Of a stretch of DNA of 40,143 nt, positions 1 through 40,143 are shown piece by piece. How positions within the stretch are numbered: the first letter of the stretch is position 1; each line of letters opens with the position of its first letter. Location: positions 1 to 40,143 of the forward strand of contig JAGCRY010000198.1 of NCBI GenBank assembly GCA_017964465.1, written 5' to 3'. Source of the DNA: Bacteroidales bacterium. GTDB taxonomy: Bacteria; Bacteroidota; Bacteroidia; Bacteroidales; UBA3824. Below the pieces are notes generated by a model. The model made no database searches, had not been told where the DNA came from, and saw nothing but the letters and a program-made list of their open reading frames with translations. The position numbers were made by a program, and so were the translations under genes.

Positions 1-107
1 ACGCCCGCAGTCTCGTGCACGATGGCTTCGCGGGTCTGTGTAAGTCTGTTGAATAATGTGGATTTGCCTACGTTTGGGCATCCTACTATGGCTACTATGT
101 TGCTCAT
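1..107 (-). CDS. der: GTPase Der (EngA), N-terminal fragment cut by the window edge
   Basis: The reverse strand from the ATG at 105-107 reads [19 protein letters not shown] and then [17 protein letters not shown] up to the window edge. GCPNVGKST is a Walker A (G1) motif, and the following segment matches the switch I region of the first G domain of Der, the double-GTPase ribosome assembly factor. Only about 35 residues are inside the window, so the second G domain and the KH-like domain cannot be seen. It lies 10 bases after the stop of the DUF2007 gene on the same strand, so the two are probably cotranscribed. Era also has a similar G1 motif, but the [22 protein letters not shown] start is typical of Der. 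Confidence 0.85.
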
Positions 108-117
108 TTTGGGTTGG

Positions 118-354
118 TTATTCTGCCTTTGTGTTAAGGAATTTTTCTATTAAAGCCGTCGCTTCGTCAGCGCGGTCTTTCGCTACATATAGTTCTACGA
201 ATGGGTCGAATCCCTGTTCTGCCCATCCGTTTTCGTTTTCGCCGGCGTTGCGGTTGCGGGCATAGCAATCTATGCCGTTGCTTTGGAGAAGTTTTTTTAC
301 CAAGTTGACGTCAATTGCGAGGCCGCTGAAAACCTGTTCCGACTGTGTTTCCAT
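118..354 (-). CDS. DUF2007-type small protein (putative signal-transducing protein)
   Basis: This is a 78-residue cytosolic protein starting [11 protein letters not shown]. The layout fits the DUF2007 family: a first strand (VFSGLAID), a helix ([19 protein letters not shown]) typical of the 'between-site' fold, and a second half [24 protein letters not shown] with the hallmark V-L-Y-V followed by a helix. No biochemical role is firmly known for the family. It has no signal peptide or membrane segment. It is the first gene of a short minus-strand unit with der downstream, and a well-matched promoter lies 35-66 bases upstream. The family call rests on pattern recognition; the reading frame itself is secure. 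Confidence 0.7.
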
Positions 355-388
355 ATCGTTTGGATTTTGTTAATACTATGCTCAGCGG

Positions 389-420
389 CAAATTTATAAT
401 TTTTTTTCGGATGTTGCAAA
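389..420 (-). promoter_or_regulatory. Bacteroidota promoter for the DUF2007-der unit
   Basis: On the minus strand a TTTG (-33 box, 417-420) is followed after 20 bases by TAAATTTG (-7 box, 389-396). This matches the Bacteroidota sigma-ABfr pattern TTTG-N19/21-TAnnTTTG. Transcription would begin near 382, about 28 bases before the ATG at 354. Not experimentally shown. Confidence 0.6.
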
Positions 421-449
421 TATTTTTTTGAAATAGGTTGTTTTTTTGT

Positions 450-1040
450 CTATTCTTCGTTGCCTTGGCCAGAAATTTCCACTTTTAGGATGAAGTAGTC
501 TGTGCCGTTTACAGGGATGAAGAGGTATTCAAGTTTGCCGTCTGTCTTTCGTGCAATGTCAATGAGTCCGAGTCCTGCGCCGCCTTTTGCAGATATTGTG
601 CCTTCTTTGAGTTGTTTTTTGTACATGGCGTTGAGTTCTTCTTTAGAGGCGTTGTTCACGCAGTCGAGAGCCTGTGTTAGGTGGAGCATGTCATGTTTTG
701 TGACTTTGTTTGCGGTCATTATATAATATATGCCGTCTTTTCGTCCTATCATGAACAGTCCGTTGATGAGGCTGAACTCCGTCTGGAACTCGGTGCTGTG
801 TTTCTGCATGTTCTGGAGAATCTCCACGAGGGAGTGGTGCACGCGGCGTTTCACTTGCTTTTCCTCGTTGTTCTGCTCCATTTCTGCTTCGTTTTTCTCG
901 GTGAACATCTTCACGACTTGGTGTGTGAATTTGCCAATATAGACTACTGATATGCCGTTCTCTATCAGCTCGTCATATAGGGCTAATACGTTGTGCATGA
1001 AGTTTATGTCGAGTTCCATTGCGGGATTCTTTGTACTCAT
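450..1040 (-). CDS. SiaB-like GHKL-type protein kinase (DUF6272 family)
   Basis: This is a 196-residue protein from ATG 1040; a TTG start 42 bases upstream is possible but less likely. The middle segment HHSLVEILQNMQKHS resembles the N-box helix of GHKL ATPases, and GAGLGLIDIARK resembles the glycine-rich G2 box. No histidine dimerisation domain precedes them, as in anti-sigma and SiaB-type Ser/Thr kinases. In Pseudomonas, SiaB phosphorylates SiaC to control a diguanylate cyclase; that is family knowledge and is not shown here. There is no signal peptide. It lies in a minus-strand series behind the MerR and M23 genes. The divergent operon starts with a STAS protein, a plausible substrate for a kinase of this type. 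No DUF1987 (SiaC) gene is visible in the window. Confidence 0.7.
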   Translation of the reverse strand: MSTKNPAMELDINFMHNVLALYDELIENGISVVYIGKFTHQVVKMFTEKNEAEMEQNNEEKQVKRRVHHSLVEILQNMQKHSTEFQTEFSLINGLFMIGRKDGIYYIMTANKVTKHDMLHLTQALDCVNNASKEELNAMYKKQLKEGTISAKGGAGLGLIDIARKTDGKLEYLFIPVNGTDYFILKVEISGQGNEE

Positions 1041-1109
1041 TGCTTTGCTGTGTTGGTTTGTATTATGCCTATTGTCTTGCAAAAGGCGTGCTAAAACGGG
1101 TGTCGCCCA

Positions 1110-1517
1110 TTAATTTTTTTCGTCGTCGTTTTTGTCGTCGAGGGATTCCTTCAGTTCAACTACCATCGCCCTGATTCCCTGGAGCGTTTTCACAAGTTCA
1201 AAGTTTGAAACTCCGTTCTTGTTTTTGAGGTAGTTTTTTGCGCCTTCGAGCGTCATTCCACGGTCTTTGACGAGATAGTGGATTTTGTGGATGTTTTCGA
1301 TGTCCTTTTGGGTGAACTGACGGTTGCCCTTTTGGTTTTTCTTCGGGCGGATTATCGGGAACTCTTTCTCCCAATAGCGTATCAACGAGGTGTTTACGTT
1401 GAACATCTTCGCCACTTCACCGATGGAATAATAGAGTTTGTCGAGGTTCGCAATTTGCTCGCTTGTTATCACCTCCATCTCCTCATCGGTAGTCATTGTG
1501 ATTACTTCGTTTTCCAT
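1110..1517 (-). CDS. MerR-family transcriptional regulator
   Basis: This is a 135-residue DNA-binding protein. Residues about 30-100 form a MerR winged helix: KLYYSIGEVAKMFNVNTSLI is the helix-turn-helix, RYWEKEFP is the conserved recognition and wing segment, and GNRQFTQKDIENIHKIHYL is the second helix pair. A coiled tail (NFELVKTLQGIRAMVVELKE) probably dimerises. There is no cysteine-bearing metal-binding loop, so it is not a metal-responsive MerR; Bacteroidota carry many ligand-free MerR proteins of this length. The first 25 residues are acidic and unmatched. It sits between the M23 peptidase gene upstream and the SiaB-like gene downstream on the same strand, with gaps of 57 and 69 bases. 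The target genes are unknown. Confidence 0.85.
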   Translation of the reverse strand: MENEVITMTTDEEMEVITSEQIANLDKLYYSIGEVAKMFNVNTSLIRYWEKEFPIIRPKKNQKGNRQFTQKDIENIHKIHYLVKDRGMTLEGAKNYLKNKNGVSNFELVKTLQGIRAMVVELKESLDDKNDDEKN

Positions 1518-1540
1518 ATATAAGTTTTTTTATTGTTTTC

Positions 1541-1567
1541 AATTACTTCAATCACTTCAATTACTTC
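1541..1567. repeat. Three tandem 9-bp units
   Basis: Three contiguous copies of a 9-base unit (AATTACTTC, AATCACTTC, AATTACTTC) lie between the stop of the M23 gene and the start of the merR-like gene. On the minus strand this is GAAGTAATT repeated. It is too short for a known repeat class and may be replication slippage. Confidence 0.7.
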
Positions 1568-1574
1568 TGTTTTG

Positions 1575-2528
1575 TTAATCCAGCGCAAGTCCCCTTGTCT
1601 CGGCTATTTTCACGACCTTGTTCCATTGCTGAGGTCCGAGGGATGCAAAGAAGTAGTTTACGGGGTTGATTGCATGTCCGTTGTATTGCACTTCATAGTG
1701 CAGGTGTGGCGTGAGGGATTTTCCAGTGTTGCCGACGAGACCTATGACGTCTCCGCGTTTCACTTTCTGTCCCCACCGCACCATGAATTCGCTCACGTGC
1801 GCATAGAGCGTCTTGTAACCGTTGTTGTGGTTTATTATAATGTGTTTACCATGCTCCCTTTTGTCGCCGATGAATTCCACCGTGCCGTTTGCAGTGGCGT
1901 GGATTTCTGTGCCAGTGTTTGCGGCTATGTCGATTCCATTATGGGTTTTGGGAGTTTTGTATATTGGGTCGAGTTTTTTGCCGAAGCCATAATATATCAA
2001 ATCTACGCCCGTGTGTTCAACCGGCAGAATCGATGGGAGGCTCTTGAGGTCTTCGTCGCCTGGCGCGAGTTTATATTGCAAGTCGCTGAAGTTTTTTTCT
2101 TCGCTTTTTAGCTTCTGGCAGCTTGTCTCGGTCATCGCTGCGATGAGTTTGAATAGCGAGTCGTCGTTTTTTATTTTGGAGTACATTTCACGGCGTTGAG
2201 CCTGGTTGTCGAGGTCCATTTCTGTCTCGAAAATCGCGCGGTAGATGTCTTTGTCGCGCTGCTCGATGTCTTTCAGAACGGAATCCACCCTTTCATATTT
2301 GAGGCTCAGCGCTTCATATTCCTGCTGCATGAGGATGTTTTCTTTTTCGAGGCTGGTCTGTTTTGGAGTCTTGATGGTATATGAGATTGTAAGGAATACG
2401 ACGACGCCTATTGTCAGCGTGGCGATGGCCTGCGTGGCAATACGGATGGCGATTTTCCGCCATTTGTTTGTCTCTTCCTTTTCATACCCGAGCGAATCGG
2501 GGTCAAATCTGTAGTTTCCGTCTGACAT
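1575..2528 (-). CDS. M23-family membrane-anchored peptidoglycan endopeptidase
   Basis: The 317-residue protein from ATG 2528 has one N-terminal membrane helix at about residues 27-51 (the segment containing ATLTIGVVVFLTISY). A coiled coil (about 56-150) and a LytM/M23 domain (about 175-300) follow. The zinc ligands are visible: H196-x3-D200 in HNGID, then H275-L-H277 in PHLHYEV; H244 in LYAHVSEF is the other conserved histidine. The expected role is cutting peptide cross-links in the periplasm during wall growth or division. A longer in-frame start at 2597 exists, but it would place coding sequence across the promoter, so 2528 is chosen. It heads the M23-merR-siaB-like minus-strand series. 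Confidence 0.9.
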   Translation of the reverse strand: MSDGNYRFDPDSLGYEKEETNKWRKIAIRIATQAIATLTIGVVVFLTISYTIKTPKQTSLEKENILMQQEYEALSLKYERVDSVLKDIEQRDKDIYRAIFETEMDLDNQAQRREMYSKIKNDDSLFKLIAAMTETSCQKLKSEEKNFSDLQYKLAPGDEDLKSLPSILPVEHTGVDLIYYGFGKKLDPIYKTPKTHNGIDIAANTGTEIHATANGTVEFIGDKREHGKHIIINHNNGYKTLYAHVSEFMVRWGQKVKRGDVIGLVGNTGKSLTPHLHYEVQYNGHAINPVNYFFASLGPQQWNKVVKIAETRGLALD

Positions 2529-2567
2529 TTTGTCTATTAAGGGTGTATTTTTCGCTAAAATGTATCG

Positions 2568-2598
2568 CAAAAGTAAAAAAAAAAACAATAAAAACAAA
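2568..2598 (-). promoter_or_regulatory. Bacteroidota promoter for the M23 gene
   Basis: On the minus strand TTTG (2595-2598), a 19-base spacer and TACTTTTG (2568-2575) match the TTTG-N19-TAnnTTTG consensus exactly. Transcription would start near 2561, leaving a leader of about 33 bases before ATG 2528. Confidence 0.7.
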
Positions 2599-2613
2599 CA
2601 AGTTTACTTTTTT

Positions 2614-2645
2614 TTAGCAAAACTAAAACATAATGTGTATATTTG
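2614..2645 (+). promoter_or_regulatory. Predicted promoter of the STAS-che operon
   Basis: TATATTTG at 2638-2645 matches the TAnnTTTG -7 box. The -33 position holds only TTAG (2614-2617, 20-base spacer), so the upstream half is weak. The predicted leader before ATG 2768 is about 115 bases. It is divergent from the M23 promoter, and the two face away from a shared A/T-rich stretch. Confidence 0.5.
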
Positions 2646-2767
2646 CGGTGAAAGAAAAACGCCCCCGAGCCCCAATTGTGGCATAATAAATGCAGGGGTA
2701 ATGTAACAGTGCGGATTGTATAGAGAGCGTCCGTGCTTGATTGTAAACTACTGAATCTTAGTGTATT

Positions 2768-3094
2768 ATGGAATATAAACTTAAGACCGACGATGTGAAA
2801 CGTCGTTATAGGGAGTATGAAGTTACGGGTGATGTGTCCGTCCAGAACATCGAGCCGCTCATGGAAGAAATGAAGGGCTGCGTAGCTTCATGCGATGAAG
2901 TTTGCATAAATTTGGTGGGGATAACGGAGTTTGACACGTCCGCCCTGCAGTTGTTTTATGCAATCAAGAACAGTTTTATCCGCGACAAGAAGAAGTTCCG
3001 TGTCACGTGTGACCTCGCTCCCGAGGTTGCGCAGCTTTTGTCGAACTGCGGCGTCGGCGACCTTGCACAGGTTCTGTCGTTTGGAGTCGCATGA
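2768..3094 (+). CDS. STAS-domain protein (anti-sigma-factor-antagonist type)
   Basis: The 108-residue protein is a single STAS domain. EVTGDVSVQNIEPLMEEM is the first strand-helix unit. VCINLVGITEFDTSALQLF is the core strand leading to the conserved loop, where D56-T57-S58 matches the D-x-S/T signature whose serine is phosphorylated in SpoIIAA-type proteins. The C-terminal KFRVTCDLAPEVAQLLSNCG is the usual strand and helix. It is the first gene of the chemosensory operon, 46 bases before the CheY gene. STAS proteins in partner-switching systems are phosphorylated by GHKL kinases; the SiaB-like kinase at 450-1040 is the only such candidate here. The target is unknown. Confidence 0.8.
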   Translation: MEYKLKTDDVKRRYREYEVTGDVSVQNIEPLMEEMKGCVASCDEVCINLVGITEFDTSALQLFYAIKNSFIRDKKKFRVTCDLAPEVAQLLSNCGVGDLAQVLSFGVA

Positions 3095-3140
3095 TGCACA
3101 TAAAAAAATAGAACATAATATAAAATAACATATCAATCAA

Positions 3141-3506
3141 ATGGCAAAGACAATACTCATAGTGGATGATTCGGAAAGTATCCGCGAAGTGGTTAATTTC
3201 ACATTACAGACAGCGGGATTCGAGGTTTACGCCGCCGGCAACGGCAAAGAGGCTGTTGAGCTTCTTGACGGACGTGTCATAGACCTCGTGATTACCGACC
3301 TGCACATGCCTGAGATGGATGGCATCGAGCTCATCAAATATATCCGCGCGACAGCCGGATATAGCCGTGTGCCAATCCTGTTCCTGACCACCGAGTCGCA
3401 GCTGGCCAAGAAGATAGAGGCCAAGGACGCGGGCGCAACGGGATGGATTATTAAACCGTTCGTGCCGGCAAAGCTTTTGGCTGCCATCAGCAAGGTGATC
3501 AGGTAA
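3141..3506 (+). CDS. cheY: CheY-like single-domain response regulator
   Basis: This is a 121-residue receiver domain with no output domain. The acidic pocket is D9-D10 (ILIVDDSES), the phospho-acceptor is D53 (VITDLHMPEMDG), the switch threonine lies in FLTTES at about 83-84, and K105 is in IIKPF. All are intact. It precedes cheA by about 70 bases and is most likely phosphorylated by that kinase. The binding partner is not evident, because no flagellar switch gene is nearby. Confidence 0.9.
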   Translation: MAKTILIVDDSESIREVVNFTLQTAGFEVYAAGNGKEAVELLDGRVIDLVITDLHMPEMDGIELIKYIRATAGYSRVPILFLTTESQLAKKIEAKDAGATGWIIKPFVPAKLLAAISKVIR

Positions 3507-3574
3507 GCCGCATGATGCGCACTTTCCGCAATTAGCAAGGTTTTATACCAAACATTATTCAACGAAGTAGAGTG

Positions 3575-5629
3575 ATGGACAATTTTCAGAAGAAATTCCT
3601 CGATGAGGCAAGCGACTTGGTAAGTCAGCTGGAGCAGGCGCTCCTCACCTTGGAGCAGGACATGGGCAATCCGGAGCTGATTGACAGCATTTTCCGGATC
3701 ATGCACTCGCTCAAGGGTGGGGGAGGCATGTTTGGGTTTGACAACATCTCCAACTACACACACCGACTGGAGAACATGTATGACCTTGTGCGCCAGAAGA
3801 AGCTCAAGGTGACAAGGGAGATGCTCGACATCACCTTTGAATCTGCCGACCACATCACGAGCATGCTCAACGACGACGGCTCAAAGACCGAGGCCATCAA
3901 ACAGAACGAGGAAATCCTTAACAAAAGGATCGAGGCCATTCTTGATGGCGATTCGATGTCGGTCGTAGTTGAAGGTCCTGCCGAGGATGACAACCAGGGC
4001 GGAGGCGTAACGTCATTCTACGTGAAGGTCAAGCCTTATGAACACATCCAGCGAAACGGCACTAACCCTCTGCTGCTCATTGATGAGCTTGTAGGGCTCG
4101 GAAAGGCGAAAGTCAACATTTTCTACAGCAACATCCCCGATTTTGAAGCGCTCGTCTATGACGACACCTATATCTGGTGGGAGGTGATACTCTCGACCGA
4201 ACAGGATGAGGATGCCATCAGGGACGTCTTCATCTTCGTGGAGGACGACTGCGAAATTGTTGTGAAAAAACTCGCTGAAGGTGACATTTTCACATTTGAG
4301 GGCATCGAACCCCTCTTGCAGTGCAGCCATGACTTTCCGTTTGACCTCGAGAAAATCACCAAACTCGCCCAGGCGATTAACGCACTTGAAAAGGCGAAAA
4401 ACACCGAGGCGAAAAAAGCCGCTGAGGAGAACAAGGGCGACGAGCACATCAAGAAATTCGCCAAGGAATCCTCCATTTCAGGCATCAGGGTTGCTTCTGA
4501 AAAGATTGATTCGCTGATGAACCTTGTGAGTGAACTCATCACAACGCAGGCTGGACTAAACCTCTATGCAGACCGCGAGAAGAATGCCGAGCTCACCCGC
4601 ATCGCAGAAAGCCTCGAGAACATTTCACGCCAGTTGCGCGACACGGCTTTCAGCATCACGCTTATCCCAATCGACTACCTTGTGACGAGGTTCCGCCGCC
4701 TTGTGCGCGACCTTTCACGCGAAGTCGGCAAGGAAATAGAGTTTGAGGCGAAGGGCGCGGAGGTTGAACTCGACAAGTCTCTCATTGAAGGCATTTCGGA
4801 ACCATTGATGCACATTCTGCGCAATAGCGTAGATCATGGCATCGAGTCCGTAGCCGAGCGCAAGGCAGCCGGCAAGCCGCCGGCGGGCAAAATCACGCTC
4901 CAAGCCTACTATTCTGGCAGCCAGGTTGTTATTGCGGTGACGGACGACGGACAGGGCATGAACCCCGACAAAATCAAACGCAAGGCGATAGAGAAAGGTC
5001 TCATCCCGTCCGACGCGCAGTTGTCGGACAAGGAGGCAGTGGATTTGATATTCATGCCGGGATTCTCCACATCTGAAAAGGTGACGAACATCAGCGGACG
5101 CGGCGTGGGCATGGATGTTGTGAAAAGAAAAGTCTCCGACATTCGAGGCACAGTGTCTGTGGCGTCGGAACCCGGTGAAGGAACAACAATCACCATAAGC
5201 CTTCCGCTTACGTTGTCCATTATTGATGGTATGTTGGTACGCATAGCCGATGTTGATTACATTATACCGCTGTCTGTTATTGACACCATCTTTGCCGTGG
5301 ATCATGAGAGGATTGCGTCCTCATTCCAGAACGTCATCAATATAGAAGGTGTTCAGTACCCATTCTATTACCTCAGAGATGAGTTCTCGATACCTGGCGA
5401 GCCGCCTGCGAGGGAGGAAATCATCATGGTTAAATATGAGGACAGGAAGATTGGCGTAGTTGTGGACAATATCACGGGCGAGTATCAGGCGGTTTTGAAG
5501 CCGCTCGGAAAGCTCTACCGCAACCAGGAGATATTTTCCGGCGCGTCAATCCTCGGCGATGGTACTGTGGCGCTTGTGCTTGATACACACAAAGTTATCA
5601 GCAAGTTCACGCGGTACAACGACATTTAA
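3575..5629 (+). CDS. cheA: Chemotaxis histidine kinase CheA
   Basis: This is a 684-residue kinase from ATG 3575; an in-frame GTG directly before it is less likely. P1 (HPt) covers about 1-125 with phospho-accepting H44 in RIMHSLKGG. A P2-like receiver-binding domain lies at about 145-245, and a charged Lys/Glu linker at 265-295. The P3 dimerisation helices cover about 300-365 (SGIRVASEKIDSLMNLVSEL). The P4 ATPase covers about 370-545 with the N box HILRNSVDHG, the G1 box DDGQGMN and the G2 box GRGVGMDVVKRK. A P5 CheW-like domain lies at about 548-684. All kinase motifs are intact. It would phosphorylate the CheY and CheB proteins of the same operon while bound to CheW and a receptor array, but no receptor gene is in the window. 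Confidence 0.96.
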   Translation: MDNFQKKFLDEASDLVSQLEQALLTLEQDMGNPELIDSIFRIMHSLKGGGGMFGFDNISNYTHRLENMYDLVRQKKLKVTREMLDITFESADHITSMLNDDGSKTEAIKQNEEILNKRIEAILDGDSMSVVVEGPAEDDNQGGGVTSFYVKVKPYEHIQRNGTNPLLLIDELVGLGKAKVNIFYSNIPDFEALVYDDTYIWWEVILSTEQDEDAIRDVFIFVEDDCEIVVKKLAEGDIFTFEGIEPLLQCSHDFPFDLEKITKLAQAINALEKAKNTEAKKAAEENKGDEHIKKFAKESSISGIRVASEKIDSLMNLVSELITTQAGLNLYADREKNAELTRIAESLENISRQLRDTAFSITLIPIDYLVTRFRRLVRDLSREVGKEIEFEAKGAEVELDKSLIEGISEPLMHILRNSVDHGIESVAERKAAGKPPAGKITLQAYYSGSQVVIAVTDDGQGMNPDKIKRKAIEKGLIPSDAQLSDKEAVDLIFMPGFSTSEKVTNISGRGVGMDVVKRKVSDIRGTVSVASEPGEGTTITISLPLTLSIIDGMLVRIADVDYIIPLSVIDTIFAVDHERIASSFQNVINIEGVQYPFYYLRDEFSIPGEPPAREEIIMVKYEDRKIGVVVDNITGEYQAVLKPLGKLYRNQEIFSGASILGDGTVALVLDTHKVISKFTRYNDI

Positions 5630-5693
5630 TAGAGACAAAGACCACACATTATATAATATATAAGGCAAGTTAACAATATAAACACGATATATT

Positions 5694-6203
5694 ATGGAAC
5701 ACGAAACAGGCTCTTACATATCCTTCGTACTTGGCGACGAATATTTCGCCATCAACGTGACGCAGGTGCTTAACATATTGCAGCTTGTGCAGATTACCAA
5801 GGTGCCGACAGCCCCCGACTACATGAAGGGCGTCATCAACTTGCGTGGCACGGTGCTCCCGATCATTGACATTCGCATGAAATTCGGGATGCCGCCAATC
5901 GAATACAAGCGCGATACGGTAATCCTCGTGCTCAATGTTGAGATAGACGGAGAGACGGTGAACGCGGGCATCCTCGTGGACGCTGTAAAGGAAGTGTTCG
6001 AGATAGTCTCGGACGAAATACTCCCGCCCCCGGGAATCGGCTCAAAGTACAAGTCGAAGTTCATCGACGGCATCTACAAGATGAACGATGACAGGTTCGT
6101 GATGTTGCTCGACATCGACAAGGTGTTCTCCACGGACGAGCTCATCATGATGAAGGACTCGACGGAGACATCCGAGTCTCAACAGGCAGAAGTTGTGGAA
6201 TAA
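5694..6203 (+). CDS. cheW: Chemotaxis adaptor CheW
   Basis: The 169-residue protein is one CheW domain: SYISFVLGDEYFAINVTQV at the start, YMKGVINLRGTVLPIIDIR as the conserved central strand pair, and AGILVDAVKEVFEI in the second barrel. It couples CheA to chemoreceptor tips in the cytoplasm. The tail after about 150 is acidic and probably disordered. It follows cheA by 64 bases and precedes cheR by 12, so it belongs to the same operon. Confidence 0.95.
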   Translation: MEHETGSYISFVLGDEYFAINVTQVLNILQLVQITKVPTAPDYMKGVINLRGTVLPIIDIRMKFGMPPIEYKRDTVILVLNVEIDGETVNAGILVDAVKEVFEIVSDEILPPPGIGSKYKSKFIDGIYKMNDDRFVMLLDIDKVFSTDELIMMKDSTETSESQQAEVVE

Positions 6204-6215
6204 TAGGACGCAAGA

Positions 6216-7067
6216 ATGGAAATCAACCCGATCTCATTTTTCGAAGCGAAGCTTTCAGAAGCGGATTTTTCACGCCTGAGCAAGTTTATCTACCAGCAGT
6301 ATGGCATAAAGATGCCAGAGGCAAAGCACATCATGCTGCAGAGCCGCCTGCAAAAGAGGCTCAGGGCGTTGCAGATTCCGTCTTTTTCGGAATATGTTGA
6401 TTATGTGTTCTCTCCAGCGGGAAGTTCGGAGATTGTTCACATGATGGACGTCGTGTCCACAAACAAGACCGACTTTTTCCGTGAAAACCAGCATTTCGAG
6501 TATCTCCTCGACACAGTGCTTCCGGAATTGCACGACGTCAACAGGCAGAACTTCGTGAAAGTATGGTCGGCGGGTTGCTCTTCGGGCGAAGAGCCTTACA
6601 CACTCGCAATGGTCATGTCGGAATATGCGACGAAGGCGCGAGGTTTCGATTTCCAGATATTGGGCAGCGACCTGAGCACCATTGTGCTCGACAAGGCGGT
6701 CACTGCCATCTACCCGGAGGACAGGGTCGATGTCATACCATACGACCTCAAGAAAAAATATCTCCTTCGCAGCAAGGACCGCACAAAACCAACTGTGAGG
6801 ATTGTGCCGGAATTGAGGAGGAAGACGAGTTTCATGAGGCTCAATTTTATGGACGAACATTACAGCGAAGTCCCCACGAACTTCGACATAGTGTTTTGCC
6901 GTAATGTTTTGATATATTTTGACCGTCAGACGCAGGAAAATGTCATAAACAAGCTCTGCCGTCATCTCAGGAGCGGCGGGTACTTTTTCCTCGGTCACTC
7001 CGAGTCTGCGGCGGGCATAAACGTCCCGCTGAAACAACTGAAGCCGACGGTGTTCAAGCGACTTTGA
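6216..7067 (+). CDS. cheR: Chemoreceptor methyltransferase CheR
   Basis: This is a 283-residue SAM-dependent glutamate O-methyltransferase. The N-terminal helical domain (about 15-75, FSRLSKFIYQQYGIKM) is followed by the Rossmann domain. The SAM site is in VWSAGCSSGEEPYTLAM, the acidic strand end in ILGSDLSTIVLDKA, and the conserved active-site segment in FDIVFCRNVLIYF. CheR methylates receptor glutamates to tune adaptation, opposed by CheB. Its presence implies that a methyl-accepting receptor exists elsewhere in the genome, because none is encoded here. There is no TPR or other added domain. Confidence 0.95.
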   Translation: MEINPISFFEAKLSEADFSRLSKFIYQQYGIKMPEAKHIMLQSRLQKRLRALQIPSFSEYVDYVFSPAGSSEIVHMMDVVSTNKTDFFRENQHFEYLLDTVLPELHDVNRQNFVKVWSAGCSSGEEPYTLAMVMSEYATKARGFDFQILGSDLSTIVLDKAVTAIYPEDRVDVIPYDLKKKYLLRSKDRTKPTVRIVPELRRKTSFMRLNFMDEHYSEVPTNFDIVFCRNVLIYFDRQTQENVINKLCRHLRSGGYFFLGHSESAAGINVPLKQLKPTVFKRL

Positions 7068-7149
7068 TGCAGAGAAGGCTTTGAAGAAAATGAATAATGA
7101 CAGGAAAAACTCAATTATATAAGGTACAGGCATTTTAAACCAGAATATT

Positions 7150-8052
7150 ATGGAAGACGCAACAAGTTATATAAGTGACGACGTTCTGCTGACCGAGCTC
7201 AGCAAGCGTGTAGAGAGATACAAGAATGCAGTTGACAATCTCAACTCGATGAACAAGCAGCTTTTGGACCTCAACCACAAGCTCGCGGAGAGTGAGGCTA
7301 TGAAGAGCCATTTCATCTCCAACATCACAAACGAGATTATCAACCCGTTTGCCTCGATTCTGGGACTCTCCAAGAACATTACAGAGTGTCCCCCAACCGA
7401 AGTGGACCGCATGAAGCGCATGGCTGCCATGATAAACAGCGAGGCGTTCAATCTCGACTTCCAGTTCAAGAACATCTTTGCCGCAGCGGAGATTGAGGCA
7501 GGAAACCTTCAGCCCATCATCGCCGTGACGAACATCGACGAGATGCTCTCGAACCTTATGGACCAGTACTCAAGGGAGATTGCACGCAAGAGGCTTACGA
7601 AAGTCCTTGTCAACCTCGGCGACGAAAAGCCCTTGCTCTTCAAGACCGACGGCGACAAACTCACGATGGTCATCTCAAACCTCCTCTGCAACGCCATCAA
7701 CTTCAACCGCCCCGACAAGAAGGTTGAAATCCAGTATGCGCGTAACAGACAGGGCGACCTCGTTGTGAAGGTCATCGACGAAGGCCTCGGTATTTCGGAG
7801 GAAAACCAGAAGATTATCTACGACCGTTTCCGCCGCCTTGACAATGGCATCAACTCCCTCAACCGTGGACACGGACTTGGACTCTCCATCAACAAGGCGT
7901 TTATCGATTTCCTCGGTGGAAAACTTGAACTTGAGAGCAAGGAGAACGAAGGCACGACATTCACGGTTACGATACCTGAATCGCAGACCGTCAGCAACGA
8001 CTATTCCGAAGATGCTAATGAGGTGTTCTTCGGCGAAGAGGAGATTTTCTAA
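7150..8052 (+). CDS. Histidine-kinase-like protein lacking the phospho-accepting histidine
   Basis: The 300-residue cytosolic protein has a short coiled coil (about 10-50), a HisKA-like helix pair (about 50-110) and a HATPase_c domain (about 165-278). In the H box, FISNITNEIINPF has asparagine (N61, codon AAC) where active kinases have histidine. The ATP site looks complete: N box NLLCNAINF (178-185), G1 VIDEGLGIS (208-216) and G2 GHGLGLSINK (240-249). It therefore probably binds ATP but cannot autophosphorylate in the normal way. It might act as a phosphatase, scaffold or allosteric partner of CheA. It sits between cheR and cheD on the same strand, with gaps of 82 and 25 bases. No sensor or membrane segment is present. 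Confidence 0.85.
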   Translation: MEDATSYISDDVLLTELSKRVERYKNAVDNLNSMNKQLLDLNHKLAESEAMKSHFISNITNEIINPFASILGLSKNITECPPTEVDRMKRMAAMINSEAFNLDFQFKNIFAAAEIEAGNLQPIIAVTNIDEMLSNLMDQYSREIARKRLTKVLVNLGDEKPLLFKTDGDKLTMVISNLLCNAINFNRPDKKVEIQYARNRQGDLVVKVIDEGLGISEENQKIIYDRFRRLDNGINSLNRGHGLGLSINKAFIDFLGGKLELESKENEGTTFTVTIPESQTVSNDYSEDANEVFFGEEEIF

Positions 8053-8077
8053 ATGTAGGTGACAAAAACGCAGTGAT

Positions 8078-8545
8078 ATGACAAGACATTTTCTATATCC
8101 GTCCACGATGTTCGCATCGGCACAGCCAGCCGAGGTCACGACGATACTCGGTTCGTGTGTTGCGGTGTGTCTCTGGGACAGATATCTTGGCATCGGCGGC
8201 ATCAACCATTATATGCTCCCTACGTGGAACGGCATGGAACTCGCCTCGCCTAAGTATGGCAACATCGCCATCGAGAGGCTGACGGAACGTATGTTGCAGT
8301 TAGGATGCAAGAAGAACAACCTCGTCGCCAAGGTTTTTGGCGGGGGCGAAGTGATTACGGTTTCGTCTTCTACCATGCACATCGGCGAACGCAACATCAT
8401 GGTTGCCGAGGAGATGCTGTCGGAACGTAACATCCCGATTATCGGACGCTCGACAGGCGGCAAGAACGGGAGGAAAATCATATTCAACACACATACCGGC
8501 GAGGTGCTGCAGTGCTACATAAAAAACAGCATGGGAGGCAGATGA
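8078..8545 (+). CDS. cheD: Chemoreceptor glutamine deamidase CheD
   Basis: This is a 155-residue enzyme that deamidates receptor glutamines to glutamates. The catalytic triad pattern known for CheD is present: T21 and C27 in TTILGSCVAVCLWD, and H44 in GGINHYMLP. Further family features are VFGGGEV at about 104-110 and RSTGGKNGRKIIFNTHTG near the C-terminus. It stands between the kinase-like gene and cheB. CheD usually works on methyl-accepting proteins and, in some bacteria, with CheC; no cheC is visible here. Confidence 0.95.
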   Translation: MTRHFLYPSTMFASAQPAEVTTILGSCVAVCLWDRYLGIGGINHYMLPTWNGMELASPKYGNIAIERLTERMLQLGCKKNNLVAKVFGGGEVITVSSSTMHIGERNIMVAEEMLSERNIPIIGRSTGGKNGRKIIFNTHTGEVLQCYIKNSMGGR

Positions 8546-8563
8546 AGCCTTTAGCCGGCATGA

Positions 8564-9670
<1,107 letters not shown>

Positions 9671-9741
9671 TACAAACAAAAAATGGTATTTAAATTGTAA
9701 TAATATAATAACACAAACATTAAACATAAGGAAAACAGATC

Positions 9742-10104
9742 ATGGGTAAACGTAAAGTATTAGTTGTGGACGACATTTTTGCCAACCAGTTTCTTCTGGC
9801 TTCCATGCTTGAGGAGATGGACTGCAACATCCGCACAGCGTCAAATGGACAGGAGGCCATTGATGCGCTCGCCGGCGAAAATTTTGATATCATATTCATG
9901 GATATCGAGATGCCGGTGATGAACGGCATTGAAGCGACCAAGAAACTGAAAGCGGATCCACGGTACAGTAAGATACCCGTGATTGCCCTCACGGCGCACA
10001 ACCTTGAGGAGTTTACTGAAATGTTTGCGGACACAGGTTTCGACGGGTTGCTTGAAAAACCATACTCGTGCGAAGGCATCTCCGAAGTTTTGACTAAATT
10101 TTAA
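9742..10104 (+). CDS. Second CheY-like response regulator
   Basis: This is a 120-residue stand-alone receiver. The acidic pair is D10-D11 (VLVVDDIFANQ), the phospho-acceptor is D54 (FMDIEMPVMNG), the switch threonine lies in ALTAHN, and K106 is in LEKPYS. The motif pattern (FANQFLL, EMPVMNGIEATKKL) is closer to receivers fused to hybrid kinases than to the first CheY of this operon, so the two are not recent duplicates. It lies 14 bases before the GAF/PAS sensor gene and may be its partner. Confidence 0.9.
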   Translation: MGKRKVLVVDDIFANQFLLASMLEEMDCNIRTASNGQEAIDALAGENFDIIFMDIEMPVMNGIEATKKLKADPRYSKIPVIALTAHNLEEFTEMFADTGFDGLLEKPYSCEGISEVLTKF

Positions 10105-10118
10105 AATCCCGTTGGCGT

Positions 10119-12404
10119 ATGAAAAAGAAAACGCAAAATAACGCCGCTTATTCCTATACCGTGATGGGACTCCTGATCGGGTTGGGCTTTATGGCTATAA
10201 TCGTGTTCCTGGAACTCGTTTTTCAAGGCAAGCCGATAACATTTGAGCTTGTGGTTGAAGCGTTCAGGGACAGTCCCACCATGTGGATATATTTGGTTTT
10301 GCCATTCCTGTTCGCCGCATTTGGATATTATGCGGGGCATGAGTTGCAACACCGCATCGACGACCTCAGCAATGACATCGCCAACGAACAGTCAAAGTCG
10401 AGGATGATTTTCGACTTCGTTGAGAAGATGCGACAGGGACAGACTGACGTCCAGTATGATGTGCGCGAGGGCGATGAAATCGGTAAGTCACTCATTAACC
10501 TCCGTGACGAATTGAAGCGTTCACAGGAAGAGGAAAACATCCGTAAGAACGAAGACAAAGAACGACACTGGATTACAGAAGGTATGGCGAAGTTCGGTGC
10601 AATCCTCCGTGAAAACATCGGTGACCTCGACAAACTTTCAAATGAGGTTGTCATGAACCTCGTTCAGTATGTCAATGCTCAACAGGCGGGCTTCTTCATT
10701 CTCGCCGAGAAGGAAGACGGCACAAAATATTTCAAGATGACCGCGTCCTACGCATACGGTCGTAAAAAGTTCCCTGACGGCTCGATAGAGTGGGGCGAGG
10801 GACTTGTCGGTGCGTGTGCATTAGAGCAGAAGACCATTTTCATAAAGGAAACAAAGGACGACTACGTAAAAATCACCTCTGGTCTCGGCAAGAGCAATCC
10901 GCGAAGCTTGGTGATTGTGCCGCTCAAATTCAATGATGAGATCTACGGCGTTATGGAACTTGCGTCGTTCATCAAGTACCAACCGTTTGAGATTGAGTTT
11001 ATTGAACGTGTGGCTGAATCCATTGCATCGACAATCTCCACAGTCAATATCAACATCCGTACTGCACAACTCCTCAAAGAGTCTCAGGAACAGGCGGAAG
11101 CGATGGTGCACCAGGAGGAGGAGATGCGTAAAAACATGGACGCCCTCAAGCATACGCAGATTGAGGCTGCGCGTCAGAGTGAACAGTTCATCAGTTTTAC
11201 GAACTCTGTGAACCACACCATGATACGTGCCGAATATACTGTGGATGGCTTCCTTACATACGCAAACCAGAAGTTCCTCACGAAACTCGGCTACACAAGT
11301 TCGTCCGAAATTGAAGGCAAGCATATTTCTATGTTCATTTCCGACAAGGATCGTGCATGGTTCAACGACCTGTGGCAGAACCTCGCCTCTGGTGGCAAGC
11401 ACTTTGAGGGTGACATGAAGCATGTAACAAAGACCGGCACCGATGTATGGACGATGGCGACTTATGTGTCGGTGCGTGACCACAAGCACAATCCCGTCAA
11501 GATTCTTTTCCTCGGTATTGATATCACCGAGAGCAAAAAGGAAAGCCTCGACTACAAGGGTCAGATCGACGCCCTCAACCGTTCAACAATGAAGGCTGAA
11601 TATGGTCCTGACGGTCGTGTGCTCGAAATGAACAACAAACTTAAAGAAACGCTCCTTTACACTCCCGAAGAACTTAAAAAACGCACTATTTTCAACTTCC
11701 TCACTGCGTCTGACCTTGAAGATTTCAAGCTCATCTGGAAAAACATCATCAACGGTGTGCCTTTCGAGGGTCGTCATAAGTGGATAATGAAGACTGGTGA
11801 AGAGCGTTGGTTCCAAGGCACTTACACCGTCGTTCACGATATGTATGGTGAACCTGCAAAGATTGTCTTCATCGGCAACGACATCACCGACCAGATACGC
11901 ATCGAGGAGAAGAACCGTGAATACATGGCTACACTCCGCGAACAGGAGCAGAAGTTACAGCAGTCGCAGGTTGAACTCTCTAAGAAACTCAAAGAAGCCC
12001 GCGAGGAAGTCAAATCGCAGTTTATTGAGGTGGAAATCGTCAAGAACCTCAGCGACAAGACTTTGGAAGGACTTTTGGATGCTGTTGTTACCATCAATCA
12101 GGACAACAAGATTACACTCTTCAACCGAGCTGCCGAAGAACTTTGGGGCATTTCGCGCAACAATGTACTTCAGCACGACATCTCGGAACTCCTGCCCACT
12201 GATAACATCTCTGCCGATGACAGCTACCTCGGCAACTTCTTCCGCGCAGGTGACAAGACTCTTGTCGGCAAGCGTACTGAGGTGTTCATCATCGACAAAA
12301 ATGGCGAATCCATCAACGTGCTTGTTACCCTTGCGGCGGCTACACGCGGTGAACGCTCCACTCTCACGGCATTCATCCAGAAGATTGAAGTGGAATTGTT
12401 CTAA
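10119..12404 (+). CDS. Membrane sensor with GAF and three PAS domains, no catalytic or MCP output
   Basis: The 761-residue protein has two membrane helices (about 14-36 and 54-73) enclosing only a short loop. A HAMP-like and coiled segment (about 75-150), a GAF domain (about 170-310), a coiled coil (315-355) and PAS domains at about 365-470, 490-592 and 645-757 follow, with another coiled coil at 593-640. The first two PAS domains resemble those of PAS-bearing chemoreceptors (GYTSSSEIEGKHISMF; the pattern LGIDITE ends the domain). No kinase, cyclase or methyl-accepting hairpin follows, and the protein ends directly after the third PAS. It may sense a cytosolic or membrane signal and act through protein contacts. 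It ends two bases before prmC, so the two are translationally coupled. Confidence 0.85.
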   Translation: MKKKTQNNAAYSYTVMGLLIGLGFMAIIVFLELVFQGKPITFELVVEAFRDSPTMWIYLVLPFLFAAFGYYAGHELQHRIDDLSNDIANEQSKSRMIFDFVEKMRQGQTDVQYDVREGDEIGKSLINLRDELKRSQEEENIRKNEDKERHWITEGMAKFGAILRENIGDLDKLSNEVVMNLVQYVNAQQAGFFILAEKEDGTKYFKMTASYAYGRKKFPDGSIEWGEGLVGACALEQKTIFIKETKDDYVKITSGLGKSNPRSLVIVPLKFNDEIYGVMELASFIKYQPFEIEFIERVAESIASTISTVNINIRTAQLLKESQEQAEAMVHQEEEMRKNMDALKHTQIEAARQSEQFISFTNSVNHTMIRAEYTVDGFLTYANQKFLTKLGYTSSSEIEGKHISMFISDKDRAWFNDLWQNLASGGKHFEGDMKHVTKTGTDVWTMATYVSVRDHKHNPVKILFLGIDITESKKESLDYKGQIDALNRSTMKAEYGPDGRVLEMNNKLKETLLYTPEELKKRTIFNFLTASDLEDFKLIWKNIINGVPFEGRHKWIMKTGEERWFQGTYTVVHDMYGEPAKIVFIGNDITDQIRIEEKNREYMATLREQEQKLQQSQVELSKKLKEAREEVKSQFIEVEIVKNLSDKTLEGLLDAVVTINQDNKITLFNRAAEELWGISRNNVLQHDISELLPTDNISADDSYLGNFFRAGDKTLVGKRTEVFIIDKNGESINVLVTLAAATRGERSTLTAFIQKIEVELF

Positions 12405-12406
12405 CA

Positions 12407-13273
12407 ATGACATTATCAGAATTATACACCCATATCAAAAATTCGCTTACGGCACAATTTCCCGACCCAAAGGAGCGGGGGATTGTGTCGCGGTGTATTG
12501 TGGGCGGTGTTACGGGTTTGGACGGTAATGAGTGCATCCTGCATCCCGACCGCCGTGTAGAAATTGACAATACAGCCGTCAATAATATTATAAAACGAAT
12601 CAGCGACCACGAGCCGTTGGAATACGTATTCAATTCGGCGCAATTCATTGACATTGAATTATATACCAATTCCAATGTATTGATACCGCGCCCTGAGACT
12701 GAGGAATTGGCATTGAAAATAGTTGGCGAAATACAAGCGCGGCTTCAACGTGACAATAGGGGGGGGGACAAGCCTATTTCTATCCTTGACATTGGCACGG
12801 GCAGCGGCTGTATTCCTGTTTATCTCGCCACCAAATTCCCAGGTTGCCAATTTTCCGCCATCGACATCAGCGACGACGCCCTCGCCACCGCCCGCAGCAA
12901 CGCGGAACGCCACGGTTGCAACATCAATTTTATCAAGGCGGATATTCTTGATTATCAGACATCTGCAATGTTTGACATCATTGTGTCCAATCCGCCATAC
13001 GTGTTGGAATCCGAGAAGGCATTGATGCAGTCCAATGTACTTGATTATGAGCCTGATACGGCACTTTTTGTTCCTGACGACGACCCTTTGAAATTTTACC
13101 GCGCCATCAGTAAGTTTGCTGTTGGACATTTGAACGATGGCGGCAAGTTGTATTTTGAAACCAACGAAAAGTTCGGCGTTGAAACGGCAGAATTGATGCG
13201 TAGTTGCGGTTTGCAGGAGGTAGAAGTGATAAAAGATTTGTTCGATAAGGATAGGTTTGTTGTAGGGATGTAA
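12407..13273 (+). CDS. prmC: Release factor glutamine methyltransferase PrmC (HemK)
   Basis: This is a 288-residue SAM-dependent enzyme that methylates the GGQ glutamine of release factors RF1 and RF2. The N-terminal helical domain (about 1-90) leads to VLIPRPETEEL, a conserved substrate-binding segment. The SAM site is DIGTGSGCIPVYL (128-140) and the catalytic NPPY lies at 195-198. It is coupled to the GAF/PAS sensor gene by a two-base gap, although its own role is in translation. A run of nine G bases lies inside the gene at 12759-12767. Confidence 0.93.
   Translation: MTLSELYTHIKNSLTAQFPDPKERGIVSRCIVGGVTGLDGNECILHPDRRVEIDNTAVNNIIKRISDHEPLEYVFNSAQFIDIELYTNSNVLIPRPETEELALKIVGEIQARLQRDNRGGDKPISILDIGTGSGCIPVYLATKFPGCQFSAIDISDDALATARSNAERHGCNINFIKADILDYQTSAMFDIIVSNPPYVLESEKALMQSNVLDYEPDTALFVPDDDPLKFYRAISKFAVGHLNDGGKLYFETNEKFGVETAELMRSCGLQEVEVIKDLFDKDRFVVGM
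12759..12767 (+). repeat. Nine-G homopolymer inside prmC
   Basis: Nine consecutive G bases code for part of Arg-Gly-Gly-Asp in the loop before the SAM site of PrmC. Such tracts are prone to slippage. Loss or gain of one base would truncate PrmC. Confidence 0.8.
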
Positions 13274-13277
13274 AGCC

Positions 13278-13363
13278 TATATCCCCCGATTTTGTCAAAA
13301 AAGTACGAATTATATCCCCTGATTTTGTCAAAAAGTTGCGAATTATATCCCCTGATTTTGACA
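13278..13363. repeat. 33-bp tandem repeat, about 2.6 copies
   Basis: Units at 13278-13310 and 13311-13343 and a partial third from 13344 share the core TATATCCCC(T/C)GATTTTG followed by TCAAAAA and GCGAAT-like ends. The copies are contiguous with no spacers. The block fills the gap between prmC and the zinc-ribbon gene and ends just before that gene's predicted -7 box. No coding function is evident. Confidence 0.85.
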
Positions 13364-13370
13364 TTTTTTT

Positions 13371-13378
13371 TATCTTTG
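13371..13378 (+). promoter_or_regulatory. -7 promoter element of the zinc-ribbon gene
   Basis: TATCTTTG matches TAnnTTTG exactly, 24 bases before ATG 13403. No TTTG stands at the normal distance upstream, where the tandem repeat lies, so the repeat may replace or modulate the -33 half. Confidence 0.5.
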
Positions 13379-13402
13379 TAGCATCTAAAATTCATCACCA
13401 TT

Positions 13403-14521
13403 ATGGCTGTATCAAAACATATCATCGACCTCGTTAACCTCGCGCTGCAAGACCGTGTGCTGACCTTCACGGAGCGGCAAACCATCGTACAGACCGCCAT
13501 TAACGAAGGTGTGTCGGAGGCAGAAATCAATGCCGTCTTGGACAATATGCTCGCACAGCGGCTCAAGAGTTATTCCAAGGAGCAACTCAAACGCTGCCCG
13601 TCGTGCGGCGCACAGATTCCGCTGCTTTCGGAAGACTGTTTCTTCTGTGGCGCAAAGTTGGAAAAGTCTGCTCCTTCCGCCGTGCCTCCGCCCTACAATG
13701 TCACAGGTGCTGACGCCGACATCATCCGCGCCGAAAACATCCGTACCGAACAGGAGGAAATCAACATCAAAAACTGTCCCGACTGCGGCGCACCGTTTCC
13801 GCTGATGAGCAATGTCTGCACACATTGCGGACACGTGTTGCACGCCCGCAGGGAGTCGGAGTTCAATATCAAAAATCTTATTACTAACATTGCCGGCAGC
13901 ATCTATACCATGCAAAACTCTTACAAGCCTACATTTGCGGATGTCTTGAAATTCAACAAAGGCATTATGACACTTCTTTTGGGCTTGTTCTGTTTTATGG
14001 TAGGATGGTCGTATCCTGGCGATTTTGGCGAAATAGTGACGGTTGGAGGCTTTTTTGTGGGGTTGGTAGGAATCATGTTGCAAGTATTTTTACGGCCCGA
14101 AAACAGCGCAGATGCCGAGGCGATAAACAAAACCATCAATTTGAAAAAAGTTGCTTACTTCGTGTCCAACCTTGTGGATCGTGCAATTGATGGTGCGGCA
14201 AATGCCCTAAGCAAAACGAACTCTGTCAATACTAAACATCCAAATGTTGACAGCTCCGTTTCGCCCGTTACAGCTGCCGACGAGGTGTATTATCAGGCAT
14301 TGTGTGACCATAATATGTACATAAGGCTCACAAAATCAATATACGGCGATAATTCAGAAGCGAACAATTTCATTTCGCAACTTGGTGCCGAAATCCAAAA
14401 GGCAGAACAAATCCGCCGTCGCAACAGCAACAAGCTGATGCTGATTGTGGTATCTGTGATAGCCCTCGGTGTAATTTTGATTATGTTACACGCAGCCTTT
14501 ACTACATACGATTTTAAGTAG
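13403..14521 (+). CDS. Double zinc-ribbon membrane protein of unknown function
   Basis: The 372-residue protein has an N-terminal helical region (1-60). Two four-cysteine zinc ribbons follow at about 65-85 (CPSCGAQIP...CFFCGAKLE) and 126-150 (CPDCGAPFP...CTHCGHVLH). After them come a hydrophobic pair at about 190-235 (GIMTLLLGLFCFMVGW, then the FFVGLVGIMLQVF region), a soluble stretch, and a C-terminal membrane helix at about 348-367. The zinc ribbons would face the cytoplasm. No enzyme motif is seen. It is followed 10 bases later by a shorter membrane protein with the same hydrophobic-pair, soluble, C-terminal-helix layout, so the two probably act together. Function unknown. Confidence 0.75.
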   Translation: MAVSKHIIDLVNLALQDRVLTFTERQTIVQTAINEGVSEAEINAVLDNMLAQRLKSYSKEQLKRCPSCGAQIPLLSEDCFFCGAKLEKSAPSAVPPPYNVTGADADIIRAENIRTEQEEINIKNCPDCGAPFPLMSNVCTHCGHVLHARRESEFNIKNLITNIAGSIYTMQNSYKPTFADVLKFNKGIMTLLLGLFCFMVGWSYPGDFGEIVTVGGFFVGLVGIMLQVFLRPENSADAEAINKTINLKKVAYFVSNLVDRAIDGAANALSKTNSVNTKHPNVDSSVSPVTAADEVYYQALCDHNMYIRLTKSIYGDNSEANNFISQLGAEIQKAEQIRRRNSNKLMLIVVSVIALGVILIMLHAAFTTYDFK

Positions 14522-14531
14522 TCATAATTAA

Positions 14532-15032
14532 ATGAATACAGACATGCAAAACAACGATTCTACCATATTGAGCGGTATTTCCGACAAGGCGGCTTTTCAG
14601 GATGCCGTCAAGAAAATTGAGAGCGAGCTTACAGCATACAAAAAGTCGTTTCCCAAGAATTTTGGCGAGGGTATCAAAAGCAAGCTTTCACCGATGTGCC
14701 TCGCGTATGCCGTCTATTGCTTTGTCATTTGCGGCGTATCGAATACCCACTTTCATGCAATGATGGCGGCGTTTGTGACGATACCGATGCTTTTGTGCGC
14801 GTATTTCCTTAGGTACAAGCCTGCAGAAAACAATAGGGACACAATCAATCAGATTCGTCAGTCGCTCAAAAAATATGAAGATTATCCCGACGTACAAAAG
14901 TATGCGGCGGAATTGGACATTGAGCTTACGCGCAGCGAGGCTGGAAAAAATGGTTACAAAAACAAGGCAAACATCGTTTTTTATATATTCATTGCCGTGC
15001 TTGTTGGTTTGATGGTGTCGGAGTTTTTTTAA
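14532..15032 (+). CDS. Small membrane protein, partner of the zinc-ribbon protein
   Basis: This is a 166-residue protein with a polar N-terminus (1-50), a hydrophobic pair at about 56-97 (MCLAYAVYCFVICGV and MMAAFVTIPMLLCAYFL), a charged segment and a C-terminal membrane helix (IVFYIFIAVLVGLMV). The segment after the hydrophobic pair, RYKPAENNRDTINQIRQ, is similar in place and character to RPENSADAEAINKTI in the preceding protein. The two may be distant paralogues, this one without zinc ribbons. It overlaps the convergent gene at 15029-15622 by four bases at the stop codons. No known family was recognised. Confidence 0.7.
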   Translation: MNTDMQNNDSTILSGISDKAAFQDAVKKIESELTAYKKSFPKNFGEGIKSKLSPMCLAYAVYCFVICGVSNTHFHAMMAAFVTIPMLLCAYFLRYKPAENNRDTINQIRQSLKKYEDYPDVQKYAAELDIELTRSEAGKNGYKNKANIVFYIFIAVLVGLMVSEFF

Positions 15033-15622
15033 TCTTGCTCGCCGTGATATGGGTTGACGCGGGGCTTGGATTTCGGGCATTTGTCGAGCGTGAAATCCGC
15101 CGCCTTGCATACCGCGTCGTTGAACACCTGCACCGCGTCCATGAAGCCGTCGGGCATACGTCCGCCATTAAACTCCATAAAAAACTTCTCTCCCGTCGAG
15201 AAACTTGCACTGATGAAAAACTCCGTGATTGGCGGCAGTCCGTTTACATAGACATTCCAATCGTTGAATTTTAACAATCCGCTCTCCTTCAACGCTTTGG
15301 TGAGGGGCTGGATGGTCTTGGCGTCGTTTTTTATGTTAAATTTGTAACTGTCGTAGCCCCTTTCGCGGGCGATAGAGCCGTTGAATGAAGTATCGTCCAA
15401 GCGGATGCTGTATTGAACGATTGAGGGCTGTTCGTTGTAGTATTCGTCGTAAAAATTGCAATAAATACTTGTCAACTCGCCTTTGACGTTTTCGATGGGC
15501 TTGGTGTTTTGATTGTTGCTGCGGTAGCCGCCGCATACTGGTGTGTCCATATTGTCGTTTTGAGCGTTGCCGCCTGCAATGGATGACAGCAGGAGCAACA
15601 GGGTTAGCAATCGTGTTTTCAT
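15029..15622 (-). CDS. Secreted protein of unknown function
   Basis: The 197-residue protein starts with a signal peptide, MKTRLLTLLLLLSSIAGG, probably cut after NAQ at about residue 21. The mature part is mixed alpha/beta with regions such as ITEFFISASFSTGEKFFMEF and four cysteines, which may form disulphides in the periplasm. There is no lipobox or membrane helix after the signal. No family was recognised. It converges on the small membrane protein gene with overlapping stops. Confidence 0.7.
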   Translation of the reverse strand: MKTRLLTLLLLLSSIAGGNAQNDNMDTPVCGGYRSNNQNTKPIENVKGELTSIYCNFYDEYYNEQPSIVQYSIRLDDTSFNGSIARERGYDSYKFNIKNDAKTIQPLTKALKESGLLKFNDWNVYVNGLPPITEFFISASFSTGEKFFMEFNGGRMPDGFMDAVQVFNDAVCKAADFTLDKCPKSKPRVNPYHGEQD

Positions 15623-15647
15623 AATTAATTCGGGTTAATTTTTGCTT

Positions 15648-15655
15648 CAAAGATA
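15648..15655 (-). promoter_or_regulatory. -7 promoter element of the secreted-protein gene
   Basis: On the minus strand TATCTTTG fits the Bacteroidota -7 consensus, 26 bases before ATG 15622. No TTTG is found at the -33 distance, where the terminator hairpin of the previous gene lies. Confidence 0.45.
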
Positions 15656-15670
15656 ATATTGTTTTACGAA

Positions 15671-15718
15671 AAAACCACGAAATCCATTGGAAAATTTTCC
15701 GTGGGATTTCGTGGTTTT
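15671..15718 (-). terminator. Terminator hairpin behind the DUF4878-like gene
   Basis: A perfect 15-bp inverted repeat (15671-15685 with 15704-15718) encloses a loop that itself contains the palindrome GGAAAATTTTCC. On the minus strand the stem ends in TTTTTT, as in an intrinsic terminator. It lies 24 bases after the stop at 15742. Confidence 0.75.
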
Positions 15719-15741
15719 ATGATTGGGGGTGGAAAAGTAGA

Positions 15742-16125
15742 TTACTTGTTCTTCACTTTCCAGCCACTGTCGGTCTTTACGAGCGGAGCTTCTTTCTCTT
15801 CGATTACTTGGCCGTCCATGAGCAACTGGTACTTGACGGTAGCGGTCTTGCCATCGGCGGCAATCTGTTCGCTGAGCACTTTGAGCTTCATGCTTGCTCT
15901 GATTTTGTCAGCCTCAGGAGAAGATGCTTCTTCCTTTATAGATTGGAGCTCTTCGTCGGTGATGCCCTCAGTGATTGCCTTTAAGGTGTTGATGTCGCCA
16001 GTCATTGAGGCATTGAAGGACTTCTCAAATACCTGAGACGGAGTGTCGCCACTGCCGCCGCCACAGGATACCATCATCACGGCGTATACCATCAACGCCA
16101 CGATTGCAGAAATGATTCTTTTCAT
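15742..16125 (-). CDS. DUF4878-like lipoprotein
   Basis: This is a 127-residue lipoprotein. The signal peptide has a lipobox at VMMVSC with the lipidated Cys at about 21, followed by GGGSG. The remainder (SQVFEKSFNASMTGDINTL, then TVKYQLLMDGQVIEEKEAP and TDSGWKVKNK) resembles the NTF2-like DUF4878 fold: one helical region packed on a curved sheet, ending in a W-K-V strand. Such proteins are common in Bacteroidota envelopes without a known role. It has its own promoter and terminator, so it is probably a single-gene unit. Confidence 0.75.
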   Translation of the reverse strand: MKRIISAIVALMVYAVMMVSCGGGSGDTPSQVFEKSFNASMTGDINTLKAITEGITDEELQSIKEEASSPEADKIRASMKLKVLSEQIAADGKTATVKYQLLMDGQVIEEKEAPLVKTDSGWKVKNK

Positions 16126-16200
16126 AATTAGAAAATGTGTTTAATTAGTGTAAATGTTAATTGTCTTTGTCTTGGCTTCGATGTGAAACCTTAACGGTGG

Positions 16201-16233
16201 CAAAGTTATGCAATATTTTTTAATTGTTGCAAA
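16201..16233 (-). promoter_or_regulatory. Promoter of the DUF4878-like gene
   Basis: On the minus strand TTTG (16230-16233), a 21-base spacer and TAACTTTG (16201-16208) match the Bacteroidota promoter pattern. The leader to ATG 16125 is about 70 bases. Confidence 0.6.
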
Positions 16234-16321
16234 TTTTTGTGAATAAAAAATGCAATTATTAATACTATTCAGGTGGTTTGCTGCGTTTTCCAGTCAAATT
16301 ATCCCCAAAAACACATCAATT

Positions 16322-16641
16322 ATGGAAAGGATTACTAAAAAAATCCTCTTAATTTTCGTTCTGTTGTTTGCTGTGGTGGATGCTTTCGCCGACATGGAGC
16401 CCAAAGTGATAGACCGCTGGGTGACCGAGCCTATGCTTGAAGAGAATGAAAAGGTGATAATAGAGTATGTATTTGAGAATCCAGAGTCATTGACGATGAA
16501 TTTCTATACTGAAAAATAATTACTCCTCCCGAGTACACTTCAAGCGACCAAACTCCTCCCGAGCCGAATAATGCTGCCTCTCCCGAATCCAATACAAGCG
16601 ACAATTCTACAAATCGGGAATCCGACACCATTGCAAAATAA
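16322..16641 (+). pseudogene. Small secreted-protein gene interrupted by a one-base shift
   Basis: ATG 16322 opens a 65-residue frame with a signal peptide (MERITKKILLIFVLLFAV, then VDAFA) and a short mature part ending FYTEK at a TAA (16517-16519). If one A is added to the A5 run at 16512-16516, or the ribosome slips back one base on AAA, the frame continues as IITPPEYTSSDQTPPEPNN to TAA 16639-16641. The tail is Pro/Ser/Thr/Asn-rich, fits a secreted protein, and uses a repeated PPE motif. The whole product would be about 106 residues. Either the gene is broken, the tract is phase-variable or slippage-dependent, or the base is a sequence error. A longer start at 16250 is in frame but adds a second hydrophobic stretch and is unlikely. 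Confidence 0.55.
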
Positions 16642-16645
16642 AAAA

Positions 16646-16677
16646 GAGGCTGTCTAAACAACTTTTTAGACAGCCTC
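16646..16677. terminator. Bidirectional terminator
   Basis: A perfect 13-bp stem (16646-16658 with 16665-16677) with a six-base loop is flanked by A-rich sequence before and CTTTTTG after. It can stop the small secreted-protein gene on the plus strand and the cstA-like gene on the minus strand. Confidence 0.85.
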
Positions 16678-16709
16678 CTTTTTGTAGGAATGGGGTTGTA
16701 AACGATTTA

Positions 16710-18143
16710 TTATTTTTGCAACATCGTTTTGGAGTCCTGTTTGTTTTTCCATACGAAGAACATCGCAATTGCCACTGCGCCGCATACGCCGCCGAGGATG
16801 TAGCTGAGGGTGGGGGCGAGGTGCAGACATTCGGGCGCGATGAATAGGTATGTGGAGCATACCACGGTCATGTACAGTGCGGGCAGGAACGCCATTATCC
16901 ACGGTTTGCGGTTGATGACCATATAGACTGTTATCGACCACAGAGTGAACACGCTCAATGCCTGGTTGCTCCATCCGAAATAACGCCAGATGACACCAAA
17001 ACCAGCTGCGTCGCTCAGGCTGTAAACGATGATGAGTGCGGTTGCAATGAATACAGGCACACTTATCATAAGGCGTTGCGAGATTTTGCTCTGATCCATC
17101 TTGAATAAGTCGGCGAGGATGAGTCGTGCGCTGCGCAGTGCCGTGTCGCCGCTCGTTATAGGTGCGAAAACAACGCCAAGCATCGCCAAGATGCTGCCGA
17201 CTTTGCCCATCCATGTCTCTGTGATGAAATATACGATTGATGCCTGAGATTCGCCATAGCCTTTTTCTTTGTAATACCATATTGCGGCAGCCGCCCAAAT
17301 CATCGCGATGATGCCTTCCAGTATCATTGCGCCGTAGAATACGGGACGACCGAGGTTTTCATTTTTGAGGCAACGTGCCATCAGCGGGCTTTGTGTGGCA
17401 TGGAAACCAGAAATCGCGCCACAGGCTATCGTGATGCACATAATCGGGAATATCGGCGTGGTGTCTTTGTGAGGATGGCTGTTGGCGATGCCGTCGGTGA
17501 TTTCGGGCAATTCGATTCCATTCCAGAATATCATGAACAATACGCCTACCGCCATGAATATCAGTGCAAATGCAAAGAGCGGATATACCTTGCCGATTAC
17601 TTTGTCGATTGGCAGGAGAGTGGCGATGAGGTAGTATGCAAATATTACTACAATCCAAAATGTGTTGTTCATCCAGTCGGGTGTGATTTTGTCCAAGATG
17701 CCGGCGGGCTGGCTCACGAACACAACTCCAACAAGCACGAGCAATATCACTGTGAATACCCTCATGACCGTCTTAGTGGTCGAGCCGAGGTATTTGCCGA
17801 TGATTTCGGGCAGGTTTGCGCCGCCTTCACGAAGCGAAATCATGCCTGAGAAGTAGTCGTGGAATGCGCCGATGAATATGCAGCCCACCACAATCCAGAT
17901 GTAAGCCGCCGTGCCAAATTGTGCGCCGAGTATTGCGCCGAATATGGGGCCGAGTCCGGCGATGTTGAGGAACTGAATCATGAAGATTTTCCATGTCGGC
18001 ATCGGCATAAAATCGACGCCGTCCTGCTTGGTGTAGGCAGGTGTTTTGCGGGCTGGGTCGGGTCCGAAGACACGCTCAGCAAATTTGCCGTATAGCACGT
18101 AGCCAAGTACGAGTGCTATGATTGATAATATGAAGGTAATCAT
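16710..18143 (-). CDS. cstA: CstA-family transporter (carbon starvation protein A)
   Basis: The 477-residue inner-membrane protein from ATG 18143 (MITFILSIIALVLGY) has about a dozen hydrophobic segments. The conserved N-terminal region of the CstA family is present: FGPDPARKTPAYTKQDGVDF, then FLNIAGLGPIFGAILGA and GAFHDYFSGMISLREGG, followed by ISGFHATQSPLMARCL. CstA proteins import pyruvate or peptides under carbon limitation; the substrate here cannot be told. It is shorter than the roughly 700-residue E. coli protein, as is usual for the short CstA forms in Bacteroidota. A start at 18176 would overlap the promoter element, so 18143 is preferred. It is divergent from the HTCS-like regulator gene. 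Confidence 0.9.
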   Translation of the reverse strand: MITFILSIIALVLGYVLYGKFAERVFGPDPARKTPAYTKQDGVDFMPMPTWKIFMIQFLNIAGLGPIFGAILGAQFGTAAYIWIVVGCIFIGAFHDYFSGMISLREGGANLPEIIGKYLGSTTKTVMRVFTVILLVLVGVVFVSQPAGILDKITPDWMNNTFWIVVIFAYYLIATLLPIDKVIGKVYPLFAFALIFMAVGVLFMIFWNGIELPEITDGIANSHPHKDTTPIFPIMCITIACGAISGFHATQSPLMARCLKNENLGRPVFYGAMILEGIIAMIWAAAAIWYYKEKGYGESQASIVYFITETWMGKVGSILAMLGVVFAPITSGDTALRSARLILADLFKMDQSKISQRLMISVPVFIATALIIVYSLSDAAGFGVIWRYFGWSNQALSVFTLWSITVYMVINRKPWIMAFLPALYMTVVCSTYLFIAPECLHLAPTLSYILGGVCGAVAIAMFFVWKNKQDSKTMLQK

Positions 18144-18173
18144 TGTTTTTGTTTTATTTGTTGATTGTCGATG

Positions 18174-18181
18174 CAAAATTA
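18174..18181 (-). promoter_or_regulatory. -7 promoter element of the cstA-like gene
   Basis: On the minus strand TAATTTTG matches TAnnTTTG, 31 bases before ATG 18143. The -33 box is not recognisable. Confidence 0.4.
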
Positions 18182-18242
18182 CAAAAATTATTTATATATT
18201 TACCGCTGATTTGAATTATAGATTTTATTTAATTGATGTAAA

Positions 18243-19598
18243 ATGAGACTCAACAAAATTTATTGTTTTGTTATTTGGCTTGTATTGTTTGTGATGATGT
18301 GTGAAAATGCCGGTGCGCAGGATTTGCCGCCGACATCTGACGACATAGTTTCTTTGACTGTGGCGGTAGGCGACGACCTGCCGTGGTATCGAAGTGTGTG
18401 GTTCTGTGGCATGCTTGCGGTCGCTGTCGTTGTGCTTGTAGTATTTGTTGTGATGCTAAAACGCAAATCTGAAAGGCTTGGAAACGAACTCAGCAACATT
18501 TCCCGTGTCAAGGAACTCAGTGACACCAATCTCAAACTCTTTTCCAGCATCTCAAACGAAATTCGCACTCCTATGACGTTGATAATGAGTCCTTTGAATA
18601 AACTCATGGATGCGGACAATGACCCTGAAAGGCAGCAAAATTATAAGACCATAAGCCTTAATGCACAACGCATCCTCCAGCTCGTCAATAAAGCTCTCGA
18701 CATCAATGGCTGTGAAACCATTCAGATGCCGTCTGACAATATCAACACCGTTCTTTCAACCCTCAATGATGTCTCTGATGAAAGTGAATCCGCGCAAGGC
18801 GACGGAGAGCGCAAGCAGCAAGCGCGTAAGAAGGGCAAGGTTGTTGTTGTTGCGGGCGATGAGCTTCTTCGCAAATATATGGTTGATATGCTCCAGACCA
18901 ATTTCCATGTAAAAGATTTTTCCGATGGTAGCGCGGCGTTGCTTCATGTTATCAAGAGCAAGCCCGATGCCGTTATTTCAGATATGATTGCAGACCAGAT
19001 GGATGGCATGGCGCTTTGTGCAAAAATAAGGCGTAATGTTGACACGAATACTATCCCGGTCGTTCTGCTTGCCGCCGATGCGCACGATTGTAGCCGTATC
19101 AAGGCTCTCGACATCGGTGCCGACGCATATATAATAAAGCCGTTCAACATAAGCGTCCTTTCTCATACTGTCGCCAATCTCCTAAAACGCAACCTTACGC
19201 TAAAAAACAGTTTTCTTGGTCGCCAGGCGAATCCAAAGGAAATGGAAAAAGAGGAGCCGGCTGAGGAGTCTCCAGACCAAAAGCTCATGTCGAGGGTTTT
19301 GAAGGTCATTAATGAAAACATGTCTAATCCGAGCCTCACGGTCGAGGAGATTGCTAAGGCTGTGGGTATCAGCCGTGTACACCTCCACCGCAAGCTCAAA
19401 GGCCTTACGAACCAGTCCACGGTTGATTTCCTGCGCAACGTAAGGCTTGACCGTGCCTCAAAACTTCTCCGCGACAGACATTCGAGCATATACGAGGTCG
19501 CGCAGGAGGTTGGTTTTGTGTCCACAGCGTATTTTTCAACGGCGTTTAAGGACAGGTTTGGCTGCCCGCCGTCTGCGTATTTGACAGACGATAAATAA
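18243..19598 (+). CDS. Truncated HTCS-like membrane regulator (no sensor, no ATPase domain)
   Basis: The 451-residue protein has a signal peptide (1-26), a periplasmic stretch of only about 25 residues, a membrane helix (about 52-72), a HisKA-like helix pair (about 85-155), a receiver domain (198-315) and an AraC-type DNA-binding domain (about 350-448; LTVEEIAKAVGISRVHLHRK and VAQEVGFVSTAYFSTAFK). Normal hybrid two-component systems carry a large periplasmic propeller and a HATPase domain, and both are missing. The H box FSSISNEIRTPMTLI has Asn105 (AAC) instead of His. The receiver keeps D247 (VISDMIADQMDG) and K299, but one acidic-pocket residue is Gly205. It lies directly upstream of the xus operon in the same direction, so it probably regulates it. 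Confidence 0.88.
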   Translation: MRLNKIYCFVIWLVLFVMMCENAGAQDLPPTSDDIVSLTVAVGDDLPWYRSVWFCGMLAVAVVVLVVFVVMLKRKSERLGNELSNISRVKELSDTNLKLFSSISNEIRTPMTLIMSPLNKLMDADNDPERQQNYKTISLNAQRILQLVNKALDINGCETIQMPSDNINTVLSTLNDVSDESESAQGDGERKQQARKKGKVVVVAGDELLRKYMVDMLQTNFHVKDFSDGSAALLHVIKSKPDAVISDMIADQMDGMALCAKIRRNVDTNTIPVVLLAADAHDCSRIKALDIGADAYIIKPFNISVLSHTVANLLKRNLTLKNSFLGRQANPKEMEKEEPAEESPDQKLMSRVLKVINENMSNPSLTVEEIAKAVGISRVHLHRKLKGLTNQSTVDFLRNVRLDRASKLLRDRHSSIYEVAQEVGFVSTAYFSTAFKDRFGCPPSAYLTDDK

Positions 19599-19606
19599 AC
19601 TTAACG

Positions 19607-19641
19607 TTAAATTAATGGTGTACAATTTACTATTAATTTAA
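19607..19641. other. A/T inverted repeat behind the regulator gene
   Basis: TTAAATTAAT (19607-19616) pairs with ATTAATTTAA (19632-19641) around a 15-base loop, 9 bases after the stop of the regulator gene. It could be a weak terminator or a protein-binding site. The rest of 19642-19790 is A/T-rich with no gene seen. Confidence 0.4.
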
Positions 19642-19791
19642 CATCTTCATCACAATTTTTAAAAATGTAACATCGCTTGATTATCAGAGTTTTGATTAAA
19701 AATGTGTAACATGAACGAAAAATGATGTACGATAATTGAAATAAAAATTTCGTTATTTGTAACATACGCGAAATATTATGTAACGTTAAAA

Positions 19792-19823
19792 TTTGGTAAA
19801 ATTTTTCTTTATCTGTTAATTTG
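19792..19823 (+). promoter_or_regulatory. Predicted promoter of the xus operon
   Basis: TTTG (19792-19795), a 20-base spacer and TTAATTTG (19816-19823) match the Bacteroidota pattern with one mismatch in the -7 box. Transcription near 19830 would give a leader of about 230 bases before ATG 20062, long enough for regulation. Confidence 0.5.
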
Positions 19824-19906
19824 TACCAATAATCAGCACTGCAAAATGACAAGACAGACAGATACATCACATAATCTATAATTCATAAACCAAAAACTGA
19901 AATCAA

Positions 19907-19966
19907 ATGAGAAAAGAGACTACACTACTAATTAAAAAGCGCAAGCCGCCTGCGCTACGAGCCTGA
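19907..19966 (+). CDS. Possible 19-residue leader peptide upstream of xusA
   Basis: ATG 19907 opens MRKETTLLIKKRKPPALRA, ending at TGA 19964-19966. The peptide is strongly basic and carries a Lys-Pro-Pro. Its stop codon lies within a predicted hairpin, so translation of this frame could affect the fold of the xusA leader. No homologue is known to me, and it may be chance. Confidence 0.3.
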   Translation: MRKETTLLIKKRKPPALRA

Positions 19967-19990
19967 AGGGAATCCCTGAAGGCATGCGGC
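19945..19990 (+). promoter_or_regulatory. Structured leader RNA before xusA
   Basis: An inner hairpin at 19961-19983 pairs GCCT with AGGC and AGGG with CCCT around an AAT loop, with a GA/GA internal mismatch. An outer stem pairs GCCGC (19945-19949) with GCGGC (19986-19990). An alternative hairpin pairs AGCGCA with TGCGCT at about 19939-19957, and it would compete with the outer stem. Two competing structures overlapping a small reading frame suggest possible attenuation. Confidence 0.4.
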
Positions 19991-20061
19991 ACACAAGCAA
20001 CATGCTTCACAACACAAGAACAATCAACTATTTTTATTTCTTCAAACAAAATTTATATTCA

Positions 20062-23000
20062 ATGAAACAATCAATTAACTTAAGGAGGTTTGTACTGCTC
20101 CTTTTCCTAATGATGTTCTCGCTGGATCTGCTTGCGCAGGTCATAGTGTCGGGCACCGTGACGGACGAGGACGGCAACACGCTTCCTGGTGTAAATGTGT
20201 TTGAAAAGGGTAGTGCCAATGGTACTATCACGGACCTGGACGGCAAGTACCGGCTTAGTGTAAAGAGCGGAGCCACGATCACGTTCAGCTACATCGGCTG
20301 CCAGGACCAGGAGTTCACCGTTTCAGGCACAAGGACAATCAACGTAACGCTCAAAGAAGACACGCAAGAAATTGAAGAGGTCGTTATCGTGGGTTACGGT
20401 CAGCAGAAGAAAGCGTCGGTCGTAGGCGCTATCACGCAGACCTCCGGCGAGACCTTGCAGCGTGCAGCGGGCGTATCCAACCTCGGTGCAGCCCTCACGG
20501 GTAACCTCCCGGGCGTTGTAACGGAGCAGGGCACAGGTATCCCTGGCGGTGAAGACCCCAAGATTACCATCCGTGGTGCAAGCTCTTGGAACAGCTCCGA
20601 CCCGCTCGTCCTCGTGGACGGTATCGAGCGTGAAATGAAATCCGTGGATGTTTCCTCCGTGGAGAGCATCTCGGTACTCAAAGACGCTTCCGCAACCGCC
20701 GTTTATGGTGTGCGTGGTGCAAACGGCGTTATCCTTATCACCACAAAGCGTGGTGAGGAAGGCAAGGCTCGTATTAATGTGGGCTTCACATCCACAATGA
20801 AGACTCCCTCCAAGCTTCCTAACAAGCTGGATGCTTACGACGCTCTCATCGCCCGTAACAAGACCATCGAGATGGAGCTTCCAATCGCTGCAGTGGCAGA
20901 AAACTCCTGGGCATACATCACCCCGATGTCGGAGATTGCCAAGTACCGCAATACCGATCCCGAGGCAAAGGACGAAAAAGGCAACCTCATCAGCGAGCGT
21001 TATCCTAATATCGACTGGCAGGATGTCCTCTTCAAGGATTTCGCTGCAAGCTACAATGCAAACCTCAACATCAGCGGTGGTAGCAAGGTCGTAAGGTACT
21101 TCGCTGCAGCAGACTACGCAAACGAAGGCGACCTTATGCACATTTTCGACAATGGTCGTGGTTACACAACCGGTTATGACTACAACCGTTTGAATGTTCG
21201 TTCAAACCTCGACTTCACCATCACAAAATACACAGTATTAAAGGTGAACCTCGCAGGCTCGCTGGCAACCAGCAAGCGTCCCCGTATGAACCAGGGCGAC
21301 TCTTGGCAGGAGGCTCAGCGTTGGGCTGGTGCATACAACATCGCTCCTGACGTTTTCGTTCCGCAGTATTCCAATGGTGGCTGGGGTTATTACCCGCAGG
21401 TATCCAATGTATCAAACTCCGTAGAGAACGCCGCTACTTCTGGTATGGCTAAAAACACCACAAACACAATCACAACAGACTTCAACCTCGAGCAGGATTT
21501 GAGCTTCCTTACAAAGGGTCTCAATCTTCGCGGTACAATCTCTTGGGATAATAGGTTTGAGGACAATGGTCGTGGTATCGCTGACGACTTCAACGACACA
21601 CACCGTATGTGGATCGACCCCAAGACTGGCGAAGTTTACAATAATAAAGACGTCGATTTCAACACCGGCTTCGACTGGGTTGAGACTCCGCAGTGGCGTG
21701 CAAACGACGGCAACGCCGGCTCTACTTATCGTCGTCTCTTCTATCAGGGACAGTTGAACTACATGCGCAAGTTCGGCGACCACGAAATCGGCGGCATGGG
21801 CGTGTTCAAACGTGAGGAAAGCGCATTCGGCAGCGAACTTAAGAGGTATCGTGAGGAATGGGCATTCCGTGCAACCTACAACTTCAAGGGCCGCTACTCA
21901 ATCGAGTATAACGGCTGCTACAACGGCTCAGAGAAATTCTCCGAAAAACACCGTTTCGCATTCTTCAATTCAGGCGGTGTAAACTGGACACTTTCAGAAG
22001 AACCCTTCATGGCTTCCATCAAGGATCATGGCTGGGTTGAAATCTTGAAATTCCGTGCTTCTTACGGCGAGGTCGGCGACGACAACGGTGGAGCTCGTTG
22101 GCTCTATATGTCGCAGTGGTCGCGCGGCGGCAAGGCTCTTATGGGTAGCGTTTCTGAATCCAACTTCAATGGCTACAGCGAATCAGTACTCGGCAATTAT
22201 GACGTGCATTGGGAGAAATCGCGTAAGTTCAACTTCGGTATCGACTACTCCTTCCTCCACGGCCTCATTGCAGGTAGCTTCGATATATTCAGGGACAGGC
22301 GTAGCGACATCCTTATTTCTGGTGGCGACCGTGCCATTCCTGCTTACTTCGGCGCATCCGCTCCTACTATCAACAAGGGTAAGACCAAAAACAAAGGTTA
22401 TGAGCTCGAGCTTCGTTTGAACAAAGAACTCAGGAGCAAGGGTATGCGTTTCTGGGGCAATATCAATATTTCCCACAGCGAAAATAAGATTATCGAAAAG
22501 GACGACGCTCCATTGCGTCCTAACTACCAGAAACAAGAGGGATACGTTATCGGTCAGGAACATTCCTTCATCGACGCCGGATTCCTTCAGAACATCGACC
22601 AAGTTTATGGCTCGCCCAGGTATGAGAGTGATGACGACTTCCGTCTCCCCGGCTGCTACTACATTGTCGATTTCAATGGCGACGGTCAGATCGACAGCAA
22701 GGACTCCGCTCCTTACGGCTATTCTTCCACTCCTCAGAACACCTACAACGCTACCATCGGTTTCGATTGGAAAGGCTTCAGCTGCTTCGTACAGTTCTAC
22801 GGCGTTACCAACGTAACCCGCGACGTAACCCTCCAGTCTTTCGGCAACAAGCTCAACACTGTGTATGACCTCGGTTCTACCTGGTCTGTTGACAATCCGA
22901 ACGCCGAAATGACCTACTACCACTGGAGCACTGCATCCGTGAGCAAGTATGGCGGCGCGTTCCCCTCGTATGGTTCGCAGTTTAAGTTTGATGGCTCGTT

Positions 23001-23220
23001 CATCCGTCTTAAGAACATTGAGTTTGGATACACATGGTATGACAAGTCGTGGATTAAGCACATCGGCTTCAACTATTTGAAGTTGTTTGTCAACGGCAAC
23101 AACCTCTGGCTCTGGACCCGCATGCCTGACGACCGCGAATCCAACCTCGGTGGCGCTGGCTACACCGGTGCTTATCCTACTGTTAAGCGTTTCAACGTGG
23201 GTATTAGGTTCTCACTCTAA
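20062..23220 (+). CDS. xusA: SusC-family TonB-dependent transporter (XusA-like)
   Basis: This is a 1052-residue outer-membrane transporter. Start 20062 gives a clean signal peptide (MKQSINLRRFVLLLFLMMF, cut after LLAQ); an upstream ATG at 19984 adds polar sequence and is rejected. A carboxypeptidase-like regulatory domain (about 25-105, VSGTVTDEDGNTLPGVNV) is followed by a TonB-box-like EEVVIVGYGQQKK. The plug (about 115-245) contains the typical SVESISVLKDASATAVYG and GANGVILITTKRG. The beta barrel ends in FNVGIRFSL. It imports oligosaccharides with its SusD partner 17 bases downstream. The order of this operon matches xusA-E of xylan-degrading Prevotella and Bacteroides, so xylan fragments are the expected substrate. 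Confidence 0.93.
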   Translation: MKQSINLRRFVLLLFLMMFSLDLLAQVIVSGTVTDEDGNTLPGVNVFEKGSANGTITDLDGKYRLSVKSGATITFSYIGCQDQEFTVSGTRTINVTLKEDTQEIEEVVIVGYGQQKKASVVGAITQTSGETLQRAAGVSNLGAALTGNLPGVVTEQGTGIPGGEDPKITIRGASSWNSSDPLVLVDGIEREMKSVDVSSVESISVLKDASATAVYGVRGANGVILITTKRGEEGKARINVGFTSTMKTPSKLPNKLDAYDALIARNKTIEMELPIAAVAENSWAYITPMSEIAKYRNTDPEAKDEKGNLISERYPNIDWQDVLFKDFAASYNANLNISGGSKVVRYFAAADYANEGDLMHIFDNGRGYTTGYDYNRLNVRSNLDFTITKYTVLKVNLAGSLATSKRPRMNQGDSWQEAQRWAGAYNIAPDVFVPQYSNGGWGYYPQVSNVSNSVENAATSGMAKNTTNTITTDFNLEQDLSFLTKGLNLRGTISWDNRFEDNGRGIADDFNDTHRMWIDPKTGEVYNNKDVDFNTGFDWVETPQWRANDGNAGSTYRRLFYQGQLNYMRKFGDHEIGGMGVFKREESAFGSELKRYREEWAFRATYNFKGRYSIEYNGCYNGSEKFSEKHRFAFFNSGGVNWTLSEEPFMASIKDHGWVEILKFRASYGEVGDDNGGARWLYMSQWSRGGKALMGSVSESNFNGYSESVLGNYDVHWEKSRKFNFGIDYSFLHGLIAGSFDIFRDRRSDILISGGDRAIPAYFGASAPTINKGKTKNKGYELELRLNKELRSKGMRFWGNINISHSENKIIEKDDAPLRPNYQKQEGYVIGQEHSFIDAGFLQNIDQVYGSPRYESDDDFRLPGCYYIVDFNGDGQIDSKDSAPYGYSSTPQNTYNATIGFDWKGFSCFVQFYGVTNVTRDVTLQSFGNKLNTVYDLGSTWSVDNPNAEMTYYHWSTASVSKYGGAFPSYGSQFKFDGSFIRLKNIEFGYTWYDKSWIKHIGFNYLKLFVNGNNLWLWTRMPDDRESNLGGAGYTGAYPTVKRFNVGIRFSL

Positions 23221-23237
23221 AAAACTGATTCTAAAAA

Positions 23238-25190
23238 ATGAGAAATATACATAATAAAATACTAATTGGTGCAGCGGGGCTCGCGTTGATGGCTATGGCC
23301 ACATCGTGCGACTCTTATCTCGACAAGGCTCCGGATACCACAATCACCGCTGAGGAGGCTTTCAAGGACTTCAACAGTTTCCAGGGATATGTGGAAGGCA
23401 TCTATAATGCAATTCCTGACAAGGAGAAATGCCACTGGTGTCCTTCATGGAACTGGGGCGACGATGAGCTGATGAACCCCGAGGCTGACGACCGTTTCAC
23501 ACACCAGTCCGACCTCGGCAACTTCAAGGCTTGGCAGGAAACGGGCAACTGGCTCTATCATTCCACCGACGGCAACGGCGGCTATCACTTTGGTCGATTG
23601 TGGACGGAAGGATGGGGCGCAATCCGCAGGTGCAACATGACCATCGCCAACATCGACCAGATGGTGGGCACAAAAGAGGAGAGGGACCTTCTCCTCGGAC
23701 AAGCATACTTCTTCCGTGGCTGGTTCCATTTCGAGATGATGGAATTCTTCGGCGGACTCCCGTACATCGACAAAGTTTTTGAAGACGGAATGGAGTTCAA
23801 AGAGAAACGTCTCTCTTATCGTGAATGTGCCGACAAGGCGGCTGCCGACTTCAGGATGGCTGCCGACATCCTCCCGATTAACTGGGACCAGACCGTGGTT
23901 TCATCCCAATACGGTTTGGACGGCAAAAACAGGCTGCGTGTAAACAAGATTACCGCTCTCGGCTATCTTGGTAAAAACTACCTCTGGGCAGCTTCTCCGC
24001 TCATGGAGCACGGCGCAATGGTAGGTGCCAGCACCACAGGAGAAACCTACAAGTACAACACGGAATATGCACAGAAAGCTGCTAAAGCCTTCAAGGAGTT
24101 ACTTGACCTCGTGGAGAGCGGACAGACACAGTATGCGCTCGTAGAGTTCAATTTCGACGACACCCCTGGTGCAGACGGCGTGGCTCGTGGCATCTATGAC
24201 CACACCAAGGCTTCTTCAGCCAAGACATGCTATTCCGACCTCTTCTACACAGTTGGTAACAACTGGCTCATGCCTGGCTCGACCGAGGCTATCATGCAGG
24301 GTCTTTCTGGTGAAAACGGTCAGGCCAACAACTGTAACTGGAACACATCGAAGGTGTTCGGTCCTAAGGTTGCCGGTCTCGTGGAGCATGATAACGTTAT
24401 CCACATGCCAACCGCCAACCTCGTAGATCAGTACGGCATGGCAAACGGCTTGCCTCTCGACGATCCCGCATCGGGATTTGACCCCAAGCACCCCTTCAAG
24501 GATCGTGACCCAAGGTTCTATCATGACATCGTGTTCGACGGTTTTAAGTATGTGAATGCGGAAGGTCTTGAAGAATCCAAGGAATATCTGCGTTACTGCA
24601 GCCTCTACACCGGCGGCGCAATGCGCGACCAGGCTCACGCAAGTCAGACCGGCTACTTCATCCAGAAGCTCGTACCCCACACATGTAACATCGGCGACAA
24701 GGATTATGACTATCCGCGTGCGTTCCACTGCTACATCCCCTTCATGCGTCTTGCAGATATCTACTTGATGTATGCTGAGGCATCGGCTGCATCAGGTGAT
24801 GAAGCTACGGCAGTCGCTGCTGTAAACAAGATTAGGACACGTTGTGGTGCAGGCGAAGTTGGTGCCAATTACCGCTCAGGCGAAAAGCTCATGGACGAGA
24901 TTCGCCGCGAACGTGCTGTGGAGCTCTCTTTTGAAGGTTTCCGCTATAACGACCTCCAGCGTTGGCTTCTCCTTACCGAACCGAAATACATGGTTAAGTA
25001 TTCTCATGAGTTCGACCGCAAGGAAAAGGAAGAATTCTTCAAGACCCATGATCCGAAGGATGCTGAGGTCGCTAATTTCAGGAAGAAGGAGATTCTTACC
25101 CGCAAGCTCACGGCAAAACACTATTGGTTCCCGCTGCCTGAATCTCAGGTATATCTCTATCCTGAATTTGAGCAGAATCCGGGCTGGTAA
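23238..25190 (+). CDS. xusB: SusD/RagB-family surface lipoprotein (XusB-like)
   Basis: The 650-residue lipoprotein has a lipobox at MATSC with lipidated Cys about residue 24, then DSYLDKAPDT, the usual SusD start. The N-terminal TPR helices include GYVEGIYNAIPDKEK and LLGQAYFFRGWFHFEMMEFF. The C-terminal SusD signature is YLMYAEASAASGDEATAV with EIRRERAVELSFEGFRYND, ending in the conserved FEQNPGW. It binds glycan on the surface as the lid of the SusC barrel encoded upstream. Aromatic residues are abundant, but the binding platform cannot be assigned without a model. Confidence 0.93.
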   Translation: MRNIHNKILIGAAGLALMAMATSCDSYLDKAPDTTITAEEAFKDFNSFQGYVEGIYNAIPDKEKCHWCPSWNWGDDELMNPEADDRFTHQSDLGNFKAWQETGNWLYHSTDGNGGYHFGRLWTEGWGAIRRCNMTIANIDQMVGTKEERDLLLGQAYFFRGWFHFEMMEFFGGLPYIDKVFEDGMEFKEKRLSYRECADKAAADFRMAADILPINWDQTVVSSQYGLDGKNRLRVNKITALGYLGKNYLWAASPLMEHGAMVGASTTGETYKYNTEYAQKAAKAFKELLDLVESGQTQYALVEFNFDDTPGADGVARGIYDHTKASSAKTCYSDLFYTVGNNWLMPGSTEAIMQGLSGENGQANNCNWNTSKVFGPKVAGLVEHDNVIHMPTANLVDQYGMANGLPLDDPASGFDPKHPFKDRDPRFYHDIVFDGFKYVNAEGLEESKEYLRYCSLYTGGAMRDQAHASQTGYFIQKLVPHTCNIGDKDYDYPRAFHCYIPFMRLADIYLMYAEASAASGDEATAVAAVNKIRTRCGAGEVGANYRSGEKLMDEIRRERAVELSFEGFRYNDLQRWLLLTEPKYMVKYSHEFDRKEKEEFFKTHDPKDAEVANFRKKEILTRKLTAKHYWFPLPESQVYLYPEFEQNPGW

Positions 25191-25223
25191 ACCTACTTTA
25201 TACATGAATTTAAACTAATCAAA

Positions 25224-28200
25224 ATGAGACATATACACAACAGTTTAATTATATGCGCTGCCTTGGCTACCGTGCCTTTCGCTACGGAAGTTAAGGCGGA
25301 GGTGGCCAGCACGGTGGCATCGGCTGCTTTCGAAAGCAACGCGCCTCTTGCCGATTCGCCTATGGAGGACATCCTGGTGAAAGGTAGGGTGGTGGACGAG
25401 GAGGGCAACCCGCTCCCCGGCGTCACGGTTGCTGTGTCAGGTACAACAAGGGGCACAATCTCTGACGTAAACGGCAATTTCGAAATCAATGCGCCAGAAG
25501 ATGCCGTCCTTTCGTTCTCCTTCAGGGGTTTTTACCCGATGCAGGTGGATGTCAGCGGTCGCGAGGAACTCGGCGACATCGTGCTTACTAAGGACTTGAA
25601 CGCTGGTCTTATCGACCTTCCCTACCGCAAGGTCAATGAGAACGACCTCATTGGAAGTGTGTCATACGTCAATGTCGTTGACAAAATGGAGACCAACTAC
25701 ACTACAGCCACGTTTGATAACATGGAGACGTATGTAGGTGGTTGGAATGGCTCGACGCTTTGGGGCATGAGCAATGAAAACTCGAGCTACTTCGTAGTTA
25801 TCGACGGTTGCCCCCGTGGTCTTACGGGACATGAAAACCTCATTCCTACGGAAATTGAGTCTATCACATTCCTCAAAGGTGCCGACGCTGTCGCTTTGTA
25901 CGGCAGCCGTGGCGCAAAGGGTGCAATCCTCATCACTACAAAGCGTGGTAAGGTAAGGGACGGCCTCGAAATCAACAGCCGCGTCGTGACCGGCTTCCAT
26001 GTTGCAAAGAGGTTCCCGCAGTACCTTTCGTCCGCAGAGTACATGTCGCTCTACAATGAGGCTCGCAAGTCTGACGGCGAGCAGCCCTTGTACACTGATG
26101 AGGACATCTACAACTATGGTTCTCACAAGAACATCTACCGTTATCCCGACATTGACTACTATTCGGACGAGTATGTTAGCAAGATGTACAATCACACCGA
26201 CGCTAACCTCGAACTCGTAGGCGGCAGCCAGAGGGCTCAGTATTACGGTAGCATCAACTACTGGACTGAAGGCGACTACCTCAAGGTAGGCGACTCCGAG
26301 GACAACCGCACTCACCGTTATAGCGTTCGTGGTAATGTGGATGTTAAGGTTGCCGACTTCATCAAGGCATACATCAACGCAAACGCCACATTCTACGACG
26401 TTAAGACCGCCAGCAACGCAAACTGGTGGGAGTCCGCAGCAACCAGAAGGCCAAGCGGCAACAGGACTGGTATCAGTGCACCAATGATTCCGGTTTCCAT
26501 GGTGGACCCGAACAATCAGAGTGTTCTCGACCTCCTTTCCACGACATCCAACATTTATGATGGAAAGTTCCTCGCTGGTACATCCCAGGAGAAGACATCG
26601 GTGTTTGGCGACATGTACGTCATCGGAGAAAGGAAGTTCACCATCCGTAAGTTCCAGTTTGACGCTGGTCTCGATTTCGACCTCTCATCTCTCTTGCCTG
26701 GCCTTTCTTTGAAGACTGTCATGGGCATGGACTTCTCTACACAGTATGTGACAGCCTTCAACAATGGTTACGGCGTATTCGTTCCCACATGGGGTTCTTA
26801 CAATGGTAAGGAATATATCGTTGACCTCGTAATGGAAGGTGAAGATTCTCACACTGGCTCTCAGAACGTTTCGGATTCCAGGGTTGACCGTATGATCAGT
26901 GTTGCTGCCTACTTCGACTATGCAAGGAGCTTCGGCAAACACAATGTTCACGCAATGTGGCTTGCCAGCGGTTCTCAGCAGACTACAGTTGGTACTTACC
27001 ACAGCGATTGTGGTGCACACATGGGATTCTTTGCTGGTTACAATTACGACCACAAGTACTTCTTGGACTTCAGCTCGGCTATCGTTCACTCCGTTCGTCT
27101 TGCTGAAGGACATCGCAACGCATTCTCACCCTCTGTAACTGTTGCATGGGATCTTGCAAAAGAATCCTTCCTGAACGGTTCGTTTGTTGACAAACTCCAG
27201 CTCGAAGGCTCTGCAAGCATCATCAATGAGGACTATGACGTTGTATATGACAACACCAAGTATTACCTCTACAATGGTGCTTGGGGTACAAACGCCTACA
27301 GCTTCACATACGGCGACGGTAAAAACGCAACTGGCGTTTCTCCTACCCGTGGCAACAATGACGAACTCAGGATGGTTCAGCGCAAGGAAGTACGTGGCGG
27401 TCTTCGTACATCGTTCCTCAATGGCATGTTCACTCTTACCGGCAACTATTTCGCAAACGACATGGACGGCTACCTCATCCTCAACGGTAGCGACTTGCCT
27501 GACCACATGACCCACTTCCTGGCTGTTCGTAACAACAACATCGTACATCGCACAGGTTTCGATTTCGAGTTCACGTTCAACAAGAAGTTTGGTGAAGTTG
27601 ACCTCTCTTTGGGATTCAACGGAACCCACTACACATCAGAGCGTACCAAATATGACGAGACTCCCAAATACGATTATCTCGCCAGGGAAGGTCGAGAAGA
27701 AGATGCTGTTTGGGGCTATAAGTGCTTAGGCATCTTCCAGAGCCAAGAGGAGATTGACAATGCTCCTGTTCAGAACCTTGGTTCCAAACCCAGACCAGGC
27801 GACCTCAGGTATGCTGACTTGAATGGTGACAACAAGATTGATGCTGACGACCAGAAGTGTCTTGGTGTGAATGGTACTTACGGTGCTCCCACCTCCCTTG
27901 GTTTCAATCTCGTTGCAAAATGGAGAGACTTCTCGTTCTTCGTTGCAGGAAGGAGTATCATGGGTGCCACCAAATTTAAGAATGGCTCCTCTTACTACAA
28001 GATGGAACAGGAAAGCAAGTATTCTGTGATTGCACGTAACAGCTGGCGTGAGGACAATCCGGGCGCCAAGTATCCGCGCATCTCCTCAAAGACCAACGCA
28101 AATAACTACGTTCAGTCTGACTTCTGGAGCTTCAAGCAGGATGTGTTCTATCTTGACAAGATTCAGATTTCCTACCAGCTTCCCGCACGCCTCTTCGCTG

Positions 28201-28343
28201 GTTCATTCGTGAAAGGCGTATCGGTATTCGCATTGGGTTCTGGATTGCTTACAGTATCGTCCGAAAGTGAATGGCTCGAGCTCAACATCGGAGGCAAGCC
28301 TCAGTCGCGTTATTACGGACTCGGTGTTCAAGCCAAATTCTAA
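25224..28343 (+). CDS. xusC: Second SusC-family TonB-dependent transporter (XusC-like)
   Basis: This is a 1039-residue outer-membrane transporter. The signal peptide ends near EVKAEVA. An unusual Ala/Ser-rich stretch (about 25-48) precedes the regulatory domain (VKGRVVDEEGNPLPGVTVA). The plug contains IESITFLKGADAVALYGSR and GAKGAILITTKRGK, and the barrel ends in YYGLGVQAKF. A canonical VVxVGYG TonB-box segment is not seen; the region is LTKDLNAGLIDLPYRKV instead, so TonB contact may differ. The sequence is clearly different from the first SusC, so this is not a recent duplication. It pairs with the SusD protein 18 bases downstream. Confidence 0.92.
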   Translation: MRHIHNSLIICAALATVPFATEVKAEVASTVASAAFESNAPLADSPMEDILVKGRVVDEEGNPLPGVTVAVSGTTRGTISDVNGNFEINAPEDAVLSFSFRGFYPMQVDVSGREELGDIVLTKDLNAGLIDLPYRKVNENDLIGSVSYVNVVDKMETNYTTATFDNMETYVGGWNGSTLWGMSNENSSYFVVIDGCPRGLTGHENLIPTEIESITFLKGADAVALYGSRGAKGAILITTKRGKVRDGLEINSRVVTGFHVAKRFPQYLSSAEYMSLYNEARKSDGEQPLYTDEDIYNYGSHKNIYRYPDIDYYSDEYVSKMYNHTDANLELVGGSQRAQYYGSINYWTEGDYLKVGDSEDNRTHRYSVRGNVDVKVADFIKAYINANATFYDVKTASNANWWESAATRRPSGNRTGISAPMIPVSMVDPNNQSVLDLLSTTSNIYDGKFLAGTSQEKTSVFGDMYVIGERKFTIRKFQFDAGLDFDLSSLLPGLSLKTVMGMDFSTQYVTAFNNGYGVFVPTWGSYNGKEYIVDLVMEGEDSHTGSQNVSDSRVDRMISVAAYFDYARSFGKHNVHAMWLASGSQQTTVGTYHSDCGAHMGFFAGYNYDHKYFLDFSSAIVHSVRLAEGHRNAFSPSVTVAWDLAKESFLNGSFVDKLQLEGSASIINEDYDVVYDNTKYYLYNGAWGTNAYSFTYGDGKNATGVSPTRGNNDELRMVQRKEVRGGLRTSFLNGMFTLTGNYFANDMDGYLILNGSDLPDHMTHFLAVRNNNIVHRTGFDFEFTFNKKFGEVDLSLGFNGTHYTSERTKYDETPKYDYLAREGREEDAVWGYKCLGIFQSQEEIDNAPVQNLGSKPRPGDLRYADLNGDNKIDADDQKCLGVNGTYGAPTSLGFNLVAKWRDFSFFVAGRSIMGATKFKNGSSYYKMEQESKYSVIARNSWREDNPGAKYPRISSKTNANNYVQSDFWSFKQDVFYLDKIQISYQLPARLFAGSFVKGVSVFALGSGLLTVSSESEWLELNIGGKPQSRYYGLGVQAKF

Positions 28344-28361
28344 ATTGTTAATTAAGGTAAT

Positions 28362-30083
28362 ATGATGAAACTAAATAAAATATTGACTGTTTCGGCTGTC
28401 GCCGCGCTCATGCTCACGAGCTGCGACGATATGTTTGAACCTGCCATAGAGCAGCACCCAGACTTCGAACAGCAGATTGTGGCAAATCCTTCATATTTCT
28501 ATGGTCTGTTGATGACGCCCTATTCCAAGTTCAATGACCAGAATACATTCTTCGCGCATCGTGTTCACGAGGATTTCGCCACGAGCGACTTCTATTGTGA
28601 CCAGTCGTTCAATGACGCCAAAAACTGGATTCTCATGGGTCGTGGCAGCTGGACGGCAAAAGAGAACCCGGTGGACAAGTGGACGGATGTTAGGGAATCC
28701 ATGCAGTACATCAACATCTTCCTCGAGAACATGGACAGGGTTACATGGTCGAAGAACAAGGAAAACAACGATAAGTTCAAGAAACGTCTCACCGGCGAGG
28801 CATACGCATTGCGTGGCATTCTCAATTACTTCTTCCTCCGTGCCCATGCGGGCTATGTGGACGGCGAGAGCCGGATGATGGGTATTCCAATCCTCACTTC
28901 CTCTGAGGACGTCAATTCCGACTTTAATCTTCCCAGGCAGACCTTTAAGGCTTCCTTGGATCAGATTATGGAGGACCTCGACGCTGCGATTGGTTACCTT
29001 CCTGAAGTTTACACTGGCAATGACCTCGTAAATGGCCAGGGTCGTAACGGCCTTATCAACGGTACAATCGTTAGGGCTATGAGGTCTGAGGTTGCACTCA
29101 TGGCGGCAAGCCCGCTTTTCGCAGCTGAAAGTGGCATTTCATGGCAGCAGGCTGCTGACTATGCCGCTGAAGTGCTGAAAGGACACACCATTGTTCCTAA
29201 TGGCCACACATGGTACTGCCACACAGCAGAAATCAACGCTCTTAATGAAGGTGCGTTGCCTCCCGAGGTAATATGGAGGGGCGACCGTACTGGTGAAAAC
29301 GACGTTGAATATGAGAGGCATGCATATCCCCCGAGCCTTTATGGCAACGGTCGTTTTAATCCCACCCAGAACCTCGTGGATGCGTTCCCGATGGCTAACG
29401 GTTATCCTATCACAGCCTCTGGAAGCGGCTATGACCCACAGAAGCCATACGACAACCGTGACCCGAGGCTCGACACCTACATCATCCACCATGGCAGCTC
29501 GTTCAAGGGTACTACTATCAACGTAAGCCCCGACGACAACACCAACAAGGATGGTTTGAACAGGTCTGGTGCTACTTTCACTGGCTACTATCTCAAGAAG
29601 TTCATGAATGAGGACGTTGACCCGAACACTTCAAAGCCGAACGGTCGTCGTCACTACAAGGCTCGTCTCCGCTACACCGAGATCTTCCTCAATTATGCCG
29701 AGGCACAGAACGAGGCAGCTGGACCTCAGTCAACTGGTACTTTGGGTATGTCGCCCTACGACATTGTGAAGGCTATCCGTCAGCGTGGTGGCATCACAAA
29801 CGACCAGTACCTCGAGTCCATCAAGGGTGACAAGGACAAGATGCGTGAGCTCATCCACAACGAGCGTCGTATCGAGCTCATGGGCGAAAACTTCCGTTTC
29901 TGGGATCTTCGCCGCTGGAAAGAGCCGCTTAACGAGACTGTTAAGCGTATGAACGTCACCAATGGCAAGTTCAATGTGGAGACTATCGACGATCTCCGTT
30001 ACGAAGACTACATGTATTTTGGCCCCATGCCAGAAAAAGAAGTCCTCAAATGGTCCAACCTCAAGCAAAATCAAGGTTGGTAG
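28362..30083 (+). CDS. xusD: Second SusD/RagB-family surface lipoprotein (XusD-like)
   Basis: The 573-residue lipoprotein has a lipobox at LMLTSC, with Cys about residue 21 and then DDMFEPAIEQ. TPR helices are visible, for example LTGEAYALRGILNYFFLRA. The C-terminal SusD signature includes EIFLNYAEAQNEAAG and NERRIELMGENFRFWDLRRW, ending in LKQNQGW. ATG 28365 is an equally possible start. It pairs with the second SusC protein. The next gene follows after 27 bases without a terminator. Confidence 0.92.
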   Translation: MMKLNKILTVSAVAALMLTSCDDMFEPAIEQHPDFEQQIVANPSYFYGLLMTPYSKFNDQNTFFAHRVHEDFATSDFYCDQSFNDAKNWILMGRGSWTAKENPVDKWTDVRESMQYINIFLENMDRVTWSKNKENNDKFKKRLTGEAYALRGILNYFFLRAHAGYVDGESRMMGIPILTSSEDVNSDFNLPRQTFKASLDQIMEDLDAAIGYLPEVYTGNDLVNGQGRNGLINGTIVRAMRSEVALMAASPLFAAESGISWQQAADYAAEVLKGHTIVPNGHTWYCHTAEINALNEGALPPEVIWRGDRTGENDVEYERHAYPPSLYGNGRFNPTQNLVDAFPMANGYPITASGSGYDPQKPYDNRDPRLDTYIIHHGSSFKGTTINVSPDDNTNKDGLNRSGATFTGYYLKKFMNEDVDPNTSKPNGRRHYKARLRYTEIFLNYAEAQNEAAGPQSTGTLGMSPYDIVKAIRQRGGITNDQYLESIKGDKDKMRELIHNERRIELMGENFRFWDLRRWKEPLNETVKRMNVTNGKFNVETIDDLRYEDYMYFGPMPEKEVLKWSNLKQNQGW

Positions 30084-30110
30084 TAATGTTGGACATCAAA
30101 AAATTCTAAA

Positions 30111-31154
30111 ATGATGAAAATTAAGAATCTAATATTGACAATGACGGCTGGTGCCATGATTTGCGGCGGATTATCTTCGTGTAAGAACGCAGACGTGGAG
30201 TTCCCGGATTCCGACGGCGGCATCAACGTCTTTTTCTCATACCAGAATCCGATTCGCACGATCGTCCTGGGCGACATCACCACTACCGACAACTCTGGCG
30301 ACAACGAGCATCGCTTCTCGGTTTACGCTACAATGGGTGGCGCATACCACGGCAGAAATATCGATGTTCAGGTTGATATTGATGAATCGCTCGTCAATGG
30401 ACTTTCATTCCCTGACGGTACAAAACCTGAAGCGCTTCCGAGCAACTACTACACCCTCAGTGGCAAGACTATCAGCTACAATGGAAAACTCCAGGCATGT
30501 ATCGACGTTCAGCTCAACGACGCCTTCTTCAACGACACGAAAGCCGTGGAGGAGCACTTTGTGCTGCCTGTTGTCATAAAAGACGTAACCGCTGGCTACA
30601 ACATCCTCTCCGGCACACCGGCTCAGGGCGGAAAAAACATCCGTCAAAACCCTGCGGACTGGATTGTCGCTCCTAAGGACTACACGCTCTACATGGTCAA
30701 CTTCATCAACAAGTATCACGGCTCCTATCTCCGTCGTGGCACCGATGTAATTACATCTGGCGGTTCCTCCAAAAATGTGGAGCGCAAGAAGGAATTCATT
30801 GAGTGGGACGAGGTTGTAAAACTCACTACAAAGTCGCTTAATGAGGATGTGATTACCATCACGGGACTTGTTGACAATGGCGAACCTGTCAGCTGCGACT
30901 TGCTTTTGACATTCGACAACAACAATAAGTGTACGATTTCGTCCCTCACCCCTGGCTACACAGCCTCCGGCACGGGCGAGTTCAAGACAAAGTCGGAAAT
31001 CAAGGCGTGGGGCGACAAGGATCGCGACGGCTTGTACCTCGACTACACCATCAATCTCGGAAGCACTACATACAAGACAAGCGACATATTAGTTGCTCGC
31101 GACCGTGGTACTGTTACTTCCGTCCGTGAGTTTGATGTATCATACAAAGATTAA
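30111..31154 (+). CDS. xusE: XusE-like surface glycan-binding lipoprotein (DUF1735/DUF5627 type)
   Basis: This is a 347-residue lipoprotein with a lipobox at GGLSSC (Cys about 24) followed by KNADVEF. The N-terminal half (about 30-170) is a beta domain of the DUF1735 type (NVFFSYQNPIRTIVLGD, EHFVLPVVIKDVTAGYNIL). The C-terminal half (from about 190, YTLYMVNFINKYHGSYLRR) fits the DUF5627 region. Proteins in this position of xylan loci are accessory glycan binders on the outer surface. Assignment rests on domain pattern and gene order after the two SusC/D pairs; binding of xylan is inferred. Confidence 0.78.
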   Translation: MMKIKNLILTMTAGAMICGGLSSCKNADVEFPDSDGGINVFFSYQNPIRTIVLGDITTTDNSGDNEHRFSVYATMGGAYHGRNIDVQVDIDESLVNGLSFPDGTKPEALPSNYYTLSGKTISYNGKLQACIDVQLNDAFFNDTKAVEEHFVLPVVIKDVTAGYNILSGTPAQGGKNIRQNPADWIVAPKDYTLYMVNFINKYHGSYLRRGTDVITSGGSSKNVERKKEFIEWDEVVKLTTKSLNEDVITITGLVDNGEPVSCDLLLTFDNNNKCTISSLTPGYTASGTGEFKTKSEIKAWGDKDRDGLYLDYTINLGSTTYKTSDILVARDRGTVTSVREFDVSYKD

Positions 31155-31166
31155 ACAGTATTAACC

Positions 31167-31219
31167 ATTGGATAGGACGCGCCGTGAAGCCGGTTGCTAT
31201 GCGGCGCATCCGTTCCAAT
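31167..31219 (+). other. Intercistronic stem-loop between xusE and the GH10-like gene
   Basis: ATTGGA (31167-31172) pairs with TCCAAT (31214-31219), and GCGCCG (31179-31184) with CGGCGC (31202-31207), forming a two-tier stem. No T-run follows, so it is more likely an RNA stability or processing element than a terminator. Confidence 0.4.
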
Positions 31220-31238
31220 TAATCAAGACAGACAAATT

Positions 31239-33464
31239 ATGAAGTTAAATAATAAATGGCTTTGGGCTTTGCTTCCGGCAGCGATTTTGTCGTCATGTGC
31301 TGAGGATAAATTTGACAGCTATTCAATCCCTGAGCCGGCAAGCCTTGCTGAGACCAAGTTCCTCGCAGAATACAAGGTTCTCAAGGACTACAACGTAGGA
31401 GTTCCGCTCGGCGCTGTAGTGGATGTGTCTGAATATACAAGTAAGGGACTTGTTTACGGACTTACCAGTACAAACTTCGATGAAGTTACAGCTGGCAAGA
31501 AGTTCATGCACGGTGCTTTGGTAAAGAATGCTGGTAATGTGAACGTCGGTATTCTCTCGGATTTCATAAAGAGCGCTGAGTCCGCCGGTCACAAGGTGTT
31601 TGGCTCGACCATCCTCAGTAATCTTGATCAGAATACCACGTACCTCGGCACGAAGGGCATCCTTGCATCTCATACTGATCCAAACGCCTCGGGCGGTGTC
31701 CTGACCGAGCTGAAATGGGTTGAGTTGGTTGCCAACGGCGATTGTGAAGGCGACAGCAACGAGTCCTTGTTCTGGACCGTCGCCCAACAAGGTCCAAGCA
31801 ACGCCACAATCACAAGTGGTGCTGGCAAGGACGGTTCCAAGTGTATCGTACTCAACGCCACTGCCAAGGTATCTCAGGCGTGGGACAACCAGTTCTTCAT
31901 CAAATTCTCGGAATCGTTGCCAAACGGTACAAAGTATAAGCTCAAAATGGACATCAAGGCCGCCACTGCTGCCTCAGGCATTGCCTCCCAGGCGCATGCA
32001 AATCCGAGCGAATACATTGCTCATGGTACTTTCGGCACGGTTGATTTCACGACCGACTGGAAAACTTACACAAATGAAGGAACAATCCCCTCTGATGGTG
32101 TACAGTCTATCGCCTTAAACCTCAATGACTTTGCCGATGCAAACACCTACTATTTTGACAACATCTCGTTTGAGGCTGAAGTAGAAAGGGAGGCTGATCC
32201 GTTCTATTGGGAGAACATCGTTTCTAACAGCGACTGCGAAGGCGAAAGCGTAGAGTCTTTCTTCAGTACTATTGCACAGGCTGGACCAAATAGCTCAACC
32301 ATTTCGAGCGGCGTTGGCAAGGACGGCTCACGTTGCGTCGTTGTCAATGCAACTGCAAAGGTAGCTAACGAATGGGACAACCAGTTCTTCATCAAGTTCA
32401 CCGAGCCGTTGGCAAATGGTACTAAGTACAAGTTCACGATGGACTACAAGGCTGATGTAGCTGCTTCTGGCATTCCAACCCAGTCTCATTCGCAGCCAAG
32501 TGCCTATATCGCCCATGGTACTTTTGGCACTCTGAATTTCACAACCGATTGGCAGACATATACTAACGAAGGTACGTTAGGTGTTGATGGATGTCAGTCT
32601 ATCGCCTTCAACCTCAATTCATTTGCTGATGCTAACACATATTATTTCGACAATATTGTGTTTGAGATTGAGAAGGAGCATGTTGTTGGTATTCCGCTTA
32701 CTGCCAAAGAGAAACATGACACCGTTAAGTATGCCCTCGACAACTACATTAAGAATGTAATGGAGGCTAACAAAGGTTATATCACATCTTGGGACATTTT
32801 GGGCAATATGTTTACAGACAATGGCGCTTTGGACACAGAAGAAGCTGACAATAAGTTCCTTTGGGCTTCATACCTCAACGGTCCCGACATGGACGGTTCA
32901 AATCCCAATGAGTACATACAGCTTGCTTTCAAGTTGACCCGCGAATACTTCGCTGCAAACGGCGGAAATGAAGCAGACCTCAAACTCTTCCTTAATGAGG
33001 AAGGTCTCGACAAGGCTGCCAAACTCAATGGTGTCACAAAACAGCTCACCACATGGGAGCAGGACAAATCTGTCAAGTTCGACGGCATAAGCACCAGCAT
33101 CACAGCATCTTACAGCGAGGACGCAAGCGCCCTCAATGCTGAAAAGAAGAAAGTGGAGGATTTGTTTACGGCACTTGCTAAGACGGGCAGGCTCATCCGC
33201 ATTTCCGGCATCACGCTCGATTACAAGGACGCATCCGACCAGGCTGTATCTGCTAAGGACATGAGCGTTGAGCAGGGCAAGCAGATGGGTACGTTCTATG
33301 CATTCATTGTTCAGAAGTACAAAGAGCTCATTCCGGCTAACCAGCAGGCTGGCTTGTACATCAGCAACATCTTCGACAACGGAGACACACCTTGCGGTCT
33401 CTGGAATCAGAGCAACAACTCCCGCAAGCCCCAGTACGGCGGCTTTGCAGATGGTTTGCAGTAA
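31239..33464 (+). CDS. GH10-like lipoprotein with two inserted CBMs and no catalytic residues
   Basis: The 741-residue lipoprotein from ATG 31239 has a lipobox at AILSSC (Cys20). A GH10 N-terminal half lies at about 45-140, two duplicated CBM4-like modules at about 159-316 and 324-478, and a GH10 C-terminal half at about 486-741. This is the layout of Xyn10C-type xylanases in the same position of xus operons. The active site is gone: WDVVNEA of GH10 reads WDILGNM (Glu becomes N523), SELD reads SGIT (Glu becomes G657), GTQMH reads STSIT (His becomes T622), and GHTLxWHS reads GSTILSNL. The fold is retained over its full length without stops. It is therefore most likely a binding protein on the cell surface rather than a xylanase. 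Confidence 0.85.
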   Translation: MKLNNKWLWALLPAAILSSCAEDKFDSYSIPEPASLAETKFLAEYKVLKDYNVGVPLGAVVDVSEYTSKGLVYGLTSTNFDEVTAGKKFMHGALVKNAGNVNVGILSDFIKSAESAGHKVFGSTILSNLDQNTTYLGTKGILASHTDPNASGGVLTELKWVELVANGDCEGDSNESLFWTVAQQGPSNATITSGAGKDGSKCIVLNATAKVSQAWDNQFFIKFSESLPNGTKYKLKMDIKAATAASGIASQAHANPSEYIAHGTFGTVDFTTDWKTYTNEGTIPSDGVQSIALNLNDFADANTYYFDNISFEAEVEREADPFYWENIVSNSDCEGESVESFFSTIAQAGPNSSTISSGVGKDGSRCVVVNATAKVANEWDNQFFIKFTEPLANGTKYKFTMDYKADVAASGIPTQSHSQPSAYIAHGTFGTLNFTTDWQTYTNEGTLGVDGCQSIAFNLNSFADANTYYFDNIVFEIEKEHVVGIPLTAKEKHDTVKYALDNYIKNVMEANKGYITSWDILGNMFTDNGALDTEEADNKFLWASYLNGPDMDGSNPNEYIQLAFKLTREYFAANGGNEADLKLFLNEEGLDKAAKLNGVTKQLTTWEQDKSVKFDGISTSITASYSEDASALNAEKKKVEDLFTALAKTGRLIRISGITLDYKDASDQAVSAKDMSVEQGKQMGTFYAFIVQKYKELIPANQQAGLYISNIFDNGDTPCGLWNQSNNSRKPQYGGFADGLQ
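31713..32672 (+). repeat. Duplicated CBM-coding segment
   Basis: Two in-frame modules of about 155 residues (31713-32186 and 32208-32672) are clearly similar. Both have SDCEG or GDCEG starts, WDNQFFIKF, YIAHGTFGT, TTDW-TYTNEGT and FADANTYYFDNI. They represent an internal duplication of a CBM4-like domain, and the strong sequence match suggests a fairly recent event or continued selection. Confidence 0.85.
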
Positions 33465-33494
33465 CAGAGTGTATTAGTTGAATGATTATTGATT

Positions 33495-33540
33495 AAATGT
33501 GGGGCGCATGGCGAGAAACCACAGCCGCTGCCCCACATTT
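33495..33540 (+). terminator. Terminator of the xus operon
   Basis: An 11-bp stem (33495-33505 with 33530-33540; AAATGTGGGGC and its complement) is followed by TATTTTTTTT. It lies 30 bases after the stop of the GH10-like gene and separates it from the next xylanase gene. Confidence 0.8.
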
Positions 33541-33596
33541 TATTTTTTTTATGATAATTTCAGTTTTATTGATTTTTCCAATGGCTGAGTATTTCA

Positions 33597-33604
33597 TATT
33601 TTTG
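33597..33604 (+). promoter_or_regulatory. -7 promoter element of the xylanase gene
   Basis: TATTTTTG matches TAnnTTTG, 62 bases before ATG 33667. The -33 position holds TTTT rather than TTTG. It implies that the xylanase-esterase-GH5 genes can be transcribed apart from xusA-E. Confidence 0.45.
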
Positions 33605-33666
33605 TTGACGACAATTCACACGTTTTATTAACTTCAATAACACTTAAAATAATTAAAAAAAAATCA

Positions 33667-35505
33667 ATGAAAAAACTACTTATTTTATCACTTGTAGCGT
33701 TGTGCTGCATGACTACGATGTCATGTGGCGACGACGATGACCCTGTTGACAACAACAACGACAACCCCTCAAACACCACTCCCGGAGGCGACAACGGTAA
33801 CGGTAACAACTCCGGTGACAACAACGGCGGCAACACCACCGAAAACAAGCCGAATTTGACGGCTCCTGCGCTCCATATCAAGAATAACAAGGTTTCAAAG
33901 GAGTTTTGGCAGGTTCAGTACCAGGTTGCCTCCAACCTCAACCTTACAAAAGGCAAGGAGTATGAAATAGCTATCAGGGCTATGGCTTCGGATAATGCCA
34001 CCCTCCGTTTCCGTATCGGTGACTGGGGCGACAATGTCGTTGACCTGTCTATTGATGTAACCAAGGAAATGCAGGAATACAAACAGACCTTCACTGCAGC
34101 TGGTGGTGGACACGTGCTCTTCCAGACCGGCGATTTCGTTGGTGACATCTATGTTGAGAGCGTGAAAATCACCCACAAGGGTAAGGTTCGCGAGCTCACT
34201 GATGAAGAAAAGCGTGACACACTCATCTGGGCTATGGACCATTGGATTGAGGGCGTCATGACTGCTACTGATGGTTTCGTGAAGGCATGGGACGTCGTAA
34301 ACGAGGCACTTTCGGGTAACGACGGCGACGGCGACGGTCTCTATGACCTCCAGAACTACAAGAACAACAACATCTCTGACCCCACAAACGTGCAGTCGGG
34401 TACTTTCTATTGGCAGGTTTACATGGGCGACCTCGAGTACGTCCGCACGGCTGTCAAGAGTGCACGTAAGCACTTCAAGGGCGACCCCAGCGAACTCAAG
34501 CTTTTCATCAACGACTACAATCTCGAGTCCACATGGGATGACAACCAAAAACTCAAGAGCCTTATCAAGTGGATTGACAAGTGGGAAGCAGACGGCGAGA
34601 CCTACATCGACGGTATCGGCACACAGATGCACATTTCCTGCTATGCGGACGCCGGACTTCAGAGGGATGCTGAAGATCACATCGTGAAGATGTTCCAGCT
34701 CATGGCTGAAACAGGACGTCTTGTTCGTGTATCCGAACTTGACATGGGCTATGTACGCGGCTCCAACAAGTGGGGCGGAAACATTCAGACCAGCCAAGTT
34801 ACCGCAGTTGAGCATCAGCAGATGGCTGATTTCTACGAGTTCATCCTCAGAAAATACTTTGAAATCGTTCCTCCTGCACAGCAGTATGGTTTCTGCCAGT
34901 GGTGTACGACCGACGCTCCGAGCGGCGGCGGATGGCGCGGTGGCGAGCCTGTAGGTATTTGGACAGAAGGCTACAGCGCAAGGAAGGCGGCATACAAAGG
35001 CTTCGCTCAAGGTCTTGCAGAGAAGGAGCTCGAAGGCGACGTGAAGGATCTTATGCCCTTGAAGATGTACGTTGACCGCTCAAAGCACCCGCTCTTCAAG
35101 TTCAGCGGCGCAATCGAAGCATGGGATTTCAATAGCCAAGCCAAGCTCCGTGACACCATCGCTGCTAACTTTGACGAAATCGTGGCAGGCAACTCTATGA
35201 AGTACTCCTCTTGCGTGAATGGCAGTGGCGAACTTAACTTCAGCACTGTTACACAATTCTGTGACGCTGCAAAGGCTAAGGGTCTCACCATCTACGGTCA
35301 CACCCTCGCATGGCACTCTCAGCAGCAGCCCGGCTATCTCCTCGGTCTCATGAACAAGGTTGAGGTTGATGTACCGGATTCTGAGAAGGAAGAAGTTTCC
35401 GATTGCGACATGACTTACAAAGGCATGAGGAGCTACAACATGTGGAAGTCTGACAACAACGCAAGCGACAATATTGACTACTCGATTGATTTCGTTCAAC
35501 CGTAA
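33667..35505 (+). CDS. Circularly permuted GH10 endo-xylanase lipoprotein
   Basis: This is a 612-residue lipoprotein: lipobox TTMSC (Cys20), then GDDDD and an Asn/Gly/Thr linker to about 62. Residues 62-172 match the later part of a CBM4-like module. Residues 173-452 are the C-terminal half of GH10 with acid/base E213 (WDVVNEAL), GTQMH (318-322) and nucleophile E357 (VSELD). Residues 465-565 are the N-terminal half of GH10, with FDEIVAGNSMK at 502-512 and GHTLAWHSQQ at 544-553. Residues 566-612 resemble the first strands of the same CBM. The order is thus inverted relative to normal GH10, but one complete domain is present with intact catalytic residues. It should cut the xylan backbone at the cell surface. 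One uninterrupted reading frame encodes it. Confidence 0.88.
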   Translation: MKKLLILSLVALCCMTTMSCGDDDDPVDNNNDNPSNTTPGGDNGNGNNSGDNNGGNTTENKPNLTAPALHIKNNKVSKEFWQVQYQVASNLNLTKGKEYEIAIRAMASDNATLRFRIGDWGDNVVDLSIDVTKEMQEYKQTFTAAGGGHVLFQTGDFVGDIYVESVKITHKGKVRELTDEEKRDTLIWAMDHWIEGVMTATDGFVKAWDVVNEALSGNDGDGDGLYDLQNYKNNNISDPTNVQSGTFYWQVYMGDLEYVRTAVKSARKHFKGDPSELKLFINDYNLESTWDDNQKLKSLIKWIDKWEADGETYIDGIGTQMHISCYADAGLQRDAEDHIVKMFQLMAETGRLVRVSELDMGYVRGSNKWGGNIQTSQVTAVEHQQMADFYEFILRKYFEIVPPAQQYGFCQWCTTDAPSGGGWRGGEPVGIWTEGYSARKAAYKGFAQGLAEKELEGDVKDLMPLKMYVDRSKHPLFKFSGAIEAWDFNSQAKLRDTIAANFDEIVAGNSMKYSSCVNGSGELNFSTVTQFCDAAKAKGLTIYGHTLAWHSQQQPGYLLGLMNKVEVDVPDSEKEEVSDCDMTYKGMRSYNMWKSDNNASDNIDYSIDFVQP

Positions 35506-35531
35506 CATTATCACCTAAGTCATTAATTATT

Positions 35532-35560
35532 GTAGAGACGTGTCCATGACACGTCTCTAC
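35532..35560 (+). terminator. Perfect palindromic hairpin after the xylanase gene
   Basis: A perfect 13-bp stem (35532-35544 with 35548-35560, GTAGAGACGTGTC and its complement) with a CAT loop is followed by TTTTTAACTCTTTT. It fits an intrinsic terminator 26 bases after the stop. The symmetric sequence also resembles dispersed palindromic repeats, so a genome-wide copy number would tell. Confidence 0.7.
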
Positions 35561-35578
35561 TTTTTAACTCTTTTGAAA

Positions 35579-36661
35579 ATGAAAAAAATCTTAATAGCAT
35601 CACTGTTCGCAGCATTGTTATTCCCATGCTGTGGCGATGACGACGATAAAGAAGAACCTGCAAAGGAAAATAACACCGAAAACACAACTCCCGCCAACGA
35701 GACGAACCAAAACGGAAATGAAACAAAGCCCAATGAGGTAGAGCCGTCTCTCGATGACAGCGAAAACAAGAACAATGAGGAAAACACCAAGCCCACCACG
35801 CCTGTCAGCGACGAGACTGATATAGAAGTCAACGAGGAACTCCAAAAGGTTATCCAAGGCAAAGAAGAATATGCAAAACTCAATGTGTTCCTCTGCTTCG
35901 GACAGTCAAACATGGAAGGCAATGCTTCCGTTGGTTCAAAAGACAAGACCAACGTCCCCGACAATTTCAAGAACATGATTGTTGCCAAAGGTGACGCCGA
36001 CCATTACAATCAGGAGCGCTACACATGGCGCAAGGCGAACCCGCCGCTCGCACGTTTTTCAACTGGACTTACTCCCGCCGACTATTTCGCACGCACTCTT
36101 TGCCAGTATCTGCCCGAAGGTGGTGAGATTGGTATCGTCATGGTGGCAATTGGTGGCACGTCCATCGAGGCATTCTATAAGGAGTCCTGTGAGGAATTCT
36201 GTAACAAGAGCGACCATGCCGACTGGCTCAAAGGCTTCTATGCACAGTATGACAACAATCCATACCAGACCCTCATCGACGCAGCAAAAGAGGCTCAGAA
36301 GACTGGCGTAATTCGCGGCATCCTCTTGCATCAGGGCGAGACAAACAACGGCGACCCCAACTGGCCTGATAATGTTAAAGGTATCTATGACAACATCATT
36401 GCCGACCTTGGGCTCGACCCTGCACAATGTCCCTTGCTCGTGGGCGAGACATTGAGGCAGGATCAGAAAGGTGGGTGTTATCAGCATAATGCAGTGGTAG
36501 CAAAAGTGCCGTCTGTAATTCCAAATTCTTATGTAATCTCGTCGGAAGGCTGTCCTGGCAACGGTCAAGATCCGTGGCATTTCTCCGCAAGGGGCTACAG
36601 GATGTTGGGCAAGAGATACGCCGAGAAGATACTTGAACTCTGGAGCGCAAATGTTGAGTAA
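35579..36661 (+). CDS. CE6-like acetylxylan esterase lipoprotein (SGNH hydrolase)
   Basis: This is a 360-residue lipoprotein from ATG 35579: lipobox ending PCC (Cys18), then GDDDD and an acidic Asn/Glu/Thr-rich linker to about 85. The SGNH hydrolase domain covers 95-360. The block I serine S110 is in FGQSNMEG, HQGE lies at 251-254, and the catalytic pair D331-x2-H334 is in DPWHFSARGY. This matches the sialate-O-acetylesterase fold used by CE6 esterases, which remove acetyl groups from xylan. Its place between two xylan-related enzymes supports that substrate. A start at 35540 would run through the hairpin and is rejected. Confidence 0.85.
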   Translation: MKKILIASLFAALLFPCCGDDDDKEEPAKENNTENTTPANETNQNGNETKPNEVEPSLDDSENKNNEENTKPTTPVSDETDIEVNEELQKVIQGKEEYAKLNVFLCFGQSNMEGNASVGSKDKTNVPDNFKNMIVAKGDADHYNQERYTWRKANPPLARFSTGLTPADYFARTLCQYLPEGGEIGIVMVAIGGTSIEAFYKESCEEFCNKSDHADWLKGFYAQYDNNPYQTLIDAAKEAQKTGVIRGILLHQGETNNGDPNWPDNVKGIYDNIIADLGLDPAQCPLLVGETLRQDQKGGCYQHNAVVAKVPSVIPNSYVISSEGCPGNGQDPWHFSARGYRMLGKRYAEKILELWSANVE

Positions 36662-36679
36662 TCTAAATAATCAATGTTT

Positions 36680-38113
36680 ATGAAACAACATTTCAAGTAC
36701 CTGTCATTCTTGCTGTTGTTCGCTTTATCAGGTGTCATGAATGTCTCCTGTGGTGATGACGATGACGAACCCGTTGACGTCAATAATCCCAGTGGCAATC
36801 AGTCTGGTTCCGAAACCAATACTGGTACGGATTCTGGAGCGAACAATAGCTCGAATAATGAAACCGGCAAGGAGCCGGCAAAGGAGCAAGAGCCTGTTTT
36901 TTATGTTGATGTTGACACAGTTGTTGTGGAGCCACACCTTAGCAAGGTAGTTGGAGAACTTCATGTTGACGGTCGTTATCTCAAAGATGAGGCGGGCAAC
37001 ATCGTAAATCTCCATGGCATGGCTCAGACGTACAGCCCGTGGTTTAATAGTCAGAGTGGAAAAAATTTCCAATGGGGCGATTATGATGTGTCTGGTTGTC
37101 TGCGTGTTAATCAGGGCAGGCTCAAGAAAATCATCGACAACGGCTGGAGCATGGACTTCGTGCGTCTTCACATGGATCCGCATTGGACTGTAACAAACAA
37201 GAACGACGACCAAGGTGAAAAGTCCGCACACCTTTATTATGATGAGGAAAAATTCAAAAAATACCTCGACGAGGTGTTTGTGCCTATGGCTGAATACATT
37301 CAGAGCCTTGGAATGCGCGTCCTCATGCGTCCTCCGGGTGTATGTCCTGAACGCATTTCCTATGGCGACGCTTATTATAAATATATGCTCGATGTGTGGA
37401 CGATTGTTGCAAATCATCCAAAACTCCAGAACAATCCATTGGTGATGTTTGAGTTGGCAAACGAACCCGTATATTTTGTAGCGTCGGATGGAAGTGACAG
37501 CCAGCGTAATTTCAATGACATTGTTGCAAAGGAATACAGCCAGTTTTTCCAGGACATTGTTGATAAGATGCGTGGCGAGGGCTGTAACAACATCCTGTGG
37601 GTGCCTGGATTGGCATGGCAGCAAGACTACAGAGCCTTCCAGAAATATCCCATCGAGGGTGACAATATCGGTTACGCCGTCCATTGTTATCCGGGTTGGT
37701 ATGGCAGCGACTGCTACCAGCAGACTGGTGAAATTGCGCCAGATATGTGGCGTGGCTCTGCCGGTGGATACAAAGGTTTTAAGAAGGACTGGGACAATTC
37801 CATCACAAATGTTGTGGGACAGACTAATCCCATCATTGTGACGGAGATGGATTGGTGCTCAAAAAAATTCAAAGGCCGTACATGGGGCAGTTCTGTAACC
37901 GGCACGGCTGGCGGTAAAGGTTTTGGCGCCAATTTCAGGAAGATTATGGACGAGACTGGCAATGTAAGTTGGCTCACGTTCGTATGGGATTATGACCTTG
38001 CAGCCTTTAACCCCAAGCACAAGGTCGATTCAAACAATTTCCTATACGACCCTGATTCTGGTGTATTGCCGGTTTATTGGTGGTTCAAGGAATATTGGGA
38101 TGCCGAAAACTAA
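36680..38113 (+). CDS. GH5-family glycoside hydrolase lipoprotein
   Basis: The 477-residue lipoprotein has a signal peptide with lipobox NVSC (Cys24) and GDDDD. A Ser/Asn/Gly/Glu linker runs to about 75, and the GH5 TIM barrel from about 95 to 477. DGRYLKDEAGNIVNLHGM is the typical GH5 start. The acid/base is E262 in FELANEP and the nucleophile E389 in IIVTEMDW. Other conserved residues are R162 in FVRLHMD and H335 in AVHCYPG. The subfamily cannot be fixed by eye; GH5 members in xylan loci are often xylanases, so endo-xylanase or a related endo-glucanase is likely. An in-frame ATG at 36674 adds two residues. It follows the esterase by 18 bases. Confidence 0.88.
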   Translation: MKQHFKYLSFLLLFALSGVMNVSCGDDDDEPVDVNNPSGNQSGSETNTGTDSGANNSSNNETGKEPAKEQEPVFYVDVDTVVVEPHLSKVVGELHVDGRYLKDEAGNIVNLHGMAQTYSPWFNSQSGKNFQWGDYDVSGCLRVNQGRLKKIIDNGWSMDFVRLHMDPHWTVTNKNDDQGEKSAHLYYDEEKFKKYLDEVFVPMAEYIQSLGMRVLMRPPGVCPERISYGDAYYKYMLDVWTIVANHPKLQNNPLVMFELANEPVYFVASDGSDSQRNFNDIVAKEYSQFFQDIVDKMRGEGCNNILWVPGLAWQQDYRAFQKYPIEGDNIGYAVHCYPGWYGSDCYQQTGEIAPDMWRGSAGGYKGFKKDWDNSITNVVGQTNPIIVTEMDWCSKKFKGRTWGSSVTGTAGGKGFGANFRKIMDETGNVSWLTFVWDYDLAAFNPKHKVDSNNFLYDPDSGVLPVYWWFKEYWDAEN

Positions 38114-38119
38114 AATTTT

Positions 38120-38150
38120 TTTGCAGTCTCCGATATTTTTATTAATATTG
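38120..38150 (+). promoter_or_regulatory. Predicted promoter of guaB
   Basis: TTTG (38120-38123), a 19-base spacer and TAATATTG (38143-38150) fit the Bacteroidota pattern with one mismatch, 26 bases before ATG 38177. It begins 6 bases after the GH5 stop codon. Confidence 0.55.
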
Positions 38151-38176
38151 CAAAATTTTTTAGCAAACTCCAGACC

Positions 38177-39673
38177 ATGGCACACATTATCAACGAAATT
38201 TCCAGGACTTTCAACGAGTACCTCCTGATTCCGGGTCTTACAACCAAGGAATGTACCCCTGCGAATGTAAATTTGCAGACACCGCTCGTCAAGTTTAAGA
38301 AGGGTGAGACACCATCGCTCTCGCTCAACGTACCTTTCACGTCCGCCATCATGCAGTCGGTATCGGATTCAAACATGGCGATTGCCCTTGCCAAAAATGG
38401 CGGCATATCGTTCATCTACGGCTCTCAGTCTATAGACGACCAGGCTGAAATGGTACGCAAGGTAAAAAAATACAAGGCGGGTTTTGTAGTCTCAGACGCC
38501 AACCTCACGCCTGAAAACACCCTTGCCGACGTTGTTGCTCTCAAAGCGAAGACTGGTTACTCCACGATTGGCATTACCGACGACGGCACCTCAAACGGCA
38601 AGCTCCTCGGCATCGTAACGAGCCGCGACTACCGTCCGACTCGCGATCCCCAGGACCGCAAGGTGAAGGAATTCATGACACCTTTTGCAAAGCTCATTGT
38701 CGGTCATTATCCACTCGATCTCAATGAGGCCAACGACATTATCTGGAACAACAAGATAAATGCGCTGCCAATCATTGACGAGAACCAGCACCTCAAGTTT
38801 TTCGTGTTCCGCAAGGACTATGATTCCCATAAGACCTACCCGCTCGAACTCCTCGACGACGACAAGTCGCTCCGTGTTGGTGCAGGCATAAATACCCGCG
38901 ACTACGCCGAACGCATCCCGAAACTCGTGGAAGCAGGTGTGGATGTAATCTGCATGGATTCCTCCGACGGTTTTTCCGAGTGGCAGAAGGAGACCATCAA
39001 GTGGGTTCGTGACAATTACGGCGAGTCGCTCAAGATTGGCGCGGGCAACGTGGTGGACGCCGAGGGCTTCAATTACCTTGCCGAGGCAGGTGCAGACTTT
39101 GTGAAAGTTGGCATCGGTGGTGGCAGCATCTGCATCACTCGTGAACAGAAAGGCATCGGACGTGGACAGGCGACAGCCATCATCGACGTTGCAAAAGCCC
39201 GTGACGAATATTATGAGCGTACAGGCGTTTATATCCCGATTTGTTCAGACGGTGGACTTGTGCAGGATTACCACATGGTTCTTGCCTTGGCTATGGGAGC
39301 CGACTTCCTGATGATGGGACGCTATTTCGCACGTTTCGACGAGTCACCTACTAAGAAGGTGATGATTAACGGCTCATACATGAAGGAGTATTGGGGCGAA
39401 GGCAGTAACCGCGCACGCAACTGGCAGCGTTACGACATGGGTGGCGATGCGGCGATGAAATTTGAGGAAGGTGTGGATTCATACGTTCCATACGCCGGCA
39501 AACTCAAGGACAACCTTCAGGTCACCATCGACAAAATCAAATCTACGATGTGTTCCTGTGGTGTCATCAGCCTCAATGACCTCAAACAAAACGCCAAAAT
39601 CACGCTCGTTTCTTCCACTGGCATCATCGAAGGCGGCGCACATGACGTCATCCTTAAGGAGCAGAAACAATGA
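38177..39673 (+). CDS. guaB: IMP dehydrogenase
   Basis: This 498-residue enzyme oxidises IMP to XMP with NAD+, the committed step to GMP. The TIM barrel is split by a CBS-pair region at about 105-220. The catalytic Cys loop is [15 protein letters not shown] with C319. The barrel segments [15 protein letters not shown] and [20 protein letters not shown], and the flap [13 protein letters not shown], fit the family. The loop differs from the common GxGPGSICTTR, and the N-terminus also differs from the usual Bacteroides GuaB start, so this belongs to a divergent IMPDH clade. The catalytic residues seen are intact. It is a housekeeping gene outside the xylan locus, with its own promoter and terminator. 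Confidence 0.9.
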
Positions 39674-39703
39674 TTTTGAGGCTTGAAAGCCAAAGAAAAA
39701 TTC

Positions 39704-39741
39704 ATAATTGCCATCCTATAATGCTATCGGATGGCAATTAT
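39704..39741 (+). terminator. Terminator behind guaB
   Basis: A perfect 13-bp stem (39704-39716 with 39729-39741) around a 12-base loop lies 31 bases after the guaB stop. Only a weak A/T tail follows. The DNA from 39742 to 39826 holds A/T-rich sequence that may act as an UP element for the rRNA promoter. Confidence 0.7.
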
Positions 39742-39826
39742 TACTAAAATTTGTGAAATAATTGACCTTTGCAAATATTTAAGCTTCAATCCTTTGTAAT
39801 TTTTTTTGAAAAAAGTTTCAAAAAGA

Positions 39827-39859
39827 TTTGGAGGATATATGAAAAAGTTTGTAATTTTG
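39827..39859 (+). promoter_or_regulatory. rRNA operon promoter and leader
   Basis: TTTG (39827-39830), a 21-base spacer and TAATTTTG (39852-39859) fit the Bacteroidota promoter. A/T tracts directly upstream (39795-39825) suit an rRNA promoter. The leader of about 145 bases to the 16S start contains a small hairpin GGAC-A6-GTCC within a wider near-palindrome at about 39860-39905. No gene is seen in this stretch. Confidence 0.6.
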
Positions 39860-40010
39860 CATTGTTGTTTCGGACAAAAAAGTCCACTATGGTAATAACA
39901 ATTACCGACGATATTTGAAGATTTTTGACAGCAAGCACAAGGCGTAGAAACAAGGAATTATGTAACCCCTTGAAATTATAAAGCCGGACAAATGATTCAT
40001 ACAATTTTAT

Positions 40011-40143
40011 ACAACGAAGAGTTTGATCCTGGCTCAGGATAAACGCTAGCGGCAGGCCTAACACATGCAAGTCGAGCGGTAACATGAGATAGCAATATTT
40101 TGATGACGAGCGGCGGACGGGTGAGTAACGCGTATGCAACCTG
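40011..40143 (+). rRNA. rrs: 16S ribosomal RNA, 5' end
   Basis: The sequence from 40016 contains GAAGAGTTTGATCCTGGCTC, the universal 27F region, followed by AACGCTAGCGGCAGGCCTAA, ACACATGCAAGTCGA and GGCGGACGGGTGAGTAACGC. By alignment with E. coli position 6 at 40016, the mature 5' end is about 40011. The GCTAGCGGCAGGCCTAACAC form points to Bacteroidales. The gene runs off the window end, so only about 133 bases are present. Confidence 0.97.

Follow-up and report, generated by a model that had tools for sequence, protein, structure and literature searches.

Can a GH10 xylanase be encoded with its C-terminal half ahead of its N-terminal half and still be one real, inherited gene for one enzyme? 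The question is raised by an open reading frame of 612 amino acids (33667-35505, forward strand; ATG start, single frame, no internal stops) in a 40,143-nucleotide stretch of Bacteroidales DNA, called here the window. Natural circular permutants are in many cases known only from distantly related pairs, and how they started and survived has been inferred long afterwards. The window gene is a natural circular permutation of one GH10 with an inserted CBM4-type module. Among the genomes sampled, permuted GH10 genes were found only in one rumen Bacteroidales genus, where they coexist with normal-order relatives in corresponding loci; their recurrence shows that the rearrangement is real, and it looks inherited. 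The parts of the gene and its neighbours are given in Table 1, the chain running from the lipoprotein anchor through the late CBM strands, beta4-beta8, the 13-residue linker and beta1-beta3 to the early CBM strands.

Table 1. Features of the permuted gene and of the surrounding xylan PUL (window coordinates)
Feature	Position	Strand	Basis
SusC	19984-23220	+	gene order, published xus layout
SusD	23238-25190	+	gene order, published xus layout
SusC	25224-28343	+	gene order, published xus layout
SusD	28362-30083	+	gene order, published xus layout
DUF5627/BT_3987-like protein (xusE-like)	30111-31154	+	DUF5627 match, synteny
Xylan PUL core	19984-31154	+	synteny
Xyn10C-like GH10 with inserted CBM-like domains, precedes the permuted gene	31194-33464	+	Pfam, motifs
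Lipoprotein signal peptide MKKLLILSLVALCCMTTMSC, lipobox Cys20, then GDDDD	33667-33726	+	sequence
N/G/D-rich low-complexity tether, 47 residues, leading into the CBM and not the barrel	33727-33867	+	sequence
Late CBM4-type part (residues 68-172), now on the N-terminal side of the hairpin that was cut	33868-34182	+	CBM_4_9, PDB matches, twin alignment
GH10 barrel C-terminal half, residues 173-451, alpha3 to alpha8	34183-35019	+	Pfam PF00331, motif positions, DSSP order of the model
Acid/base E213 (WDVVNE)	34303-34305	+	GH10 motif
Nucleophile E357 (SELD)	34735-34737	+	GH10 motif
New 13-residue linker EKELEGDVKDLMP, old C-terminus to old N-terminus	35020-35058	+	lengths in six permuted genes
GH10 barrel N-terminal half, residues 465-565, beta1-beta3	35059-35361	+	twin-profile positions 2-147, PDB GH10 N-terminal segments
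Early CBM part, residues 566-612, new C-terminus	35362-35502	+	twin comparison
Stop codon of the permuted gene	35503-35505	+	
Following gene, a SASA-type carbohydrate esterase that identifies the syntenic slot	35540-36661	+	PF03629, 5.8e-32

Pfam GH10 recognises the protein at 7.7e-44 (150.6 bits against a cut-off of 22.1) and matches two stretches, the best of which relates residues 182-445 to profile positions 97-307. With phmmer against GH10 chains of the PDB, query residues 195-419 align with chain residues 110-313 and query residues 488-555 with chain residues 25-91. Since both searches place the two stretches in swapped order, the C-terminal half of the GH10 domain precedes the N-terminal half. 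Moreover, close normal-order homologues, referred to as twins, exist within the genus, so that the permutation can be read directly and not via remote motifs. A profile HMM built from seven twins (543 positions) gives two swapped matches in the window protein (909.5 bits), covering profile positions 2-147 and 138-543, and one uninterrupted match of 929.5 bits once the chain is reordered. The same holds for all five complete permuted genes, in which the two swapped matches (roughly 138-543, then 2-149) sum to 827-948 bits and are replaced after reordering by one continuous match with a higher score (846-971 bits). The unpermuted homologue aligns with the reordered window protein over its full length; aligned end to end with single-CBM twins, the reordered chain carries its CBM4-type module between beta3 and alpha3.

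The window protein belongs to GH10 by sequence and has both catalytic glutamates, one in a WDVxNE and the other in an xELD context; all eight beta/alpha units are present, as judged from coverage of the twin profile and from the strands and helices of the model. What is not met is the linear beta1-to-beta8 order of known GH10 members. Since homology of sequence, and not chain order, defines the family, the window gene is a topology variant inside GH10. The late CBM part has a sub-threshold Pfam CBM_4_9 match (E 4.7e-4) and matches 4mgs/4qpw (BiXyn10A CBM1) at an E of about 1e-14 in the phmmer search of the PDB. A preliminary description, made from the sequence alone, had claimed a single GH10 in swapped order, cut inside a CBM4-like module, with its catalytic residues retained. 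The order is confirmed by the agreement of Pfam, phmmer and twin HMM, and the site of the cut by the twin alignment, which shows the CBM split. E213, E357, NSMK (residues 509-512) and GHTLAWHSQQ (residues 544-553, like NSMK in the N-terminal half) lie where it placed them, as do the early CBM strands at 566-612; the late strands, claimed at 62-172, start at about residue 68. The catalytic residues are indeed retained, but that the enzyme works is only inferred in the absence of activity data.

The twins, found in other species of the genus and at loci L007 and L009, are single-CBM proteins of ~600-630 residues in the order N-half, CBM, C-half, and share about 57-82% identity with each barrel half of the window protein. 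Across the turn between two CBM strands they run ...NVDYNITIEDG-LLHITNK..., and it is at this turn that the new termini lie. Permuted genes terminate just after the first strand (...DYSIDFVQP, DYILEIVKK, NYSIEIVDR, DYSVSIVKR or DYTVELVKE), the end point at the hairpin being identical in all of them, and in their proteins the CBM begins just ahead of the second strand, after the lipoprotein signal and the tether. The old termini are linked by a joint that leads from GFAQGLA, the old C-terminus, to LKxYI, the old N-terminus; its lengths in the six permuted genes are 13, 13, 13, 13, 13 and 14 residues, and it is absent from the normal-order twins. A related GH10 of G001 (L046:7704-9011(-), 436-residue frame) has no inserted CBM, which indicates that the module can be lost.

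The permuted order recurs in five further species of the genus (G016, G013, G003, G015 and G008), recovered by a genus search that answers the call of the preliminary description for other GH10s of this order. That description did not know of the coexistence of the two orders within the genus or of the sequence exchange that seems to have taken place between them. Both halves stand in one intact frame in five of the six permuted genes, the sixth (G008) being cut by a contig end, and apart from the near pair G003/G015 the genes are 61-72% identical to one another over the aligned part. Several assemblies and no fewer than two public studies (RGIG yak rumen/sheep reticulum MAGs; RUG.368) are represented, and one of the genes is carried by a genome that is 99% complete (G003). 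Between G003 and G015 dN is 0.026 and dS 0.21, pointing to purifying selection; across subclades dN/dS is unusable as synonymous sites are saturated. No permuted relative outside the genus was found in about 790 sampled Bacteroidales/Bacteroidota genomes, remote phyla lying outside the search.

An AlphaFold2 model of the window protein was built with ten aligned sequences (pLDDT 76.8, pTM 0.72). By DSSP its elements follow the order CBM strands, alpha3, beta4-beta8, beta1-beta3, CBM strands, with all eight barrel strands modelled; the strands were assigned to barrel positions by ourselves, from motifs. With Foldseek and VIA-align, matches to GH10 barrels are confined to beta4-beta8 (about residues 119-403 of the model), and the CBM matches those of BiXyn10A (4qpw/4mgs) and PbXyn10C. 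For comparison, the barrel of a normal-order model, itself poor (pLDDT 63.5, 3 sequences), aligns over its whole length to GH10s (~290 residues, range 1-540). The structure-prediction check is thus only partly passed and, because the structure matches span only beta4-beta8, one closed barrel remains an inference from sequence conservation and the twins. A VIA row for 4mgq (Z 15.3, rmsd 2.3, 136 residues, model range 10-557) suggests that both chain ends meet in one CBM, but the aligner's handling of swapped order is unstated and the row is not used as proof.

In G009, G014 and G004 the normal-order twin sits between the Xyn10C-like gene and the SASA-type esterase, the slot that holds the permuted gene in the window and in G016. 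The esterase adjoins in G008 and G016 (permuted) and in G009, G014, G004 and G011 (normal order), the C-terminus of the normal-order gene preceding it in G011. No genome of the set has both a permuted gene and a single-CBM normal twin, several genomes being incomplete. Location in a PUL after xusC/xusD/xusE-like genes is seen in the window and in G016; in G008 the context is visible on the downstream side only because the contig ends, and the G003 and G015 copies lie outside. The latter (L053:9434-11233(+) and L054:9456-11255(-)) stand alone among housekeeping-type genes in matching surroundings, away from any PUL. G013 and G016 (L040, L039) have genes downstream of the permuted gene in common, with an esterase between in G016 that is absent in G013.

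The gene preceding the permuted one follows the xusE-like DUF5627 gene and so takes the place of xyn10C (cf. PMC7848910). It lacks both catalytic glutamate motifs, reading WDILGN for WDVVNE and RISGITLD for RxSELD, and is probably a xylan-binding pseudoenzyme. As this neighbour has lost both motifs, the permuted enzyme might supply the endo-xylanase activity of the PUL, a possibility that rests on inferred activity. Homologues of the neighbour, about 42% identical, occur in G002 and G006 (L041:10705-12990(-) and L056:9741-11870(+)).

On a guaB tree, species with the permuted and with the normal order intermingle within three subclades, and the permuted state needs 5 changes. For the N-half (p-AU 0.0003) and the mid C-half (p-AU 0.0008), a tree in which the permuted genes make up a single clade is rejected. 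The permuted rows group together in the last 165 columns of the alignment (support 51/90) and in combined edge regions (62/99); these regions were selected after a window scan, and the support for the edge clade is weak. In that scan the interiors often best match the local normal-order gene, and the joint and CBM better match permuted genes of other subclades. The window protein scores 0.77 against G002 in the first 40 columns, where permuted genes from other subclades reach 0.45; G003 scores 0.82-0.92 against G012 in columns 495-575, and the window protein compared with G003/G015 in columns 219-305 scores 0.63 versus 0.41. Six residues (K113, V152, E696, L699, F714 and Q757), each present in at most one normal-order row, are found in all six permuted genes and lie near the joint and the new termini. 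The permuted genes are thus mosaics, and the simplest reading, which is inferred, is one permutation event followed by recombination within each half with normal-order genes. Duplication relics were not found beside permuted genes (tblastn to E 0.01, within 4 kb). A mobile-element origin was also considered, and no match was obtained in PLSDB plasmids or IMG/VR viral contigs.

The whole explanation, to which we give a probability of ~0.88, is that of a permuted Xyn10C-type surface endo-xylanase with one CBM and one barrel, probably of single origin with later exchange; barrel closure, activity, the tether effect, the duplication route and the single origin are its inferred parts, and the chain order, open frame, recurrence, twins, breakpoints, retained catalytic residues and mosaicism are demonstrated directly. 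The gene product would be a cell-surface enzyme with its GH10 barrel interrupted by the CBM4-type module between beta3 and alpha3. Its ancestral termini, which are near each other in GH10 barrels, have been joined by the 13-residue linker, and new ones have been opened where a beta-hairpin turns within the inserted CBM. A joint this short is plausible, since contact between the two termini is reported for a GH10 enzyme of solved structure (PMC2893209). The chain is predicted to fold into a single CBM and a single barrel in which E213 is the acid/base and E357 the nucleophile; xylan would be cut as by the normal-order Xyn10C. The lipoprotein export signal of Bacteroidota leads to surface exposure, from which a location on the cell surface is inferred; the Cys plus acidic residues are similar in complete permuted and normal-order relatives. 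The lipid tether enters via the CBM and not the barrel, which would alter presentation at the surface; the Cys-to-CBM distance in permuted proteins is 28-51 residues and the Cys-to-barrel distance in normal-order twins 32-51. The likeliest route is a tandem duplication with in-frame fusion of the C-terminus of copy 1 to the N-terminus of copy 2 and loss of the outer halves, which stays unproven because no relic lies beside any permuted gene. From a single origin in the genus the permuted form would have spread or persisted across subclades, exchanging interior segments with normal-order genes and keeping permuted ancestry around the joint and new termini.

Other explanations have to be weighed against this one. 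A misjoined tandem repeat or circular sequence can mimic a permutation, and the relatives named in records are MAGs, the window genome itself being 64% complete in 218 contigs. This artefact is all but excluded: intact frames, conserved neighbours and at least two studies speak against it in six species, and misassembly is ruled out because the order recurs in independent genomes with a homologous joint of 13-14 residues. It is also very improbable that the two halves each complete a different truncated GH10 in a split, intermolecular barrel, the outcome that the preliminary description had named as a refutation. Domain swapping is conceivable in principle for a barrel that is opened at an inserted domain, and a second GH10-like gene adjoins in the window. 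That neighbour, however, holds both halves, without catalytic residues; in G003 (99% complete) and G015 nothing else matches at E<=1e-20, and no partner halves were found in the genome and no isolated halves in the flanks. Hardly more credible is the view that the permuted protein is a non-catalytic xylan binder like its upstream neighbour, whose loss of both catalytic glutamates shows that pseudoenzymes do occur in the PUL. Against it, the window gene keeps its catalytic glutamates together with NSMK, GHTLAWH, NDYN, GTQMH and QWC, and matching residues are found in the other permuted genes.

More weight, though still unlikely, is due to independent permutations, that is three events, one per subclade, each starting from the local normal-order gene and involving the same CBM hairpin and the same termini. 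The scatter on the guaB tree with its 5 changes would also be expected from several origins, and the N-half and mid C-half do resemble normal-order genes of the same subclade, in line with the rejection of one clade. On the other side stand the common joint, the common end point, the six shared residues, and a CBM and joint whose sequence is frequently nearer to that of permuted genes from other subclades than to that of the local normal-order genes. Three events remain possible yet less simple, since convergent joints would be needed. Beyond the preferred reading of one event with later exchange, a bolder one can be framed. Permuted and normal genes may be interchangeable topological alleles at the same locus in one genus that swap half-gene segments by homologous recombination, with joint and new termini staying of permuted ancestry like the breakpoints of chromosomal inversions, and the permuted form may be kept because CBM tethering changes the enzyme's seat on the cell surface. 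This is offered tentatively, being rather less likely than not.

In Xyn10C-type GH10/CBM4 enzymes of Bacteroidota xus/xylan PULs (PbXyn10C, BiXyn10A, BACOVA_04390, Pm25; PMC7848910) the CBM is located between beta3 and alpha3, so that CBM4-type modules interrupt the barrel as in the window gene, and the lipoprotein nature and the PUL position after the xusE-like gene are likewise shared. The window gene differs in having its CBM split between both ends, its old termini fused and its anchor on the CBM. The closest precedent for the permutation is GH70, where GtfB-type enzymes and glucansucrases have permuted barrels with an inserted domain IV made of two distant segments, and GtfC/GtfD are not permuted (PMC9732880). 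As in GH10, permuted and unpermuted members are thus known, but in GH70 the permutation separates whole subfamilies, whereas in GH10 the two orders occur within one genus and apparently exchange segments. The rumen bacterium Fibrobacter succinogenes has a 1,3-1,4-beta-glucanase (GH16) whose jellyroll is circularly permuted in nature (Tsai et al. 2003, cited in PMC2395249). This too is a naturally permuted glycanase acting on plant polysaccharides, but its fold and family are unrelated and its cut involves no inserted CBM. An engineered circularly permuted beta-alpha barrel enzyme, for which the title reports correct in vivo folding (Luger et al. 1989, cited in PMC2893209), also has its native termini joined and the chain opened elsewhere, but is man-made and a different enzyme. 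A GH10 with swapped order, which the preliminary description knew of nowhere, was not found in the open-access full texts searched, subscription literature being outside scope.

Here the permuted and normal versions, which share about 60-80% of each half, belong to sister species, lie at corresponding positions and have kept both barrel halves and the CBM, so that the steps of a permutation become testable. Testable points are the activity of the permuted allele, recombination across topologies and the effect on xylan capture of shifting the anchor from barrel to CBM. Since the permutation in GH70 likewise cut through an auxiliary domain inserted in a barrel enzyme, inserted domains are suggested as favoured sites for new termini. 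In addition, linear domain annotation tends to call permuted enzymes fragments. Two minor observations concern the surroundings of the gene. A T-run hairpin, GTAGAGACGTGTCCATGACACGTCTCTAC, lies within 35506-35580, between the permuted gene and the esterase; it was not seen in the normal-order G011, and a hairpin resembling GTAGAGACGTGTCCATGACACGTCTCTAC follows the permuted gene in G008 (L050). About 10 kb before the xylan PUL, CheA-, CheR- and CheB-type genes are clustered at window positions 3572-9670.
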